Below are positions 1 through 64,000 of a DNA stretch of 64,000 bases, one piece after another. Position 1 is the first letter of the stretch. Each line of letters starts with the position of its first letter. The DNA is from Xylanimonas protaetiae (lineage in GTDB: Bacteria; Actinomycetota; Actinomycetes; Actinomycetales; Cellulomonadaceae). Both the position numbers and the translations under genes were made by a program. The stretch lies in NCBI RefSeq assembly GCF_004135385.1, contig NZ_CP035493.1, forward strand, positions 558,001 to 622,000, written 5' to 3'. The notes beneath the pieces were generated by a model. The model did not search any database. It was not told the origin of the DNA and worked only from the letters and a program-made list of their open reading frames with translations.

Positions 1-110
1 TCGACGAACAGCACCGAGGCGTGCTCAGGCAGAGCGGCAGCCAACCGGCGCACCAGCTCGGCGACATTCGGCCCTTCGTTGAACGTCGGCACGACGACGA
101 TGACGGACAC
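1..110 (-). CDS. Family 2 glycosyltransferase, N-terminus only (3' end outside window)
   Basis: Read leftwards from a GTG at 108-110, the protein opens MSVIVVVPTFNEGPNV. This is the nucleotide-sugar-binding start of GT2 (GT-A fold) transferases such as polyprenyl-phosphate mannosyl- or glucosyltransferases. Only about 36 residues are inside the window, so donor, acceptor and any membrane segments cannot be judged. A GGGAGG Shine-Dalgarno at 115-120, 4 bases before the GTG, supports the start. It follows prs on the same strand after about 250 bp in which I see no gene. A mannosyl donor would fit the protein mannosyltransferase at 32.6 kb, but that link is inference. Confidence 0.8.
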   Translation of the reverse strand, partial: MSVIVVVPTFNEGPNVAELVRRLAAALPEHASVLFV

Positions 111-359
111 GGCACCTCCCACAGGCTTCGACACACACTTTCCCGGTGCGGCCGAGCCGGTCAACGCACACCTCGGCTTCTCACCCGGGTGGACTCGATC
201 TCCTGTCAGCTCGCGTCGGCACCGTCGAGCGCCGGCGCCCGGCCGGCACGGAGCTCCCTCGCATCTCGTCGTCCTGTCGCACGCTCAGGGGACGAGGCTA
301 CTCGGGCTGCCTGGGAGACCCGTGGCCGGCGGCGCCCCGGCACCGCTGTGGCGAGCGTC

Positions 360-1343
360 TCAGCTGTTGCCGTCGAACAGGCTCGTGACCGAGCCGTCGT
401 CGAACACCTCGCGGATCGCGCGGGCCAGGTAGGGGGCGATCGACAGCACCGTGAGCTCGGCGAACCGCTTGGCGGGCTCGATGGGGAGCGTGTCGGTGAT
501 GACCACCTCGGTGGCGCCGCACTCGTGCAGGCGCTGGGCGGCGGGCGGCGAGAGCACGCCGTGCGTCGCCGCGACGATGACGGACTTCGCGCCGGCGTCG
601 AGCGTGACCTTGACGGCCTCGGCGATGGTGCCGCCGGTGTCGATGAGGTCGTCGACGAGCACGCACTCCTTGCCCGCGACGTCGCCGACCACGCGGTTGG
701 CGTGCGACTTGTTGGGCTGTGTGACGTCGCGCGTCTTGTGCACGAACGCGAGCGGGCACCCGCCGAGCTTGGCGGCCCACTGCTCGGCGACGCGGATGCG
801 GCCGGCGTCGGGCGAGACGACGGCGACGTTCTCGAGGTCGACGCGCGTGCGGACGTAGTCGGTGAGCACGGGCATGGCCCACAGGTGGTCGACGGGGCCG
901 TCGAAGAAGCCCTGGATCTGCGGGGTGTGCAGGTCGACGCTCATGATGCGGTCGGCGCCGGCGGTGCGCAGCAGGTCGGCGACGAGGCGGGCCGAGATCG
1001 GCTCGCGGCCTCGGCTCTTCTTGTCCTGGCGCGCGTACGCGTAGAACGGCACGACGGCGGTGATGGTGCGGGCCGAGGCGCGCTTCGCGGCGTCGACCAT
1101 GAGCAGCTGCTCCATGAGCCACTGGTTGACCGGCTGCGTGTGCGACTGGAGCAGGAAGATGTCGGTGCCGCGGATCGACTCCCCGAACCGCACGTACGTC
1201 TCGGAGTTGGCGAAGTCGTACGCGGACACGGGCAGCAGCTTGATGCCCAGCTCGCGCGCGACGGCGTCGGCCAGCTCCGGGTGGGCGCGGCCCGCGGCCA
1301 GGACGAGCTCGCGGTCACCCGTGCCGTGGATCGAGGTGTTCAT
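360..1343 (-). CDS. prs: Ribose-phosphate pyrophosphokinase (PRPP synthetase)
   Basis: Makes 5-phosphoribosyl-1-pyrophosphate from ribose 5-phosphate and ATP in the cytoplasm, feeding nucleotide, histidine and tryptophan synthesis and, in actinobacteria, decaprenyl-phosphoryl-arabinose precursors. The 327 residues match the usual bacterial length of about 315-330. Visible motifs are the flexible loop ending YARQDKKSRGREP, the metal/ATP segment DLHTPQIQGFFDGPVDHLW, and the PRPP-binding loop VLVDDLIDTGGTIAEA. The ATG shares a base with the glmU stop (TGATG), so the two are translationally coupled. The glmU-prs pair is conserved in actinobacteria. The start MNTSIHGTGDREL fits the family N-terminus. 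Confidence 0.97.
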   Translation of the reverse strand: MNTSIHGTGDRELVLAAGRAHPELADAVARELGIKLLPVSAYDFANSETYVRFGESIRGTDIFLLQSHTQPVNQWLMEQLLMVDAAKRASARTITAVVPFYAYARQDKKSRGREPISARLVADLLRTAGADRIMSVDLHTPQIQGFFDGPVDHLWAMPVLTDYVRTRVDLENVAVVSPDAGRIRVAEQWAAKLGGCPLAFVHKTRDVTQPNKSHANRVVGDVAGKECVLVDDLIDTGGTIAEAVKVTLDAGAKSVIVAATHGVLSPPAAQRLHECGATEVVITDTLPIEPAKRFAELTVLSIAPYLARAIREVFDDGSVTSLFDGNS

Positions 1344-2893
1344 CAGTGGCTGTGCCCTTCGCTCGCGGCGTCGTCGGTGGTGGCATTCTGCGGCGTCCCG
1401 GCCGGCGGTGCACCGGCGGCGGCAGCCGCTGATGCACCCGCGTCGGCGGCCGCCGACGCCTCGTCGGCGGCGGTGCCGGCCCGCTTGCGGCTCACCCAGC
1501 CCGGCGAGTTGTGCTGGTGGGCGCGCCCGACGCCGAGCGCGCCGGGGGGCACGTCTTGCGTGATGACGGACCCGGCGGCGGTGTAGGCGCCGTCGCCGAC
1601 CGTGATCGGGGCCACCAGCACGGTGTCCGAGCCGGTGCGCACGTGCGAGCCGATGACCGAGCGGTGCTTGGCCACGCCGTCGTAGTTCGCGACGATCGTC
1701 GCGGCGCCCAGGTTGGTGCCCTCGCCGATGGTGGCGTCGCCCACGTAGGACAGGTGGGGCACCTTCGAGCCGGCGCCGATCTGGGAGTTCTTGACCTCGA
1801 CGAACGCGCCGATCTTGCCCTTGGCCCCGAGCACCGTGCCGGGGCGCAGGTAGGAGAACGGGCCCACGGTCGCGCCCGCCTCGATCACGGCGAGCGAGCC
1901 GTGCGTGCGGGTCACCGTCGCGCCCTCGCCCACCTCGACGTCGGTCAGCGTGGTGTCCGGGCCGATCGTCGCGCCGGTCCCGACCTTGGTGGCGCCGTGC
2001 AGCTGCGTGCCGGGCAGGATCGTCACGTCCGGGGCGAGCTCGACGTCGACGTCGATCCACGTGGTGGCCGGGTCGACGATCGTGACGCCGTCGAGCATCC
2101 ACTGCTCCAGCGTGCGGCGGTTGAGCTCGGCACCCAGCACCGACAGCGCGAGGCGGTCGTTGGTGCCCTCGACCGTCATGGGGTCGTCCGTGATGACGGC
2201 GCGGACCGTGCGGCCCTCGCCGCGCGCGAACGCGACGACGTCGGTGAGGTACATCTCGCCCTGCGCGTTGTCCTGCGTGACCGACCGCAGCCCGCGGCGC
2301 AGCACGTCGGCGTCGAACACGAAGATCGACGTGTTGATCTCGCGGATCTCGCGCTGCGCGTCGGTGGCGTCCTTGTGCTCGACGATGGCGAGCACGTCGC
2401 CCGTGCCGTCCTCGCGCACGATGCGCCCGTAGCCGGTCGCGTCGGCGACGACGGTGGTGAGGATCGTGACGGCGTTGCCGTCCTCGCGGTGCGCGGCCAC
2501 GAGCTGGCCGAGCGTCGCGCCGTCGAGCAGCGGCACGTCGGAGGCGGTGACGACGACGGCGCCCTCGACCTCCCCCGCGATCGCGTCGAGGCCCTCGAGG
2601 CCCACCTGCGCGGCCCGGCCGGTGCCCGGCACGTCGTCCTGGTCCACCACGACCGCCGCGGCGTCGAGCCGCGCCACCTCGGCCGCGACCAGGTCGCGCC
2701 CGTGCCGCACGACGACGGCGAGGTGCGCCGGGGCGAGCTCGCGCCCGGCGACCATGGCGTGCCCGAGCAGCGAGCGCCCGCCGACGGCGTGCAGCACCTT
2801 GGGGAGCGCCGACTTCATGCGGGTGCCCTGGCCTGCCGCCAGGATGACGACGGCGGCGGGTCCCGGCGTCGTGGTCGCGGTCGATCCGGTCAC
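1343..2893 (-). CDS. glmU: Bifunctional GlcNAc-1-phosphate uridyltransferase / glucosamine-1-phosphate acetyltransferase
   Basis: Catalyses the last two steps to UDP-GlcNAc, a peptidoglycan precursor. Residues about 12-250 are the uridyltransferase domain with the pyrophosphorylase signature LAAGQGTRMKSALPKVLH. Residues about 260-455 form a left-handed beta helix of hexapeptide repeats, with FSYLRPG and the acetyltransferase stretch NLGAATIVANYDG. A tail of about 50 Ala-rich residues follows VSRKRAG; extended low-complexity C-termini are common in actinobacterial GlmU. The GTG at 2891-2893 is chosen because AGGAAGG lies 7 bases before it; a longer in-frame reading runs across the tRNA and is implausible. 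516 residues. tRNA-Gln lies directly upstream. Confidence 0.96.
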   Translation of the reverse strand: MTGSTATTTPGPAAVVILAAGQGTRMKSALPKVLHAVGGRSLLGHAMVAGRELAPAHLAVVVRHGRDLVAAEVARLDAAAVVVDQDDVPGTGRAAQVGLEGLDAIAGEVEGAVVVTASDVPLLDGATLGQLVAAHREDGNAVTILTTVVADATGYGRIVREDGTGDVLAIVEHKDATDAQREIREINTSIFVFDADVLRRGLRSVTQDNAQGEMYLTDVVAFARGEGRTVRAVITDDPMTVEGTNDRLALSVLGAELNRRTLEQWMLDGVTIVDPATTWIDVDVELAPDVTILPGTQLHGATKVGTGATIGPDTTLTDVEVGEGATVTRTHGSLAVIEAGATVGPFSYLRPGTVLGAKGKIGAFVEVKNSQIGAGSKVPHLSYVGDATIGEGTNLGAATIVANYDGVAKHRSVIGSHVRTGSDTVLVAPITVGDGAYTAAGSVITQDVPPGALGVGRAHQHNSPGWVSRKRAGTAADEASAAADAGASAAAAAGAPPAGTPQNATTDDAASEGHSH

Positions 2894-2943
2894 TAGGGAG
2901 CCTTCCTGCTGAGGGGCGCGTCCTGCGTACGCGAGCGTGCGTG

Positions 2944-3015
2944 CTCCGCCCCCAGGACTCGAACCTGGACCAAGGGCACCAAAAACCCCTGTGCTGCCGA
3001 TTACACCAAGGCGGA
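2944..3015 (-). tRNA. tRNA-Gln (anticodon UUG)
   Basis: A 72-nt cloverleaf on the minus strand. The acceptor arms are TCCGCCT and GGGCGGA with discriminator G. The D-stem is GTGT/GCAC. The anticodon stem GGGGT/GCCCT encloses the loop TTTTGGT, giving anticodon TTG. The T-arm is CCAGG-TTCGAGT-CCTGG. TTG reads CAA (Gln). CCA is not encoded. It lies between the gmd pair and glmU in the same orientation. Confidence 0.93.
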
Positions 3016-3109
3016 ACGGACGGTCCGCGGTGGTTCTCCACCGTCCCACGTCCGCGGACAGTCTGCCAGGTCGGTGGGGCTGTGACGGCCTCGACGTCCT
3101 CCGCAGGCC

Positions 3110-4078
3110 TCAGCCGCGATGCTCGGCGCGCACTCGTTCGAGGTCGGCGTCGACCATCCGGCACACCAGGTCCTCGAACGCCACCATGGGCTTCCAGCCC
3201 AGCACATCATGGGCACGTGTCGCGTCGCCGACGAGCGTGGGTGCATCCGCCGCACGAAGGAGGCGGGTATCGACGACCACGTGGCTCTCCCAGTCCTGGA
3301 TCCCGACGTGCTCGAAGGATGTTCGCACGAAGTCGCCGACCGTGCGCGACTCGCCCGTGGCGACGACGTAGTCCCCTGGCAGGTCGTGCTCCAGTGCTCG
3401 GACCATCGCGTCGACGTAGTCGGGTGCCCAGCCCCAGTCGCGCACGGCGGCGAGGTTGCCCAGCGCGAGCGTTCCTGTTCCCCGGACGGCGATGCGGGCG
3501 ACGTTGCTCGTGATCTTGCGGGTCACGAACGTGGTCGGACGGCGCGGTGACTCGTGGTTGTAGAGGATCACGTTCGAGGCGTGCATCCCTGTGCCGCGGA
3601 AGACCTGGACAAGGTGATGGGCGAACGCCTTCGCCGCACCGTACGGCGTCACGGGTGCGACCGGCGTGGCCTCCGTCTGCGGCCAGGTCTCCGGGGCGCC
3701 GAAGATCTCGGCGCTGGACGCCTGCAGGAAGCGCACCTCCCGGCCCGTGCCCTCCTCGACCTCGCGGACCGCGGCGAGCAGCTCGGCCACGACACCACCC
3801 GTGACCCGCGCCGTCAGCTCGGGCTCGCGCCAGGACAGCGCCACCGAGCTGATCCCCGCCAGGTTGTACACGGCGTCCGGCCGCGCACGGCTCACGACCG
3901 CACCGACCGCACCGATCTCGGCCAGGTCCGCGACGTGCCGCTCGACGCCCTCGGCGAGCGGCACGTCAACCTCTGACGGCAGCACGACACCATGGACCTC
4001 ATGGCCTTCGGCCACGAGGCGCTCAGCCAGGTACGAGCCGTCCTGGCCTGTGACACCAGTGATGAGGACGCGCGTCAC
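3110..4078 (-). CDS. GDP-mannose 4,6-dehydratase-like SDR enzyme (second copy)
   Basis: Extended short-chain dehydrogenase of 322 residues, slightly short for Gmd (about 330-370). The NAD(P) loop is GVTGQDG near residue 8. The catalytic region has ASSAEIFG (the Ser and Glu positions match the dehydratase Thr/Glu) and Tyr/Lys in TPYGAAKAF. Gmd-specific blocks YNHESPRR, FVTRKIT and VRDWGWAPDYVDAM are present. It starts at a GTG 4 bases after the upstream gmd stop, so the two form an operon. It may carry out a second step on GDP-4-keto-6-deoxymannose (reduction or epimerisation, as in GDP-rhamnose or GDP-6-deoxytalose pathways), or it may be a redundant dehydratase. Retention of the catalytic Glu leaves this open. 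Confidence 0.75.
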   Translation of the reverse strand: MTRVLITGVTGQDGSYLAERLVAEGHEVHGVVLPSEVDVPLAEGVERHVADLAEIGAVGAVVSRARPDAVYNLAGISSVALSWREPELTARVTGGVVAELLAAVREVEEGTGREVRFLQASSAEIFGAPETWPQTEATPVAPVTPYGAAKAFAHHLVQVFRGTGMHASNVILYNHESPRRPTTFVTRKITSNVARIAVRGTGTLALGNLAAVRDWGWAPDYVDAMVRALEHDLPGDYVVATGESRTVGDFVRTSFEHVGIQDWESHVVVDTRLLRAADAPTLVGDATRAHDVLGWKPMVAFEDLVCRMVDADLERVRAEHRG

Positions 4079-4082
4079 GCTG

Positions 4083-5069
4083 CTACAGCCCGGCGAGCTT
4101 GCGCTGCTCGGCGAGGTCGTACTCGATCATCATCGCGACGAGGTCGGGAAACGCGACGGTCGGCGTCCACCCCAACCGCTCGCGCGCCTTGGTCGCGTCC
4201 CCGAGGAGCAGGTCGACCTCCGCGGGGCGCATGAACTGCTCGTCCTGGGACACGAGGGAGGACCAGTCGTCGATGCCCACGTACCCGAACGCCACGTCCA
4301 GCAGGTCGCGGATCGAGTGGGTCTGGCCCGTGGCCACGACATACTCGTCACCCTCCGGCTGCTGGAGCATCCGCCACATCGCGTCCACGTAGTCGCCGGC
4401 GAAGCCCCAGTCGCGCTTCGCCTCGAGGTTGCCCAGCACGAGCTCGTCCTGCAGACCCAGCGCGATCCGCGCGACGGCCTGGCTCACCTTGCGCGTGACG
4501 AACTCGGGCCCGCGCCGCGGCGACTCGTGGTTGAAGAGGATGCCGCTGGAGGCGTGCAGTCCGTACGACTCGCGGTAGTTGATCGTCATGTAGTGGCCGT
4601 AGACCTTCGCCACCCCGTACGGCGAGCGAGGCCACAGGAGCGTCGTCTCACGCTGCGGTACTTCCTGCACCTTGCCAAACATCTCGGAGCTCGACGCCTG
4701 GTAGAAGCGGACACGGGACAGGTCGTCGCCCGCGTACAGGCGCGCCGCCTCGAGCATGTTGAGCACGCCCTTGCCGGTGACGTCCGTCGTGAGGTCCGCG
4801 TTCTCCCAGGAGTACGCGACGTACGAGATCGCTCCCAGGTTGTAGATCTCGTCCGGCTGCGCCGCGCGCAACGCGCGCAGCAGGCTCGACAGGTCGGCAA
4901 GGTCACCGGTGAGGAGCCTGACGCCCGGAACCGCCTCACGGACGAGCTGCGCCTTGGGGTTGTTCTGGCCACGCAAGAGCCCGAACACCTCGTAGCCCTT
5001 GCGCAGCAGCAGCTCGCTCAGGTAGAGGCCGTCTTGTCCGGTGATCCCGGTGATGAAGGCTCGGGGCAT
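4083..5069 (-). CDS. gmd: GDP-mannose 4,6-dehydratase
   Basis: Converts GDP-D-mannose to GDP-4-keto-6-deoxy-D-mannose, the branch point to fucose, rhamnose and related deoxy sugars of cell-surface glycans. 328 residues: GITGQDG nucleotide loop at residue 8, [28 protein letters not shown] (Tyr/Lys), [16 protein letters not shown], and [14 protein letters not shown], all typical of Gmd. The ATG at 5067-5069 is used because the -10-like TACGCT (5076-5081, minus strand) ends 6 nt before it, implying a leaderless mRNA. A longer upstream reading has no family similarity. First gene of a two-gene operon. Confidence 0.88.
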
Positions 5070-5218
5070 GCGGCGAGCGTAGGTGCACGACCGCACGAGG
5101 CTTAAGGGCTTCGCGGCAACCTCACCCGGGATCTCACCCCGCCTGGCAGTGCGCCGCCGCAGGTCGCCACGACCAGCCGTAGCCGTCCCGATGGCCGCTA
5201 CCGGGCAGAATGGTCCCC

Positions 5219-5887
5219 ATGTCTCATGAGAGCCGCGAGCCGCACCGAGCGACCGCACGCGCACCGCGCGCCCGGATGACGGCGAGCCAGCGGCGCGAGC
5301 AGCTCGTGGCCGTGAGCCGGGGCCTGTTCGCGGAGAAGGGGTTCGACGGCACGAGCGTCGAGGAGATCGCGGCGCGCGCCGAGGTGTCCAAGCCGGTGGT
5401 GTACGAGCACTTCGGGGGCAAGGAGGGCATCTACGCCGTCGTCGTCGACCGGGAGGTGCAGGCGCTGACGGGCGCGCTCATCGGGTCGCTGGCCGAGACC
5501 GCGCACCCCAAGGTGCTCGTCGAGCGGGCGTCCCTCGCCCTGCTGGAGTACATCGAGACGAACGAGGACGGGTTCCGCATCCTGGTGCGCGACTCCCCCG
5601 TCGCGCAGGCGACGGGCACGTTCTCCTCCCTGATCGGCGACGTGGCCACGCAGGTGCAGCACCTGCTCGAGGCGCAGTTCCGCCAGAACGGGCTCGACCC
5701 GCGCACGGCGCCGCTCTACGCGCAGATGCTCGTCGGCATGATCGCCCTGACGGGGCAGTACTGGCTCGACGCCCGGTCGCCGAAGAAGGCCGAGGTGGCC
5801 GCGCACCTGGTCAACCTGGCCTGGAACGGGCTCAAGGGCATGGAGAAGAAGCCCGAGCTGACCAAGCCGCGGCCGCCCCGCCCCTGA
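5219..5887 (+). CDS. TetR/AcrR family transcriptional regulator
   Basis: 222-residue TetR repressor. The helix-turn-helix at about residues 22-68 reads [20 protein letters not shown], then [21 protein letters not shown]. The rest is an all-helical ligand/dimer domain and a basic Pro-rich tail. The ATG at 5219 is preferred to one at 5210 because CAGAAT (5206-5211) with a 7-nt gap places the likely transcription start on it. The ABC exporter genes start 90 bp downstream on the same strand and could be its targets, although no dyad operator was clearly seen. Ligand unknown. Confidence 0.88.
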
Positions 5888-5977
5888 CGCGAGCCCGCCC
5901 GTCCGGCCGGCCGCCCCGCGGGAGCAACTTCCGCCAGCGTCTCGCGGTCAGACCACGTCTCGGGCAGGATCGACGAC

Positions 5978-6876
<899 letters not shown>

Positions 6877-6880
<4 letters not shown>

Positions 6881-8088
6881 CCACGCTCGCCCCGGCCCGG
6901 CCCACGACGACGTTCCGCGCGATCTGGCTCATCGCCGAGCGCGAGCTCATGACCCGCCTGCGGCAGCGGTCGTTCATCATCACGACCGCGCTGCTCGTCG
7001 TCGCCGTCGTCGCCGGCATCCTCGTGGCCAACGCCCTCTCGGGCAGCGCGTCGTCGGACGTCCGGCTCGGCGCCACCGACGGTGCCACGGTGTCGGTGCT
7101 CCAGCAGGCCACCGAGGCCGCCGGGATCACCGCCGACGTCTCGACGGTGAGCGACGCCGACATCGAGACGGCGCTGCGCGACGACGGCTTCGACGCCGTC
7201 GTCGAGGCGGGGGGCGACGGCGCGCTCACCGTGCACGTCGTCGCGTCGCTCGACTCGCAGCTCCAGCCGGTGCTCACCGGGATCGCGCAGCAGCAGGCGC
7301 TGGCCGCGCAGGTCACCGCGCTCGGCGGCGACCCGGCGCAGGTCGCGACCGCGCTCGCGGGCGCGCACGCCGACGTGGTCGCGCTCGACCCGCCCGAGGA
7401 GCGCGACCTCACGCAGGTGTTCGCCGGCTACTTCGTCGGCATCCTCATGTACATGGCGCTGATCATCGGCGGGCAGCTCGTCGCGCAGGGCGTCGTCGAG
7501 GAGAAGACCTCGCGCGTCGTCGAGCTGCTGCTGTCCACGGTCAAGCCGTCGCAGCTCATGGCGGGCAAGGTGCTGGGCATCGGCCTGCTCGGGCTGGGAC
7601 AGGTGGCGCTCACCGTCGCCGCGGCGGCCGTCGCGGCGACGGCCACCGGGCTGCTGGACACCTCCACCCTGCGCCTCGGCCCGACGGTCGCCTGGGCGCT
7701 GGTCTGGTTCCTGGTCGGGTTCGCCACCTTCGCGCTGGTCCTCGCCGCCCTGGCCGCGCTGGTCTCGCGGCAGGAGGAGGTGGGCTCGGTGATCACGCCC
7801 GCGATCATGTTCATGGTGCTGCCGTACGTGCTGGGCGTCTCCGTGCTGCCCTGGGACCCGCACAACCAGCTCGCGACGACGCTGTCGTTCGTGCCGGGCT
7901 TCGCCCCGTTCCTCATGCCGATGCGCCAGGCGCTGGGCGTGGCACCGCAGTGGGAGCTGCTCGTGGCCCTGGCGCTCTCGCTCGCGGTGATCCCGGTGCT
8001 CGTGTGGCTGGCGGGCAAGATCTACTCCAACGCCGTGCTGCGCACCGGTGCCCGCATCAAGCTGCGGGACGCGCTGCGCGCCTCCTGA
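6877..8088 (+). CDS. ABC-2 type permease (NatB-like)
   Basis: 403-residue membrane subunit paired with the ATPase. Topology is one N-terminal membrane helix (residues about 30-52), an extracytoplasmic loop of about 150 residues, then a block of about five helices from residue 185 to 390, including IGGQLVAQGVVEEKTSR. The EEKTSRV(V)E motif is characteristic of the NatB/YhaP COG1668 permeases. The gene begins inside the ATPase stop codon (ATGA), so the two are translationally coupled. It ends about 70 bp before the marR start. Confidence 0.88.
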
Positions 8089-8115
8089 CTCGGCCACGCG
8101 GCCGGCGAACCTCTG

Positions 8116-8130
8116 GTCAAGAGTCTTGAC
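8116..8130. promoter_or_regulatory. Perfect 7-1-7 inverted repeat, likely MarR operator
   Basis: GTCAAGA-G-TCTTGAC lies 29 bp before the marR ATG and overlaps a -35-like TTGACG (8126-8131). The -10 TAGTCT (8147-8152) follows, then the ATG at 8160 after 7 nt. A dyad of this size across the -35 fits negative autoregulation by the adjacent MarR protein; the binding is inferred. Confidence 0.6.
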
Positions 8131-8159
8131 GTCGAGAGATCGGCGGTAGTCTCCGGTCC

Positions 8160-8702
8160 ATGGAGTCAGCCGTCCCCGCGTCGCCGGAGCCGCAGGAGTC
8201 GCGCGTCGACGAGGTCGACCGCATCGTCGCCGACTGGCGGCGCGAGCGGCCCGACCTCGACGTCGAGCCGCTCGAGGTGTTCTCGCGGGTCACGCGCCTG
8301 GCGCGGCACCTGGACCTGGCCCGCCGCACCGCGTTCAGCACGCACGAGCTCGACAGCTGGGAGTTCGACGTGCTCTCCGCGCTGCGCCGCGCCGGAGAGC
8401 CGTACGAGCTCTCCCCCGGGGCGCTCGTGACGGCCACGCTCGTCACGAGCGGCACCATGACGAACCGCATCGACCGGCTCGAGGGGCGCGGCCTCGTGGA
8501 GCGGCACCGCTCCCCCGACGACCGCCGCGGCGTCGTCGTGCGGCTCACCACCGCCGGGCGCACGCGCGTGGACGCCGCGTTCACCGACCTGCTCACGCAC
8601 GAGTCCGCCATGCTCGCCGACCTGCCCGCCGCGCACCGGCCCCAGCTCGCCGGCCTGCTGCGCGCCCTCATCGCGCAGTTCGACGACGCGTCCCGTGCCT
8701 GA
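8160..8702 (+). CDS. MarR family transcriptional regulator
   Basis: 180-residue winged-helix regulator. The DNA-binding core is at about residues 60-125: ELDSWEFDVLSALRRAG, then LVTSGTMTNRIDRLEGRGLV and the wing RHRSPDDRRGVVVRLT with the DxR signature of MarR proteins. The ATG at 8160 lies 7 nt after TAGTCT, consistent with a leaderless transcript. A perfect inverted repeat just upstream suggests autoregulation. The next gene overlaps it by 8 bases, so they share a transcript. Effector unknown. Confidence 0.93.
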   Translation: MESAVPASPEPQESRVDEVDRIVADWRRERPDLDVEPLEVFSRVTRLARHLDLARRTAFSTHELDSWEFDVLSALRRAGEPYELSPGALVTATLVTSGTMTNRIDRLEGRGLVERHRSPDDRRGVVVRLTTAGRTRVDAAFTDLLTHESAMLADLPAAHRPQLAGLLRALIAQFDDASRA

Positions 8703-9435
8703 CCGGCTCGCCGCCGTCGGAGCCCGCTGGGACGGCTCCCCGGCCGCGGGCGACTGGGTCGCCGCCCGGCTCGGTCCCTTCGGCCCGAGCGTCGGCCACG
8801 CCGTGCCGCACGGGTACGCGGCCTACGCCGTCGTCCCCGTCCCGCGGCCCGACGACGACGCCGGCGGCGACCCGCGCTCCGGGCGGTGCTGCGCCGCGAC
8901 GACGCCGCTGTCGGTCCTCCTGGACGTCCTCAGCGTCCTGGCCCGGTGGACCGGCAACCAGGACGTGCACTGCGCGCTGTGGGAGGGCTGGGGGTTCCTG
9001 CACGACCCCGACGAGGACCCGCTCGCGGGCAGCATGGCGGTCTTCGGGTGGGCGTCCGACGGGACCCCGTTCAACACCGAGACGCCGACGAGCACGCCGC
9101 TCGCGGCCTCCGCCCGGGCGGAGGCGCTCACGGAGCTGCGCAGCCGCCGCGTCCCGCGGCCCGCGGCGCCGCCGCTCGAGCTGCCCGGCCGCCGCTACCA
9201 CCTGTGGACCGGACCGTGGCGGTCCGCCGGCGCCCTCGCCCACGAGCACGCGAGCCCGCCGTCGCTCGTGTGGCCCGACGACCGGGCCTGGTTCGTCGGG
9301 GCGCCCGTCTACACCGAGGAGATCGCCGTCGGCGGGTCGGCCGAGATCGTCCGGGCACTGCTCGCCGACCCGGCGCTGCGCGCGCTCGGGGCGCGGGCCG
9401 CGACCGTCGACGACGTGCTGCGCATCGACGACTGA
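8695..9435 (+). CDS. Hypothetical protein coupled to marR
   Basis: 246 residues, no family recognised. It starts at GTG 8695 inside the marR coding end. No signal peptide or membrane helix is evident. It is rich in Trp and Pro (VLARWTGNQDVHCALWEGWGF, LWTGPWRSAGAL, VWPDDRAWFVG), suggesting a compact soluble domain. The final part, about residues 190-246, has the look of an alpha/beta fold. The tight overlap implies functional coupling to the MarR regulator or shared expression only. Codon use resembles the neighbours. Confidence 0.7.
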   Translation: MPDRLAAVGARWDGSPAAGDWVAARLGPFGPSVGHAVPHGYAAYAVVPVPRPDDDAGGDPRSGRCCAATTPLSVLLDVLSVLARWTGNQDVHCALWEGWGFLHDPDEDPLAGSMAVFGWASDGTPFNTETPTSTPLAASARAEALTELRSRRVPRPAAPPLELPGRRYHLWTGPWRSAGALAHEHASPPSLVWPDDRAWFVGAPVYTEEIAVGGSAEIVRALLADPALRALGARAATVDDVLRIDD

Positions 9436-9491
9436 GACCCCGCCGTCTCGCCGCAGGCGGGTGGGCCCGCCGCAGCGGGTACCGTGACCGG

Positions 9492-10706
9492 GTGCCCCGC
9501 GCCCTGTCGTCCCGACCGCTCGTGTCGGCGCGGTCCGGGGGGTTCGTCCTGGTGGCGCTGCTGCTCGTCGCGCTCAACCTGCGCGCGCCGCTGACGTCGC
9601 TGCCGCCCGTCGTCGGGCAGGTCTCCGAGGCGCTGTCGCTCACGCCCGCGCAGGCCGGGCTGCTCACCAGCGTGCCCGTGCTGTGCTTCGCGCTGCTCAC
9701 CCCGCCGGCGTCCGTGCTCGTCGCGCGGGCCGGGCCGGAGCGGGCCGTGCTCGCGGCCGTCGTGGGCGTCTTCGCCGGGCAGGTGGTCCGCTCCGCCGGG
9801 ACGTCGCTGCCGCTCGCGCTCGTGGGCACCGCGGTGCTGGGCGCCGGGATCACCATCGGGAACGTCGCCGTGCCCGTCGTCATCGCGCGCGACTTCCAGC
9901 GGCGCTCCGCCGTGGTGACGGGCGCGTACTCCGCGATGATGAACGTCGGCTCGGCCCTGGCGACCACGCTCACCGTGCCGCTGGCCGTCGCCTGGGGCTG
10001 GCAGTGGGCGCTCGCCGGGTGGGCCGCGATGGCGGTCGTCGCGTTCGTCGTATGGGGCCTCGCCGTCCGCGGGAGCACCGACGTCGCCGCCGCCCGGACG
10101 GCCGCGACGTCGCCCCGGCGCGCCGACGGGCCGCCGCACCTCGGCCGCGCGATGACGGTCCTGACCGTGCTGCTGTGCGTCGCGTTCGCGGGCCAGTCGT
10201 CGTCGTACTACGCCGTCACCGCGTGGCTGCCGGAGATCCTGCACGCGCGGCTCGGGGTGGACACCGCCGCCGCGGGCGGGCTGTCCGCCCCGTTCCAGCT
10301 GTGCGCCGTGCTCGGGTCCCTCGGGGCGCCCCTCGCGCTCGCGCGGCGGGTGCCGCTGCGCGTCGTCTCCCTGACCCTGGTCGCGCTGTGGGTCGCGCTG
10401 CCCGCCGGGATGCTCGCCGCCCCGGGCGCCGCGCTGCTGTGGGTCTCGCTCGCCGGCGTCGCGCAGGGCGGCAACTTCACGGTCATCTTCATGCTCATCG
10501 CGCAGCGGGCGCCGTCGGTCGCGGCGGCCCGGCGGGCGTCCGCCGTTGTGCAGACCGTCGGGTACGCGTTCGCCGCCCTGGCCCCCACGGCGCTCGGCGC
10601 GCTGCACGGCGCGAGCGGCGGCTGGACCGTGCCGCTCGCGGGCGTGCTGGGCGTGCTCGCTCTCATGGGCGTCACGATGGCGGTCGCGACGCGGCCCGCT
10701 ACCTGA
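9492..10706 (+). CDS. MFS transporter, CynX/NimT (cyanate permease-like) family
   Basis: 404-residue, roughly 12-helix transporter. The N-terminal block ALNLRAPLTSLPPVVGQV is the hallmark of the CynX/NimT/YycB group of the major facilitator superfamily. A central hydrophilic loop lies at about residues 195-225. The GTG at 9492 is used because TACCGT (9480-9485) ends 6 nt before it (leaderless pattern). The 3' end overlaps the convergent propeller gene by 8 bp, with no room for a terminator between them. Substrate unknown; members export or import nitroimidazoles, cyanate or other small anions. Confidence 0.88.
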   Translation: MPRALSSRPLVSARSGGFVLVALLLVALNLRAPLTSLPPVVGQVSEALSLTPAQAGLLTSVPVLCFALLTPPASVLVARAGPERAVLAAVVGVFAGQVVRSAGTSLPLALVGTAVLGAGITIGNVAVPVVIARDFQRRSAVVTGAYSAMMNVGSALATTLTVPLAVAWGWQWALAGWAAMAVVAFVVWGLAVRGSTDVAAARTAATSPRRADGPPHLGRAMTVLTVLLCVAFAGQSSSYYAVTAWLPEILHARLGVDTAAAGGLSAPFQLCAVLGSLGAPLALARRVPLRVVSLTLVALWVALPAGMLAAPGAALLWVSLAGVAQGGNFTVIFMLIAQRAPSVAAARRASAVVQTVGYAFAALAPTALGALHGASGGWTVPLAGVLGVLALMGVTMAVATRPAT

Positions 10707-12720
10707 GCAGCACCACGGCGTCGGCGTCGAACCGGAAGAGCCGCCCCGCGACCGCGTAGGGCGTCCGGCTCGACGCCGTCGTCGTCCACACGACGGCGCC
10801 GGTGCGCAGGTCCAGCGCCGTCGTGACCTTCTTGCCATCGATCGGGTCGACGGTCTCCTGCTCGCTCGCCGCGGAGACGACGACGACGCGGCGGCCGTCC
10901 GTGAGCGCGTCGAGGACGCCGGAGAAGCCCTCCGGCCGCTGTCCGGTCACGTGCGGCTCGTGCGTCCACAGCACCGCGCCCGTCGCGCGGTCGAGGCCCG
11001 TGACCACCCGCCCGTCCGACACGACGACGACGTCGGCCGTCCGGACCAGCACCCGCGCGCTCGTGACGGTCTTGGCCGTCCAGAGCGGCGTGGCGTCGTC
11101 GGCGTCGTACGCGGCGACGCCGGACCCGCCGCCCGCGACGACGCCCAGGTCCGACGCGATGAGCATCGCCGACGACGGGCCGTCCGTCGCGAAGGGCGGC
11201 AGCACGATGCCGGGGATGTCGCCGACGACGCTGCCGTCGTCGCGCAGGATGTGCATCGACGCGTCCTGGATCCCGTCCGACGGGTCCTCGACGAGGGTGA
11301 GCTCGCCCCAGCCGCCGTCGGGCAGCGCGATGGACGGCCCCCAGGCCGGGGCGTAGCCGGGCGCCGAGACGTCCTGCTGCTCGACGACCTCGCCCGTGCG
11401 CAGGTCGAGCGCGACGTCGAGCCCGCACATGACGGTGCGCAGGCGCTGCGACGTGACGTTGTCGCTCCACGCGTTCTCGGTCTCGACGACGAGGTCGTCC
11501 TGGTCGAGGGCCATCCCGGTCCACGCCTGGCACATCGAGCCTCCGGTGAGCGTGCTCCCGGCGGGCAGGTCCGCGCTGTCGAGCACCGTCTCCCAGCGCA
11601 CGCGGCCGGTCACGGCGTCCTCGAGGCGCACCCGCACGTCGCGCGTGACGAGCGGGTCGAGGAGCGTGGTGGAGCCGACCGACGTGTCGCTCGCGGCGGT
11701 CGTGGCGAGCGGGCTGACGCGTGCCGGCGCGAGCGGGGTACCGAGCCGGTCGATGCGCAGGAGGCTGCCGTCGGCGGTCACGAGGATGCGGTGCGCGGCG
11801 CTCGGCGAGGTGTCGAGGACGACGCTCTCGCCGGGGCCCGGGGCGACGACCGGCTCGTCCTGCGGGAGGTCGTCGAGCTCGCGGCCCGCCAGGATCCTGC
11901 CGGCGCCGTCGACGACGACGACCCTGCGCAGGTCGTCGGACAGGCACACGACGAACGCCGCCCGGGCCACGCGGGTCGCCACGATCGACGTCCACGTCAG
12001 GTCGGGCGCGCCCGCGGTGCACGTGCCGACGCCCTGGGGGACGTCGGCCGTGGCGACCTGCGTGGTCCAGACCAGCTCGCCCGTGGCGACGTCGATGCCG
12101 TGCAGCGTCGGCGCCGCGCCGAGCGGGGCGACGCCGCTGCCCTGCCGCTCCTGGACCACGAGCGTGCCGCCCACGAGCGCGACGGGCGACGGCGTGTCCA
12201 CCGGGACGCGCGCCGCCTCGACGGGGGCGTGGCCGAGGTCGAGGACGGCGCCCGACGTCGTCGCGGCGACCTGCGCCCAGGCGCGCTGCCGGGCCCGGGA
12301 GACGAGCACGTCGGCGGTCACCGTGCCCGCGGCCAGGACGGCGACGACGGTCGCGACCGCGACGACGCGGCGGCGCGGCCAGGACCGCACGCGCGCGCCG
12401 ACCGCCGCCGCGGCCAGGGCGAGGCGCGACGGCGGGAGCTCCTCGCCGCCGGGGAGGTCGCCGCCCGCGAGGTCGCCGCCCGGGAGCTCGTCGTCGGGCA
12501 CGAGGTCGAACCGGATCGTCGGGCCGCCCGCCGACGCCCGCCCAGCCCGGGACGTGCCGACCCGCGGCGACGTCCGCGGCAGCCCGTCCCGCGACGCCCG
12601 GTCCTGCCACGCCTGGTCCAGCGACGCCCCAGCGCGCGACGTCCCGGCCGCGACGGGCGGCGCGTCGTCGGGGTCGAGGTCGAAGGCGAAGGAGTCGTCG
12701 TCGGCGCGTCTGCGGGCCAC
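10699..12720 (-). CDS. Membrane-anchored PQQ-like beta-propeller protein (paralogue 1)
   Basis: 673 residues in three parts. A cytoplasmic N-terminus of about 115 residues has two FDL-acidic motifs (FAFDLDPDD, IRFDLVPDD). A basic stop and single membrane helix follow (PRRRVVAVATVVAVLAAG, about residues 118-140). The large extracytoplasmic part has repeated propeller blades such as DVATGELVWTTQV, DAVTGRVRWETVL and LRTGAVVWTTT. These blades resemble PQQ-dependent dehydrogenase/BamB-type repeats, but no cofactor-site residues can be assigned. The GTG at 12720 follows TATCGT (12728-12733) by 7 nt. The paralogue at 13868-15495 shares all three parts. Function unknown; a surface scaffold or sensor is possible. 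Confidence 0.82.
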   Translation of the reverse strand: MARRRADDDSFAFDLDPDDAPPVAAGTSRAGASLDQAWQDRASRDGLPRTSPRVGTSRAGRASAGGPTIRFDLVPDDELPGGDLAGGDLPGGEELPPSRLALAAAAVGARVRSWPRRRVVAVATVVAVLAAGTVTADVLVSRARQRAWAQVAATTSGAVLDLGHAPVEAARVPVDTPSPVALVGGTLVVQERQGSGVAPLGAAPTLHGIDVATGELVWTTQVATADVPQGVGTCTAGAPDLTWTSIVATRVARAAFVVCLSDDLRRVVVVDGAGRILAGRELDDLPQDEPVVAPGPGESVVLDTSPSAAHRILVTADGSLLRIDRLGTPLAPARVSPLATTAASDTSVGSTTLLDPLVTRDVRVRLEDAVTGRVRWETVLDSADLPAGSTLTGGSMCQAWTGMALDQDDLVVETENAWSDNVTSQRLRTVMCGLDVALDLRTGEVVEQQDVSAPGYAPAWGPSIALPDGGWGELTLVEDPSDGIQDASMHILRDDGSVVGDIPGIVLPPFATDGPSSAMLIASDLGVVAGGGSGVAAYDADDATPLWTAKTVTSARVLVRTADVVVVSDGRVVTGLDRATGAVLWTHEPHVTGQRPEGFSGVLDALTDGRRVVVVSAASEQETVDPIDGKKVTTALDLRTGAVVWTTTASSRTPYAVAGRLFRFDADAVVLLR

Positions 12721-12766
12721 GGGCGGGACGATACCGCCGGCCGCGCGGCCGCGGCACCCGGCGGCG

Positions 12767-13390
12767 TCACGCCGTGATGCGCTCCGCGAGGGCGAGCACC
12801 GCGGCCGTCACCGCGCCGGCGGCCGCGAGCGACGCCCGCCAGTCCCCGGGCACCTCGAGCGTGTGCACCGCGCCGGGTACCTCGACGACGTCCGCGCCCC
12901 CGCGGGCGGCGACGTCGCGGTCCCAGAAAGGGTCGGCCGTGCCGCCCACGAGCACCGCGGGAGCGGCGAGCCGCGCGACGGCGCCGGGCACGTCGTCCGC
13001 CCCGAGCGCGGCCGCGGCGACGGCGGTCAGCGGCGGCGTGAGCCAGGCCCCGGGGACGCCGAGCGCGGCGCACAGCGGCAGCACGAAGGTGCCGAGCGAC
13101 TTGCCGACCACGAGGTGCCGCGCGTCGGGCCGGTCGGCCAGCGCCTCGCGCACCACCCGCTCGTAGGCGGCGCGCCCGGTGGCGGCGTCGGGCCGCGAGC
13201 CCCAGACGACGGTCCGCAGGCTCCACCCGGCCTCGCGCAGGGCGAGGCTCGGGAAGGCGAGCGCCGGCCGCTCGGCGGAGTACCCGGTGCCCGGCAGCAC
13301 GACGGCGACGCGCGACAGGTCGCCGTCGTAGACCTCGACACGGGGCCCGGCGAAGGGCTCGACGGGGCGCTCGACAGGGTGCTCGGCCAT
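12767..13390 (-). CDS. Small alpha/beta hydrolase
   Basis: 207 residues, short for the fold. The nucleophile elbow is VVGKSLGTF (Ser near residue 97). An acid may lie in GGTADPFWD and the His in PGAVHTLEVPGDW. An opening VAVVLPGTGYS strand-loop could supply the oxyanion hole. No signal peptide, so intracellular. The ATG at 13390 lies 6 nt after CAGGCT on the minus strand, overlapping the -10 of the divergent acetyltransferase gene. Substrate not predictable; dienelactone-hydrolase-like or esterase roles are options. Confidence 0.8.
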   Translation of the reverse strand: MAEHPVERPVEPFAGPRVEVYDGDLSRVAVVLPGTGYSAERPALAFPSLALREAGWSLRTVVWGSRPDAATGRAAYERVVREALADRPDARHLVVGKSLGTFVLPLCAALGVPGAWLTPPLTAVAAAALGADDVPGAVARLAAPAVLVGGTADPFWDRDVAARGGADVVEVPGAVHTLEVPGDWRASLAAAGAVTAAVLALAERITA

Positions 13391-13407
13391 CGCGCTAGCC
13401 TGCCGCA
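13391..13407. promoter_or_regulatory. 17-bp divergent intergenic region with overlapping -10 boxes
   Basis: The plus-strand -10 TAGCCT (13396-13401) and the minus-strand -10-like CAGGCT (13402-13397) cover the same six or seven base pairs. Each ends 6 nt before a start codon (GTG 13408, ATG 13390). There is no room for a 5' untranslated region on either side, so both genes are probably leaderless. Confidence 0.55.
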
Positions 13408-13851
13408 GTGACCGCCCGCGCGACCAGCGTCCTTACCGACATCGCCGACTTCGCCGAGATCACCGACGACGACGTCCCCGGCGTCGTCGCGCTGTGGCAG
13501 GAGTGCGGGCTCACACGTCCGTGGAACGACCCGCAGGTGGACATCGCGGACGCCCGCCGCGGTCCGACGTCCACGGTGCTGGTCGCGCACCAGGGCGGCG
13601 CGGTCGTCGCGAGCGTCCTGGCGGGCCTCGACGGCCACCGCGGCTGGCTGTACTACGTCGCCGTCGCCCCGGCGCTCCAGGGCGGCGGGCTCGGCAGGGC
13701 CGCCGTCGCGGCGGGCGAGGACTGGCTGCGCGCCGCGGGCGCCCGCAAGGTGCAGCTCATGGTCCGCACCACGAACGCACAGGTGCGCGGCTTCTACGAG
13801 CGCCTGGGGTACGAGGACCAGGCGACGACGGTGCTCGGCCGCTGGTTCTGA
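13408..13851 (+). CDS. GNAT family N-acetyltransferase (YpeA-like)
   Basis: 147 residues, a complete small GNAT domain. The acetyl-CoA pocket is VAVAPALQGGGLGRAAVAAG (beta4-alpha3 with the Q/R-x-x-G-x-G/A pattern). The C-terminal signature is NAQVRGFYERLGYE. It begins with ITDDDVPGVVALWQECGL, close to the uncharacterised YpeA group. GTG 13408 lies 6 nt after TAGCCT. Acceptor unknown. Diverges from the hydrolase gene with only 17 bp between starts. Confidence 0.87.
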   Translation: MTARATSVLTDIADFAEITDDDVPGVVALWQECGLTRPWNDPQVDIADARRGPTSTVLVAHQGGAVVASVLAGLDGHRGWLYYVAVAPALQGGGLGRAAVAAGEDWLRAAGARKVQLMVRTTNAQVRGFYERLGYEDQATTVLGRWF

Positions 13852-13867
13852 CGGCGCCGCGCCCGGG

Positions 13868-15495
13868 CTACCCGAGAGCGGTCACCGCGTCGTCGGAGAG
13901 CTCGTAGAGCCGCCCGCCGACCGCCTGCGGGACGGGTGCCGTCTTCTCCTCCGACCACGTGACGTCGCCCGTCGCCAGGTCGAGGGCGCGCAGCCGGAGC
14001 GTGCCGGGGGCGCCGTCGGCGGGCAGGTCGCCGACCTGCTCGGCGATCACCGCGCGGCGACCGTCCGTGAAGGCCGTCGCGAGCAGCTCCCCGCGGACGT
14101 CCGCCAGGAACGCGTCCTTGCGCCACAGCTCACGCCCCGTGCGCGCGTCCACCGCCACGACCGACGTCTCGAAGGCGACCACGACGACGCCGTCCGCGCG
14201 CACGAGGGGCTGCGGGTGCGCGCCGGGCTGGTTCCACAGCTCGGACGTGTCGGCGGGGTCGACGCCGGTGAGGCCGTGCGTGTCCGTCAGGAGGACGTCC
14301 GCCGGTGAGCCGTCGGTGGCGAGGGGGGCCCGCACGGCCCCGTCGACGACGCCGACGACCGTCCCGTCGTCCCGCTGGACCCGGGTCGTCCAGCCCGCGA
14401 CGGCCGCGGCCGGGACGCCCGTCGCCCAGCCGCCGCCGTCGAGGGGGCGGACGTCCGGGTCCCACGCCTGGTCGGGGTCGAAGTGGTCGACGGACCGCAT
14501 GACCGCGCCCGTGGCGAGGTCGAGCGTGACGCTGACGCCGCAGGCCTCCAGCGTCGCGTGCTGCGCGCCGACGTCGGACGAGAGCCCGTTCTCGTCGCTC
14601 GTCACCTCCGGGGTGCCCGAGCCGGACCATGTGACGCACGGCGTCATCCGGTCGACCCGGGTGCCCGCGGGGGCCGTCGCCCCGGGCACGGTCGTGGACC
14701 AGCGCTCCGCGCCCGTCACGGCGTCCTCGAGCCGGACGAGCATGTCGCGCGTCGTGAAGTCCTCGGTCAGCGCACCGTCGGCGGCCAGCGGCGCCACGGC
14801 CGGCGGGCCGACGCGGCTGACGCGCACCACGGCCCCCGGAGCCGCGAGGTCGTACTCGCCGGGGGCGCTCCCCGCGAGCTGGCGGTCCGCGACGATCGCG
14901 CCGCCCGCCCCGACGACGACGACGACGCCGTCCGCGCCCGGACCGGTCAGGCAGACCACGGTGTCGGCCGTCCCGACACCCGGCGCCCAGCCGCCGACCG
15001 GACCGGGCGCGGCACCGCAATCGTGCGCGTCCCCGATGCGCGTGGACCACCGCACGGCGCCGTCGTCGGGGTCGAGGGCGTCGAGCACGACCTGGCCGAA
15101 CGCCTGGTTCGGTACCGTCTCGGCGACCACGAGCAGGCCGTCCATGATCGCGAGCGCCCGCGGGTGGTCGAGCGCGGTCCGCCACCGTTCCGCCGGGGCG
15201 GCGGCGAGTCCGACGACGCCGCCGGGCGCCGTGACGAGCCGGTCGCGCAGCTCGTGGCCGCGCACGACGTCGACGGCGGCGGCGATCCCGGAGCCCGCGA
15301 GCACGAGGCCGACGACGGCGCCCACGGCGACGACCTTGCGGCGTCGCGGCCAGGCGCGGACGGCCCGGACGGCGCGGGTGGTCCGAGCCGGCTCCGGCGT
15401 CTCGGGGGCGAGGCCCGGCGCGTCGCCTCGCTCGTCCTCGGGCGGGGGTCGAGGTCGAACCTGACGGTCCGCGAAGCGTCGCTGTGATGCACCAC
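13868..15495 (-). CDS. Membrane-anchored PQQ-like beta-propeller protein (paralogue 2), reading frame broken once
   Basis: Paralogue of the protein at 10699-12720. The N-terminus, MVHHSDASRTVRFDLDP from GTG 15495, is in one frame. The rest (PPEDERGDAPG, then the membrane anchor PRRRKVVAVGAVVGLVLAG, then blades such as DDGAVRWSTRI, DAVTGAERWSTTV and DARTGRELWRKD) is in another. Adding one C to the five-base run at 15444-15448 joins them as FDLDPPPEDERGDAPG, matching the FDLDPDD motif of paralogue 1. I therefore treat it as one gene of about 542 residues with a missing base. The start is supported by TACCGT (15502-15507) 6 nt upstream. If the deletion is real, translation would have to start downstream of the N-terminal motif. 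Function unknown. Confidence 0.75.
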
Positions 15496-15509
15496 GGACG
15501 CACGGTAGC

Positions 15510-15528
15510 CCCGCGGGACGTCCGCGGG
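15510..15528. repeat. Perfect 7-bp inverted repeat between the ABC-F and propeller genes
   Basis: CCCGCGG-GACGT-CCGCGGG lies after the ABC-F stop (15553) and just upstream of the -10 of the next gene. It could be a factor-independent terminator without a U-tract, or an operator in the -10/-35 spacer of the propeller gene. Confidence 0.4.
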
Positions 15529-15552
15529 AACAGGCCGCCCCTTGCAGGAGGC

Positions 15553-17346
<1,794 letters not shown>

Positions 17347-17423
17347 CGGACAAGGGTACGGACCCTCCCCGGCGTCCAGCGCAGCGTGGCGGGTCCGCCC
17401 TCTCGAACCGATACGGTCAGCCC

Positions 17424-18428
17424 ATGGCCCAGTTCGACCTGCCGCTCGAGCAGCTCCAGCAGTACTCCCCCGACGTCCAGCGCCCGGCCGACCTCGTCGA
17501 GTTCTGGACGACGACGGTCGCCGAGGCCCGCGCGACCGGCGACGCGCCCGTGCTGGCGCGCGTCGAGACCGGGCTGACGGAGGTCGTCGTCGACGACGTG
17601 ACGTTCCCCGGGTTCGGCGGCCACCCCGTCAAGGCGTGGCTCGTCCGCCCGGCGCGTGCCGACGGTCCGCTGCCCGTCGTCGTCGAGATGCTCGGCTACG
17701 GCGGCGGCCGAGGCCTGCCGCACGAGCACCTCACGTGGGCCGCGGCCGGCGTCGCGCACCTGGTCATGGACACGCGCGGGCAGGGCGGGCACTGGGGCTC
17801 CGGCGGCGAGACCGGAGACCCGGTGGGCCGCAGCGCCGGCGTCGCCGGGTTCATGACCGCCGGCATCGACGACCCGCACGACCACTACTACCGCCGCTTC
17901 TACACCGACGGCGTGCGCGCCGTCGACGCCGTGCGGCAGGTCCCGGGGCTCGACCCGGCGCGTGTCGCCGTCACGGGCGTGAGCCAGGGCGGCGGCGGGT
18001 GCGTCGCCGTCGCGTCGGTCCTGTCCATGGTGGGCGACGACGTCGCGGCCGCCATGCCGAACGTGCCGTTCCTGAGCCACTTCCGCCGGGCCGTGCAGAT
18101 CGTCGACTCGCGCCCCTACGGCGAGATCACGCAGTACCTGTCGGTCCGGCGCGACCCCGCCGTCGAGGCCACCGTCTGGAACACGCTGTCGTACCTCGAC
18201 GGCGCCAACCTCGCGCGGCACGCGGCGTCGCCGGCGCTGTTCTCGGTGGCCCTCATGGACGTCACGTGCCCGCCGTCGACGGTGTACGCGGCGTACAACG
18301 CGTGGGGCGCCGAGACGGGCGCCGAGGTGACGAAGAAGATCGACGTCTACCCGTACAACGACCACGAGGGCGGCCAGGCGTACCGCTTCCCGGAGCAGCT
18401 CGCCTGGCTCCGCACGCACGCGTCCTGA
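17424..18428 (+). CDS. Acetylxylan esterase / cephalosporin-C deacetylase (CE7)
   Basis: 334 residues, the normal CE7 length. It removes acetyl groups from xylo-oligosaccharides, working with xylanases. Markers are the RGQGG motif in MDTRGQGGHWGS, the nucleophile elbow GVSQGGG (Ser near 185), the acid in MDVTCPPSTVYAAYN, and the His in PYNDHEGG. There is no signal peptide, consistent with the usual intracellular location of CE7 enzymes that act on imported oligosaccharides. ATG 17424 lies 6 nt after TACGGT (17412-17417). It converges on ispE with a shared hairpin between. Confidence 0.93.
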   Translation: MAQFDLPLEQLQQYSPDVQRPADLVEFWTTTVAEARATGDAPVLARVETGLTEVVVDDVTFPGFGGHPVKAWLVRPARADGPLPVVVEMLGYGGGRGLPHEHLTWAAAGVAHLVMDTRGQGGHWGSGGETGDPVGRSAGVAGFMTAGIDDPHDHYYRRFYTDGVRAVDAVRQVPGLDPARVAVTGVSQGGGGCVAVASVLSMVGDDVAAAMPNVPFLSHFRRAVQIVDSRPYGEITQYLSVRRDPAVEATVWNTLSYLDGANLARHAASPALFSVALMDVTCPPSTVYAAYNAWGAETGAEVTKKIDVYPYNDHEGGQAYRFPEQLAWLRTHAS

Positions 18429-18449
18429 GCAGATGACCGCTCAGGACGC
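18420..18449. terminator. Bidirectional hairpin between convergent genes
   Basis: GCGTCCTGAGC, loop of 8 nt, GCTCAGGACGC: an 11-bp perfect stem that includes the stop codon of the esterase gene and that of ispE. No T-tract, as is common for high-GC actinobacterial terminators. Confidence 0.6.
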
Positions 18450-19403
18450 GACGACGCGCGCCCCCGCCGCGGGGCCCGTGGTCGTCCAGACGCTGTCCGC
18501 CGCGCCCTCGGCCGTCCACGTCGCGGCGATGGCCAGGGCGTGCTGACGAGACCGGGCCAGGGCCGCGACCGTCGGGCCCGACCCCGAGACGATCGCGCCG
18601 AGCGCGTGCGCCTCCTGGGCGATCTCGAGCGTGCGGGCCAGGTCGGGGCGCAGCGACAGGGCCGCGTCCTGGAGGTCGTTGTGCAGCGCGGCGCCGAGCG
18701 CCGTCGGGTCGCCGGCACGCAGGGCCTGCATGAGCGCGGTGTCGTCGTCGAGCTCGGGCGGCGGCGCGGTGCCGCCCGTCAGCTCGTCGAACGCCCCGAA
18801 GACCCGGGGCGTCGACAGCCCCCGGGCGGAGGCGCCGAACACCCAGTGGAACTCGCCGCGCGTCATCGCGGGCGTGAGCAGGTGCCCGCGCCCCGTGCCG
18901 ACGGCGGTGTGCCCGAGCAGGCAGAACGGCACGTCCGAGCCGAGCGCCGCCGCGAGCTCGACGAGGCTGGGGCGCGGCAGGCCCGTCTCCCACAGGGCGT
19001 CGCACGCGACGAGCGCGGCCGCGGCGTCGGCGGACCCGCCGGCCATGCCGCCCGCGACCGGCACTCCCTTGCGCACGTGCAGCGCGACGTCGGGCTCGAC
19101 GCCGGTGTGCGCGGCGAGCAGCTCGGCCGCCTTCCAGGCGAGGTTCGACCGGTCGAGCGGCACCGCCTCGGCCTGCGGCCCGTCCACCGTGAGGGAGACG
19201 CCGGAGCCCGCGGCGGCCTGCGTGGCCGTGACCTCCTCGAACAGCGCGACCGCCTGGAACACGCTGACCAGCGGGTGGTAGCCGTCGACGTCGAGCGCGC
19301 CGACGCGCAGCGACAGGTTGACCTTGCCGGGAGCCCGGACCCGCACGGACGGGGGCGGCGCGGCGGTCAGGCGGGGGGTGCGCGTCGGTCCGGGGCGGTT
19401 CAC
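18441..19403 (-). CDS. ispE: 4-diphosphocytidyl-2-C-methyl-D-erythritol kinase
   Basis: ATP-dependent step of the MEP pathway to isopentenyl diphosphate. GHMP kinase of 320 residues. The N-terminal [12 protein letters not shown] contains the substrate-side Lys. The ATP loop is [17 protein letters not shown], with the catalytic Asp in [10 protein letters not shown]. The C-terminal motif is [16 protein letters not shown] 19403 overlaps the rsmA stop by 4 bases (GTGA), and the 20-residue N-terminal extension before the kinase domain is Pro/Arg-rich. rsmA-ispE coupling is standard in actinobacteria. Confidence 0.95.
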
Positions 19404-20485
19404 TCGTCCACCGTGCCAGGGGGCGCCGGAGGCTGCACACCGTCCGGCGTCGCGGCTCCGCCCCACTGCTCGGGCTTGCTGGTCGCAGCGCGGCTGCGCC
19501 GCGACTCCGGCAGGACTTGCTCCGCCGCGTCCGCCTGCGTCGCGGCTCCGCCCCACTGCTCGGGCTTGCTGGTCGCAGCGCGGCTGCGCCGCGACTCCGG
19601 CAGGACTTGCTCCGCCGCGTCCGCCTGCGTCGCGGCTCCGCCCCACTGCTCGGCGATGCGGGCGAACGCGACGACGTCGAGCGTCTCGCCGCGGGCGCTC
19701 GGGTCCACGCCGGCGGCCCGCAGCGCCGTCTCGGCCGCGGCGCCGGAGCCGAACAGCCCGGCGAGGGCCGCCCGCAGCGTCTTGCGCCGCTGCGCGAACG
19801 CGGCGTCGACGACGGCGAACACCTGCTCGCGCGTCGCCGCGGTGGGCGGCGGGTCGCGGCGCTCCAGCGCCACCAGGGCCGAGTCCACGTTGGGCACGGG
19901 CCAGAACACGGTGCGGGACACGGTGAGCGAGCGCCACGCCCGCGCGTACCAGGCCGCCTTGACCGACGGCACGCCGTAGATCTTCGACCCCGGCCCGGCG
20001 GCGACGCGGTCGGCGACCTCGGCCTGGACCATGACGAGCACCGACTCGAGCGACGGGAACCGCTCGAGCATCGTCAGCAGCACGGGCACCGCGACGTTGT
20101 ACGGCAGGTTCGCCACGAGCGCCGTGGGCGGCGGCCCGGGCAGGGTATGCACGTCGAGCGCGTCGGACAGCACGACCTCGAACGAAGCCCCCGGGATGTG
20201 CCGCTCGACCGTGGTCGCGATCTCGCCCGCGAGCACGGGGTCGATCTCGACGGCGACGACGGACGCCCCCGCCTCCAGCAGCCCGAGCGTCAGGGAGCCG
20301 AGCCCCGGCCCCACCTCGACGACGCGCTGCCCGGGCTGCACGCCCGACGCGCGGACGATCTTGCGGACCGTCCCGGCGTCGTGCACGAAGTTCTGGCCGA
20401 GCGTCTTCGTGGGCCGGACGCCCAGACGCCCTGCCAGCTCGCGGATCTCCGCAGGGCCGAGCAGGGCGTTGGGGGTGTCAGTCAT
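19400..20485 (-). CDS. rsmA: 16S rRNA dimethyladenosine transferase (KsgA) with repeated C-terminal tail
   Basis: Dimethylates A1518/A1519 of 16S rRNA during 30S maturation. Residues about 1-290 are a normal Ksg[14 protein letters not shown] loop [16 protein letters not shown], catalytic [11 protein letters not shown], then the helical domain with [12 protein letters not shown]. The conserved end [10 protein letters not shown] is followed by a tail of about 70 residues made of two identical 30-residue units, each beginning [12 protein letters not shown], plus a partial third. Total 361 residues against about 285-300 expected. Nothing in the catalytic part is missing, so it should be active. 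The ATG at 20485 lies 7 nt after TAGGCT (20493-20498), suggesting a leaderless mRNA. Shares 4 bases with ispE. Confidence 0.94.
19447..19653. repeat. In-frame 90-bp tandem repeat, about 2.3 copies, in the rsmA tail
   Basis: Bases repeat identically at a period of 90 (for example at 19449, 19539 and 19629). The period is 30 codons, so the rsmA frame is kept. Each full unit holds the 6-bp hairpin CGCGGC-TGC-GCCGCG. Copies are perfect, so the expansion is recent or gene-converted. Confidence 0.95.
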
Positions 20486-20532
20486 GGTGGTGAGCCTACC
20501 GAGGCGGGCCCACCGCGCAGCGGCGCTGGCTC

Positions 20533-21846
20533 TCAGTACCAGCCCGACGACTGCGAGTGGGACCACGCGCCGCACGGCGTGCCGTAGCGGCCGGCGATGT
20601 AGTTGAGGCCCCACGTGATCTGCGTGGCGGGGTTGGTGCGCCAGTCGGACGCGACCGAGCCCATCTTCGAGCCGGGCAGCGCCTGCGGGATGCCGTAGGC
20701 GCCCGAGGACTTGTTCTGCGCGGACGGGTTCCAGCCGGACTCCTTCTGGAAGAGGGAGTCGAGGCACTGCCACTGGCTGCCGGTCCAGCCGCGTGCTGCG
20801 GCCAGCTCCTGGCCGATCGCACGGGGCGAGCCCGACATGACCGGGCCGGTCGTGCCGCCGGTGCTCGTCGAGCCGCTCGCGGCGGACGTGCTGGGCGCCT
20901 TCGGCGCGACGGGGCGGTCCTTGGTCCCGCGGGCGACGATCTTGGCCACGGGGGCCGTGGTCACCTCGTCGGAGACGACGGTGCGCGAGGTCTCCTGGCC
21001 GTCGACCGTCGTGACGTGCTCGACGACGGTGCGGACGCCGTCGGCGCCCTCCTGGAGGACCTTGGACTCGCCCTTGTACAGCCCGGCGTCGTCCTGGTCC
21101 TGCGTCTCGAACGCCAGCGGGAAGGTCGTGGTGACGTCCTGCTCGGCGACGCGCTGCACGACGACGGCGACGTCGGTGCCGGGCGCGGCGGCCGGGTCGA
21201 CGCCCGCGGAGGCGAGGCTGAGGACGCGGACGGTGTCGGACGCGCCGAGCGTGATGCCGGCGGACCGGAGCACGTCGTCGACGGCGCCGGTCCCGGCGTC
21301 GACGACCTGGGTGGCGCCGTCGGCGACGACCGCGACGGGGCCGTCGGCGTCGAGGCGCAGCCCGAGGGAGGCGCGGTCGCCGGAGCGCGAGGCCACGAGG
21401 GCGACGTCGCCGCCGCGCGCGGCGAGGGCGGAGAGCGCCTCGTGCGCGTCGAGGGCGGTCACCCAGGTGGTGGTCTCCTGGCCGCCGGCCTGGACGGTGA
21501 CCTCGCGGGCGAACCGCACCACGACGTCGGCGCCGTCGGTCAGGGAGGCGTCGGCGGCGGGCGAGACGAGGTCGTGCGCGGAGAGGCGGACGCCCTGGGC
21601 GTCGAGCAGGTTCTGGACCGAGCCGGCGAACGTCGAGACCTGCGTGGTCTGGCCGTCGACGTCGAGCGTGATGGTCTTGTGCGCGTCGCTGACCGCGTAG
21701 GCGCCGCCGGACACGGCGAGCGAGGCGGCCACGAGCCCGGCGACGAGGGGCAGGCGGCCGCGCCGGCTCGGGCGCGGCGCGGGGGTGGGGGTGCTGTCGG
21801 TGGTGGCGTCGACCTCGTCGGAGGTCTGAGGTGCAACGAGAGTCAC
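20533..21846 (-). CDS. Secreted DUF348/G5 protein with SLT-type lytic transglycosylase domain (Rpf family locus, copy 1)
   Basis: Extracellular peptidoglycan-cleaving enzyme of about 437 residues. Order: cytoplasmic start, membrane helix/signal [17 protein letters not shown], three DUF348 repeats (first [18 protein letters not shown]), a G5 domain ending with [10 protein letters not shown], a Ser/Thr/Gly linker, and a C-terminal lysozyme-like domain with the catalytic Glu in LFQKESGWN and the motif [14 protein letters not shown]. This lid differs from the true Rpf domain of copies 2 and 3 but matches copy 4. GTG 21846 is chosen by similarity to copy 3; GTG 21918 is possible. Sits where rpfB lies in the metG-tatD-rpf-ksgA block. 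Confidence 0.88.
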
Positions 21847-22174
21847 GGGGGTCCAGACGTCGTGGTCTCCGGGCACGGGCGGCCGAGCTGCGGGCCTCGA
21901 CGGGCCTCCGCGTCGCACGCCGCACGGGCGCGCTCACGACCCGTGCGGGCCGCTCCTGCGGACTCGACCGGCCGATCCGGCGGTCGCGGCCCGGCGTCCG
22001 GGCCTGCCTCCGGCGATCGCGCTGCGATCGCACATGTCGGGCTGGAACCCGGTGAGGACACTCGACCGTAACCGAGTCGTTATCGTTTTCCAAACCCCCA
22101 GTACCCGAAGGTGGCGAAGGCCACGGGAGGTCTGGCGCGTATCGGACGACCCGGGCGCGCCGGGCGGCGCCCCG
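21847..22174 (-). promoter_or_regulatory. Promoter and long structured leader of rpf-type copy 1
   Basis: The 328 bp between copies 1 and 2 hold no gene. A -10 TACGGT (22065-22070) lies in ACGACTCGGTTACGGTCG, nearly identical to the promoter of copy 2. It implies a leader of about 210 nt if GTG 21846 is used. Two hairpins fall in that leader: GCGATCGC-GCT-GCGATCGC (22013-22031), and a 9-bp stem CCGCACGGG/CCCGTGCGG (21920-21948). Upstream of the -10 (22071-22174) I see nothing else. Confidence 0.5.
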
Positions 22175-23434
22175 CTACAGGAGCCCGAGCTTGCGCGCGC
22201 AGGCCGGCCACTGCCCCCAGCCGGAGCGCGCCTGGAGCGCCTGCGCGCGCTGCGTCTGCTCCGCGGGCGAGGCCTCCGACGGCAGGCCGCTGCCGCCCAT
22301 CGCACGCCACGTCGACACCGTGAACTGGTAGAGGCCGTGGTAGAGCCCGTTCGACGAGACGGCGGCCGGGTTGCCGCCCGACTCGCACTGGGCGAGCGCC
22401 GCCCAGACGTCGCCCGACGGGGCCTGCGGCGCGTCCGGCGTCGCCGGCGTGGCGGGTGTCGCCGGTCGCACGGGCGGCGGCGCCACCGGCCGGGCGCGCG
22501 TCCCGACAGCGACCACCTCGTCCACGGGCGCGCTCGTGTCCTGCTCGGACACGAGCGTGCGGGCGGTCTCGACGCCGTCCACGGTGGTCACGCGCTCGAC
22601 GCGCGTGCGCGAGCCCGCCACGCCGGCCTGCACGACCACCGGGTCGAGGTCCGCGTACCGGCCCGGGTCCGGTCGCTCGACGCGCGCGAACGGCAGCGGC
22701 GTCACCGTCGGGACGTCCTGCGTCAGCACGCGCCGCACGGCGAGCACCACCTGCGCGCCCGCCGACGCCCCCGCCGACGCCCCCGCGGGCGTCACGTCGA
22801 CCTGGTCGTCGTCGTCCACGCTCACGCCGGCCTCGGCCAGCACCGCGTCGACGCCCGTGCCCGGGTCCCTGACGGTGCGGGTCTGCCCGTCGGCCACCAC
22901 GGCGACGTCGCCGCCGTCGGCCGCGAGCCGCAGCGGGAGCGAGAGCCGGTCCCCGGACCGCGAGGCCACCAGCCGCACGTCGTCGCCGCGCCCGGCGAGG
23001 CTGCGCAGGGCGTCGTCGGCGTCGAGCGCGGCGACCCAGACCTGCCGGCGCTGCCCGTCCGCGTCGAGCGTGAGCTGCCGCCCGAAGCGCACGACGACGT
23101 CCGCGCCGTCGCGCAGGCGCGCCCCCGGGTCGGGGGCGACGACGTCGTGCTCGCCCAGGCGCACGCCCTGCGCGCGCAGCAGCCCCTCGACGGACCCGGC
23201 GAACGTGGAGACCTGGACGACGCGGCCGTCGACGTCGAGGCTGACCGTCTTGCGCGCGTCCGCCACCGCGCCCGTGACGCCGCCGGCGAGCAGCGCCACG
23301 GCGGCCACGCCGGCAGCGAGGAGCCTTCGACGCCGACGACCCGCCGGCTGCGGCCGCGGGTCGTCGTCGATCGGGAGCACCACCGGGGCGGCGCTCGCAG
23401 GGGCAGAAGCGTGGGTGCTGTGGGGTGCTGTCAC
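22175..23434 (-). CDS. Resuscitation-promoting factor, DUF348-G5-Rpf architecture (copy 2)
   Basis: Secreted muralytic enzyme that restarts growth of dormant actinobacteria by trimming peptidoglycan. 419 residues. Membrane helix RLLAAGVAAVALLAGGV; three DUF348 units (ARKTVSLDVDGRVVQVSTF and others); G5 with TVDGVETARTLVSEQ; C-terminal Rpf domain from VWAALAQCESGGN (catalytic Glu) through GLYHGLYQFTVSTW to WPACARKLGLL with the paired Cys. GTG 23434 is supported by AAGGA 7 bases upstream; the -10 TACGGT (23507-23512) implies a leader of about 65 nt. RpfB-like in domain order. Confidence 0.93.
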   Translation of the reverse strand: MTAPHSTHASAPASAAPVVLPIDDDPRPQPAGRRRRRLLAAGVAAVALLAGGVTGAVADARKTVSLDVDGRVVQVSTFAGSVEGLLRAQGVRLGEHDVVAPDPGARLRDGADVVVRFGRQLTLDADGQRRQVWVAALDADDALRSLAGRGDDVRLVASRSGDRLSLPLRLAADGGDVAVVADGQTRTVRDPGTGVDAVLAEAGVSVDDDDQVDVTPAGASAGASAGAQVVLAVRRVLTQDVPTVTPLPFARVERPDPGRYADLDPVVVQAGVAGSRTRVERVTTVDGVETARTLVSEQDTSAPVDEVVAVGTRARPVAPPPVRPATPATPATPDAPQAPSGDVWAALAQCESGGNPAAVSSNGLYHGLYQFTVSTWRAMGGSGLPSEASPAEQTQRAQALQARSGWGQWPACARKLGLL

Positions 23435-23506
23435 GCTGGTCCTTGCCGGTCGTGCCGTGGGCCAGACCCGGGGTCAGGACCGCACGGACTCGTGCAGATC
23501 CCAGCG

Positions 23507-23512
23507 ACCGTA
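23507..23512 (-). promoter_or_regulatory. -10 box of Rpf copy 2
   Basis: TACGGT within ACGACGCGGTTACGGTCGCT, matching the promoter of copy 1 (22065-22070) in 17 of 18 aligned bases and that of copy 3 around the -10. Suggests common regulation. Confidence 0.5.
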
Positions 23513-23564
23513 ACCGCGTCGTGACCGAGCGCCAACCGTGAGCGGCCGCTCCGTCCCGGTATGC

Positions 23565-23580
23565 CCGGGAATCTTCCCGG
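23565..23580 (-). terminator. Hairpin directly after Rpf copy 3
   Basis: CCGGGAA-TC-TTCCCGG, a 7-bp stem with a 2-nt centre, abuts the stop codon of copy 3 on its downstream side. No T-tract. Confidence 0.5.
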
Positions 23581-24819
23581 CTACAGCAGCCCGAGGCGCC
23601 GGGCGCAGGCCGGCCACTGGCCCCAGCCGGAACGCGCCTGGAGCATCTGCGCGCGCATGCGCTGCTCGGCGGGCGACGCCTGCGACGGCAGGCCCTGGCC
23701 TCCCACCGAGCGCCACGTCGCCACCGAGAACTGGTACAGCCCGTGGAACCGGCCGCCGGGCGAGACGACATGGGGCCGCCCACCGGACTCGCACTGCGCG
23801 AGGCGCACCCAGACGTCGTCGCCGACGCCGCTCTGGACCGGGGCCGCGGGCTGCGGCGCGGGGCGAGGTCGCGTGCCGACCGCCACGACCTCGTTCACCG
23901 CCGCGACCTCCTCCTCGGAGAGGAGCACGCGCTCGGTCTCGACGCCGTCGACCGTCGTCACGCGCTCGACGACGGTGCGGACGCCCTCGACGCCCGCCCG
24001 CTCGACGCGCGGGCGCAGGTCCTCGAACCGCTGCGCGTCGCGGCGCTCGGTGCGAGTGAAGGGCAGCGGCGTCGTCGTGGTGACGTCCTCGGTGACGACG
24101 CGCTGGACCACGACCGTGACCACGCCGGGGCGCTCGCCCGAGCGGGAGGCCGGGACGACGCTGACGACGTCGTCCGGGGCGACCCGCACCCCGGCGCGCG
24201 TGAGCACCTGGCCCAGGCCCGCGCCGTCGTAGTCGAGGGTGGACGTCTCGCCGTCGGCGACGACGTCGACCTGCCCGCCGTCGGCGCGCAGCGGGAGCGG
24301 CAGCTCCGGCCGGGCGCCCGACCGCGACGCGACGAGGCGCACCTCGCCGCCGCGCGAGGCCAGGTGCCGCAGGGCGTCGTCGGCGTCGAGCGCGGCCACC
24401 CAGCCGGTCTGCTGCGTGCCGTCGGCCTCGAACGTCAGCTCCCGCGCGGTCCGGACGACGACGTCGGCGCCGTCGCGCAGCGTGGCGCCGGGCCCGGGGG
24501 TCACGGTGTCGTGCTCACCGACCTCGACGTCGCGGGCCCGCAGCAGCCCCTCGACGGACCCCGCGAACGTGGACACGCGCGCGACCTCGCCGTCGACGTC
24601 GAGCGTGACCGTCTTGTGCGCGTCGGCGAGGACGACGGCCCCGGCGCCGAGCGCGACGGCGGTGACGGCGGCCGTGACGGCCAGGCCGCGGCGGCGGCTG
24701 CGACGGCGGACCTCGACGCGCTGGACGGCGCGGGTCACGGGCGCCGGCTCGCCGGCGACGGCGGTCTCGGCGATCGCGATCTCGACGGTCTCGGGGTGAT
24801 GGTCGGGCTTCTCGGTCAC
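23581..24819 (-). CDS. Resuscitation-promoting factor, DUF348-G5-Rpf architecture (copy 3)
   Basis: 412-residue paralogue of copy 2. Basic N-terminus (VRRRSRRRG), membrane helix AVTAAVTAVALGAGAVVLA, three DUF348 repeats (HKTVTLDVDGEVARVSTF first), G5 with TVDGVETERVLLSEE, and a C-terminal Rpf domain VWVRLAQCESGGRPHVVS, GRFHGLYQFSVATW, WPACARRLGLL. The start GTG 24819 (MTEKPDHHPE) is chosen from the -10 TACGGT at 24882-24887, which gives a leader of about 60 nt as for copy 2. Tandem duplication with copy 2 is the likely origin. Confidence 0.92.
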   Translation of the reverse strand: MTEKPDHHPETVEIAIAETAVAGEPAPVTRAVQRVEVRRRSRRRGLAVTAAVTAVALGAGAVVLADAHKTVTLDVDGEVARVSTFAGSVEGLLRARDVEVGEHDTVTPGPGATLRDGADVVVRTARELTFEADGTQQTGWVAALDADDALRHLASRGGEVRLVASRSGARPELPLPLRADGGQVDVVADGETSTLDYDGAGLGQVLTRAGVRVAPDDVVSVVPASRSGERPGVVTVVVQRVVTEDVTTTTPLPFTRTERRDAQRFEDLRPRVERAGVEGVRTVVERVTTVDGVETERVLLSEEEVAAVNEVVAVGTRPRPAPQPAAPVQSGVGDDVWVRLAQCESGGRPHVVSPGGRFHGLYQFSVATWRSVGGQGLPSQASPAEQRMRAQMLQARSGWGQWPACARRLGLL

Positions 24820-24881
24820 AAGGATCCAGACGGTCGCCGCCCACGGTCGGAATCCGGGGGCGTCGGGCACGAACGGCAGCG

Positions 24882-24887
24882 ACCGTA
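24882..24887 (-). promoter_or_regulatory. -10 box of Rpf copy 3
   Basis: TACGGT in GGCTACGGTCGCTG, sharing the -10 and following bases with the copy 2 promoter. Confidence 0.45.
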
Positions 24888-24985
24888 GCCAGATCGCGGC
24901 CCGGGCTGCCAAGCGCAGCGGGGCGCCGCGACCGGTGCGACGGCGCCGGGTGCGCGCCGCGTGCGTGGTACCTAGGACGTGCGGG

Positions 24986-26233
24986 TCAGTACCAGCCGGA
25001 GTCGATCGAGTGCTCCCACGCGGCGCACGGCGTGCCGTAGCGGCCGGCGATGTAGCCGAGGCCCCACGTGATCTGCGTGGCCGGGTTGGTGCGCCAGTCG
25101 GCGGCGACCGACGCCATCTTGCTGCCGGGCAGGGCCTGCGGGATGCCGTACGCGCCCGACGACGCGTTCTCAGCGTCGACCCGCCAGCCCGACTCCTTGG
25201 TCCACAGCTTGTCGAGGCACGCGAACTGGTCGTCGCCCCAGCCGCGCTCGGCCAGGAGCGCCCGGGCGGTCGCCCTGGCCGAGCCCGGGTCCACCTTGAT
25301 CGCGCTGGGCGGCATCGTGCCGACGACGACGACCTCGTCGCGCGGCTCGCGCGTCACCACGCGCGCGACGACGGTGCGCTCCACCTCCGTGCCGTTGAGC
25401 GACCTCGTGGCGTACGACGTCGTGGCCTGGCCCGCGCGGCCCACGGTGCGCACGTGGCGGTAGCCCTGCGGCAGCGCGGGCTCCTCGATGGTCTGCGTCG
25501 CGAAGGGCAGCACCTCGGTCACGGTGTCCGCGCCCATCGAGCTGCGCGCGACGACCACCACCATGCCGTCGACGGCCGCGGCGCCGAGCGGCACGGACGT
25601 CGCGTCGCCGTCGGCGAGCGTGATGCCGGCCTCGCGCAGCACGCCGCGCACCGAGGCCTCCGTGGTGTGCAGCGCCAGCACCTGGCCGTCGACCGACACG
25701 TCGACGGTCTTCATCGTGGACACCCGGACGGGCTCGCGGCCCAGCATGTCGGAGCGCGACGCCGTCGCGAGCGCCCCGTCGCCGCGCGCGCCGAGCGCCG
25801 CGATGACGTCGCCGACCGTGAGCGCCGTCGTCGTGAAGGTGGAGGAGTGCCCGTCCACCTCGAGCGTGACCTGGCGCGCGGAGCGGACCACGATGGTCGA
25901 GCCGTCCGTCACGCGGTGCGAGGACCCGGGCGTGACGGCGTCGCCGCGCCGGACCTCGATGCCCTGGAAGGCGAGCACGTCCGCGACGGTGCGGCCGTAG
26001 GCGGAGACGCGGCGGATCTGGCCGTCGTCGTCGATCGTCACGGTCTTGTGCGACTCGACCAGGCCGTAGGAGGCCCCGGCGAGGCCGACGACGACGAGGG
26101 CGTGGAGGAGCACGCGGGCGACGCCCTGCGGGTGGGAGGCGCGGCGCGAGAGCCGGGCGACGGGTCGCGGAGCGGGCTCGGCGAACCGGCGGCCCTTGCG
26201 GCCGGTGTGTCTCGTGCGCGCCCTTCGTGCCAC
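24986..26233 (-). CDS. Secreted DUF348/G5 protein with SLT-type lytic transglycosylase domain (copy 4)
   Basis: About 415 residues. Arg-rich start, membrane helix VLLHALVVVGLAGASYGLV, three DUF348 units (HKTVTIDDDGQIRRVSAYG first), a G5 domain (NGTEVERTVVARVVT), then a lysozyme-like C-terminus with the catalytic Glu in [30 protein letters not shown] and a final SGWY as in copy 1. The N-terminal part is the most diverged of the four. GTG 26233 is taken as start (MARRART), with TAGCCT at 26243-26248 just upstream; GTG 26239 is an alternative. It begins 32 bp after tatD, so it may also be read from the metG-tatD transcript. Confidence 0.88.
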   Translation of the reverse strand: MARRARTRHTGRKGRRFAEPAPRPVARLSRRASHPQGVARVLLHALVVVGLAGASYGLVESHKTVTIDDDGQIRRVSAYGRTVADVLAFQGIEVRRGDAVTPGSSHRVTDGSTIVVRSARQVTLEVDGHSSTFTTTALTVGDVIAALGARGDGALATASRSDMLGREPVRVSTMKTVDVSVDGQVLALHTTEASVRGVLREAGITLADGDATSVPLGAAAVDGMVVVVARSSMGADTVTEVLPFATQTIEEPALPQGYRHVRTVGRAGQATTSYATRSLNGTEVERTVVARVVTREPRDEVVVVGTMPPSAIKVDPGSARATARALLAERGWGDDQFACLDKLWTKESGWRVDAENASSGAYGIPQALPGSKMASVAADWRTNPATQITWGLGYIAGRYGTPCAAWEHSIDSGWY

Positions 26234-26265
26234 GAGCACCAGAGGCTATCGGGTCGCCGGGCCCG

Positions 26266-27216
26266 TCACCAAAGCCCGTAGACCGCCTCGGAGGTGGCCG
26301 AGAGGGCGGCGCACACCTCGTCGAGCGGACGTTCGAGCACGTCCGCCATGGCCCGCACCGTGTGCGCGACGACGTACGGGGCGTTGGGCTGGCCGCGGAA
26401 CGGGTGCGGCGGGAGGTACGGCGCGTCGGTCTCGGCGAGCACGAGCTCGAGCGGCACCGCGCGCAGCGCCTCGCGCAGATGGCCGTTCGCCTTGTACGTC
26501 ACGGGCCCGGCGAAGCTGAGGAACCATCCGTGCCGCGCGGCGAGTCGGGCCATCTCGACGTCGCCGGAGAAGGAGTGGAACACCGTGCGCTCGGGGGCGC
26601 CGTCGGCGAGCAGGACCTCGACGACCTGCGCGTGCGCGTCCCGGTCGTGGATCTGGACGGGCAGCCCGAGCTCCTTGGCGAGGGCCAGGTGGGCGCGGAA
26701 CGACTCGCGTTGTACAGCAGCGCCGCGCGGACCTGTACGGAAGTTGTCGAGCCCGGTCTCGCCGATGGCACGGATGCGGTCGTTGGCCTTGGCGAGCGCG
26801 GCGATCTCCGCGACGGCGTCGTCCAGCGGGACGTGGTGGTGCGGCTCGCGCTCGTACGTCTGCCCGTCCGGCCCGACGTCGTGGGCGTCGGCGTGCAGGA
26901 CGGCTTCGTTGGGGTGGATCGCGATCGCCCCGACGAGCGCACGGCGGACGTCGGGGGCGTCCGCATCGCGAGACTGCGACAGCTCGCCGCGCAGCAGCGC
27001 GTCGGTCCACCGCGCCGAGAGCAGGTCGCAGCCCACCTGCACGATCCGGTCGACGCCCGCGGCCGCGGCCCAGGCGACGTGCTCGGCGACCGTGGGCACC
27101 GCGGCGTCGTCGGGCAGGACGTGCGCGATCGACTCGAGGTGCGTGTGGTTGTCCGCGACGGCGACGGGCAACGGCTCGGGGTCCGCGGGGAACCCCCGCT
27201 CACGCTGGCGTGCCAC
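26266..27216 (-). CDS. tatD: TatD family metal-dependent hydrolase (3'-5' DNase type)
   Basis: 316-residue amidohydrolase-fold enzyme. Metal ligands appear in order: DNHTHLE (HxH), HPNEA, GETGLD, PVQIHDRDAH, FHSFSGD and LAETDAPYLPP. TatD proteins are exonucleases linked to DNA quality control. The N-terminal 18 residues precede the barrel. GTG 27216 has AAGGAG 6 bases upstream. It lies 45 bp after metG and before the rpf cluster, exactly as in the conserved actinobacterial order. Confidence 0.92.
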   Translation of the reverse strand: MARQRERGFPADPEPLPVAVADNHTHLESIAHVLPDDAAVPTVAEHVAWAAAAGVDRIVQVGCDLLSARWTDALLRGELSQSRDADAPDVRRALVGAIAIHPNEAVLHADAHDVGPDGQTYEREPHHHVPLDDAVAEIAALAKANDRIRAIGETGLDNFRTGPRGAAVQRESFRAHLALAKELGLPVQIHDRDAHAQVVEVLLADGAPERTVFHSFSGDVEMARLAARHGWFLSFAGPVTYKANGHLREALRAVPLELVLAETDAPYLPPHPFRGQPNAPYVVAHTVRAMADVLERPLDEVCAALSATSEAVYGLW

Positions 27217-27261
27217 GGTTCTCCTTCGTGCGTCGGTCCGCGGCGCGCGCGAGCGCTGGGG

Positions 27262-28862
27262 TCAGCTCTCCTCGAGGCGCGGGAACAGCGCCGCGCCCTT
27301 CGTGACCGTCGTGCCGGCCGGCAGCGCGCCGAACGACGCCGCCGAGCTCACCGGCTGCGCCGCGAGCGACCCGAGCGCGGCCTCGGCGCCCAGCGCCTCC
27401 CACAGCGCGGCGGCCGCCTTGGGCGTCACCGGGTGCAGCAGCACCGCGAGCGCCCGCAGCGCCTCGGCAGCCGTGACGAGCGACGTCGCCAGGCGGCCGC
27501 CGTCCACGCCGTGGCCGTCGGCGTCGGTCTCGCCCGGCTCCTTGGCCACCTTCCACGGCTGCGTCTCGGTGATGTAGAGGTTCGCGGCGTCGACGAGCGT
27601 CCACACGGCGGCGAGCGCGTCGTGGATGGCGAGCCTGTCGATCGCGGCCTCGGCGTCGGCGACGGCCTGCGCGGCCACGGCCTCCAGGCCGGTCTCCAGG
27701 TCGGTGAGCACGCCCGGCGCGGGCAGCGCCCCGCCGAAGTACTTGCCGACCATCGCCGCGACGCGCGAGGCGAGGTTGCCGAACCCGTTGGCGAGCTCGC
27801 CGTTGTAGCGCGCGACCATGTCCTCCCAGGAGAACGAGCCGTCGCCGCCGAACGCGATGGTCCGCATGAAGTAGTACCGGAACGCGTCGGAGCCGAACGT
27901 GTCGATGATGTCGCTCGGCGCGATGCCCGTCAGGCGCGACTTCGACATCTTCTCGCCGCCCACGAGCAGCCAGCCGTGCGCGAACACCTGCTGCGGCAGC
28001 GGCAGGCCCGCGGCCATGAGCATGGCGGGCCAGATGACCGCGTGGAACCGCAGGATGTCCTTGCCGACCAGGTGGACGCTCGCGGGCCACACCTTCTCGA
28101 ACCGCTCGGGGTCCGCGCCGTACCCGACGGCGGTCGCGTAGTTGAGCAGCGCGTCGAACCACACGTAGAGGACGTGCTTGTCGTCCCACGGGATCGGCAC
28201 CCCCAGTCGAACGTGGAGCGGGAGATCGACAGGTCCTGGAGCCCTTGCTTGACGAACCCGATGACCTCGTTGCGGGCGGACGCCGGCTGCACGAACTCGG
28301 GGTGCTCCTCGTAGAGCGCGAGCAGGCGGTCGGCGTACGCGCTCATGCGGAAGAAGTAGTTCTGCTCGGCGAGCATCTCGACCGGCTTGAGGTGGATCGG
28401 GCACACCTTCTGGCCCTCGAAGTCGCCGGTGCCGTCGACGAGGTCGCCGGGAAGCTTGTACTCCTCGCAGCCCACGCAGTACGGGCCCTCGTAGCTGCCC
28501 TCGTAGATCTCGCCCTTGTCGTGCAGGTCCGTGAGGAACGTCTGCACCGCGGTCTCGTGGCGGGCCTCGGTGGTGCGGATGAAGTCGTCGTTGCGCGCGT
28601 CGAGCGTGTGCAGCACGGGCTTCCACGCGGTCTCGACGAGCCGGTCGGCCCACTCCTGCGGGCTCACGCCGTGGGCGGTGGCGGTGCGCAGCACCTTCTC
28701 GCCGTGCTCGTCGGTGCCGGTGAGGAACCAGACGTCCTCCTGCCGCTGGCGGTGCCACCGCGTGACGACGTCCGCCGCCACGGTCGTGTACGCGTGCCCG
28801 ATGTGGGGGGCGTCGTTGACGTAGTAGATCGGCGTCGTCAGGTAGAACGGCTTCGCGGGCAT
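27262..28862 (-). CDS. metG: Methionyl-tRNA synthetase, reading frame broken once
   Basis: Class I synthetase charging tRNA-Met, essential for translation. From ATG 28862: TTPIYYVNDAPHIGHAYTT (HIGH motif), zinc-knuckle Cys in YCVGCEEY and CPIH, then FDWG. There the frame changes and continues VPIPWDDKHVLYVWFDALLNY, GGEKMSKSRLTG (KMSKS loop) to a normal end at PRLEES. The break lies in a five-base run, CCCCC on the plus strand, at 28200-28204; a sixth base gives FDWGVPIPWDD and one protein of about 533 residues. No second metG is visible in the window, so a sequencing or assembly error is more likely than a real mutation. ATG 28862 lies 7 nt after TACCAT (28870-28875). Confidence 0.93.
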
Positions 28863-28891
28863 GCGCCCCATGGTAGATGCGTCGCGCGCGG

Positions 28892-30238
28892 TCAGTCCGG
28901 CGCGATCACCACGTGGAGCAGCCGGTCGTCGCCGTCGCGGGGTCTCCCGCGCCCGTCGGTGTTGTTCGTCAGCACCCACAGCGACCCGTCGGGGGCGGCG
29001 ACGACGTCGCGCAGCCGCCCCTCGCCGTCGACCACCACCTGCGGCACCCCAACGGCAACACCCCCGCCCGCACCCGGTCCGAGCGGCACCCGCCACAACC
29101 GCTCCCCGCGCAGCGACGCGAGGTAGGCGGCCGCACCCACCCCAGGCTGATCGTCGGTTCGGGGACTGATCGTCGGTTCGGATCGACGATCCGACCCCGA
29201 ACCGACGATCGGTCCGCCCGCGATCGCGAGGCCCGACGGCGATGCGTCGCGCGTGCGCCACGTTGCCAGCGGGCGGGCGAAGCCGTCCGCGACGGCAGGG
29301 CCGCCGACCGGGCCCGGGGCGGACTCCGGGCCGGCACCTTCGACCTCGGGCCAGCCGTAGTTCGCGCCCGGCCGGATCTCGTTGAGCTCGTCCCACGTGT
29401 CCTGCCCGAACTCGCTCGCGAGCATCCGGCCGTCCGCGTCCCACGCGATGCCCTGGACGTTGCGGTGCCCCAGGCTCCACACGGGCGACCCCGGGTCCGG
29501 GTTGCCCGGCGCGGGGTCGCCGTCGGGCGTGATGCGCAGGATCTTGCCGCCGAGCGACGCCGGGTCCTGCGCGGCCGGCCGGTCGCCGGCGTCGCCCGTG
29601 GTGACGTAGAGGTAGCCGTCCGGCCCGAGCTTGAGGCGGCCGCCGTCGTGGTTGCCGGCCTTCGGGATGCCGTCGAGCACCGTGGTGAGCCCGCCGAGCT
29701 CGGGTTCGCCTCCGAGCGTCAGGCTCCCGCGCACGACGGCGTTGGCGTCCGCGCCCGTGCGGTAGAGGAACACGGTGACGGCTCCCTCTCCGGCCGACGC
29801 GTCGACGGCCGCACCGAGCAGGCCGGCCTCTCCGCCGGGCCGCGTCTCCCGCGCGAGCTGGTCCGCGCCGTCGCCGCGCACCCGCACGACGTCCCCGTCG
29901 TCGGGGTCGACGACGACGACGCGGGCCTCGTCGCGCAGCGTGACGAGGAGGCGCCCGTCGGGCAGCGGGGCGAGGGCCCACGGCGCAGGCAGACCGGTGG
30001 CGACCGTCGTGACCTCGGCCGTGACCGGCGCGGAGGAGCCGAGCACGGGGCGGTCGGCGTCGGCGGTCGTCCCAGGGCTGCCGCTGACCTGCGCGGACGC
30101 CTCCGGGGCCGGCGGCGCGGGGACGCCCGCGTCGCACCCCGCGGCCACCGCGGCGACGAGCACGGCGAGCCCCGCCGCGACCGCCGTCGGCCGCGAGCGC
30201 CCCGGCCGTCGCCGCCGTCCTCCGCCTGCGGGCCTCAT
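28892..30238 (-). CDS. PQQ-dependent sugar dehydrogenase-like lipoprotein (GSDH family)
   Basis: 448 residues. Lipoprotein signal LAVLVAAVAAGC near residue 35, so anchored outside the membrane. It is a soluble glucose/sorbosone dehydrogenase-type six-blade propeller: WALAPLPDGRLLVTLRDE, NHDGGRLKLGPDGYLYVTTGD (active-site region), SLGHRNVQGIAWD and EFGQDTWDELNEIRPGANYGWP are family blocks. An extra stretch between IAGGP and AAYLASLRGERLW is encoded by the palindromic element at 29148-29210 and looks like an in-frame insertion. ATG 30238 follows a CACGAT hexamer by 6 nt. Whether PQQ is bound is unknown; no PQQ synthesis genes are in the window. Confidence 0.85.
   Translation of the reverse strand: MRPAGGGRRRRPGRSRPTAVAAGLAVLVAAVAAGCDAGVPAPPAPEASAQVSGSPGTTADADRPVLGSSAPVTAEVTTVATGLPAPWALAPLPDGRLLVTLRDEARVVVVDPDDGDVVRVRGDGADQLARETRPGGEAGLLGAAVDASAGEGAVTVFLYRTGADANAVVRGSLTLGGEPELGGLTTVLDGIPKAGNHDGGRLKLGPDGYLYVTTGDAGDRPAAQDPASLGGKILRITPDGDPAPGNPDPGSPVWSLGHRNVQGIAWDADGRMLASEFGQDTWDELNEIRPGANYGWPEVEGAGPESAPGPVGGPAVADGFARPLATWRTRDASPSGLAIAGGPIVGSGSDRRSEPTISPRTDDQPGVGAAAYLASLRGERLWRVPLGPGAGGGVAVGVPQVVVDGEGRLRDVVAAPDGSLWVLTNNTDGRGRPRDGDDRLLHVVIAPD
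29148..29210. repeat. Nested palindromic element inside the sugar dehydrogenase gene
   Basis: A 16-bp perfect stem, GATCGTCGGTTCGGGG (29149-29164) with its complement at 29195-29210. Its loop carries a direct second copy of TGATCGTCGGTTCGG (29167-29181) and an inner palindrome TCGGATCG-A-CGATCCGA (29178-29194). The reading frame stays open through it. Confidence 0.9.
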
Positions 30239-30342
30239 CGACCCATCGTGACCGGTCCGCCCTCCGGAGCGCATCCCAGGGCGACCTGCCCGCCAGGCGC
30301 CTACGCTGGCCAGAAGCGGAATCATCGGGTCGAGGAGGATCC

Positions 30343-30879
30343 ATGAACCCCAGAGTGCTGAGCTTCGTCGTCGCCGCCATCGCCTACGGCATCACGCTGA
30401 CGATCGCGGACATCGTCCTGTCCCGGATGCACGTGCCCTTCCTGACGGGACTCCTCGCGTGGGCCCTGTTCACGCTGTCGATCACACTGATCCGCCCCGT
30501 GCTGACCCGGACGCTCGGCAAGAGCGTCCACGGCTACACGTGGGTGATCGGCCTGGCGACGGTGCTGCTGTCCCTCATCGTCACGACGCTCCTGACCCCG
30601 ATGCGGATCTCGGGCTTCATGACGTGGGTGTGGGCGACGCTCATCGTGTGGGTCGGCACGATCGTCTACGACATGGTCGACGACCGGCTCGTCGCGGCCG
30701 CCCGGCCGATCGCCGACAAGGTGCAGGGCGAGATCGACGAGCGCCTCGACCGCGGCGGGCCGCGTGGCACCGGCACCGGCATCCCCGGCACGGGCATGCC
30801 CGGCGTCGGCGGCGCCCCGGGGATGCCGCCCACGGACCCGACCGGTTCCGGCCCGGGATACCCGCCGCCGTCGGCCTGA
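30343..30879 (+). CDS. Four-helix membrane protein (phage holin 4-like superfamily)
   Basis: 178 residues. Four hydrophobic segments at about 6-28, 34-52, 64-85 and 92-112, then an amphipathic stretch (MVDDRLVAAARPIADKVQGEIDERL) and a Gly/Pro-rich tail. The layout resembles the membrane proteins annotated as phage holin family IV in actinobacteria, which are chromosomal and not phage-linked. Strong GAGGAGG Shine-Dalgarno at 30332-30338; TACGCT at 30303-30308 could be its -10, giving a leader of about 28 nt. Function unknown. Followed by the nicotinamidase gene after about 50 bp. Confidence 0.75.
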   Translation: MNPRVLSFVVAAIAYGITLTIADIVLSRMHVPFLTGLLAWALFTLSITLIRPVLTRTLGKSVHGYTWVIGLATVLLSLIVTTLLTPMRISGFMTWVWATLIVWVGTIVYDMVDDRLVAAARPIADKVQGEIDERLDRGGPRGTGTGIPGTGMPGVGGAPGMPPTDPTGSGPGYPPPSA

Positions 30880-30927
30880 CCCGGCCGGCGGCTCTCCACC
30901 CGTGGCACGGGATGACAGGCTGGTGGC

Positions 30928-31503
30928 ATGACCTCCCGCCGCGCCCTCGTCGTCGTCGACGTCCAGCCCACCTTCTGCGAGGGCGGTGAGCTCGCCGTCG
31001 ACGGCGGCAACCGCGTCGCCGACGACGTCGCGGCGTACCTGCGCGCGCACCGCGACCGGTACGCCGTCGTCGTCACCACGCAGGACTGGCACGTCGACCC
31101 GGGCCCCCACTTCAGCGACCACCCGGACTTCGTCGACTCGTGGCCGCCGCACGGCGTCGCGGGCACGCCCCACGCCGAGCTGCACCCGGCGCTCGCCGGG
31201 CTGACGTTCGACGCGTCGATCAAGAAGGGCCAGTTCGACCCCGGCTACTCGGGCTTCGACGGCGTGGAGTCGTCGGGCCGCACGCTCGAGCAGCTCCTGC
31301 GCGACGAGGACGTCGACGCGGTGGACGTCGTCGGCCTGGTGCTGTCGCACTGCGTCAAGCACACGGCCCTCGACGCGGCCCGCCTGGGCTGGCCGACGAC
31401 GGTCCTGACAGACCTGACGATCCCGGTGTCGCCGGAGCAGGGCGCAGAGGCAGAGGCGACCCTGAAGGCCGCCGGTGTCACCCTCACCCCCAGCGAGGGG
31501 TGA
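30928..31503 (+). CDS. pncA: Nicotinamidase, isochorismatase-like cysteine hydrolase
   Basis: Hydrolyses nicotinamide to nicotinate for NAD salvage. 191 residues. Catalytic Asp in ALVVVDVQPTF, metal site DWHVDPGPHFSDH, Lys in SIKKGQFDPGYSGF and Cys in LVLSHCVKHTALDAARLG are all present and in order, matching PncA rather than other isochorismatases. ATG 30928 follows CAGGCT (30916-30921) by 6 nt, a leaderless pattern. A long perfect inverted repeat begins 5 bases after its stop. Confidence 0.92.
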   Translation: MTSRRALVVVDVQPTFCEGGELAVDGGNRVADDVAAYLRAHRDRYAVVVTTQDWHVDPGPHFSDHPDFVDSWPPHGVAGTPHAELHPALAGLTFDASIKKGQFDPGYSGFDGVESSGRTLEQLLRDEDVDAVDVVGLVLSHCVKHTALDAARLGWPTTVLTDLTIPVSPEQGAEAEATLKAAGVTLTPSEG

Positions 31504-31507
31504 CAGC

Positions 31508-31565
31508 CCGGCACTCTGTCGTCAGACCGTGCGCCCGGGGTGCCGGTCTGACGACAGAGTGCCGG
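31508..31565. terminator. 22-bp perfect inverted repeat between convergent pncA and rsmI
   Basis: Arms 31508-31529 and 31544-31565 are exact complements with a 14-nt loop containing GCGCCCGGGG. It sits 5 bp after the pncA stop and 28 bp after that of rsmI, so it could end both transcripts. Outer CCGGCA and inner GTGCGCCCGGG are shared with the palindrome at 42366-42423, so the two belong to one family. Confidence 0.8.
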
Positions 31566-31593
31566 CTTGACGAGCGATGGTGCCGGCTGAACG

Positions 31594-32523
31594 TCAGCGG
31601 GCCGCGAGGGCCGCGTTGTAGAGGTCGCGGCGGCTCGCGCCCGAGGCCTCCGCCACCGCGGCGGCCGCCTCCTTGAGGCGTTCGCCCGCGGCCACCCTTT
31701 CCAGGACCTCGCCCACCAGGTCCTCCAGCGACGGCGTCTCCGCGGCCGGGGCTCCCCCGACGACGACGCAGATCTCGCCGCGCAGGCCCGGGCCGCCGTC
31801 CGCCTCGCGGGCCTCGACCTCGGAGACCAGCGCGGACAGCGGGCCGCGCAGCACCTCCTCGTAGGTCTTCGTCAGCTCGCGGCACACGGCCGCCGGGCGG
31901 TCGGCCCCGAACACCGCGGACATCGCCGCGAGCGTCGCCGCGATGCGGTGCGGCGCCTCGAAGAACACCATCGTGCGCGGCTCCGCGGCGAGCGCCGCGA
32001 AGGTGCGCGACCGGTCGCCGGGCTTGCGGGGCGCGAACCCCTCGAACGTGAACCGGTCCGTGGGCAGCCCCGACAGCGCCAGCGCCGTCAGCACCGCCGA
32101 CGGCCCGGGCGCCGCCGTCACCCGCACGCCGCGCTCCACGGCCCGCGCGACCGCCCGGAACCCGGGGTCGGACACGGCGGGCATCCCGGCGTCCGTCACG
32201 ACGACGACGGTGCCGCCGCCGTCGACGACGTCGAGCAGCTCGTCGGCGCGGGCCGCCTCGTTGTGCTCGTAGAACGACACGACCCGGCCGCCCACGCGCA
32301 CGCCCAGCCGGTCGGCGAGCGCGTGCAGCCGCCGGGTGTCCTCCGCGGCGACGACGTCGGCCGTCGTCAGCAGGCGGCGCAGGCGCGCGGAGGCGTCCTC
32401 GGAGTTGCCGATCGGGGTCGCGGCGAGGACGAGCGAGCCGGCCTCGCGCGCCGGGACGCCGGAGACGCGGGCGTCCGCGGCGTCGTCTCCGGTCCCGGGC
32501 GCGTCATCCGGCGTGAGGCTCAT
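31594..32523 (-). CDS. rsmI: 16S rRNA (cytidine(1402)-2'-O)-methyltransferase
   Basis: SAM-dependent methylation of C1402 in the 30S decoding centre. 309 residues. Signature blocks: LVLAATPIGNSEDASAR, VVAAEDTRRLHAL, FYEHNEAAR, VVVTDAGMPAVSDPGFR, APGPSAVLTALALSGL, FEAPHRIAATL and RELTKTYEEV. The C-terminus ends in a small helical region. ATG 32523 lies 6 nt after GATCGT on the minus strand; the start is 34 bp from the divergent mannosyltransferase gene. The rsmI/pmt divergence also occurs in mycobacteria. Confidence 0.95.
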   Translation of the reverse strand: MSLTPDDAPGTGDDAADARVSGVPAREAGSLVLAATPIGNSEDASARLRRLLTTADVVAAEDTRRLHALADRLGVRVGGRVVSFYEHNEAARADELLDVVDGGGTVVVVTDAGMPAVSDPGFRAVARAVERGVRVTAAPGPSAVLTALALSGLPTDRFTFEGFAPRKPGDRSRTFAALAAEPRTMVFFEAPHRIAATLAAMSAVFGADRPAAVCRELTKTYEEVLRGPLSALVSEVEAREADGGPGLRGEICVVVGGAPAAETPSLEDLVGEVLERVAAGERLKEAAAAVAEASGASRRDLYNAALAAR

Positions 32524-32557
32524 GGCCCTACGATCCCACGCCCCCTACGATGCGACG

Positions 32558-34273
32558 GTGACCGACCCCCAGGACGCCCGCCCCGGCGAGCCGGCCCCGA
32601 CCACGTTCGAGTCGCCGCTGGTCGACGCGCCGCCGCCGGTGCGCGCGCGGCTGCTGACGGAGCAGCGGGCCGAGCGCGGGCTGTTCGAGCCCACGTCCGC
32701 GACCGCCGTCGTCGACGAGCCCACGCACGACCGCCTGCTGCGCGCCCTGCTGGGCCGCCAGCGGCTCGCGCTCGGCACGGGGCGGCGCGAGCGGCTGGTC
32801 GACTGGGTGGGCACGGTCCTGATCGTCGTCCTGGCCGCCGTGACCCGCCTGCAGAACCTGGGCCGCCCGGGCTCGCTCGTGTTCGACGAGACGTACTACG
32901 TCAAGGACGCGTTCACGCTGGGGCGCCTGGGCTTCGAGGCGCAGTGGCCCCCGGACCCGAACCCGGCGTTCGAGGCCGGGAACGTCGAGACGTACCTCCA
33001 CACGGCCGCCTACGTGGTCCACCCGCAGGTGGGCAAGTGGCTCATCTCGCTGGGCATGGACCTGGGCGGCGGGGCCACGTCCAGTGCCGCGTGGCGGCTC
33101 GCGAACGCCGTCGTCGGCATCCTCGCGGTGCTGCTGATCATCCGGATCGCGCGCCGCCTGTTCGCGTCGACGCCGATGGGCCTGGTCGCGGGTCTGCTGT
33201 TCGCCGTCGACGGCGCGGCGATCGTGCACTCACGCGTCGCGCTGCTCGACCAGTACGTCATGTTCTTCGCGCTCGTGGCGTTCGGCTGCCTGGTCATGGA
33301 CCGCGAGTGGGCGCGACGGCGGCTGGCCGGACGGGTGGCGTCGATCCTCGGCGCGGGCGGGAGCGTCGACCGGTACGGGCCGCGGCTGGGGTTCCGCTGG
33401 TGGCGCCTGGCCGCGGGCGTGTCGCTCGGCCTGGCCTGCGGCTCCAAGTGGTCGGGGCTGTACTTCGTCGCCGCCTTCGGGCTCCTCACGGTGCTGTGGG
33501 ACCTGTCGGCGCGCCGCCGGGCCGGCATCGGCCGCTGGTGGGAGGACGCGCTCGTCGTCGACGGGCTGCCCGCGTTCCTGCAGATCGTGCCGACGGCCGT
33601 GCTGGTCTACGTGGCGACGTGGTGGTCGTGGTTCGCGACGCCCGGCGCCTGGGGCCGCCAGTGGGCCGCGCAGAACCCGGGCCAGGGCGTCACCTGGCTG
33701 CCCGAGGCCCTGCGCTCGTTCGTGCAGTACCACGTGCAGATGTGGAACTTCCACACAGGCCTGACGACGGAGCACAGCTACCGGTCGAACCCGATCGGCT
33801 GGATCATCCAGTGGCGCCCCACCTCGTTCTACTGGAACCCGCAGGGCGAGACGACGCAGGCCATCACGTCGCTCGGCAACCCGCTGCTGTGGTGGCTCGC
33901 GGCGCTCGCGATCGTCGCCGTCGTCGTCTTCGGCGTCACGCGCCGCGACTGGCGCGCGTTGGCGGTGCTCTCCGGGACCATCGCGGGCTGGCTGCCGTGG
34001 GTCGTCACGTACGACAGCACGCAGCGCACCGTGTTCACCTTCTACACGATCGCGTTCGCCCCGTGGGTGGTGCTCACGCTCGTGTACGTGGGCGTCATCG
34101 GGCTGGAGCACACCGAGAACAGGCCCGCGGCGCGCCGCAAGGTGGTGTGGGCCATCGCCGCCGTCGTCGCGGCGATCCTGGCCGTGTCCGCGATCTTCTA
34201 CCCGCTGTGGACGGCCCAGCCCGTGCCGTTCCAGTTCTGGCGCCACGTCATGGTGCTGCGCAACTGGATCTAG
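32558..34273 (+). CDS. Protein O-mannosyltransferase (dolichyl-phosphate-mannose-protein mannosyltransferase, GT39)
   Basis: Transfers mannose from a polyprenyl carrier to Ser/Thr of secreted proteins. 571 residues with about 10-11 membrane helices. The first external loop has the catalytic acidic pair in LVFDETYYVKDAF. Family blocks HPQVGKWLISLGMDLGG, LFAVDGAAIVHSRVALLDQY and GLACGSKWSGLYF follow, then the C-terminal domain with NPIGWIIQWRPTSFYW. Matches actinobacterial Pmt (Rv1002c type). GTG 32558 lies 6 nt after TACGAT (32546-32551). The long cytoplasmic N-terminus of about 80 residues is Pro/Ala-rich. Probable glycoprotein acceptors include the secreted proteins encoded in this window, by inference only. 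Confidence 0.94.
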   Translation: MTDPQDARPGEPAPTTFESPLVDAPPPVRARLLTEQRAERGLFEPTSATAVVDEPTHDRLLRALLGRQRLALGTGRRERLVDWVGTVLIVVLAAVTRLQNLGRPGSLVFDETYYVKDAFTLGRLGFEAQWPPDPNPAFEAGNVETYLHTAAYVVHPQVGKWLISLGMDLGGGATSSAAWRLANAVVGILAVLLIIRIARRLFASTPMGLVAGLLFAVDGAAIVHSRVALLDQYVMFFALVAFGCLVMDREWARRRLAGRVASILGAGGSVDRYGPRLGFRWWRLAAGVSLGLACGSKWSGLYFVAAFGLLTVLWDLSARRRAGIGRWWEDALVVDGLPAFLQIVPTAVLVYVATWWSWFATPGAWGRQWAAQNPGQGVTWLPEALRSFVQYHVQMWNFHTGLTTEHSYRSNPIGWIIQWRPTSFYWNPQGETTQAITSLGNPLLWWLAALAIVAVVVFGVTRRDWRALAVLSGTIAGWLPWVVTYDSTQRTVFTFYTIAFAPWVVLTLVYVGVIGLEHTENRPAARRKVVWAIAAVVAAILAVSAIFYPLWTAQPVPFQFWRHVMVLRNWI

Positions 34274-34350
34274 GTCGCAGACGCATGCTGGCGTCCGTGG
34301 CCGCCATGGACGAGAAGTCCACGTCAGGACCCCGAACCGGAGAGGAACGG

Positions 34351-34755
34351 ATGATCCGCCAGAGCATCGAGCTGTGGGTCGAGAACGCCGGCAGGGTCCT
34401 TCTGCTTCGCGTCGCCGCAGGACGCGATCACCCGGCCTTCTGGCAACCCGTCACGGGTGGCGTCGAGGGAGAGGAAGACGTTCGCGAAGCCGCCGTGCGC
34501 GAGCTGCGAGAGGAGACCGGGCTCATCGCTTCCTCCTCGGACCTCGATCTCGTCGCTCGGGACATCCTCGTGCCCATCAGCTCGGACCTGTCCGTGAACA
34601 AGGCCCTGTTCAGGCTGTGCACGGACGAGTCCGAGGTCACGGTCAACCCCGAAGAACACACCGACTTCAGGTGGGTCGACGCCGCAGAGGTCGAGGACAG
34701 GCTCTTCTGGGAGAGCAACCGCACGACCTGGGGCCTCGTCCGTCCGTCACCGTGA
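34351..34755 (+). CDS. Nudix hydrolase
   Basis: 134 residues. Nudix box GGVEGEEDVREAAVRELREETGL fits Gx5Ex7REUxEExGU. The protein resembles dihydroneopterin-triphosphate or general NTP pyrophosphatases. AGAGGA before ATG 34351 supports this start; an in-frame ATG at 34284 would add 22 unconserved residues. Codons are less GC-biased than those of all neighbours (AGG for Arg, CTT, GTT, GAA, GCA and CAA appear), which hints at recent acquisition. Substrate not predictable. Confidence 0.85.
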   Translation: MIRQSIELWVENAGRVLLLRVAAGRDHPAFWQPVTGGVEGEEDVREAAVRELREETGLIASSSDLDLVARDILVPISSDLSVNKALFRLCTDESEVTVNPEEHTDFRWVDAAEVEDRLFWESNRTTWGLVRPSP

Positions 34756-34789
34756 TGCGAACATCGCGTCGGTCGACACCCGCGAAGGC

Positions 34790-36265
34790 TCAGGCCCCCA
34801 CGGCGGGCGCCCAGGCGGCGTCCTTGCTGCGGTGCCAGGCCCAGCCCTCGGCGTCCCAGGTGCGGGCGTGCGCGACGACGCGCGTCCGGAACGACTGCCA
34901 GTCGCGCGACGACGCGGGCGTCCACGCCACCTCGGCGAGGGCGGGCACGCGCGGCAGCAGCATCGAGAAGACGTGGTCGACGGTCTCGATCGTCTCGGTC
35001 CACAGCGCGGCGGAGACGCCGGCGACGGCCTCGGCGGGCAGGCCGGGGATGGTCGCCGTCGGCTCCCACTCGTAGGAGTCGTGGAGGTCGACGTCGTGCC
35101 CGATCCAGTCCTGGCCGATCGGGTGGCCGGCCTCGGGCTTCTGGTCGACGTAGGCGTGCGACGCGGGTGACATGACGAACCTGGCGCCGGCTGCGGCGGC
35201 CTTGAAGAACGGTGCGGGATCCACGCGCGGGTCCCAGTACTGGAGGATCGCGCCCGCGACGTCCGCGGGCGCGGCCTCCTGCCAGGCGACGGGCGTCTTC
35301 CCGGCGGCGCGCACGGCGTCGAGCGCGAGGTCGACGAGCTGCACGTACTCGGGCTCGTCGAGCGTGTGGCACTCGTCGCCGCCCACGTGCACGTACCGCC
35401 CGAGCGTGGCGGCGGCGACGTCGCCGAGCACGTCGCGGACCCACGGCCCGGTGGCGGGGTTGTCGATCCACAGCCGCGAGAACCCCACCTCCATGCCGCC
35501 GTACGCGGGCGTGGGCACGCCGTCGGGCCGTAGCTCGCCGCACGCGTGCGTGGCGGCGTTGGTGTGCCCGGGCAGGTCGATCTCGGGCACGATCTCGACG
35601 AACCGGGCGGCGGCGTACTCCTGGAGGTCGCGGTACTCGTCCAGGGTGAGGTAGCCGCGCTCGCCGTCGGGCACGAGGCCGCCGGACTGCGTGCGTCCCG
35701 AGACGTCCGCGAGCGCCGGCCGGGACGGCACCTCGATACGCCAGCCCTGGTCGTCGGTGAGGTGCAGGTGCAGCACGCGCAGCTTGTACGCCCCGGCGAG
35801 GTCGACGACGCGGCGCAGCACCGCGGGCCCGAACCAGTGGCGTGCGACGTCGAATGTCAGCCCCCGCCACGCGAACCGCGGGGCGTCGCGCACGGCGACG
35901 ACGGGGGCGGTGCGCTCCGGGCCGACGAGCTGGCGCAGGGTGCGCAGGCCGTGCAGCAGGCCCACCTCGGCGGGGGCGGTGACCGTCACGCCGTCCGGGC
36001 GCACGTCGAGCGCGTAGGACTCGTCGTCGGCGCCGGGCTCCAGCACCAGCTCCACCACGGTGCCCGCGGGCGCCTTGCCGCGCTTCGCCAGCACCTGCGG
36101 GCCTGCGCCCGTCACCTCGACGCCGAGCGGCGCGAGCAGCTCGGTGGCCAGCGGCGTCCAGCGCAGCGGGTGGTCGCTGACCACGACGACGCGCGCGACG
36201 TCGAGCGTCCCCTCCCCCGGCTCCACGGTCGTCGGCCACGGGACCAGCGGGAACGCAGCAGTCAT
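34790..36265 (-). CDS. Beta-N-acetylhexosaminidase (GH20)
   Basis: Removes terminal GlcNAc/GalNAc from chitin oligosaccharides, peptidoglycan fragments or glycans. 491 residues: N-terminal alpha/beta GH20b domain (about 1-120), then the TIM barrel with WRGLTFDVARHWF, LHLHLTDDQGWRIE, PEIDLPGHTNAA, the catalytic pair in YVHVGGDECHT, and AILQYWDP. No signal peptide, so cytoplasmic, consistent with use of imported sugars. The ATG shares a base with the stop of the upstream lipoprotein gene (TGATG) and has AAGGA 6 bases before it. Confidence 0.94.
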   Translation of the reverse strand: MTAAFPLVPWPTTVEPGEGTLDVARVVVVSDHPLRWTPLATELLAPLGVEVTGAGPQVLAKRGKAPAGTVVELVLEPGADDESYALDVRPDGVTVTAPAEVGLLHGLRTLRQLVGPERTAPVVAVRDAPRFAWRGLTFDVARHWFGPAVLRRVVDLAGAYKLRVLHLHLTDDQGWRIEVPSRPALADVSGRTQSGGLVPDGERGYLTLDEYRDLQEYAAARFVEIVPEIDLPGHTNAATHACGELRPDGVPTPAYGGMEVGFSRLWIDNPATGPWVRDVLGDVAAATLGRYVHVGGDECHTLDEPEYVQLVDLALDAVRAAGKTPVAWQEAAPADVAGAILQYWDPRVDPAPFFKAAAAGARFVMSPASHAYVDQKPEAGHPIGQDWIGHDVDLHDSYEWEPTATIPGLPAEAVAGVSAALWTETIETVDHVFSMLLPRVPALAEVAWTPASSRDWQSFRTRVVAHARTWDAEGWAWHRSKDAAWAPAVGA

Positions 36266-37695
36266 CACAGTCCTTCCAGGACCCCGGAGTCGACGACCGC
36301 GACCTGCGGCCGGGCGGCGAGGGCGTCGCCGCCCTCGACGGCGGTGCCGAGCGAGTGCACGGCGAGCAGCACCTGCGGCAGGGCGTGGTCGGCCGTCAGC
36401 GCGGCCAGGTGGTCCACGACCTCTTGGAGCTCGGCGACCGTGACGGCCCCGCCGCGCTCGCGCCCGGCGCCCGAGCGGCGCTGCTCCGGGTGCACCAGGA
36501 CGCCGACGCCGCCCGTGCTCAGCAGCGGGTCGAGCGCCCGCACCTGGTCGAGCAGGGTGGCGCTGCCGCCCTCGAGCTCGAGCACGACGTAGAGGCCCTT
36601 GCGGCGGGCGGCCTCGACGAGCGGGGTGAGCGTCTCGACCGTCTCGGGGCGCAGGTACGTGCGGTCCGTGCCGGCCTCGCGCACGCGTGCCGAGGCCCGC
36701 AGCACGAGGGTCGGCAGCGTCGTCGAGGCGGCCGGGTCGGCGGGGGCCGAGGGCGGGTCGTCGTCGGTCGCGGCGAGCATCTGCTGGGGCGCGTCGCTCA
36801 CGCGGGCGGCGGTCGCGGCGAAGGTCGCGCCGGCCAGGCGCTGGGTGCCGTTCGGGAGCACCTGCCCGGTCTCGGCGGCGGCGACCTGCCACGCGAACGC
36901 GTCGGCGTCGGCGAAGCCCGGCCCGACGCCGACGACGGTGAGCGCCTGCGCGTCGTTGACGGTGCGGACGGACGCGGCCGTCGCGCCCAGGTCGCCGCCC
37001 GGGACGACCTCCGTCACGGCTCCGGCCGCCCGCAGCGTGGCGAGCGCGGCCTCCTGCCCGTCGGTGGGGTCGACGAGCGCGAGCACCTCGGTGAGCCGGG
37101 TCGCCGGCGTCGTCGGCAGGGTGTCGCCGAGCGCGTGGCGCAGGTCCTCCAGGGCCGCGTGCTCCATGACGGGCGCCCCGTCGGGTCCGTCGGTCACGGC
37201 CGCGTCGGGGTCGAGGTGCACGACCTTCAGGCCCGCGGCGTCGGCGGCGGCGGTCGCGGCCGACGGGGTGGCGTCGCCGTCGACGGGCAGCCGGTCGTCC
37301 TCGACGACGACGGCGCCGCGCGCGCCCAGCCGCTCCGCCTCGCTCTGCACGCTGCGGTCGGCGGGTCCGTCCGCCCACAGCACGGGGGCGTCGAGCGCGG
37401 TGGCGACGGCGGACAGCACGGGGGCCGCGGCCTCGTCGCCGAACGACGCCAGCACGACGACGGGCGCGCGCTCGAACACGAGCCGGCTCGCGTCGAGGGC
37501 GAGCTCCGCCGGGTCGGCCGCGGTCAGCGTCGTCGTGTGGTCCTGGAGCTGACGGACCTCGACGGCGGGCGCGCCCGACGGGGAGGCGGTGGGGACGTCG
37601 GGCTCCGGGGCGCAGCCCACGAGCCCGGCCGTCAGGGCGAGGGCGAGGGTGGCGACCACCGCGCGACGCACGAGTCGTACCTGACGGAGATCCAC
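36265..37695 (-). CDS. Lipoprotein with cell-wall-binding-2-like repeats
   Basis: About 476 residues. Signal VVATLALALTAGLVGC with a lipobox Cys near residue 29. The following part resembles CW_binding_2 repeats (PF04122): LVFERAPVVVLASFGDEAAAPVLSA, ALDAPVLWADG, AERLGARGAVVVEDD. The C-terminal half (from about 300) contains LPTLVLRASARVREAG and looks like a separate TIM-barrel-like domain; no catalytic motif recognised. The start is GTG 37695 (alternative ATG 37713). It overlaps the GH20 gene by one base, so the two are coupled, suggesting wall or amino-sugar metabolism. Confidence 0.7.
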   Translation of the reverse strand: MDLRQVRLVRRAVVATLALALTAGLVGCAPEPDVPTASPSGAPAVEVRQLQDHTTTLTAADPAELALDASRLVFERAPVVVLASFGDEAAAPVLSAVATALDAPVLWADGPADRSVQSEAERLGARGAVVVEDDRLPVDGDATPSAATAAADAAGLKVVHLDPDAAVTDGPDGAPVMEHAALEDLRHALGDTLPTTPATRLTEVLALVDPTDGQEAALATLRAAGAVTEVVPGGDLGATAASVRTVNDAQALTVVGVGPGFADADAFAWQVAAAETGQVLPNGTQRLAGATFAATAARVSDAPQQMLAATDDDPPSAPADPAASTTLPTLVLRASARVREAGTDRTYLRPETVETLTPLVEAARRKGLYVVLELEGGSATLLDQVRALDPLLSTGGVGVLVHPEQRRSGAGRERGGAVTVAELQEVVDHLAALTADHALPQVLLAVHSLGTAVEGGDALAARPQVAVVDSGVLEGL

Positions 37696-37788
37696 GTGCC
37701 CATCCTCACCCATCCGCGGAGGGCCTCGCCACGCCGTGCACGGATCGTCGCCGAACCGGGACCCACGAGGTTCGCCGACAGGCCGACC

Positions 37789-38127
37789 TCAGAAGTCCTC
37801 GCGCACGGCGAACCGGCCCGACGGGTCGTCGCCGTCGTCGCCGACGGCGAACCCGGCGCTCGCCAGGCGCGCGACGACCCGGGCGACGTCCTCCTCCGTC
37901 GGGCGCTCGAGGACGCGCCGCTTCATCGCGTCGATGATCGCGCTGCGGCTCAGCGGCTCCGGTTCGTCCTCGATGAGCGTCCCCACGACGGCGTCGACCT
38001 CCGCGTCGGAGAGCCTGCGGTGCAGCACCTCGAGCAGCGGGATGTAGTCCTGGTGCGGGACGCCCTCGTTGTAGCCCCCCCGCAGCCAGCCCAGGATCCG
38101 CTGCATCCGGTTCTCGTGCGTCGTCAT
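37789..38127 (-). CDS. DUF3349 domain protein
   Basis: 112-residue soluble protein. RILGWLRGGYNEGVPHQDYIPLLEVLHRRLSDAEVD and VVARLASAGF are typical of the actinobacterial DUF3349 family (for example Rv0543c), small helical proteins of unknown function. ATG 38127 has GAGG 6 bases upstream. Lies 7 bp after a small membrane-protein gene and 13 bp after that comes the phosphate transporter, so the three form one minus-strand operon. Confidence 0.85.
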   Translation of the reverse strand: MTTHENRMQRILGWLRGGYNEGVPHQDYIPLLEVLHRRLSDAEVDAVVGTLIEDEPEPLSRSAIIDAMKRRVLERPTEEDVARVVARLASAGFAVGDDGDDPSGRFAVREDF

Positions 38128-38134
38128 CGCGACC

Positions 38135-38410
38135 TCACTTCCCGAACATCTGCTTGCCGAACACGATGACGACGACCCCGAAGGCCGCCACCAGGACGCA
38201 CAGCCCGAAGCACACGACCGCGCCCACGCGCCCGGCCGTCGTCGTCGGCGGGCGCTCGTCGGACTCGGGGTCGAACGGGTGGCCGGGCGGCACGTTCGCG
38301 AGCGAGCGCATGCCGAGCGCGAAGAGCGCGGGCAGGCCCGCGCCGAGCAGCAGCCCGACGACGAGCACCTGCAGGATCGACGTGCCGATCGCACGGAAGT
38401 CGATGTCCAT
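38135..38410 (-). CDS. Small two-helix membrane protein
   Basis: 91 residues with hydrophobic segments at about 10-32 and 62-85 separated by a hydrophilic loop (PPGHPFDPESDERPPTTTAG). ATG 38410 is 12 bp downstream of the phosphate transporter stop. No family recognised. The operon position between a Pit transporter and DUF3349 is the only clue. Confidence 0.75.
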   Translation of the reverse strand: MDIDFRAIGTSILQVLVVGLLLGAGLPALFALGMRSLANVPPGHPFDPESDERPPTTTAGRVGAVVCFGLCVLVAAFGVVVIVFGKQMFGK

Positions 38411-38422
38411 GGGGCCCTCCGT

Positions 38423-39574
38423 TCAGCGGGTGGTCGCCGCGTCGGGCGCCCACTCGTCGTTGACGTTGTGCGCCGAGACTGCCGTCTTGCGCGAGTGCAG
38501 GTACATCCACCCGGACAGCACGACCAGGAGGACGAAGACGAGGACCACGCCCCAGACGCCGCCGAGCGCGGTCTCGACGGCCCAGCACGCGGCGCCGACC
38601 AGGCCGGCCGACGGCAGCGTGATGAGCCAGGCGACGGCCATGCGGCCGGCGACGCTCCAGCGCACCTCGGCGCCCTTGCGGCCCAGGCCCGTGCCGAGGA
38701 TCGATCCGGTGGCCACGTGCGTGGTCGACAGCGGCAGGCCCAGGTGGCTCGAGGTCAGGATGATCGCGGCCGACGACGCCTCGGCGGCCATGCCCTGCGG
38801 CGGCGCGATCTCGACGAGGCCCTTGCCGAGCGTGCGGATGACGCGCCAGCCGCCCAGGTAGGTGCCGAGCGCGATCGCGAACGCGCACGCCGCCTTGACC
38901 CAGAACGGGATCGAGTCGTCGGGCGTGAGCGCCTCGTGCGCGACGAGCGCGAGGAAGATCACGCCCATGGTCTTCTGCGCGTCGTTGGTGCCGTGCGCCA
39001 GGGAGACCAGCGACGCGGAGCCGATCTGGCCCCAGCGGAACCCACGGTCCTCGGTGTGCCGTGGCACGCGGGCGGTGAGCCGGTAGATCAGCCGCGTCCC
39101 GACGGCGGCCACCAGGGCCGCGATCACGGGCGAGAGCAGCGCGGGGATCATGACCTTGCCGATGACGCCGGCCCACTTCACGCCGCTCTCGCCGTTGACC
39201 AGGCCCCAGACGAACGCGGCCCCGATGAGCCCGCCGAACAGCGCGTGCGACGACGACGACGGGAGCCCCAGCAACCAGGTGAACAGGTTCCACAGGATGC
39301 CGCCCACCAGCCCGGCGAAGACGATGAGCATGAGGTCTTCGCCCTGCGCGTGGGAGAGGTCGACGACGTCGCCGCCCACGGTCTTGGCGACCTCGATCGA
39401 CAGGAACGCGCCGACGAGGTTGAGCACCGCCGACAGGCCGACGGCCACGCGCGGCGGCAGCGCCCCCGTGGCGATCGACGTGGCCATCGCGTTCCCCGTG
39501 TCGTGGAACCCGTTCGTGAAGTCGAAGACGAGGGCGGTGCCGACGACCAGGACGAGGACCGTGATCTCTTCCAC
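38423..39574 (-). CDS. Low-affinity inorganic phosphate transporter (PiT family)
   Basis: 383 residues, about 10 membrane helices. The two inverted PiT signatures are visible: FTNGFHDTGNAMATS near the N-terminus and LAHGTNDAQKTMGVI in the middle; STTHVATGSILG follows near the end. Transports phosphate as a metal-phosphate complex with protons or Na+. GTG 39574 (VEEITVLVLVVG) is used because the preceding in-frame residues are unlike the family and GAGGAT lies 6 nt upstream. First gene of the operon with the small membrane protein and DUF3349. Confidence 0.93.
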   Translation of the reverse strand: MEEITVLVLVVGTALVFDFTNGFHDTGNAMATSIATGALPPRVAVGLSAVLNLVGAFLSIEVAKTVGGDVVDLSHAQGEDLMLIVFAGLVGGILWNLFTWLLGLPSSSSHALFGGLIGAAFVWGLVNGESGVKWAGVIGKVMIPALLSPVIAALVAAVGTRLIYRLTARVPRHTEDRGFRWGQIGSASLVSLAHGTNDAQKTMGVIFLALVAHEALTPDDSIPFWVKAACAFAIALGTYLGGWRVIRTLGKGLVEIAPPQGMAAEASSAAIILTSSHLGLPLSTTHVATGSILGTGLGRKGAEVRWSVAGRMAVAWLITLPSAGLVGAACWAVETALGGVWGVVLVFVLLVVLSGWMYLHSRKTAVSAHNVNDEWAPDAATTR

Positions 39575-39654
39575 GCGACCATCCTCGCGTACTCCGGCGC
39601 CCGGCGTGTACCGAGCGGGACCCTGGCGCCCCGTGTCGATAGACACAGACGTGT

Positions 39655-39670
39655 TCGAACATCTGTTCTA
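39655..39670. promoter_or_regulatory. LexA (SOS) box
   Basis: TCGAAC-ATCT-GTTCTA matches the Gram-positive/actinobacterial SOS consensus TCGAACnnnnGTTCGA at 11 of 12 fixed positions. It overlaps the -10 TATCCT (39669-39674) of the gene at 39682, a position where LexA would block initiation. Confidence 0.75.
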
Positions 39671-39681
39671 TCCTGGGTGGC

Positions 39682-39939
39682 ATGGACAGGGTGCCGGGAC
39701 GGGACGCGCCGGAGCAGGCGCCTCGGCAGCAGCGCGACGCCGCGCGGGTGACGCGCCCTGAGACGCCGCTGCCCGTCCGCGTCTGGGTCACCCAGCGGCA
39801 GACGGGCACGTTCGAGGCCGACGGGCTCGCCGTCGCGTGGACGGACCGGCAGGTCGAGGTGCGCTACGACGACCCGCACGGCCGCGAGGGCTTCGTGTGG
39901 GTGTGGGCGAGCGCCGTGACCCGGCGGCCTGCCGCGTAG
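39682..39939 (+). CDS. Small SOS-box-controlled protein of unknown function
   Basis: 85 residues, no signal or membrane segment. The N-terminal 25 residues are polar, then a compact beta-rich stretch (PLPVRVWVTQRQTGTFEAD, RQVEVRYDDPHGREGFVWVW). ATG 39682 lies 7 nt after TATCCT, so the mRNA is probably leaderless, and a LexA box covers the promoter. By context a DNA-damage-inducible protein; no family recognised. Neighbouring genes are on the other strand and unrelated. Confidence 0.75.
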   Translation: MDRVPGRDAPEQAPRQQRDAARVTRPETPLPVRVWVTQRQTGTFEADGLAVAWTDRQVEVRYDDPHGREGFVWVWASAVTRRPAA

Positions 39940-39953
39940 CCGGCGTCGCGCCG

Positions 39954-40376
39954 TCAGCGTCCGGGCGGCGGCGCCAGCCGGCGGACCATCCGCCAGTGGT
40001 TCTCGCCGCCGGCCCGCTCGAGCTCGATCATGTCGAGCACCGCCCCGGCCAGCGCGAGCCCGCGCCCCGACTCAGCGTCCTCCCCCGGCATCACGGCGTC
40101 CAGGCCGGGCGTGAACTCCTGGCCGGTGTCGTCCAGCTCCGCCTCGATCTGCGCGTCGCTGACCTTGAGCGTGAGGCGCCACCGCACCTCGCCCGCGGGT
40201 CGTCCGTGCTCGACGACGTTGTTGGCGATCTCGATGACGGCCGTCTCGAACAGCATGAGGTCGGTCGGGTCCACGTCGGGGTGGTCGGCGCCGGCGCGCT
40301 CGAGCAGCCGGTGGACCTTCTCGAGCTGGGCCGGCACCGCGAACCCCTCGAGCACGTACCGCGACTCACCACTCAC
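39954..40376 (-). CDS. ATP-binding anti-sigma/regulatory kinase (RsbW/HATPase_c_2 type)
   Basis: 140 residues of the GHKL fold. N-box FETAVIEIANNVVEHG, G1 box LDDTGQEFTPG, G2 box GRGLALAGAVLD. Such proteins phosphorylate an STAS antagonist and bind a sigma factor or partner. GTG 40376 lies inside the end of the STAS gene (11-bp overlap), so the kinase and its likely substrate are co-translated. The sigma target is not in the window. Confidence 0.88.
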   Translation of the reverse strand: MSGESRYVLEGFAVPAQLEKVHRLLERAGADHPDVDPTDLMLFETAVIEIANNVVEHGRPAGEVRWRLTLKVSDAQIEAELDDTGQEFTPGLDAVMPGEDAESGRGLALAGAVLDMIELERAGGENHWRMVRRLAPPPGR

Positions 40377-40698
40377 GGCCGGCCTCCTCGACGGTGTCGT
40401 ACGGCGCGAGGATCCGGTCGAGGTTCGTGAGCTTCAGGACGGCGAGCACCTGCGGCCCGGCCTGGGCGATCCGCAGGTCCCCGCCGGCCTGCCGGGCCGA
40501 CTTGAGGCCGCCGACGAGCGCGCCGAGCCCCGAGGAGTCCACGGAGTCCACCTCGCCGAGGTCCACCACGATGCGCGACCGGCCCTCGCGCACCAGGTCG
40601 TCGATGCGCGCCTTGACGGGCGGCGCCGTGATGAGGTCGAGCCTGCCGCGCGGCACGATCGCGACGAACCCGTCCTCGTCCAGCTCCTGGAAGTCCAT
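40366..40698 (-). CDS. STAS domain anti-sigma factor antagonist
   Basis: 110 residues. Complete STAS fold with the phosphorylatable Ser in EVDSVDSSGLGALVGGLK and flanking strands IVPRGRLDLITAP and DLRIAQAG. Expected to be phosphorylated by the adjacent RsbW-like kinase and dephosphorylated by the upstream PP2C. Its ATG overlaps the phosphatase stop by one base (TGATG). Confidence 0.92.
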   Translation of the reverse strand: MDFQELDEDGFVAIVPRGRLDLITAPPVKARIDDLVREGRSRIVVDLGEVDSVDSSGLGALVGGLKSARQAGGDLRIAQAGPQVLAVLKLTNLDRILAPYDTVEEAGREW

Positions 40699-41894
40699 CA
40701 GACCTGCTCCTCCTCCTGCCGGGTGGCCCCGGCGCCGGGCGCGCTCCCCGTGCGTCGGACGACGACGGCGGTGACGTCGTCGGACGTGCCGCGCGCCGCC
40801 GCGTACGCGACGATCCGGTCGACCACGTCGGCGCAGCTCATGGGCGGCTCCAGCAGCCGCTCGACGCCGTCGAGCGCGGCCTCCACGCTGCCGAAGACGT
40901 CGAACACGCCGTCGCTGACGACGACGAGCAGCTCGTCCTCCGCGAGCACGTCGTGCGCCGACGTCCACGTCGTGTCCACGGGCATGCCGAGCGGCAGCTG
41001 GTCCTGCGTGAGCCGGCGGACGCCACGGGGGGACGCGATGACGCCGAGCCCGTGGCCGGCGTCGACGTACTCGACGTCCCCCGTGCGGGGGTCGACGCGG
41101 CCCGCCCACAGCGTCACGAAGCGGCCGTTGCTGTCGAGGTCGCGCGCGGTCGTCTCGGCGGAGCGCCGCACGGCCTCCGCGACGCCGACGTAGCGCGCGT
41201 GCGTGCGCAGCACCGCGCGCACCTCGGAGGCGATGAGCGAGGCGGCGAGGCCCTTGCCCATGACGTCGGCGAGCAGGAGGCGCAGCTCGTCGCCGCCCTC
41301 CCCGGGCTGGACCTGCCAGTCGAAGAAGTCCCCGCCGGCCTCGCGCGCCTGGAGCACGCGCCCGGCGACCTCGAGGCCCTCCAGGGCGGGCGGCTCGCTC
41401 GGCAGGAGCAGCCGCTGCACCTCGCCGGCCCGCGCCATCTCCTCCTGGACCGACAGCTCGCGCTCGAGCATCGCGCCCAGGTCGGCGAGCATCTCGCGCT
41501 GGGTCGGGCCGAGGTCGCGCGGCACCAGGTCGAGGATGCACAGCACGCCCACCTTGGCCCCGCTCGCGGCGTGCAGCGGCACCCCCGCGTAGAAGCGCAC
41601 GCGCGGCGGCCCGGCCACGATCGGGTACTGCCGGAAGCGCTCGTCGGCGCGCAGGTCCGCGATCTCGACGACGTCGTCCTGCTCGATCGTGAACCGGCAG
41701 ATCGACTCCGAGACCGGCGAGCTCGCGCGCGGCGTGCCCACCGCCGCGACGGTGTGCTGCTCGTGCTCGCCGAGCAGGTTGAGCGCCGCGATCGGCGCGC
41801 CGAAGATCGCCTGGGCGAGGCGCACCACGCGGTCGTACCGGCCGTCGGCGGGCGCGGCGGCGAGGGCGTCGGCGTGCTGCTGCCCCGTGGTCAC
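40698..41894 (-). CDS. GAF-PP2C (SpoIIE/RsbU-type) phosphatase
   Basis: 398 residues. GAF sensor domain at about 15-160 (ALNLLGEHEQHTVAAVG, YAGVPLHAASGAKVGVLCILD), a short coiled linker (EEMARAGEVQRLLLPSEPP), then a SpoIIE-type PP2C catalytic domain at about 190-385 with Asp residues in GGDFFDW, LLADVMGKGLAAS, VDAGHGLG and VVSDGVFDVF. It should dephosphorylate the STAS protein when its GAF domain senses a signal. GTG 41894 start; one-base overlap with the STAS gene. Confidence 0.9.
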   Translation of the reverse strand: MTTGQQHADALAAAPADGRYDRVVRLAQAIFGAPIAALNLLGEHEQHTVAAVGTPRASSPVSESICRFTIEQDDVVEIADLRADERFRQYPIVAGPPRVRFYAGVPLHAASGAKVGVLCILDLVPRDLGPTQREMLADLGAMLERELSVQEEMARAGEVQRLLLPSEPPALEGLEVAGRVLQAREAGGDFFDWQVQPGEGGDELRLLLADVMGKGLAASLIASEVRAVLRTHARYVGVAEAVRRSAETTARDLDSNGRFVTLWAGRVDPRTGDVEYVDAGHGLGVIASPRGVRRLTQDQLPLGMPVDTTWTSAHDVLAEDELLVVVSDGVFDVFGSVEAALDGVERLLEPPMSCADVVDRIVAYAAARGTSDDVTAVVVRRTGSAPGAGATRQEEEQV

Positions 41895-41905
41895 CGGGTG
41901 GCCCC

Positions 41906-42337
41906 TCAGGCCCCGGCGCCGGCGGCCGCAGCGTCGAGGATCGGCTCCACCGCGAGCACGGAGCGCCGCGTGGCCGCCCACCCCATGCCGACGTTCGTGC
42001 GCCGGTCCGCGATGAGTACGACGAGGGCCTCGGGGTGGTTGGGCAGGATCATCATGAAGTGGACGGTGCGGCGCGTGGTCATCTGCACCTCCTCGATGAG
42101 GTGCTCCGACGGCACGCCGCGCCGCGCCGAGATGAGGTCCTCGACGTGGGTGACGGTCGCCCCGCGGAACATCTGCACCGACGCCGCGGCGACGGCCTCG
42201 AGGTAGGTCTGGTTGAAGTAGGCGATGTCGTGCGCGACGCCCAGCAGCTCGCCCGTCCGCAGGTCAGCCACGGCACAGCCGAGCGCGCCGTCGACCTCGT
42301 CCACCACGGCGCGCATCACGTCATCGAGCCTGCTCAC
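41906..42337 (-). CDS. Roadblock/LC7-like small protein (tentative)
   Basis: 143 residues; predicted alpha/beta with a central sheet (GALGCAVADLRTGELLGVAH, VHFMMILPNHPEALVVLIAD), a pattern resembling roadblock/MglB-type domains that often precede signalling operons in actinobacteria. The assignment is by overall look, not by a diagnostic motif. GTG 42337 lies 6 nt after TACTGT (42344-42349), making it the promoter-proximal gene of the GAF-PP2C, STAS, RsbW operon. May act as a scaffold or sensor for that switch. Confidence 0.6.
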   Translation of the reverse strand: MSRLDDVMRAVVDEVDGALGCAVADLRTGELLGVAHDIAYFNQTYLEAVAAASVQMFRGATVTHVEDLISARRGVPSEHLIEEVQMTTRRTVHFMMILPNHPEALVVLIADRRTNVGMGWAATRRSVLAVEPILDAAAAGAGA

Positions 42338-42365
42338 GGCTCCACAGTAGGCGTGGCACCTCTGT

Positions 42366-42423
42366 CCGGCAGTTCGTCGTCGACCCGTGCGCCCGGGCGC
42401 ACGGGTCGACGACGAACTGCCGG
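42366..42423. terminator. 58-bp perfect palindrome after the ABC permease gene
   Basis: Two 29-bp arms meet without a spacer at 42394/42395 (centre GCGCCC/GGGCGC). It lies 7 bp after the permease stop (42431) and 16 bp upstream of the -10 of the roadblock-operon promoter. Likely ends the ABC operon. Related to the repeat at 31508-31565. Confidence 0.85.
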
Positions 42424-42430
42424 GCTGCGG

Positions 42431-43318
42431 TCAGTCCTCGCGGGCGTCCTTGACGCGGGCTACGAGCTGGGTCGGGTTCACGAACCGCAGCGCGACGACG
42501 AGGATGACGAGCATGGTGACCGTGTACATCACGGCCATGGCGGAGATGAGCTGGCGCGCCTCGCCGCCGCCCGCCGACGTCATCGCCCGGTAGATCGACA
42601 CCACGAGCGTGTCCGACCCCGGCCCGGAGACGAGGAACGTCAGCTCGAACATGCCGACCGTGCGGACGAGCACGAGGATGCCCGCCGCGAGGATGCCGGG
42701 CACCAGCAGGGGCGCGAGCACGCGCGTGAACACCTGCCGGATCGAGGCCCCGCACATGCGCGCGGCCGACTCGATCGACGGGTTGATCTGCTCGATGAAC
42801 GGCGTCATCGTCAGGATCACGAACGGGATGGACGGAACGAGGTTCACCAGGATCACGGCGACGACCGTGCGCCCCAGCCCGAACGCGTACATGACCGTCG
42901 CGAGCGGGATGCCGTACGTGATGGGCGGCATGAGGATCGGCAGCAGGAAGAGGGCCGTGACGGCCTTCTTGCCCGGGAAGCTCCGCCGCGCCAGCAGGTA
43001 CGACGCGGGCACGCCCACGAGCACCGAGATGACGACGACGGCGAGGGCCACGCCGACCGTCACGCCGATGACCTCGCCGAGCTCGAACCGCTCCCAGGCG
43101 CTCGAGTACCAGGAGGTCGACCACGCGGCGGGCAGCCAGCCCTCGAACCACTGCTTGCCGAACGAGTCGACGACGACGGCGACGATGATGCCGGCGAGGA
43201 ACACCAGGAACACGGCCATGCCGGCCCAGACGAACCACGTCGAGGGGGACGCGACGAGCGACCGCTCGCCGGGCAGGGTCTGCGCCTTGCGGCGCCCTGC
43301 AACGGTGGTGGTGGCCAT
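42431..43318 (-). CDS. ABC transporter permease (PotC/CysW/YnjC-like)
   Basis: 295 residues, about six membrane helices. The BPD_transp_1 EAA loop is ESAARMCGASIRQVFTRVLAPLLVPG. Conserved PILMPPITYGIPLATV and PSIPFVILTM segments fit the spermidine/putrescine-thiamine-sulfate class of importers rather than the MalG class. The ATG shares a base with the upstream permease stop (TGATG). Last gene of the operon and followed by a palindromic terminator. Confidence 0.88.
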   Translation of the reverse strand: MATTTVAGRRKAQTLPGERSLVASPSTWFVWAGMAVFLVFLAGIIVAVVVDSFGKQWFEGWLPAAWSTSWYSSAWERFELGEVIGVTVGVALAVVVISVLVGVPASYLLARRSFPGKKAVTALFLLPILMPPITYGIPLATVMYAFGLGRTVVAVILVNLVPSIPFVILTMTPFIEQINPSIESAARMCGASIRQVFTRVLAPLLVPGILAAGILVLVRTVGMFELTFLVSGPGSDTLVVSIYRAMTSAGGGEARQLISAMAVMYTVTMLVILVVALRFVNPTQLVARVKDARED

Positions 43319-44244
43319 CAGCCCTTGCCTCCAGTCGAGCCCTTGTACAGCAGCGAGCGCCACGCGAACACGATCGCGACCACGACCAGCTCGACGAGGC
43401 CCATGACGAGCGCGATGGTCGAGGCCATCGGGTAGTCGAGCTGCTCGCCGAAGGAGCGGTAGGCCATGAGCGCCATGACGCGCGTCTCGCCGCCCGGGTC
43501 ACCGACGAGCCGCGCGGACGGGAACACCGAGAACGCGAGCACGAAGGTGAGGATGAACGTCGTCGCGAGGCCCGGGGCGAGCAGGGGCAGCACGATCTTG
43601 CGGAACCGCTGCCACCACCCGGCACCCAGCGTCCGGGCGGCCGACTCGAGCGACGGGTCGATGCCCGACAGGTACGAGCTGACCAGCAGGAACGCGAACG
43701 GGAACCCGGTGATGATCAGGGAGAACATCACGCCGAGGTAGTTGTTGACGAGCTTGAGCGGCTCGTCGATCAGCCCGATCGTCAGGAAGAACCGGTTGAT
43801 CCAGCCCTGGCGCCCGGCGAAGATCAGCAGGCCCTGCGCGGTGAGCACCGTGCCGAGCGTGATGGGCAGCACGAGCAGCGACGACATGAGGCGCTTGCCG
43901 CGGAACTTGCGGCGCAGCACCATCGCGACCGGCACCGAGAGCACCACGTTGAGCAGCGCCGCGGGGACGGCGAGCCGCATCGTGATCCAGATGGAGTCGC
44001 GCACGAACGGGTCGCCGAAGAACGCGACGTAGTTCGCGAGCACCCCGCCGCCCCACTGCGCCTGCGTCGCGGCCGTCGGCTGGAAGGTCAGGCCGATGCC
44101 GTAGGCGAACGGGTAGACGAACAGCGCGAGCGTGAACAGCAGCGCGGGCAGGACGAGCAGCAGCAGCGGGTCGATGCCCCGCTCGGCGAGGCGGTGGCGC
44201 AGGCTCGCGGTCGACCTCGCGCGCCCCGCCGTCGTCGTCGTCAT
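43318..44244 (-). CDS. ABC transporter permease (PotB/CysU-like)
   Basis: 308 residues, about six helices after a cytoplasmic start. LPALLFTLALFVYPFAYGIGLTFQP is helix 1; the EAA loop is ESAARTLGAGWWQRFRKIVLPLLAPG. Partner of the following permease. ATG 44244 overlaps the ATPase stop by 4 bases (ATGA), so the transporter subunits are translationally coupled in the order ATPase, permease, permease. Confidence 0.88.
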   Translation of the reverse strand: MTTTTAGRARSTASLRHRLAERGIDPLLLLVLPALLFTLALFVYPFAYGIGLTFQPTAATQAQWGGGVLANYVAFFGDPFVRDSIWITMRLAVPAALLNVVLSVPVAMVLRRKFRGKRLMSSLLVLPITLGTVLTAQGLLIFAGRQGWINRFFLTIGLIDEPLKLVNNYLGVMFSLIITGFPFAFLLVSSYLSGIDPSLESAARTLGAGWWQRFRKIVLPLLAPGLATTFILTFVLAFSVFPSARLVGDPGGETRVMALMAYRSFGEQLDYPMASTIALVMGLVELVVVAIVFAWRSLLYKGSTGGKG

Positions 44245-45386
44245 GCCGGCACCTCTTCGCGGCTCGCCTGCGACGACGACGCGGCGTCGTCGGAGGCGTT
44301 CGTGAGCTCCTCCGGGAAGACGAGCACGCGCTGGGCGCGGGCGGTGAGCGCCACGCGGTCGCCGACCTCGGGCGCGACGGCGGAGCGCACGTGCACGGTG
44401 CGGCCGCCCGCCGTGGTGGCCGAGACGGCGAACTCGCGCCCGTGGTACTCGACGGTCGCGACGGTGGCCTCGACGTCGTTGCCGTCGCGGAGCTGGCCGT
44501 CGACGGCGACGACGAGGTCGTCGGGACGCACGGCGACGCGGACGGCGGCGCCGGCCGTGAGCGAGCCGACGGGCACGCCCGTGAGCGTGAACCCGCCGAG
44601 GTCGACGCGGGCGACCCCGCCGGAGACCGACGCGACCGTGCCCGGGAGCAGGTTGCGGTAGCCCATGAAGTCGGCGACGTGCCAGTTGCGCGGGTGGTCG
44701 TACAGGTCGTCGGGCGTGCCGATCTGCTGCACCTGGCCCTCGCGCAGGACGACGAGGCGGTCGGCGAGCGAGAGCGCCTCCTCCTGGTCGTGGGTGACGT
44801 AGATCGTGGTCAGGCCCAGCGACTGGTGCAGGCGGCGGATCTCGGTGCGCATGTCGAGGCGCAGCTTGGCGTCGAGGTTCGACAGCGGCTCGTCCATGAG
44901 CACGAGCGACGGCTCGAGCACGACGGCGCGGGCGATCGCCACGCGCTGCTGCTGGCCGCCGGAGAGCTGGCCGGGCAGCTTCTTGGCGTGCTGCTCGAGC
45001 TTGACCAGCGCGATCGCCTCCTTGACCCGGGCGGCGATCTGCGGGCGCGGGACGCCGCGCATCTGCAGGCCGAACGCGATGTTCTTCTCCACCGTCAGGT
45101 GCGGGAAGAGCGCGTAGTTCTGGAACACCATGCCGAAGCCGCGCTTCTCGGACGGCAGGGTGTCGATGCGCCTGCCGTCGAGCAGGATCTGCCCGTGCGT
45201 CAGGGGCAGCAGGCCCGCCAGGCAGTTGAGCGCGGTGGACTTGCCGCAGCCGGACGGCCCGAGCAGGGCGATGAACTCGCCGGCCCTGACCGTCAGGTCG
45301 AGCCCCGACAGGGCGTTCTGCTCGCCGAAGCTGCGACCGACTCCGCGCAGCTCGAGCGACTCGAAGGTGGTGGCGCTGATCGCCAT
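44241..45386 (-). CDS. ABC importer ATPase (PotA/CysA type, with TOBE domain)
   Basis: 381 residues. Walker A GPSGCGKST near 43, Q-loop FQNYALFPHLTV, signature LSGGQQQRVAIARA, Walker B LVLMDEPLSNLD, H-loop VTHDQEEAL. A C-terminal TOBE regulatory domain (about 245-360) and a Ser/Ala-rich tail follow. Energises uptake by the two permeases; with this binding protein, a polyamine-, thiamine- or YnjB-like substrate is more likely than a sugar, but it is not determined. A strong hairpin separates it from the binding-protein gene. Confidence 0.92.
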   Translation of the reverse strand: MAISATTFESLELRGVGRSFGEQNALSGLDLTVRAGEFIALLGPSGCGKSTALNCLAGLLPLTHGQILLDGRRIDTLPSEKRGFGMVFQNYALFPHLTVEKNIAFGLQMRGVPRPQIAARVKEAIALVKLEQHAKKLPGQLSGGQQQRVAIARAVVLEPSLVLMDEPLSNLDAKLRLDMRTEIRRLHQSLGLTTIYVTHDQEEALSLADRLVVLREGQVQQIGTPDDLYDHPRNWHVADFMGYRNLLPGTVASVSGGVARVDLGGFTLTGVPVGSLTAGAAVRVAVRPDDLVVAVDGQLRDGNDVEATVATVEYHGREFAVSATTAGGRTVHVRSAVAPEVGDRVALTARAQRVLVFPEELTNASDDAASSSQASREEVPA

Positions 45387-45413
45387 CGCTGAGACCTCCT
45401 CAGGTCTGCGGTC

Positions 45414-45442
45414 CGGGTGCCCGCGCGGCGCGCGGGCACCCG
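45414..45442 (-). repeat. Intercistronic hairpin between binding protein and ATPase genes
   Basis: CGGGTGCCCGCGC-GGC-GCGCGGGCACCCG, a 13-bp perfect stem with a 3-nt loop, 16 bp after the binding-protein stop. Comparable hairpins protect the 3' end of binding-protein mRNA or partly terminate transcription, lowering ATPase and permease expression. Confidence 0.7.
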
Positions 45443-45458
45443 TCCCAGGGACGTCGTG

Positions 45459-46703
45459 CTACTTGGCCTCGTACTTGCCGGCGCCGACCTCGCGGTCCCA
45501 GATGTCGAAGGCCTTGACCAGCTCGGCCGGGGCCAGCGGGGTCTCCTTCGGCATCTCCTCGATGAGGTCGTCGAACCAGTCGCGCTGGTACTGCTTGATC
45601 GCGTCCCGGGTCTCCTTCGGCGCCTTGTCGAGCGTCGCGCCCTCGATGGCCGGGCCCGGGTAGAAGTAGCCCTGGTCATACGCCTTGGCGTTCTGCTCCG
45701 GCGTGAGGATGTCCTGCAGGAGCAGCAGGATCGCGGAGATCTTGTCGGCCGACTGGCCCTTGGGGATGGCCGCGTAGTGCGCGTCGGTGACCCACGTGAA
45801 GTCGTCGAAGTGGGCCGCCTGGATCGTGTTCGGCTCGGTGCCGGTGATGCGCGGGTTCATGTCCCACCCGGTGGTGGTGGGGATCATGGCCCAGGTGCCG
45901 TCAGCCATGTTCGTGATGACCTGGCCGGTGCCCGTCGGGTAGTTGTCGACGTACTGGCCCAGCTCCTTGAGGTACGCCCAGGTCTTGTCCCAGCCGTTCT
46001 CCGGGTCCTTCGGGTCCTTGTCGCCCAGCATGTAGGGCAGGCCCATGAGGAACGTGCGGCCCGGGCCCGAGTTCGCCGGGCGCGCGTAGCCGAACTTGCC
46101 GGGGTTGGCCTTGGCCCAGTCCAGCAGCTCCTGCGGCGTCGACGGGACGTCCTTGACGACGTCCGGGTTGTACTGGAGGAGCGGGCCCGACGGGTAGTAC
46201 GTGACGACGACGCCGTCGCTGCCCGCGAGGTCCTGCATCTTCTGGGCCGGGTCGATGTAGTTCTTCATGTTGGACAGGCGGTCGCCGAACTCGTCGACGA
46301 TCGGGATCCACAGGTTCTGCTCGATGCCGGCCGAGAGGCCGTCGTTGCCCGTGAGGACGAGGTCCACCTGGAGGTTGCCGGAGTCGACCTGCGGCTTGAC
46401 GACGCCCGTGACGTCGGGGGCGCCGCCGGTCTCCCACGTGACGGACGAGATGATGTCCGGGTGGTTCTTGACGAACTCGTCGACCATGCCGCCGGTGAGC
46501 TTCTGGTTGCCGGCGACGTCGAGGATGTTGAGCGTGACGGGGGCCGACGGCTTGTCCGGCACGTCGGAGCCGCCGGAGGCGGCCGGGGACTGCGCGGCGT
46601 CGTTGCCGGACGACGGCGGGGCGCACGCGGCGAGCGTCAGCCCGAGGCTGACCGCGCCGACGGCGGCGGCGAGCCGCGTGCGGTGCGAACGGATGATGCG
46701 CAT
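45459..46703 (-). CDS. ABC transporter extracellular substrate-binding lipoprotein (YnjB/PotD-like)
   Basis: 414 residues. Lipoprotein signal AAAVGAVSLGLTLAAC (Cys near 27), then an acidic/Ser linker and a two-lobe binding fold: VTLNILDVAGNQKLTGGMVDEF, VDLVLTGNDGLSAGIEQ, VVVTYYPSGPLLQYNPD, DGTWAMIPTTTGWDMNPR. The PSGPLLQYN region resembles YnjB-type binding proteins of PotABCD-like systems. ATG 46703 gives a normal signal peptide. The lacI gene lies 70 bp upstream on the same strand and may be co-transcribed. Confidence 0.85.
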   Translation of the reverse strand: MRIIRSHRTRLAAAVGAVSLGLTLAACAPPSSGNDAAQSPAASGGSDVPDKPSAPVTLNILDVAGNQKLTGGMVDEFVKNHPDIISSVTWETGGAPDVTGVVKPQVDSGNLQVDLVLTGNDGLSAGIEQNLWIPIVDEFGDRLSNMKNYIDPAQKMQDLAGSDGVVVTYYPSGPLLQYNPDVVKDVPSTPQELLDWAKANPGKFGYARPANSGPGRTFLMGLPYMLGDKDPKDPENGWDKTWAYLKELGQYVDNYPTGTGQVITNMADGTWAMIPTTTGWDMNPRITGTEPNTIQAAHFDDFTWVTDAHYAAIPKGQSADKISAILLLLQDILTPEQNAKAYDQGYFYPGPAIEGATLDKAPKETRDAIKQYQRDWFDDLIEEMPKETPLAPAELVKAFDIWDREVGAGKYEAK

Positions 46704-46772
46704 GGTGCTGACCTGCACTTCCTCCCGGCGTCGGTGCCGGGTCCTGACAGATGGCATGGCGTACTAGCTGAC

Positions 46773-47804
46773 CTACTCGCTGTCCGGGAAGTCCGCGCCC
46801 GGTGACACCGGACGCCTCCCTGGCTCTGCCGACGACCCGCGGATGACGAGGTCGACGGCAAGGATCTGGGGGCCGGTGGGCGGCGCGGCGCGCTCGCGCC
46901 CGTCGAGCTGCCCGAGCAGGAGGTCGACGGCGCGGCGGCCCAGCCGCGTGCGCGGCACGCGCACCGTCGTGAGGGCGGGCGACAGCACGGTCGCCACGGA
47001 CGAGTCGTCGAACCCGGCGACGGACAGGTCGCCCGGGACGTGGATCCCGCGGTCGCGCGCGCGGCCGATGATCCCGGCCGCCATGACGTCGTTGTGCGCG
47101 ACGACGGCCGTGGCGCCGATCGAGACGGCGAGGTCGGCGGCGGCGGCGCCGCCCGAGTAGTAGGGCGGGAACGACCCCAGCTCGACGAGCTCGACGTCGT
47201 CGTGCCGCGCGGCGGCGGCCCGCAGCCCCCGCAGGCGCTCGACGCCGGAGCGCGAGCTCTCCGGGCCGCCGGCCACGGCGATGCGGCGGTGGCCGAGCGC
47301 GCGCAGGTGCGCGAAGACCTGCGCGGCGCCGTCGGCGTCGTCGGCCGTGACGGCGGGCAGGCCCTCGACGTACCGGTTGACGATGACGGCCGGGGTGGTG
47401 CCGACCATGGCGCGCACGACGTCGTCGTCGCTGCGCAGGGACGCGAGCACGATGCCGTCGGTGCGCTGGCGCATCGTGGCCACGAGCGCCGGCTCGTTCT
47501 CGGGCTCCTCCTCGGAGTCCGACACGATGAGCGAGTAGCCGCCGTAGCGGGCGCGCGCCTCGACGGCCTTGACGATCGACGTGAAGAACGGGTTCTCGAG
47601 GTCGGGCACCACGAGGCCGAGGGTCTCGGTGCGACCCAGGCGCAGGCTGCGGGCGGTCGGGTTGGGGCGGTAGTCGAGCTGCGCCGCCGCGGCGGTCACG
47701 CGCTCGCGCGTGGCGGGGGCGACCTGGTCGGGGGACGTGAGCGCTCGCGAGACGGTCGAGACGGACACCCCAGCCAGGCGTGCCACCGCGTGAGCGCTCG
47801 TCAT
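46773..47804 (-). CDS. LacI family transcriptional regulator
   Basis: 343 residues. N-terminal HTH and hinge: AHAVARLAGVSVSTVSRALTSP, YRPNPTARSLRLGRTETLGL; then a periplasmic-binding-protein-like sensor (VVPDLENPFFTSIVKAVE, GHRRIAVAGG, VPGDLSVAGFDDS). Two GCAATCGTTT sites lie in its upstream region, one inside its own promoter, so autorepression is likely. Its position between two oppositely oriented ABC operons suggests it controls one or both. Effector unknown. Confidence 0.93.
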   Translation of the reverse strand: MTSAHAVARLAGVSVSTVSRALTSPDQVAPATRERVTAAAAQLDYRPNPTARSLRLGRTETLGLVVPDLENPFFTSIVKAVEARARYGGYSLIVSDSEEEPENEPALVATMRQRTDGIVLASLRSDDDVVRAMVGTTPAVIVNRYVEGLPAVTADDADGAAQVFAHLRALGHRRIAVAGGPESSRSGVERLRGLRAAAARHDDVELVELGSFPPYYSGGAAAADLAVSIGATAVVAHNDVMAAGIIGRARDRGIHVPGDLSVAGFDDSSVATVLSPALTTVRVPRTRLGRRAVDLLLGQLDGRERAAPPTGPQILAVDLVIRGSSAEPGRRPVSPGADFPDSE

Positions 47805-47865
47805 CGTCGACTCCCGTTCGTCGGCGGCCGCAGCCGCCTGGCCTGCGTCGTTGCCGGCCTGGACG

Positions 47866-47895
47866 ATCCTGCAATCGTTTCCGCCCAGGTGTCAA
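47866..47895 (-). promoter_or_regulatory. lacI promoter with operator in the spacer
   Basis: On the minus strand: -35 TTGACA (47890-47895), 18-bp spacer, -10 CAGGAT (47866-47871). The spacer's last 12 bp plus the first -10 base contain GGAAACGATTGC, the operator sequence. Predicted leader of about 55 nt to ATG 47804. Confidence 0.65.
47871..47882. promoter_or_regulatory. LacI-family operator O1
   Basis: GCAATCGTTTCC: near-palindromic with a central CG, the usual form of LacI-family sites. It lies between -35 and -10 of the lacI promoter. 78 bp from O2. Confidence 0.6.
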
Positions 47896-47948
47896 GGGTC
47901 GTTGCCAAAGCGAGACCAGCGGACCTGCACGACGGTGCCGCATCTCTC

Positions 47949-47960
47949 GCAATCGTTTGC
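47949..47960. promoter_or_regulatory. LacI-family operator O2
   Basis: GCAATCGTTTGC, more symmetric than O1 (GCAA/TTGC arms). Located about 190 bp before the plus-strand binding-protein gene and upstream of the lacI -35; looping between O1 and O2 is conceivable at 78 bp. Confidence 0.6.
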
Positions 47961-48046
47961 GGCCCGTAGGGGCCGACGCGCCCGTGGCGCCCGGCGCCCC
48001 GGTGCATGGCGCCCCGCGGCCCACCAGACAACGGTCCAGTGACAGA

Positions 48047-48066
48047 AGTGCGTGTTTTCACGCACT
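48047..48066. repeat. 8-bp inverted repeat with TTTT centre
   Basis: AGTGCGTG-TTTT-CACGCACT, perfect arms, 84 bp before ATG 48151. Could be an operator or a 5' mRNA hairpin of the sugar-importer operon. Confidence 0.45.
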
Positions 48067-48150
48067 CCGGTGCGGTGACCTTCCAGGGCTCACCGAGATT
48101 GGGGCTGCGGCCGAACGAGCGGTTGCGTTCCGATCCAGATTGGAAATCCC

Positions 48151-49470
48151 ATGAAGACCAAGCTTCGCGCCGGCGGCATCGTCGCCCTGGCGACGACCGT
48201 GGCCCTTGTGGCTGCCGCCTGCGGCGGCGGTGCCGACGAGGGCGCTGCCCCGGACCCCACCGAGACCGCGCCGGCGGGCGACGCCGTCGAGCTCACCTGG
48301 TGGCACAACGGCACCGGCGAGCCCCTGCTCTCCTTCTGGCGTGAGGTCGCCGACGACTTCGAGGCTGCGAACCCGCACGTCACGGTCAACGTCGAGGCCT
48401 TCCAGAACGAGCAGCTTCGCGACACCGTCCTGCCGACCGCCATGGCCGGCGGCACCGGTCCGGACGTCTTCCAGTCGTGGGGCGGCGGCGAGCTCGCCCG
48501 CTACCACGACGCCGGCCAGGTCAAGGACATCTCGTCCTTCCTCCCCGAGGCCGTCAAGGGTGCCGCCGAGGCGTTCCGCATCGGTGACGGCATCTACGGC
48601 ATGCCCTACACCACCCTGCCCTCGGGCTTCTGGGTCAACATGAACCTCTGGGAGCAGGCCGGCCTGACCGAGGCCGACTTCCCGGAGACCCTCGACGACC
48701 TGTTCGACCGCTGGCAGACCCTGAAGGACGCCGGCATCGTGCCGGTGGCCGTCGGTGGCGGCGCCCAGTGGCCGGCCGCCCACTGGTGGTACTGGACCGC
48801 GCTGCGCTCGGTGACCCCGGACGCCATGCAGGCCGCGATCACCCAGGGTGACTTCACGGACGAGGGCTGGATCCAGGCCTCCGACCTGCTCCAGACGATC
48901 CTCGACCAGAACGCCTTCAACCCGGGCTGGCAGGCGACCGTCGCCCAGGAGGGCGCCGCGTCGGCCTCCGGCATGGTCGTGATGGGCCAGGCCGCCATGC
49001 AGCTCATGGGCACCTGGGACTACGGCGTCATGGGCGGCATCTACAACGAGGCCCAGGGCCTCGACGAGGACGCCCAGGACCACGCGAAGTTCCTCCGCTG
49101 GTTCCCGTTCCCGCAGGTCCCCGGTGCCGCCGGTGACCCGGCCGCCATCATGGGTGGCGTCGACGGCTTCTCCGTCCACGCCGACGCCCCGGACGAGGCC
49201 GCCGAGCTCCTCGCGTTCATCGTCTCGACCGACGTCCAGAAGCGCTACGCCGCCATGGGCAACATCCCGGTCGACGCCGGTGCCACCGCCTCGATGCCCG
49301 AGGGCCCGCTCTCGGACGCCGCGGCGGCCGTCGCCAGCGCCTCGTCCGTCCAGCTGTGGCTCGACACCGCCCTCGGCGACGGCGCCTTCAACGGCGCGAT
49401 CGTGGCCTTCATGAGCGGCCAGGGCTCGGCCCAGGACGTCGTCGACTCGCTGACCGAGCTGTTCGGCTGA
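48151..49470 (+). CDS. Sugar ABC transporter substrate-binding lipoprotein (SBP_bac_1)
   Basis: 439 residues. Signal with lipobox VALVAAACGGG (Cys near 24). Family 1 solute-binding fold: VELTWWHNGTGEPLLSFW, NPHVTVNVEAFQNEQLRD, GGTGPDVFQSWGGGELARY, GIYGMPYTTLPSGFWVN, AMQLMGTWDYGVM. The pattern matches binding proteins for xylo- or other oligosaccharides in cellulolytic actinobacteria; the exact sugar is not deducible. First gene of an operon with two permeases; no ATPase gene is included, so a shared MsiK-type ATPase is expected. Confidence 0.92.
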   Translation: MKTKLRAGGIVALATTVALVAAACGGGADEGAAPDPTETAPAGDAVELTWWHNGTGEPLLSFWREVADDFEAANPHVTVNVEAFQNEQLRDTVLPTAMAGGTGPDVFQSWGGGELARYHDAGQVKDISSFLPEAVKGAAEAFRIGDGIYGMPYTTLPSGFWVNMNLWEQAGLTEADFPETLDDLFDRWQTLKDAGIVPVAVGGGAQWPAAHWWYWTALRSVTPDAMQAAITQGDFTDEGWIQASDLLQTILDQNAFNPGWQATVAQEGAASASGMVVMGQAAMQLMGTWDYGVMGGIYNEAQGLDEDAQDHAKFLRWFPFPQVPGAAGDPAAIMGGVDGFSVHADAPDEAAELLAFIVSTDVQKRYAAMGNIPVDAGATASMPEGPLSDAAAAVASASSVQLWLDTALGDGAFNGAIVAFMSGQGSAQDVVDSLTELFG

Positions 49471-49477
49471 CGTTCCG

Positions 49478-50476
49478 ATGTCGACCAACGTCGAGATCGA
49501 CGAGCCCCTGGCGGTGACCGCCAGGGGCTCGTCCCCCCTCACGCGCAAGACGCGGCGCAAGGTCCGGTGGTTCGAGGTGGCCGGGTTCACGGCCCCCGCG
49601 CTGCTGGTCTACGTGGCCTTCGTCTTCGTCCCGGTAGCCTTCGCGGTCGTCATGGCGTTCTTCGACGGCAACCGGGTGCAGCCCTTCAGCAACTTCGTCG
49701 GGTTCGACAACTTCGCCGAGATCTTCACCGGCGGACGCACCTTCGGCATGCCCTTCTTCTGGGACGCCGTCCGCAACAACTTCCTGATCGCGATCCTGTC
49801 GCTGGTGCTGCAGGGCCCGCTCGCCATCGGTGTCGCGCTGCTGCTCAACCGTCCGATGAAGGCCCGCGGCCTCGTGCGCACGCTCATCTTCGTGCCGTAC
49901 GTGCTGTCCGAGGTCATCACGGGTGTCATGTTCACGATGATGCTGCTGCCCAACGGCGCCCTGGCCGTCTGGCTCGAGCGTCTGGGCCTCGGCAGCCTCG
50001 CGGACACGCTGTGGCTCGCCGACATCGGCAACGGCGGCCTGGGTTCGATCACCTTCTGGGTCGCCATGTTCGTCCTGACCTGGAAGTACATCGGCCTGGC
50101 GATCATCCTGTTCCTCGCCGGCCTCTCGGGCATCCCTGAGGAGCTCACCGAGGCGGCGTCGATCGACGGGGCCAGCTGGTGGCAGATCCAGCGCAAGATC
50201 ACGCTGCCGCTGCTCGGCCCGACCATGCGCATCTGGGCGTTCCTGTCGATCATCGGCTCGTTCCAGCTGTTCGACATGATCTGGATCCTGACCCGTCAGA
50301 ACCCGACCATCGTCGGCATGGACACCATGGCCACCTACATGGTGCAGATGGGCATGAACCGCAACCGCGTCGGCTACGGCTCGGCGATCGCCGTCGTGCT
50401 GTTCGTCATCACGCTGATCGTCGCCCTGGTGTACCAGCGGTTCATCCTCAAGCGCGACGTCGGAAAGGAGGCCTGA
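49478..50476 (+). CDS. Sugar ABC transporter permease (MalF/UgpA-like)
   Basis: 332 residues, about six helices (first FTAPALLVYVAFVFVPVAFAVV). EAA loop EAASIDGASWWQIQRKITLPLLGPT, characteristic of carbohydrate permeases. The first 36 codons from ATG 49478 include a 35-bp perfect inverted repeat; an in-frame GTG at 49514 in its centre is an alternative start. No strong Shine-Dalgarno before 49478, so expression may depend on read-through from the binding-protein gene 7 bp upstream. Confidence 0.92.
   Translation: MSTNVEIDEPLAVTARGSSPLTRKTRRKVRWFEVAGFTAPALLVYVAFVFVPVAFAVVMAFFDGNRVQPFSNFVGFDNFAEIFTGGRTFGMPFFWDAVRNNFLIAILSLVLQGPLAIGVALLLNRPMKARGLVRTLIFVPYVLSEVITGVMFTMMLLPNGALAVWLERLGLGSLADTLWLADIGNGGLGSITFWVAMFVLTWKYIGLAIILFLAGLSGIPEELTEAASIDGASWWQIQRKITLPLLGPTMRIWAFLSIIGSFQLFDMIWILTRQNPTIVGMDTMATYMVQMGMNRNRVGYGSAIAVVLFVITLIVALVYQRFILKRDVGKEA
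49499..49533 (+). repeat. 35-bp perfect inverted repeat at the binding-protein/permease junction
   Basis: Arms 49499-49515 and 49517-49533 are exact complements around a single central base. It starts 29 bp after the binding-protein stop. In RNA it would form a 15-16 bp hairpin over the beginning of the permease gene. Confidence 0.85.
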
Positions 50477-50477
50477 G

Positions 50478-51383
50478 ATGGCTGCGACGACCGTCGGCAC
50501 GGCCCCCGCGCCTGCCGCCAAGCAGGAGCTCCGGCACAAGAAGGTCTGGTCCTGGAGCCAGCCCTGGGTCTACCTGGTCGCCCTGGTGACGTGCGCCGTG
50601 GCCATCGGCCCGGTGCTGTGGGTGGTGCTGGGCGGCGCCCGGACCAACCCGCAGTTCCTGACCGACCCGGCCGGCCTGCCGAACCCGTGGAACTGGAGCA
50701 ACTACGCGGACATCCTCTGGGGTCAGTTCGCGAGCCGCTTCTGGGGCCAGGTCATGACGTCGGCGATCATCGCCGTCGGCACCACGGCCCTCGTGGTGGT
50801 GCTGGGGACGTCCGTGGCCTACGCCATCGGCCGCTTCCCGATGCGCGGCACCGGCGCGCTGTTCGCGATCTTCGCCGCGGGCCTGATGTTCCCGGCGACG
50901 ATCGGCATCCTGCCCACCTGGGTCATCCTGGGCGAGCTCAACCTGGTGGGTAACCCGCTGGGCGTGATCATCCCGCAGGTGGCGTTCGCGCTCCCGACGA
51001 CGGTCGTGATCCTGACACCGTTCGTCAAGGCCATCCCTCGCGAGATCGAGGAGGCCGCCGAGATCGACGGCGCCGGCCGCGTGAAGTTCTTCTTCCGCAT
51101 GCTGCTGCCGCTCGCGCGGCCCGGCATGGTGACGGTGGGCGTGCTCGCGTTCGTCGGCTCGTGGAACGCGTTCATGCTGCCGCTGTTCGTCCTCGGCGCG
51201 GGCGGCGCGGGCTCCAACCGCCACACCCTGCCGCTGGGCGTGCAGATGTTCCAGACGCAGTTCTCCTCGTCGATGACCTCGATCATGGCGTTCACGACGC
51301 TCGCCGCCATCCCGGCGCTGATCTTCTTCCTCGCCATGCAGAAGTACATCGTCAACGGCCTCTCGGGAGCCGTGAAGGGCTGA
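50478..51383 (+). CDS. Sugar ABC transporter permease (MalG/UgpE-like)
   Basis: 301 residues, about six helices. EAA loop EEAAEIDGAGRVKFFFRMLLPLARPG. VMTSAIIAVGTTALVVVLGTSVAYAIGRF and FPATIGILPTWVIL are typical MalG segments. Its ATG has a strong AAAGGAGG at 50463-50470 and lies 1 bp after the preceding stop. Pairs with the MalF-like protein. Confidence 0.93.
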   Translation: MAATTVGTAPAPAAKQELRHKKVWSWSQPWVYLVALVTCAVAIGPVLWVVLGGARTNPQFLTDPAGLPNPWNWSNYADILWGQFASRFWGQVMTSAIIAVGTTALVVVLGTSVAYAIGRFPMRGTGALFAIFAAGLMFPATIGILPTWVILGELNLVGNPLGVIIPQVAFALPTTVVILTPFVKAIPREIEEAAEIDGAGRVKFFFRMLLPLARPGMVTVGVLAFVGSWNAFMLPLFVLGAGGAGSNRHTLPLGVQMFQTQFSSSMTSIMAFTTLAAIPALIFFLAMQKYIVNGLSGAVKG

Positions 51384-51404
51384 CCCGCCCACCCGTTCAC
51401 GGCC

Positions 51405-51441
51405 AAGCCCTCGTCGGTCCTCCCCGGAACGGCGAGGGCTT
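51405..51441 (+). terminator. Hairpin after the sugar ABC operon
   Basis: AAGCCCTCG ... CGAGGGCTT, 9-bp perfect stem with a 19-nt loop, 22 bp after the last permease stop and 23 bp from the end of the convergent gene at 51464. Confidence 0.6.
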
Positions 51442-51463
51442 CGTCGTGCAGCGGCCCCGGCGG

Positions 51464-52249
51464 TCAGCCCGCCGACGTGTCGACGTCCACCGTGACCGCG
51501 TCCGCGCCGAACTCCGCCTGGAGCTGGGCGACGAGCGCGTCCAGGGTCTGCTGCTCCGGGCTCGTCGCGTCGGCCGCCGCGAGCAGCGCCGCCGACGTCA
51601 CCAGCGCGGGCGCCGAGCCGCCGAGCGGGTACGACGCCTGGCGGGCGCCGTGGTGGTGCCCCGCCTCGCGCAGCCGGGGGCCGGTCGGCACCGGGGTGCC
51701 CAGCAGGTCGGCGAGCTGCTGGAGCAGCGCCTGCACCTGGACCGAGACCTTGCGGTCCCGGCGGCTGAGCACCACGACCTGGACCGCCGTCGCGTCCGTG
51801 GTGCACGCGCTGCACGCCGTCCCGACGGCGAGCGCCCGGTTCGTCGCGACGACGTCGGTGCCCGGCCGCTGGATCACCACCTGCACGGACGCCGACGTGG
51901 CGGTGCCCGACGTGCCGGTGGCCCACGCGGCGGCGACGTTGTCGGCGGTGATGCCGCCGCGCGCCACGTAGGCCACCTGGACGGTCGCAGCGCGGCCGCT
52001 GCAGCCGTCGCACACCGTCGACGCCGTCGCCGTCGCCGTCGCGTGCCCGCCTCGGGCCACAGCGACGGTGCGGGCCTGGGCGTCCTCGACGGCGGTGCGG
52101 CCGACGTCGGCGTGCGCGGCGGTCACGAGGTCGACGTCGGACGCGCTCGTGGACCAGTGCGAGCGGGACGACACGCCGCCCGCGACCAGCAGGACGCCGG
52201 CGACGATGCCGGCGGCCGCACGGGCGGCGGGGATGCGGGTGAGGTTCAT
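51464..52249 (-). CDS. Secreted or membrane-anchored protein with two CxxC pairs, unknown function
   Basis: 261 residues from ATG 52249, which has GGAGGA 7 bases upstream. An N-terminal hydrophobic segment AAAGIVAGVLLVAGGV is a signal or anchor. Two similar parts follow, each with a CxxC pair (VCDGCSG, ACSACTT) followed by valine-alternating strands (AATVQVAYVAR, TAVQVVVLSRR). The CxxC pairs could form disulfides or bind metal. Helical and His-containing tail (GHHHGARQ). No family recognised. Last gene of the peptide/M50-ParA cluster, 94 bp after the fusion gene. Confidence 0.65.
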   Translation of the reverse strand: MNLTRIPAARAAAGIVAGVLLVAGGVSSRSHWSTSASDVDLVTAAHADVGRTAVEDAQARTVAVARGGHATATATASTVCDGCSGRAATVQVAYVARGGITADNVAAAWATGTSGTATSASVQVVIQRPGTDVVATNRALAVGTACSACTTDATAVQVVVLSRRDRKVSVQVQALLQQLADLLGTPVPTGPRLREAGHHHGARQASYPLGGSAPALVTSAALLAAADATSPEQQTLDALVAQLQAEFGADAVTVDVDTSAG

Positions 52250-52343
52250 GCGGCAGTCCTCCAGGTCGTGGGACGGGTGGTGCGGGTCGTCGCCCGGCGT
52301 GCGGGCGCGGGACGGGTCGTGCGCCCGCGGCGGCGGCCGCGGG

Positions 52344-54992
52344 TCACCGCACGGCCCTCGGGCTCGTGTGGAAGGAGTCCGCGAGCGCCGCCGCAACCTC
52401 CATGAACGCCTCGCGCGTGCGCGGCTGCAGCGCGGCGAGCGTGGTGTGCCCGCCCGCCTGGAGGGTCTTGTCCCAGGGGACGACGACGACGTGGGCGCAC
52501 CGCTGCGCGAAGTGGTCGCGGATGACGTGGACGGCCGGGTCGGCCGCCTCGGTCACGCCGTTGAGGACGACGACGGCGGTGCGGACCAGCTCGGGGTACC
52601 CGTGCTCCTCGAGCCAGTCGAGGGTCTGCGCGCCCGCGCGGGCGCCGTCGAGGGCGGGCCGCAGCACGAGGACGAGCTCGTCGGCCTCGGCGAGCAGGCC
52701 CTGGTTGGCGCTGTCGAGGATGCCGGTGCCCGTGTCGAGCAGCACGAGGTTGTAGAAGTGGTCGAGGACGCCCACCACCTTGCGGTACGCGGCCCGGTCG
52801 AGGGCCTGGGTGATGCGGGCGTCGTCGTCGGACGCGAGGACCTCGAGCCGCGACTCGGGGCACTGCGAGGTGTAGCGCCGCATCGTCGCGAACGAGTCGA
52901 CGGCGCCGGCGTCGTGGATGAGGTCGGTGATGGTGCGGTCGCAGTCGCCGGCGATGCGGTTGGCGAGGTTGCCGGCGTCGGGGTTGGCGTCGACGGCGAC
53001 GACGCGGTCGCCGCGCAGGGTGGCGAACGTGGCGCCCAGCCCGACGGTGACCGACGTCTTGCCGACGCCGCCCTTGCGGCTCATGACGACGACGCGGCGC
53101 GTGCCGTCGATGGGGGCGCGGACGCGGTCGTGCAGGGTGTCGCGGCGGACCTCGGACCTCCCGGGGCCGAGGGCGACGGCGCCGTGGGTGCCGGTGCGGA
53201 CGGCCTTGCGCCAGCCCGTCGTGGCGAGGCGCCGCGGGGCGCCGAGGACGGTCTCGTCGGTGAGCTCGGCGGCGGTGAGGCCCGACAGGCGCGTCGGGTC
53301 GAAGACGTCGGCGGCGGGCGGCTCGGCGGCCTCCCCGGCGGGCGGCTCGGCGGCCTCCCCGGCGGGCGGCTCGGCAGCGGGCTTGCCGGCGGCGGGCGCG
53401 GGGTCCGGCCCGCGCACGAGCTCCGGCTCGGGTTCCGGCACGTACCGCGGGATCTCCAGGCCCGCGACGGCGTTGAGCCCTGGCGCGGCGGCACTGAGCC
53501 CCGGCGCGGCGGGTGCCCACGGCGCCGGCGCCTGGAGCACCGACGCGGACCGGCTCAGCGCCGCGAGCAGGTCGAAGCCCTGCGCGGACGCGGGCAGGTC
53601 GGGCACGTCCCCGGGGCCCGCCGCGGGCGCGGCGTGGGCCCCGGGGGCGGTCCCGGGGGTGAGGGTCGAGTCCATGATCTGCCTCCTCGGTCGACGGGCG
53701 GTGAGCAGCCGGCGGCCGAGGGCCGCCCCCGACTGCAGGGTGCGGACCGCGAGCGCCGCCAGGCCGGCCACGGGCACGGCCAGCAGGGCGAGCGAGACGA
53801 TCCCGACGAGCACGGCCGCGACGTCGTGCGCGGACCATGCGGCGGACAGCAGCGACCACTGGTGGGTGACGGCGTCGACGGCCGTCGACGTCAGGGCGGG
53901 CAGGTTGAGGACCAGCCAGACGACGCCCGCCGCGAGCAGCGGCACGACGCACAGCACCCAGGCGGTGACGGCGCGCCGGGCGCCGGGGCGCATGTCGGCG
54001 ACGCGCGGGTCGACGGGCCGGCCGGGCACCACGCTGCGCAGCACGGGGCCGATGCGGGCGAACAGGTCGGGCACCCCGGCCAGGTCGGTGAGCACGAAGT
54101 AGCCGTCGAGGCGCACCGCGGGCAGCAGCTGCTCGAACGCCTCGACGTGCATGAGCACGAGCACGACGAGCAGCACGGGGCTGTCGGTGACGAGCTGCGC
54201 GGTCCCGACGGCCAGCAGGCACCACACCGTGAAGTAGAGGCCCCCGAGGTCCGTACGCAGCCGCCCGCCCCGGCCGAGCCGGTAGGAGTCGGTGACGTTG
54301 GTGAAGAACGCGGGCGCGACGAGGTAGACACCGACGCCGATCCGCCCCGGCGTCGCGCCGCCGTACGAGCAGGCGGCGGCGTGGCCGAGCTCGTGGACCA
54401 GCGCGCACAGGGTCGTCAGCGCGAAGATCCCGACCATGACGACCGGGGTCTGCAGCACGACGGCCAGGGCGTCGATGACCTGGGCGTCCGCGAGGATCAT
54501 GACGTCGACGGCCACCCAGGCGGCCAGCACGAGCGCGACGACGACGGGCCGGAAGGTGGGGGCGAGCACGCGCGCGAGGCGGCGCACGACGCCCGCGGGC
54601 ACGAGCGTGCCGCGCATCGTCAGGCTCAGCAGCGGGTTGGCGGTCGGCGCCTTGCGGGCCCGGCCGCGGGCACCGGCACCGGCGTCGTGCGCGGCGTCGT
54701 CGGCGAGGCCGACGGGTGCGAGCTTGACCGAGACGAGCAGGTCGAGCCCCTCGACGGTGAGGGTGCGCCCGTAGGACACGCTGACGGCGTCGGCGACCTG
54801 CGCGGGCGTGCGCCGCGGGTCGAGCCGGGCCAGGACCGTGTTGACCAGCGCGGACACCTGGACGACCTGGCCGTCCGGGCGCCGCACGAGGAACGCGGGC
54901 GCCTTGAGGCCCGACCCGGCGACCTCCCCGAGCAGGGTGGTGCCGACGGGACGGGCCCAGCGATGTTCGTCTACCCCGATGGTGGTGCTCAT
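52344..54992 (-). CDS. PqqD-like/M50 membrane metalloprotease fused in frame to a ParA/MinD-type ATPase
   Basis: One open frame of 882 residues. Residues about 15-96 resemble a PqqD-like winged helix (KAPAFLVRRPDGQVVQVSAL), a peptide-binding element of RiPP-type systems. Membrane helices follow, with zinc motif HELGH at 200-204 and a third ligand in RLDGYF near 296 (M50, site-2-protease-like). After the last helix (about 410-425) comes a Pro/Ala-rich linker with GEAAEPPA repeats, then a ParA/MinD ATPase: deviant Walker A KGGVGKT at 640-646, VAVDANPDAGNLANRI, and LVLLDTGTGILDSANQG. ATG 54992 has GGGAG 5 bases upstream. A second start inside (53675) has a better ribosome site, so ParA may also be made alone. 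Confidence 0.8.
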   Translation of the reverse strand: MSTTIGVDEHRWARPVGTTLLGEVAGSGLKAPAFLVRRPDGQVVQVSALVNTVLARLDPRRTPAQVADAVSVSYGRTLTVEGLDLLVSVKLAPVGLADDAAHDAGAGARGRARKAPTANPLLSLTMRGTLVPAGVVRRLARVLAPTFRPVVVALVLAAWVAVDVMILADAQVIDALAVVLQTPVVMVGIFALTTLCALVHELGHAAACSYGGATPGRIGVGVYLVAPAFFTNVTDSYRLGRGGRLRTDLGGLYFTVWCLLAVGTAQLVTDSPVLLVVLVLMHVEAFEQLLPAVRLDGYFVLTDLAGVPDLFARIGPVLRSVVPGRPVDPRVADMRPGARRAVTAWVLCVVPLLAAGVVWLVLNLPALTSTAVDAVTHQWSLLSAAWSAHDVAAVLVGIVSLALLAVPVAGLAALAVRTLQSGAALGRRLLTARRPRRQIMDSTLTPGTAPGAHAAPAAGPGDVPDLPASAQGFDLLAALSRSASVLQAPAPWAPAAPGLSAAAPGLNAVAGLEIPRYVPEPEPELVRGPDPAPAAGKPAAEPPAGEAAEPPAGEAAEPPAADVFDPTRLSGLTAAELTDETVLGAPRRLATTGWRKAVRTGTHGAVALGPGRSEVRRDTLHDRVRAPIDGTRRVVVMSRKGGVGKTSVTVGLGATFATLRGDRVVAVDANPDAGNLANRIAGDCDRTITDLIHDAGAVDSFATMRRYTSQCPESRLEVLASDDDARITQALDRAAYRKVVGVLDHFYNLVLLDTGTGILDSANQGLLAEADELVLVLRPALDGARAGAQTLDWLEEHGYPELVRTAVVVLNGVTEAADPAVHVIRDHFAQRCAHVVVVPWDKTLQAGGHTTLAALQPRTREAFMEVAAALADSFHTSPRAVR
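53675..53687 (-). promoter_or_regulatory. Internal Shine-Dalgarno and ATG for the ParA-type part
   Basis: Perfect AGGAGG (53682-53687, minus strand), 6-nt gap, ATG at 53673-53675, in frame with the M50 part at codon 440. Would give a 443-residue ParA protein starting MDSTLTPGTA. There is no stop codon between the two parts in any nearby position of the frame. Confidence 0.65.
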
Positions 54993-55061
54993 GGTTGCTC
55001 CCGGCCGGCCCGCCGCCGCCGGAGATACGGCCCGGCGGCGGCGGGACGGACGTGCGGGCGG

Positions 55062-55274
55062 TTACCCGTGGAGGGACAGGCCCTGAAGGATCGTGCTGGC
55101 CGCCGTCGACCCGATCGTCGCGGCGTTCAGGGCAAGGCCCACGTTGACCGCGACCACCGGGCTGACGTTGATCACGACCGGAGAAAAGCGTCGCGCGAAC
55201 AGCAGCGTCTCGCGCGGCGGGAGGAGCTCGACGGACTGGTCCGCCAGCTCGCGTGCGGTGATGAGGTCGTGCAC
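55062..55274 (-). CDS. Short peptide B with ELLPxRETL motif (putative precursor)
   Basis: 70 residues. Polar N-terminal part MHDLITARELADQSV, motif ELLPPRETLLF at 16-26, then a valine/asparagine-rich half (INVSPVVAVNVG) and the block LALNAATIGSTAAS at 47-60. Shares both blocks with peptide A at the same spacing. No signal peptide, Cys or metal site. GTG 55274 with GAGGAAG upstream. It lies directly before the protease/ATPase gene (69 bp), consistent with being its substrate. No family recognised; a leader/core organisation is inferred. Confidence 0.78.
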   Translation of the reverse strand: MHDLITARELADQSVELLPPRETLLFARRFSPVVINVSPVVAVNVGLALNAATIGSTAASTILQGLSLHG

Positions 55275-55425
55275 AGGGACTCACTTCCTCGGATCGATGG
55301 GCTTGCAGGAGGCCCGGTGCCGCCGGCCGCGGGCACGGCACGCGTGCCCTCGGGGTAAGGAGGCTCCCGGCGTGCCGTACGGACGCAAGGCACGACGACA
55401 CCGGGCGTTCCGGTGCATCGTCCGG

Positions 55426-55620
55426 TCAGCCCTGGCTGACGACGATGGTCTGGACAGCGCTGCTGGCCGCCGTGGAGAACAGCGACGCAGCGTTGAGCGC
55501 CAGAGACGAGTTGGACGCGTAGATACCCGCCCAGTTGGCCCGGTTGAAGAAGAGCGTCTCCCGCTCGGGGAGCAGCTCCGTCGACTCTCCCTCGAGCTCG
55601 TGGAGCGTGATCTCGTTCAT
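55426..55620 (-). CDS. Short peptide A with ELLPxRETL motif (putative precursor)
   Basis: 64 residues. MNEITLHELEGEST, motif ELLPERETLFF at 15-25, then NRANWAGIYASNSS and the block LALNAASLFSTAAS at 40-53, ending in AVQTIVVSQG. Paralogue of peptide B, differing mainly between the two shared blocks. ATG 55620 follows GGGGGTGA by about 8 bases. It is the first gene after the SARP-type operator and the -10 TACGTT (55656-55661). Probable exported or membrane-acting small product, function unknown. Confidence 0.8.
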   Translation of the reverse strand: MNEITLHELEGESTELLPERETLFFNRANWAGIYASNSSLALNAASLFSTAASSAVQTIVVSQG

Positions 55621-55929
55621 GTGTTGTCACCCCCTCTCAGGTGAAGGACGGGGTGAACGTAGGCCGCGCGACGTGACCCCGGCGTCGTCTCGGCGTGACG
55701 ATGGCGTCATGGCCCCGTGACCGGAGCGTGATCCGCACGTGACGGGGCGACCGCGACCGGGCCTGCGGCTCTACCGTGAAGCGAGCTCGGGGTTCGGGGT
55801 AGGGGTGCGTCACGATCGGTCGCTGATGTCCGAGGTGTCACGGATCGCCTCCTCCGCCCTCTTGTCTGGTGAGACCTCCGCGACGGGACCCGTCGCGAGG
55901 GAGCGATGGACGACTCGGGGTAACTGACC
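55621..55929. promoter_or_regulatory. Divergent control region between peptide A and the SARP gene
   Basis: 309 bp without a gene. The left half holds the heptad array and peptide promoter. The right half (55744-55929) should contain the SARP gene promoter, but I could not fix a convincing -35/-10 there. Confidence 0.6.
55656..55743 (-). promoter_or_regulatory. SARP-type operator: seven heptads at 11-bp pitch plus -10 box
   Basis: On the minus strand heptads begin at 55743, 55732, 55721, 55710, 55699, 55688 and 55677: GTCACGT, ATCACGC, GTCACGG, ATGACGC, GTCACGC, ACGACGC, GTCACGT. Each is separated by 4 bp, so all fall on the same helix face. Nine bp after the last heptad is TACGTT (55656-55661), the -10 of the peptide operon. 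SARP activators are known to bind such direct repeats at 11-bp pitch about 8 bp from the -10. Confidence 0.8.
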
Positions 55930-56658
55930 ATGACCATGACCGTCGACGAGGCCGCGCCGGCCGTCGTCGGATATCGGCTCAACCTGCTCGGCGACGCCGC
56001 CGTCCTGCACGACGGCGCCCCCGTCCCGCTGCTGCGACGCGAGCGGCTGCTCGTGTCGCTGCTCGCGCTCCAGGGCTCCCGACCACGGGGCCACATCGCC
56101 GGGACGCTCTGGCCCGAGACGCCCGAGGACCGCGCCCGGGCGTCGCTGCGGCAGTCCCTGCGCACCCTGCGGCAGGTGCTGCCCGACGGGTTCGTCGTGG
56201 GCGGGCCGGGTTCGCTCGGGCTCGCTCCGAGCCTCGACGTCGACGTCTGGGAGGTCCGGCACCAGTGCGAGACGGTGCTCTCCGGGACCGTGCGCCTGAC
56301 CGTGCGCCGGGCGCTGGAGGCGCTCCACGCGATCACCGGGCCGGAGCTGCTGCTCGGGGAGTTCGACGACTGGGTCGACGTCGAGCGGCGGCGGCTCCAG
56401 CGACAGCGCCTGCACGCGCTCGAACGGCTGACGCGCGAGCTCAAGCGGCTCGGCGAGACCGCCTGGGCCATCAGCGCGGCCGAGGCCGCGGCCGACCTCG
56501 ACCCGCTGCGCGAGGAGCCGGCGGCGTTGCTCATCGCACTCCACCTCGCGGAGGGGTCCGTGGTAGAGGCGCGCCGGACGTTCGACTCGTTCCGGCGCCG
56601 GCTGCGCACCGAGCTGCGCGTCGACCCGTCGCCACGGGTGCTGGCGCTGCTGCGCTGA
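55930..56658 (+). CDS. SARP family transcriptional activator (AfsR/DnrI-type, small)
   Basis: 242 residues. N-terminal winged-helix OmpR-like DNA-binding part (RLNLLGDAAVLHDGAPVPLLRRERLLVSLLAL, SLRQSLRTLRQVLP), then the bacterial transcriptional activation (BTAD) helical domain (ERRRLQRQRLHALERLTREL, DPLREEPAALLIALHLAEG). No NB-ARC or TPR extension, so a pathway-specific small SARP. Divergent from the short-peptide operon whose control region carries the matching heptads. ATG 55930 or ATG 55936 may be the start; GGGG lies about 9 bases before the first. Confidence 0.9.
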   Translation: MTMTVDEAAPAVVGYRLNLLGDAAVLHDGAPVPLLRRERLLVSLLALQGSRPRGHIAGTLWPETPEDRARASLRQSLRTLRQVLPDGFVVGGPGSLGLAPSLDVDVWEVRHQCETVLSGTVRLTVRRALEALHAITGPELLLGEFDDWVDVERRRLQRQRLHALERLTRELKRLGETAWAISAAEAAADLDPLREEPAALLIALHLAEGSVVEARRTFDSFRRRLRTELRVDPSPRVLALLR

Positions 56659-56788
56659 CTCCCCCGGCGGTCCGCACGGCCCGGTGGTCCCCACGTACCC
56701 GATGGGGCTGTCCCGACGGTGCGCCACGAGCCGCGACCTGACGAGGCGACGGCTGGACGTGCCGTGGCCCGGCGGGGACAGTCGAGGC

Positions 56789-57391
56789 ATGCCGAACGTC
56801 GTCGTCCTCCCTCTGACGGAGCTGCCCGCGGACCGTCGCGCCGAGGTGGCGCGCGTCTTCGCCGCCGCCTACGCCACGGACCTTGCCACGATCTCGCGCG
56901 ACACCGAGCGGTGGGCGGCCGCGCTCGCCCCGGCGTTCGTGGCCGACGTCTGCTTCGTCGCGCTCGACGGCGACGCGGTGGTGGGCGTGGCGGCCTGCTC
57001 CCACGGGACGACGCGCGCCCTGCGGCTCGACCCGCGGGCGCTGCGCCGCCACCTCGGCGTCGTGCGCGGGACGTTCGCCTCCCTCGCCATGGGCCGGACG
57101 TTCCACCACCGGCTCCCCTACCCGGCGTCGACGGGCTACGTGGAGTGCGTCGCGACAGACCCCGCGGCCCGCGGCCGGGGCGTGGCGACGACGCTGATGG
57201 ACCACCTCCACGCGCTCCCATACGACGACTTCGTGCTCGAGGTGACGGACACCAACGAGCGGGCCCGCGCCCTCTACACGCGGCTGGGCTACACGGAGCA
57301 CCACCGCCGCCGCTCGCGCCTCCCCTGGCTGACGGGCTACCGGGAGGCCCTGTACCTGACGCGGGCGGGGAACGGGGCCCGGGCGGCGTAG
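56789..57391 (+). CDS. GNAT family N-acetyltransferase
   Basis: 200 residues. Acetyl-CoA site VECVATDPAARGRGVATTLMDHL and C-terminal NERARALYTRLGYTEH. The middle (RALRLDPRALRRHLGVVRG) is a longer insertion seen in some GNATs acting on small molecules. ATG 56789 follows a GACAGT hexamer by 6 nt. Substrate unknown. An exceptionally long inverted repeat follows 22 bp after its stop. Confidence 0.87.
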   Translation: MPNVVVLPLTELPADRRAEVARVFAAAYATDLATISRDTERWAAALAPAFVADVCFVALDGDAVVGVAACSHGTTRALRLDPRALRRHLGVVRGTFASLAMGRTFHHRLPYPASTGYVECVATDPAARGRGVATTLMDHLHALPYDDFVLEVTDTNERARALYTRLGYTEHHRRRSRLPWLTGYREALYLTRAGNGARAA

Positions 57392-57413
57392 CGGCGGCCC
57401 GGGCGGCGACGGC

Positions 57414-57488
57414 ACCTCCCTTTCGATGTCGTACTTCCTTGCGTTCCGGCCGCCGAAGCGCAAGGAAGTACGACATCGAAAGGGAGGT
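57414..57488. repeat. 30-bp perfect inverted repeat, 15-nt loop
   Basis: Arms 57414-57443 and 57459-57488 are exact complements; loop TTCCGGCCGCCGAAG. The arms (CCTTTCGATGTCGTACTTCC and flanks) are clearly lower in GC than the surroundings. It lies between two tandem plus-strand genes, 22 bp after one and about 100 bp before the next. Possible strong terminator; sequence unrelated to the 31508/42366 family. Confidence 0.85.
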
Positions 57489-57589
57489 TGTGGAGGACGC
57501 GGGCAGGAAGGAGACGGCCCGGCGGCGCCGGACCCGCCCGGCAGAGCGCCGGAACGGCCCGCGTCGGCGGGTGTGGCTACGCTGCCCAG

Positions 57590-58255
57590 ATGGCGCGGAC
57601 CAAGCCCTTCCCCGAACGCCCGGCGATCGACGAGGTCGTCCTGACGGACCTCGTCGCCGGGGACCCGGCGGACCTCTGCCCCGGCACCGACCTCGAGGGC
57701 GTCGCGCTCGCCGACGTCGTGGCGGACCGGATCAACCTCGCCCGGGCGGGTGTCCACGAGTCACACCTCGCCGGGCTGCGGGCGGGCGAGCTCGACCTGA
57801 CGGGCGCGACGCTCGTCGACACGGTCGTCGACGGCGTCGACGTGCCCGTCGTGCGGGCCGTGCGCAGCACGTGGCGCGGCGTGAGCCTGCGCACCGCGCG
57901 GCTCGGGTCGGCCGAGCTGTACGAGTCGCGGTGGCGGGGCGTCGACGTCGTCGGCTGCAAGCTCGGCTATGTCAACCTGCGCGGCGCGACGCTCGACGAC
58001 GTCCGGTTCACCGACTGCATCGTCGACGAGCTCGACCTGGTCCAGGCGACGGCCACCCGCGTCGCGTTCGCGGGCACGCGGGTGCGGCGCCTCGACGTCC
58101 AGGGCGCCACGCTGCGGCACGTCGACCTGCGCGGCGCCGGGCTGGAGGAGCTGAGCGGCCTGGACGCGCTCGCCGGGACGGCGATCAGCCCGGAGCAGCT
58201 CGCGGACCTGGCGCCGGCGCTGGCCGCGCACCTGGGGATCACCGTGCTCGGGTGA
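57590..58255 (+). CDS. Pentapeptide repeat protein
   Basis: 221 residues with tandem A(D/N)LxX-type repeats: GVALADVVADRINLARAG, GELDLTGATLVDTVVDG, YVNLRGATLDDVRFTD, LDVQGATLRHVDLRGAG. These form a right-handed quadrilateral beta helix. Some family members mimic DNA and protect gyrase from quinolones (Qnr/MfpA); the repeats here are too irregular to assign that role. ATG 57590 lies 6 nt after TACGCT (57578-57583). C-terminal helix with PEQLADLAPALAAHLG. Confidence 0.88.
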   Translation: MARTKPFPERPAIDEVVLTDLVAGDPADLCPGTDLEGVALADVVADRINLARAGVHESHLAGLRAGELDLTGATLVDTVVDGVDVPVVRAVRSTWRGVSLRTARLGSAELYESRWRGVDVVGCKLGYVNLRGATLDDVRFTDCIVDELDLVQATATRVAFAGTRVRRLDVQGATLRHVDLRGAGLEELSGLDALAGTAISPEQLADLAPALAAHLGITVLG

Positions 58256-58367
58256 CGCTGATAGCCAACGGTTGTCAGCCCATCGGAGATGCCGCTTGGA
58301 CACGTCCTCCCACCGCTGCGGACCATGGAAGGGCAGGGGAGCGGGTCCGACGAGGGAGGCCACTGCC

Positions 58368-58736
58368 ATGGACCGTGAGACGACCGGACCGCAGGAGGCC
58401 GGACCGCAGGACGACGTCGTGACGGCGCGCGAGACCGTGGTCTCGTACGTCGTACGCCCCGAGGCGCTCGGCATCCGGGCCCCGGCCGACGTCCCGGAGG
58501 GCTGCTACGTCGCCCGCTTCGACGAGGGCAGCGTGGGCAACCCGTCCTTCGCGCTCCTGCCGTACACGGACGGCGCCCCTGCGCTCATGGTGACGGTCGC
58601 GGGCGACCACGGCGTCGACGAGCGCTCGCCGCGCTACGTGCGCGTGGCGACACGGGTGGGCGAGGTCGACTACGAGCTGCACCTGCCCGTCAACGCCACC
58701 GGGTGGGCTTCTCCCCCGCCGGACGGCCCCGCCTGA
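58368..58736 (+). CDS. Hypothetical protein
   Basis: 122 residues. Acidic N-terminus, then a beta-rich core (ETVVSYVVRPEALGIRAP, GCYVARFDEGSVGNPSFALLPYTD, RYVRVATRVGEVDYELHLPV). No signal, membrane segment or recognised family. ATG 58368 has GAGGGAGG about 9 bases upstream. Divided from the pentapeptide gene by 112 bp containing an imperfect dyad (GCTGATAGCC...GGTTGTCAGC near 58257-58279), which might be its operator or the preceding gene's terminator. Confidence 0.65.
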   Translation: MDRETTGPQEAGPQDDVVTARETVVSYVVRPEALGIRAPADVPEGCYVARFDEGSVGNPSFALLPYTDGAPALMVTVAGDHGVDERSPRYVRVATRVGEVDYELHLPVNATGWASPPPDGPA

Positions 58737-58769
58737 CGCGCGCGCCCGGCCCGACCTACGATCGCTGGG

Positions 58770-59672
58770 GTGCAGCTCCGGCAGCTCGAGTACTTCGTCG
58801 CCGTCGCGGACGAGCGTCACTTCGCGCGCGCTGCCGAGCGGTGCTTCGTGTCCCAGCCGGCGCTCTCGGCCGGCATCGCCAAGCTCGAGGCCGAGCTCGG
58901 CGTCGCGCTCATCCACCGCGTCCACACGTTCGAGGGCCTGACGCCGGAGGGTGAGCGCCTGCTCGGCTGGGCGCGGCGCATCCTGTCCGAGCACGACGCC
59001 CTCAAGGCGGAGGTCAGCGCGATGCAGCACGGCGTCGGCGGCACGCTGCGGCTCGGCGTCGGGCCGACGACGGCGACCGCGGCGGTCCCGCTGGTCCACG
59101 CCTTCTGCGAACGGCACCCCCTCGTGCGCGTGCAGGTGATCGAGCACCTCAACGCCGCGGAGATCCACCAGCACCTGCGCGACTTCGACCTCGACGCGGG
59201 CATCGCGTACCTCGCGCCGGGCGACCAGGCCGGGCTCGACGTCCGCGCCCTGTACGAGGAGCGCTACGTGCTCGCCGGGGTGCCCGCCCTCGTGCCGGAC
59301 GGCGCCGAGCAGTCGACCTGGCCGGACGCCGCCGCCGCGCCCCTCGTGCTCCTCAACGAGCGGACGCGCGTGCGCCAGGTGATCGACGAGGCCTTCGCGG
59401 CCCACGGCCTCGAGGTCGACCCGCAGGTGGTCACCGGGAGCGTGGCCTCGCTCCTGGCGCTGGTCCGGGACGGGCAGTGGGCCACCGTCGTGCCCCACAC
59501 CCTCGTCGGCCCGGCGGGCGGCCTGCGGACGCTCCCGCTGGTGGACCCTGAGATCACGGTCCCCGTGGTCCTCGCCGTCAACGCCGCGGCCCGCGACTCG
59601 GCCGCCGTGCGGGCTTTCGCGGCCGCTGCCTCGGCCGCGGCGCTGCGAGAGCGCCTGCGGTACGCCCGCTGA
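58770..59672 (+). CDS. LysR family transcriptional regulator
   Basis: 300 residues. N-terminal HTH QLEYFVAVADERHFARAAER then FVSQPALSAGIAKLEAELGV; C-terminal two-lobe effector domain (TLRLGVGPTTATAAVPLVHAF, DLDAGIAYLAPGD). GTG 58770 lies 7 nt after TACGAT (58757-58762). No divergently transcribed target is adjacent, the upstream gene being co-directional. Effector unknown. Confidence 0.92.
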   Translation: MQLRQLEYFVAVADERHFARAAERCFVSQPALSAGIAKLEAELGVALIHRVHTFEGLTPEGERLLGWARRILSEHDALKAEVSAMQHGVGGTLRLGVGPTTATAAVPLVHAFCERHPLVRVQVIEHLNAAEIHQHLRDFDLDAGIAYLAPGDQAGLDVRALYEERYVLAGVPALVPDGAEQSTWPDAAAAPLVLLNERTRVRQVIDEAFAAHGLEVDPQVVTGSVASLLALVRDGQWATVVPHTLVGPAGGLRTLPLVDPEITVPVVLAVNAAARDSAAVRAFAAAASAAALRERLRYAR

Positions 59673-59741
59673 CGCTGCGCGCCGCGGTCGGAGGTCTGCT
59701 GGGAGGATCGGGCCCCTCAGGCGCCGGCTCAGGCGGCCGTC

Positions 59742-60383
59742 TCAGGCGGCGAGGTGGAACGTGGTCGCGAAGCGGCCCAGGAGGTCGCCCGGCCCGTGCA
59801 GGACCTCGACGACGCCCGTCGCGATCGCGCGGTCCGGGGTGAGGTCGCCGGAGATGACCCGGTGGATGGCGGGGCCCGCGGCGAAGGCCAGGTCGGCCGG
59901 CCCGTCGCCGCGCGTCACCTCCAGCGCGGGGCCGTCGACCCGGACGAGCAGCCCGGCGGAGCCCACGCGGGCGGCGTAGGCGGTCGCGGGCAGCGTCGCG
60001 GCGACCTGCGGCCGGAACGCGGTGCGCAGCGCCATCGTCATCGAGTCCGGCGTGATGACCTGCTCCTCGCGGGGGTCGCCCAGCGCCTTGAAGCCCCACG
60101 CGCCGAGCGAGAGCACGACGGGCTCGAGCTCGCGCCCGTACGGCGTCAGCTCGTAGACGATGACGCGCGAGTGGGGCACCCGGCGGATGACGCCGGCCGC
60201 CTGCAGCTCCTTGAGCCGCGCCGCCAGGATGTTGCTCGGGATGCGCGGGAGCCCCGCGGCGAGCTCTCCGTAGCGGCGCGGCCCGACGAGCAGGTCGCGG
60301 ACGATGAGCAGCGACCAGCGCTCGCCCACGAGCTCCAGGGCTCGCGTGATCGCGCAGTACTGCCCGTAGTCGCGCGCGGCCAT
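59742..60383 (-). CDS. HxlR family winged-helix regulator with C-terminal extension
   Basis: 213 residues. HxlR DNA-binding domain at 1-105: YCAITRALELVGERWSLLIVRDLLVGPRRYGEL, PSNILAARLKELQAAGVI, YELTPYGRELEPV. A second part of about 90 residues (ITPDSMTMALRTAFRP, RGDGPADLAFAAGPAIHRVISGDLTPDRAI) resembles an SCP2-like sensor domain found in some family members. It starts 5 bp after a VOC-family gene, with which it forms an operon, and an inverted repeat upstream of that operon is a likely binding site. Confidence 0.9.
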   Translation of the reverse strand: MAARDYGQYCAITRALELVGERWSLLIVRDLLVGPRRYGELAAGLPRIPSNILAARLKELQAAGVIRRVPHSRVIVYELTPYGRELEPVVLSLGAWGFKALGDPREEQVITPDSMTMALRTAFRPQVAATLPATAYAARVGSAGLLVRVDGPALEVTRGDGPADLAFAAGPAIHRVISGDLTPDRAIATGVVEVLHGPGDLLGRFATTFHLAA

Positions 60384-60388
60384 CGACC

Positions 60389-60823
60389 TCAGGCCTGCTG
60401 GTTCGCGAAGGCCTCGGGGCCGTGCTCGGCGGCGGCCGGCTCCATGTAGCCGAACTCGAGGACGTTGCCGTCGGGGTCGGTGAGCTGGCGCTGGTACATG
60501 AAGCCGAGGTCCGTGGCCGGGCCCGGCTCGGCACCGCCCGCCGCCACGCCCGCGGCGACGGCGGCGTCGACCGCCGCGCGGCTGTCGAGGAAGATCGCCG
60601 TCGACGCCGAGACGGTCACGGCAGGGTCGCCGATCGGCCGCTCCGTGAACGTCTGGAAGTACTCGCGCACCAGGATCATGAAGTAGCTGTGGTCCTCCTC
60701 GACGACGACGCAGGCGGCGTTGTGGTCGGAGAAGAGCGGGTTGATGGTGAAGCCGAGCGCCGTGTAGAACGCCTTCGCGCGCTCCAGGTCGGTCACCGGC
60801 AGGTTGACGAACATCGCGGTCAT
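60389..60823 (-). CDS. VOC (glyoxalase/dioxygenase superfamily) protein
   Basis: 144 residues with two beta-alpha-beta-beta-beta modules: MFVNLPVTDLERAKAFYTALGF and LGFMYQRQLTDPDGNVLEFGYM. Glyoxalase-, bleomycin-resistance- or dioxygenase-like; the metal-ligand set is incomplete by eye, so function is open. ATG 60823 preceded by GAGGGAG. First gene of the VOC-HxlR pair, so probably induced when HxlR senses its ligand. Confidence 0.87.
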   Translation of the reverse strand: MTAMFVNLPVTDLERAKAFYTALGFTINPLFSDHNAACVVVEEDHSYFMILVREYFQTFTERPIGDPAVTVSASTAIFLDSRAAVDAAVAAGVAAGGAEPGPATDLGFMYQRQLTDPDGNVLEFGYMEPAAAEHGPEAFANQQA

Positions 60824-60875
60824 CGTGTGCTCCCTCTCGTGGTTCCACCAGGGTTCCAGCAGCGAACGACGTCCA

Positions 60876-60893
60876 CACTTGCAAAAACAAGTG
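60876..60893. promoter_or_regulatory. Inverted repeat upstream of the VOC-hxlR operon
   Basis: CACTTG-CAAAAA-CAAGTG, perfect 6-bp arms, 53 bp before the VOC start codon. ACTTG/CAAGT dyads are usual for HxlR-family operators. The AT-rich centre stands out in this GC-rich region. Confidence 0.6.
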
Positions 60894-60948
60894 CCCGGTC
60901 AAGACCCTCGCTCATGGTCGGCCGCGCGCTCCCGGCGCCGCTCGGGGC

Positions 60949-61500
60949 TCAGACCGTGGCGCCGCTCGCCGCGGGCTCGCCGCGACGCAACGTCAGGTGG
61001 CCGCCCAGGTAGCCGCTCGCGGTCACGGTCGCCCCGCCCGCGAGCGCCACCGCGACGCCCGCCCGGTGGTGCCCGCGCCGGCGCAGCCACCACGAGGCGC
61101 CGTACGTGAATGTCGCGGCCGCGTTCATCACCCCGTGGAGCGCGCCGACGCGGCTGGACTCGACGGACCGCAGGCCGCCCCAGTCGGCGAGCCCGCTCAG
61201 CGCCGTCGGGATCGCGGCGACGAACCCCGCCCCGACGAGCCGCTGCGCGGCGTCGGCATGACGTCCCGCGCCGGTGAGGTCGAGGACGGCGGAGCTCAGC
61301 CACAGCCCGAGGGGCAGGTCCGTCAGCAGCGGGTGCAGCGGGTGGCCGAGCGAGCGCCCGCGGAGCTCGTCGAGCACCCGCCCGGGTGGCAGGGAACCGG
61401 CGAGCCGGCGGTACCAGGACCGCAGCCCGTCGAGGCGCGCGTCCTGCTCGAGCCCCTCGGCCGTCCGGGCCAGGGCGCTGTGCGGTGCGTCTGTCGTCAT
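60949..61500 (-). CDS. DUF2231 membrane protein
   Basis: 183 residues. Family block GHPLHPLLTDLPLGLWLSSAVLDL, then further helices (about 85-105, 120-140, 146-165). DUF2231 proteins are four-helix membrane proteins of unknown function, often with redox partners; no ferredoxin-like domain is attached here. ATG 61500 with GGAGGG upstream. Stands alone between divergent or separate units. Confidence 0.88.
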   Translation of the reverse strand: MTTDAPHSALARTAEGLEQDARLDGLRSWYRRLAGSLPPGRVLDELRGRSLGHPLHPLLTDLPLGLWLSSAVLDLTGAGRHADAAQRLVGAGFVAAIPTALSGLADWGGLRSVESSRVGALHGVMNAAATFTYGASWWLRRRGHHRAGVAVALAGGATVTASGYLGGHLTLRRGEPAASGATV

Positions 61501-61625
61501 GGGTCCCTCCCCGCCGACTCGTGCCCCTCGTCCCGAGGCCGCACGGCCAGCGTAGGTCGGTGCGCGGGGCGGCGCAGCGGGCCGCCGGCTTGACCTCGCG
61601 CGGGCGCACCCGTCAGGTTGTGCGG

Positions 61626-62207
61626 GTGACGGCTCCTGGCAAGCGCGTGCTGCGCAGCGACCACCCCGACGCGGCGACCCTCCTGACGGACGGGTGGTCC
61701 GTGGTCGCGCGGTCCTGGGGCGCGGGCCTGCGTGCCGCCGACGTCGACGACGCCCGGTTCCGGGCGGCGCTGGTCCCGGGCGTCCGGGAGCTCGGCGCGG
61801 GCGACGCCGACGCCGTCCTGCGGCTGGACGCCGCCACGGCGGACGACTACCCGGGTGACGTCGCCAGCGCGCACGCGCCGCTCACGCCCGCGACCGCGAC
61901 CCCGGACGGCGCCCGGCGCGCGTGGGGTGCGTTCGACGGGGAGTCGCTCGTCGCCATGACCTTCGCCGACGTCGCGGGCACCCACGCGGAGACGGACTTC
62001 ACGGTCGTCGCGGCGAGCGCGCGCCGGCGCGGGCTGGCCACGGCGGTCAAGGCCGCGTCGGTCCTGGCGCTCGTCGCCGAGGGCGTCGCCACGTTCCGCA
62101 CCGGCGGGTCCGCCGACAACGCGGGGAGCCTCGCCGCGAACCGCGCGCTCGGCTACGTCGTCGACGAGGAGTGGTGGACGCTCGCCGCCCCGGCGCCCGG
62201 CAGGTGA
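61626..62207 (+). CDS. GNAT family N-acetyltransferase
   Basis: 193 residues. GNAT signature FTVVAASARRRGLATAVKAASVLALV and the end GSADNAGSLAANRALGYVVDEEW are typical of the C-terminal half of mycothiol-synthase-like GNATs. The N-terminal half is degenerate. GTG 61626 lies 6 nt after CAGGTT (61614-61619). Acceptor unknown. Convergent with the sugar-binding-protein gene over a strong hairpin. Confidence 0.82.
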   Translation: MTAPGKRVLRSDHPDAATLLTDGWSVVARSWGAGLRAADVDDARFRAALVPGVRELGAGDADAVLRLDAATADDYPGDVASAHAPLTPATATPDGARRAWGAFDGESLVAMTFADVAGTHAETDFTVVAASARRRGLATAVKAASVLALVAEGVATFRTGGSADNAGSLAANRALGYVVDEEWWTLAAPAPGR

Positions 62208-62236
62208 GCCTCCGGCCGGTGGGCCCGGCCGGAGGC
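62208..62236. terminator. Bidirectional hairpin between convergent genes
   Basis: GCCTCCGGCCGG-TGGGC-CCGGCCGGAGGC, a 12-bp perfect stem with a 5-nt loop, one base after the acetyltransferase stop and 8 bp after the binding-protein stop on the other strand. No T-tract. Confidence 0.7.
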
Positions 62237-62244
62237 CCGGGCCG

Positions 62245-63282
62245 TCAGAAGTTGAACTGGTCGATGTTGTCCTTGTTGAACCGGAACGGGTCGCCCAGCA
62301 GCACGGTGGCGTCCGCCCCGACCGTGAAGTCGCCGAGCTTGCCGGCCGTGAAGGTGCCGCCCTCCTTGCCCGTGATCTTGCCGCTGACCAGCGCGTCCGC
62401 GGCAAAGGCCGCGAGGTAGCCGAGGTCCTCGGGGTTCCACAGGGCGAACTCGGTGACGGTGCCGTCGGCCACGTAGTCGCGCATCTGGTTCGGCGTGCCC
62501 AGGCCGGTGAGGGCCACCTTGCCCTGGGACGACGACGTCGAGAGGTAGCGGGCCGCGGCGGCGATGCCCACGGTGGTGGGCGAGACGATGCCCTTGAGGT
62601 CGGGGTGCGACTGGAGCAGCGCCGCGGTCTTGTCGAACGAGGTCTGGTCGTCGTCGTTGCCGTACACGGTGTCGACCAGCGTGATGTTCGGGTGGTCGGC
62701 GAGGTCCTTCTTCATCATCTCGATCCACGCGTTCTGGTTGGTCGCGTTCGCGCTGGCCGAGAGGATCGCGATCTCGCCGGCGTCGCCGATCTGCTCCGCG
62801 ATCATGTCGACCTGCACCTTGGCGATGCCCTCGGCGGTGGCCTGGTTGACGAACAGGTCACGGCACGACGCGTCGGTGTCGGAGTCGAACGTGACGACCT
62901 TGGTGCCGGCCTGACGCGCCTCGTCGAGGGCGTCGCAGATGGCCTTCGGGTCGTTCGCGGACACGATGAGGGCCTTGGTGCCCTGCTGCGCCGCGGTGTT
63001 GATGAACGGCACCTGCGCGTCGGGCGAGCCGGTGTCGGGGCCCACCTCGGAGAACGTGCCGCCGAACTCGGACGTCGCCGCCTTGGCACCCTTGGTGCTC
63101 GTGTCGAAGTACGGGTTGCCGAGGTTCTTCGGCAGCATGACGACGGAGACGTCGCCGCCCCCGCCGGAGGCGCCGCCGGACGCGCCGCTGTTGGCGTTGC
63201 TGCCCGAGGAGCAGGCGCCCGCGGCGAGCACGACGGCGAGGACCGCGGCCGGAGCGACAGACCGCTTCATGGTGAACTTCAT
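62245..63282 (-). CDS. Sugar-binding lipoprotein of a RhaS-like ABC importer
   Basis: 345 residues. Signal AAVLAVVLAAGACSSG with lipobox (Cys near 24), Gly/Ser linker, then a ribose-binding-protein-type fold: VVMLPKNLGNPYFDTSTKGA, VPFINTAAQQGTKALIVSANDP, KVVTFDSDTDASCRDLFVNQ, TVGIAAAARYL. The text resembles rhamnose-binding RhaS more than ribose- or AI-2-binding proteins; substrate still inferred. ATG 63282 overlaps the permease stop by 4 bases (ATGA) and has GGAAGGGAAG upstream. Here the binding protein is the last gene. Confidence 0.9.
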   Translation of the reverse strand: MKFTMKRSVAPAAVLAVVLAAGACSSGSNANSGASGGASGGGGDVSVVMLPKNLGNPYFDTSTKGAKAATSEFGGTFSEVGPDTGSPDAQVPFINTAAQQGTKALIVSANDPKAICDALDEARQAGTKVVTFDSDTDASCRDLFVNQATAEGIAKVQVDMIAEQIGDAGEIAILSASANATNQNAWIEMMKKDLADHPNITLVDTVYGNDDDQTSFDKTAALLQSHPDLKGIVSPTTVGIAAAARYLSTSSSQGKVALTGLGTPNQMRDYVADGTVTEFALWNPEDLGYLAAFAADALVSGKITGKEGGTFTAGKLGDFTVGADATVLLGDPFRFNKDNIDQFNF

Positions 63283-64000
63283 CGTTCTTCCCTTCCTGGC
63301 TGTGGCTGTGCTGGAGCAAGGGGGCTGTGCTGGCGGCGCCGGACGAGCCAGCCGAGCACGCTCGTGGAGAGCACCGACGCCACCAGCAGCGCGCCGATGA
63401 TGATGTTGATGACGTTGACGGTCACGTTCTCCAGCCGCAGCGCGCTGGAGAGGACGCCGATGAGCAGGACGCCGGCGACGACGCCGTGCAGCGCGCCGCG
63501 CCCGCCGAAGATCGACACGCCGCCCAGCAGCACCGCGGCGACCACCTGGAGCTCGAGGCCCGTGGCGTTGTCGCCGCGCGCGGTGCCGTAGCGCAGCGTG
63601 AAGAAGACGCCGGCGAACGCGGCGACGGCCGCTGTGAGGACGAACAGCACGAGCTTGGTGCGCGCGACGGCGACGCCCGAGAAGTGGGCGGCGTCGGTGC
63701 TCAGGCCGATGTCGTAGATGCCGCGGCCGAACGGGGTGAGGTGCAGGAGCACCGCGAAGACGGCGACGAGCACCACGATCGGGACCACCACGAGCGGCAG
63801 CTGGGTCTGGCCGATGCGCGCCGTCGCGAGCTCGGTCCACCGGTCGGGGAAGTCCGTCACGGCCCGGGTGCCGAGCAGCCCGACGGCGATGCCGCGGAAG
63901 AGGGCCAGCGTGCCGATCGTGACCGCGAGCGAGGGCAGCCCGACGTACGCGACGAGGTAGCCGTTGAGCGCCCCGCACACCGCCCCGACCCCGAGCGCGG
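63279..64000 (-). CDS. Sugar ABC transporter permease (RbsC/RhaQ-like), N-terminus outside window
   Basis: About 240 C-terminal residues of a BPD_transp_2 permease. The frame is open to the window edge (ALGVGAVCGALNGYLVAYVGLPSLAVTIGTLALFRGIA). Helices continue through PLVVVPIVVLVAVFAVLLHL and VLLIGVLSSALRL, with the family loop GDNATGLELQVVAAVLLGGVSIFGGRG. The hydrophilic tail ends just inside the binding-protein gene. RhaP/RhaQ-type importer with the downstream RhaS-like protein. Confidence 0.92.
   Translation of the reverse strand, partial: ALGVGAVCGALNGYLVAYVGLPSLAVTIGTLALFRGIAVGLLGTRAVTDFPDRWTELATARIGQTQLPLVVVPIVVLVAVFAVLLHLTPFGRGIYDIGLSTDAAHFSGVAVARTKLVLFVLTAAVAAFAGVFFTLRYGTARGDNATGLELQVVAAVLLGGVSIFGGRGALHGVVAGVLLIGVLSSALRLENVTVNVINIIIGALLVASVLSTSVLGWLVRRRQHSPLAPAQPQPGREER

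Follow-up and report, generated by a model that had tools for sequence, protein, structure and literature searches.

A putative SARP-linked system of LPxRE-leader peptides and an RRE/site-2 protease fusion in Xylanimonas protaetiae and other Actinomycetota

A five-gene block and its putative regulator

The stretch of DNA analysed here (the window, 64 kb of the Xylanimonas protaetiae genome) contains a compact block of five genes between positions 51464 and 56658 (Table 1). Four are transcribed from the minus strand, in the order peptide 1, peptide 2, an 882-residue fusion protein and a 261-residue CxxC protein, with a SARP-type gene standing divergently on the plus strand. The block is conserved in two congeneric genomes (L008 and L009), where all five genes are arranged as they are here. 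All five genes of the original prediction were thus recovered in place, and a six-frame scan finds the ELLPxRETL motif, by which it had singled out the two peptides, at two places in the 64 kb, both in these peptides. The orthologues of peptide 1 lie at L008:9006-9212 and L009:11044-11250 and those of peptide 2 at L008:9346-9564 and L009:10689-10907, while the fusion is a single open frame in the window and in both congeners (72% and 78% identity). A GNAT acetyltransferase gene (56789-57391) adjoins the SARP gene in the window and in L009 (68% identity) and is not SARP-adjacent in L008.

Table 1. Features of the block and of the region upstream of peptide 1 (window coordinates).
Feature	Position	Strand	Description
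Precursor peptide 1	55426..55620	-	64 aa; leader ...ELLPERETL, core ...NWAGIYASNSSLALNAASLFSTAASSAVQTIVVSQG
Precursor peptide 2	55062..55274	-	70 aa, GTG start; leader ...ELLPPRETL, core ...NVSPVVAVNVGLALNAATIGSTAASTILQGLSLHG
RRE (PqqD-like)/M50 site-2 protease/MinD-ParA ATPase fusion	52344..54992	-	882 aa; Pfam/NCBIfam, AlphaFold2 model, fold matches
Secreted CxxC beta-repeat protein	51464..52249	-	261 aa; N-terminal hydrophobic segment and four predicted hairpin repeats
Small SARP-type activator	55930..56658	+	242 aa; Pfam BTAD 1.1e-14; orthologues in L008, L009
Putative SARP operator, CGTGA direct repeats	55672..55742	.	22/11-bp spacing
Candidate -10 element TACGTT, peptide operon	55656..55661	-	by eye from congener alignment

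The cassette was found in three of the 11 genomes of the genus, its own genome counted, and four of the eight negative genomes are less than 80% complete; it is accessory within the genus. In a crude count of codon differences from L008, peptide 1 has 15 silent and 16 amino-acid-changing differences and peptide 2 has 14 and 17, roughly equal numbers that would speak against a simple picture of strong conservation. Crude counts for the other genes gave 52 silent and 104 changing differences (twice as many changing) in the CxxC gene, and 77 silent and 40 changing (fewer changing) in the SARP gene. On a small, plasmid-like contig of a congener (L010; G001:C2, 32 kb), positions 8926-10238 weakly match the linker and the ParA portion of the fusion, in two pieces and with one internal stop.

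BTAD is the only domain that Pfam finds in the SARP protein, at a score above the cut-off and with no sensor part, and this domain places the protein in the SARP class. Upstream of peptide 1, CGTGA repeats start at 55672, 55694, 55716, 55727 and 55738 (22, 22, 11 and 11 bp apart), and a CGTGA triplet at 11-bp spacing occurs once in the window and in none of 100 shuffles. Sites of SARPs consist of direct repeats spaced by 11 or 22 bp, according to the accessible part of one report (PMC10936776), and by sequence the window locus has such repeats, as a putative operator, at the promoter of the likely target. Measured against the accessible parts of three reports (PMC10936776, PMC5930380, PMC10972967), the system resembles known SARP regulation in its BTAD domain and in the 11/22-bp direct repeats before the likely target operon, but differs in the repeat itself, which is CGTGA/TCACG here and a heptamer in their examples. 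The SARP link of the original prediction thus gains repeats at SARP spacing directly before the peptides. The candidate -10 element follows the last repeat by 10 nt, with the same spacing in L008 (TACCGT) and L009 (TACGTT, last repeat altered), so that the window and both congeners have a TANNNT element at this distance from the last repeat position (by eye).

The protease and its spread with LPxR-leader peptides

In the fusion protein, the RRE covers about residues 10-100, the M50 domain about 125-430 and the MinD/ParA part about 630-880. Both catalytic motifs, HELGH at residues 200-204 and LDG further on, are preserved, which gives the protein the hallmark of M50 site-2 proteases, HExxH and a later DG zinc motif in membrane helices, and the residues H, E, G, H, D and G are invariant in all 56 aligned proteases. 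An AlphaFold2 model of residues 1-447 (pLDDT 90.6) has strands at 19-23, 34-37 and 43-46 and helices at 48-56, 63-74 and 80-94 in the RRE region. The predicted structure supports, by its topology and fold matches, a PqqD-like RRE fused to an M50 site-2 protease, a feature of the daptide type, and the PqqD-like N-terminus noticed at the outset has its counterpart in this RRE-like fold; Foldseek returned no solved structure at E<=0.001 for either the fusion or the CxxC model. A PDB sequence search with the protease gave nothing significant (PqqD at E 0.52). In NCBIfam, the nearest named protease is that of the daptides: all 56 proteases match its profile, NF041824, at E<=0.01, with the window protein at 91-92 bits and hence below the cut-off of 300. 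All 56 also match the YydH/LiaK M50 protease profile of NCBIfam at E<=0.01, where the window protein is likewise below the cut-off. Both structure alignments, the 56-sequence one for the protease and a 47-sequence one for the CxxC protein, were made without L008, L009 and other whole-genome loci.

A single-sequence scan of genome contigs with the window protease found no relative; a diverse alignment did find relatives. The loci described from here on are the best 80 of 315 confirmed relatives from a scan of named genomes with the protease alignment, a sample that leans towards the window type. Among these 80, at least 17 named actinobacterial genera are represented, along with Acidimicrobiia bins, Thermoleophilaceae bins and two Chloroflexi bins. 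An LPxR-type substrate lies beside the protease in 77 of the 80 loci, recognised by profile or pattern in 72 (64 with profile-matching short peptides, 72 when the longer type-B substrate is included) and by eye in five, whose LPxR-leader peptides are Gly-rich in four cases and rich in His, Gly and Asp in one. The last three loci are two small contig pieces (L108, L131) and one in which no substrate is visible (L134). Of the 80 loci, 54 encode a CxxC domain, which in eight of them is part of the protease itself, and 26 have a SARP gene; the ParA part is fused in 19, of which 18 have the SARP gene.

The association also holds when approached from the peptides. A profile of 64 peptides matches 44 of 394 genomes of the class, and the RRE-M50 protease is found in all 44 of these vs 3 of 36 comparison genomes, which were chosen by handle number among those not listed as peptide-positive and are assumed to be part of the 394. 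Two of the three protease matches in comparison genomes are weak (E 2.5e-29 and 1.6e-21), and in one of the 44 positives (G485) the protease match is partial, at a contig edge (E 2.1e-16). The gap between peptide and protease is at most 3 kb for 72 of 78 peptide matches (median 478.5 bp); of the remaining six, three lie on a G414 contig without protease and three are distant or on another contig, in genus g169. The figure of 2e-19 for the peptide-protease association overstates independence because the genomes are related. The recurrent linkage of ELLPxRETL peptides to RRE-M50 proteases that the original prediction had put forward as its check is borne out by these counts, and peptides widespread without the protease, which it had named as evidence against itself, are therefore not what this sample contains. 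Leader-type peptide matches that lie far from the protease or on another contig were seen in G500, G529 and G719, and it is possible that these act in trans or are due to chance.

A search across the order (396 genomes) gave peptide-profile matches in 12 genomes of eight genera, three of which (G138, G321, G383) are weak partial matches in long frames and probably not genuine peptides; the fusion profile matched 120 genomes, many via the ParA part alone. In six loci (L069, L071, L072, L073, L077, L078), the order of a type-B substrate gene, a protease-CxxC fusion and a nearby YchF-like GTPase gene is conserved, an indication that these loci are resident and not mobile.

The SARP-type repeats recur beyond the genus. 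Of the 26 loci with a SARP gene, 11 have GTGA triplets at 11 bp, none further than about 400 bp ahead of the first peptide, vs 2 of the 54 others, namely L093, which starts too near the contig end for a SARP gene, and L146, where the triplet is far from the protease. When a repeat of any 5-mer at 11 bp was allowed (p<=0.01), the contrast was weaker than for GTGA (7/26 SARP loci vs 3/27 others). Fourteen Streptomyces/Kitasatospora-type loci have an HTH gene before the peptides in place of the SARP arrangement, and relatives of this gene also precede the peptide in L074 and L079, with 48-54% identity to their best matches.

In the alignment of 64 peptides, the LP of the leader is invariant and the R nearly so. 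Loci encode one to five paralogous peptides of 60-70 aa, two being the commonest number (36 of 64 loci, among the best 80 of 315 protease relatives). At least four cargo designs were seen behind the LPxR-type leader. One is the Asn-Ala-Gln repeat found in the window and in many relatives, frequently as two paired types. A second, the type-B substrate, is about 200-335 residues long and contains repeats like AAPIDAAVAANANV following LPDKEV. Pseudonocardiales and some others have Gly-rich tails, and the fourth design, seen in L074 and L079, is a tail rich in Asn, Asp and Gly. The protease is the constant part of the system, and the cargo behind the leader varies by lineage. No Pfam or NCBIfam model matches the peptides scanned at its cut-off, the window peptides have no PHROGs match, and a PDB sequence search with the peptides gave nothing significant; the alternative raised beforehand, that the peptides belong to a characterised family, thus finds no Pfam or NCBIfam family above cut-off to name them.

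Several of these cargo variants were noted individually. At L074:8396-8716 and L079:8429-8737, the leader ESVEMLPTRETL precedes a Gly/Asn/Asp-rich tail (GNDVLSDNDGNFSGN). LPxR-leader peptides of Gly-rich composition lie next to the protease in L106, L109, L111, L113, L117, L119, L120, L127, L139, L151 and L152, several per locus in many of these and with a frequent NLxGDQTN-like stretch, and a peptide adjoining the protease at L146:5348-5722 joins an LPGREAL leader to a His/Gly/Asp-rich tail.

The 516 proteins encoded around the best 80 of 315 loci form 21 clusters present in at least four loci, which were read by eye from their first residues. None of the 21 was seen to be a modifying enzyme, an immunity gene or a transporter recurrent across lineages, nor were daptide modification genes seen among them. 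This agrees with the earlier remark that no modification enzyme of a known RiPP class is present; with respect to core modification, the strict mark of a RiPP, no modifying enzyme was seen to recur near these 80 loci, and one could be encoded elsewhere in the genome. More restricted neighbours include a monooxygenase-like gene (five Streptomyces loci) and various ABC ATPases (twelve loci). In five loci from Nocardioides (L089, L093, L097, L100, L112), an ABC permease and an ATPase are encoded directly past the CxxC gene and opposite to it in strand. This content fits unmodified cores without a common transporter.

The CxxC protein and the peptide cores

The CxxC protein is a frequent partner of the protease, a point absent from the original prediction, which had listed a secreted CxxC protein in the block. 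The protein is indeed there, with the small correction that it has two CxxC pairs plus one GxxG, the latter at a position occupied by CxxC in at least 90% of the 47 sequences aligned. Its relatives are found in 38 of the 394 class genomes. In type-B systems, the CxxC domain is fused to the C-terminal half of the protease, as seen in 11 of 11 type-B proteases (L069-L073, L075-L078, L080, L081). An extra hydrophobic segment lies between the protease and the CxxC domain in all eight protease-CxxC fusions examined, and is absent from the window protein and six ParA fusions and present in one of six unfused proteases (L105), a distribution that would fit a CxxC domain outside the cell and a ParA part inside.

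The model of the CxxC protein has eight strands arranged as four hairpins over residues 38-161, mostly at pLDDT 94-98. Residues 31-64 of peptide 1 align without gaps to residues 131-164 of the CxxC protein (E 1.5e-4, score 30.5), compared to a maximum of 14.3 in 100 column-permuted controls and to 22.9 and 22.0 in reversed controls; the score is 34.5 with window-type peptides alone and 23.4 with the remaining peptides. At E<=0.1, the core profile matches 9 of 54 CxxC domains vs none of 1080 shuffles, and 5 of 337 other proteins, all five being type-B substrates. The cores hold one residue pattern across orders, which is common also to the CxxC protein. On these sequence comparisons we read the peptide cores and the CxxC protein as having a common repeat design, and common descent of the two appears likely.

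The CxxC proteins scanned match no Pfam or NCBIfam model at its cut-off, and the window protein gave one weak PHROGs match (E 0.0046) and nothing significant in a PDB sequence search. The best Foldseek rows for its model include FapC (E 0.18) and the CsgA fibril (E 1.6), neither of them significant. Curli and Fap are built from repeats of one hairpin each with an Asn/Gln pattern, and combine a major subunit with a partner. We propose a likeness to these systems in all three respects, in a comparison with functional amyloids that rests on the hairpin-repeat model without a significant fold match; unlike curli, none of the 64 peptides matches the curlin model of Pfam at E<=0.1.

A proposed route and its alternatives

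We propose that the block encodes a system, switched on by the SARP, for maturing short peptides and putting them out unmodified. The divergent SARP would bind the 11/22-bp repeats upstream of the first peptide and turn on the operon. The RRE, at the cytosolic N-terminus of the membrane protease, would read the LPxRE leader of both precursors, as the linkage, the conserved leader and the RRE-like fold suggest, and the M50 site-2 protease would cut near the leader end, releasing the core through or at the membrane. This maturation module alone, with the RRE reading LPxRE and the M50 domain cutting, we consider very probable. In the weakest step of the scheme, the cores would assemble outside the cell with the exported CxxC protein: each core may form one strand-turn-strand repeat with a fixed Asn/Ala/Gln pattern, and the CxxC protein, as a predicted stack of four hairpins, some closed by CxxC pairs, may nucleate, cap or anchor an extracellular, amyloid-like assembly of beta-repeats. 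We have moderate confidence in the chain as a whole. A more far-reaching version is offered tentatively: a widespread actinobacterial (and Chloroflexota) route to extracellular fibres that is guided by a RiPP-style leader without modification, has swappable cargo, polymerises single-repeat subunits on a CxxC-stapled nucleator made of similar repeats, and is unrelated to curli, Fap and chaplins. If our reading holds, RRE-guided proteolysis also puts out unmodified structural peptides, beyond natural-product chemistry, and the LPxRE leader with its variable cargo would be a ready handle for mining and possibly a release tag. We found no prior description of the system in the literature searched, mostly outside subscription journals, and where the protease is annotated on plasmids of Streptomyces, in two copies, it is labelled 'hypothetical protein'.

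The ParA part, to which the original prediction gave a general role in energy or positioning, is MinD-like in Pfam and NCBIfam, matches MinD/ParA structures in a PDB sequence search and has an intact Walker A motif (KGGVGKTS); presumably it is akin to MinD-like secretion ATPases. Being fused in only 19 of the best 80 of 315 loci, it is optional and therefore cannot be the general energy source, and six stand-alone relatives lie in gene contexts that differ from the protease loci; the general role is not supported. It may instead serve as an accessory domain in certain lineages, where it would perhaps place or cycle the protease. A link of the ParA part to type VII secretion, suggested by its likeness to the secretion ATPases, was considered for seven ParA-match stretches and rejected, the neighbours being housekeeping or unrelated by eye (gene and neighbours were called in six of the seven, and none in L232). 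The L238 neighbourhood encodes membrane and secreted proteins of no assigned identity (by eye), and the closest stand-alone relative among the loci read, at L235:7701-8834 (E 5.5e-150), has no protease adjoining.

Daptides and epipeptides are the known systems closest to the one described here. Daptide loci, in the accessible part of their description (PMC10036551), likewise have an RRE fused N-terminally to an intramembrane site-2 protease (DapP/MpaP) and several short precursors with a conserved N-terminal motif; unlike them, the window locus has no adjoining oxidative decarboxylase, aminotransferase, methyltransferase or DapB gene, its leader is LPxRE instead of ELExMEAP, and its peptides have no C-terminal Thr. 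Also unlike daptides, it has the extra CxxC repeat protein, and Pfam finds no DUF-RRE, oxidative decarboxylase, aminotransferase or methyltransferase among the ten proteins of 49478-58736. The maturation module would thus work like that of daptides, without the daptide precursor motif, C-terminal Thr or modification genes. Epipeptide maturation includes a radical SAM epimerase; none was seen adjoining the window locus, which further differs in the RRE of its protease and in its peptides. What the two have in common is an M50 protease, EpeP in epipeptides, thought to cut and export a short peptide (PMC10885120, accessible part).

These likenesses make it reasonable to ask whether the product is instead a new class of antimicrobial or membrane-active RiPP, such as a two-part bacteriocin whose modification enzymes are encoded elsewhere in the genome. 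The nearest named proteases (NCBIfam) mature daptides, which are haemolytic (PMC10036551), and epipeptides, of which EpeX is antimicrobial (PMC10885120), and SARPs usually control specialised metabolites (PMC10972967), as far as the accessible parts of these reports go; the preference for two peptides per locus (36/64, among the best 80 of 315) would also suit a two-part toxin. We nevertheless think this rather unlikely, in view of the lack of a recurrent modifying enzyme or immunity gene around the best 80 of 315 loci (by eye) and of cores that keep one residue pattern across orders, in common with the CxxC protein.

M50 proteases take part in regulated intramembrane proteolysis elsewhere, and a role in signalling, with the site-2 protease releasing a peptide pheromone or a leader fragment that reports on the envelope, would be in keeping with the SARP gene in 26 of the best 80 loci. 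One to five paralogous peptides of 60-70 aa and repeat-bearing type-B substrates would be unusual for pheromones, however, and the SARP has only its BTAD domain in Pfam and no sensor part, making signalling improbable in our view. We give very little credence to a divergent daptide cluster that has lost or moved its modification genes: the match of all 56 proteases to NF041824 and the resemblance in form of ELLPxRE to ELExMEAP are offset by the below-cut-off score of the window protein (91-92 bits vs 300), by the missing C-terminal Thr and the lack of any DapB, C, D or M type gene among the ten scanned proteins, and by the existence of a separate daptide-like cluster in the genus. This cluster, recognised by eye in a congener (L011; G006:C20, about 8671-14519) and distinct from the present system, comprises two short precursors with ELExMEAP-like motifs, an M50 protease, ABC transporter genes and genes resembling those of aminotransferases and methyltransferases.
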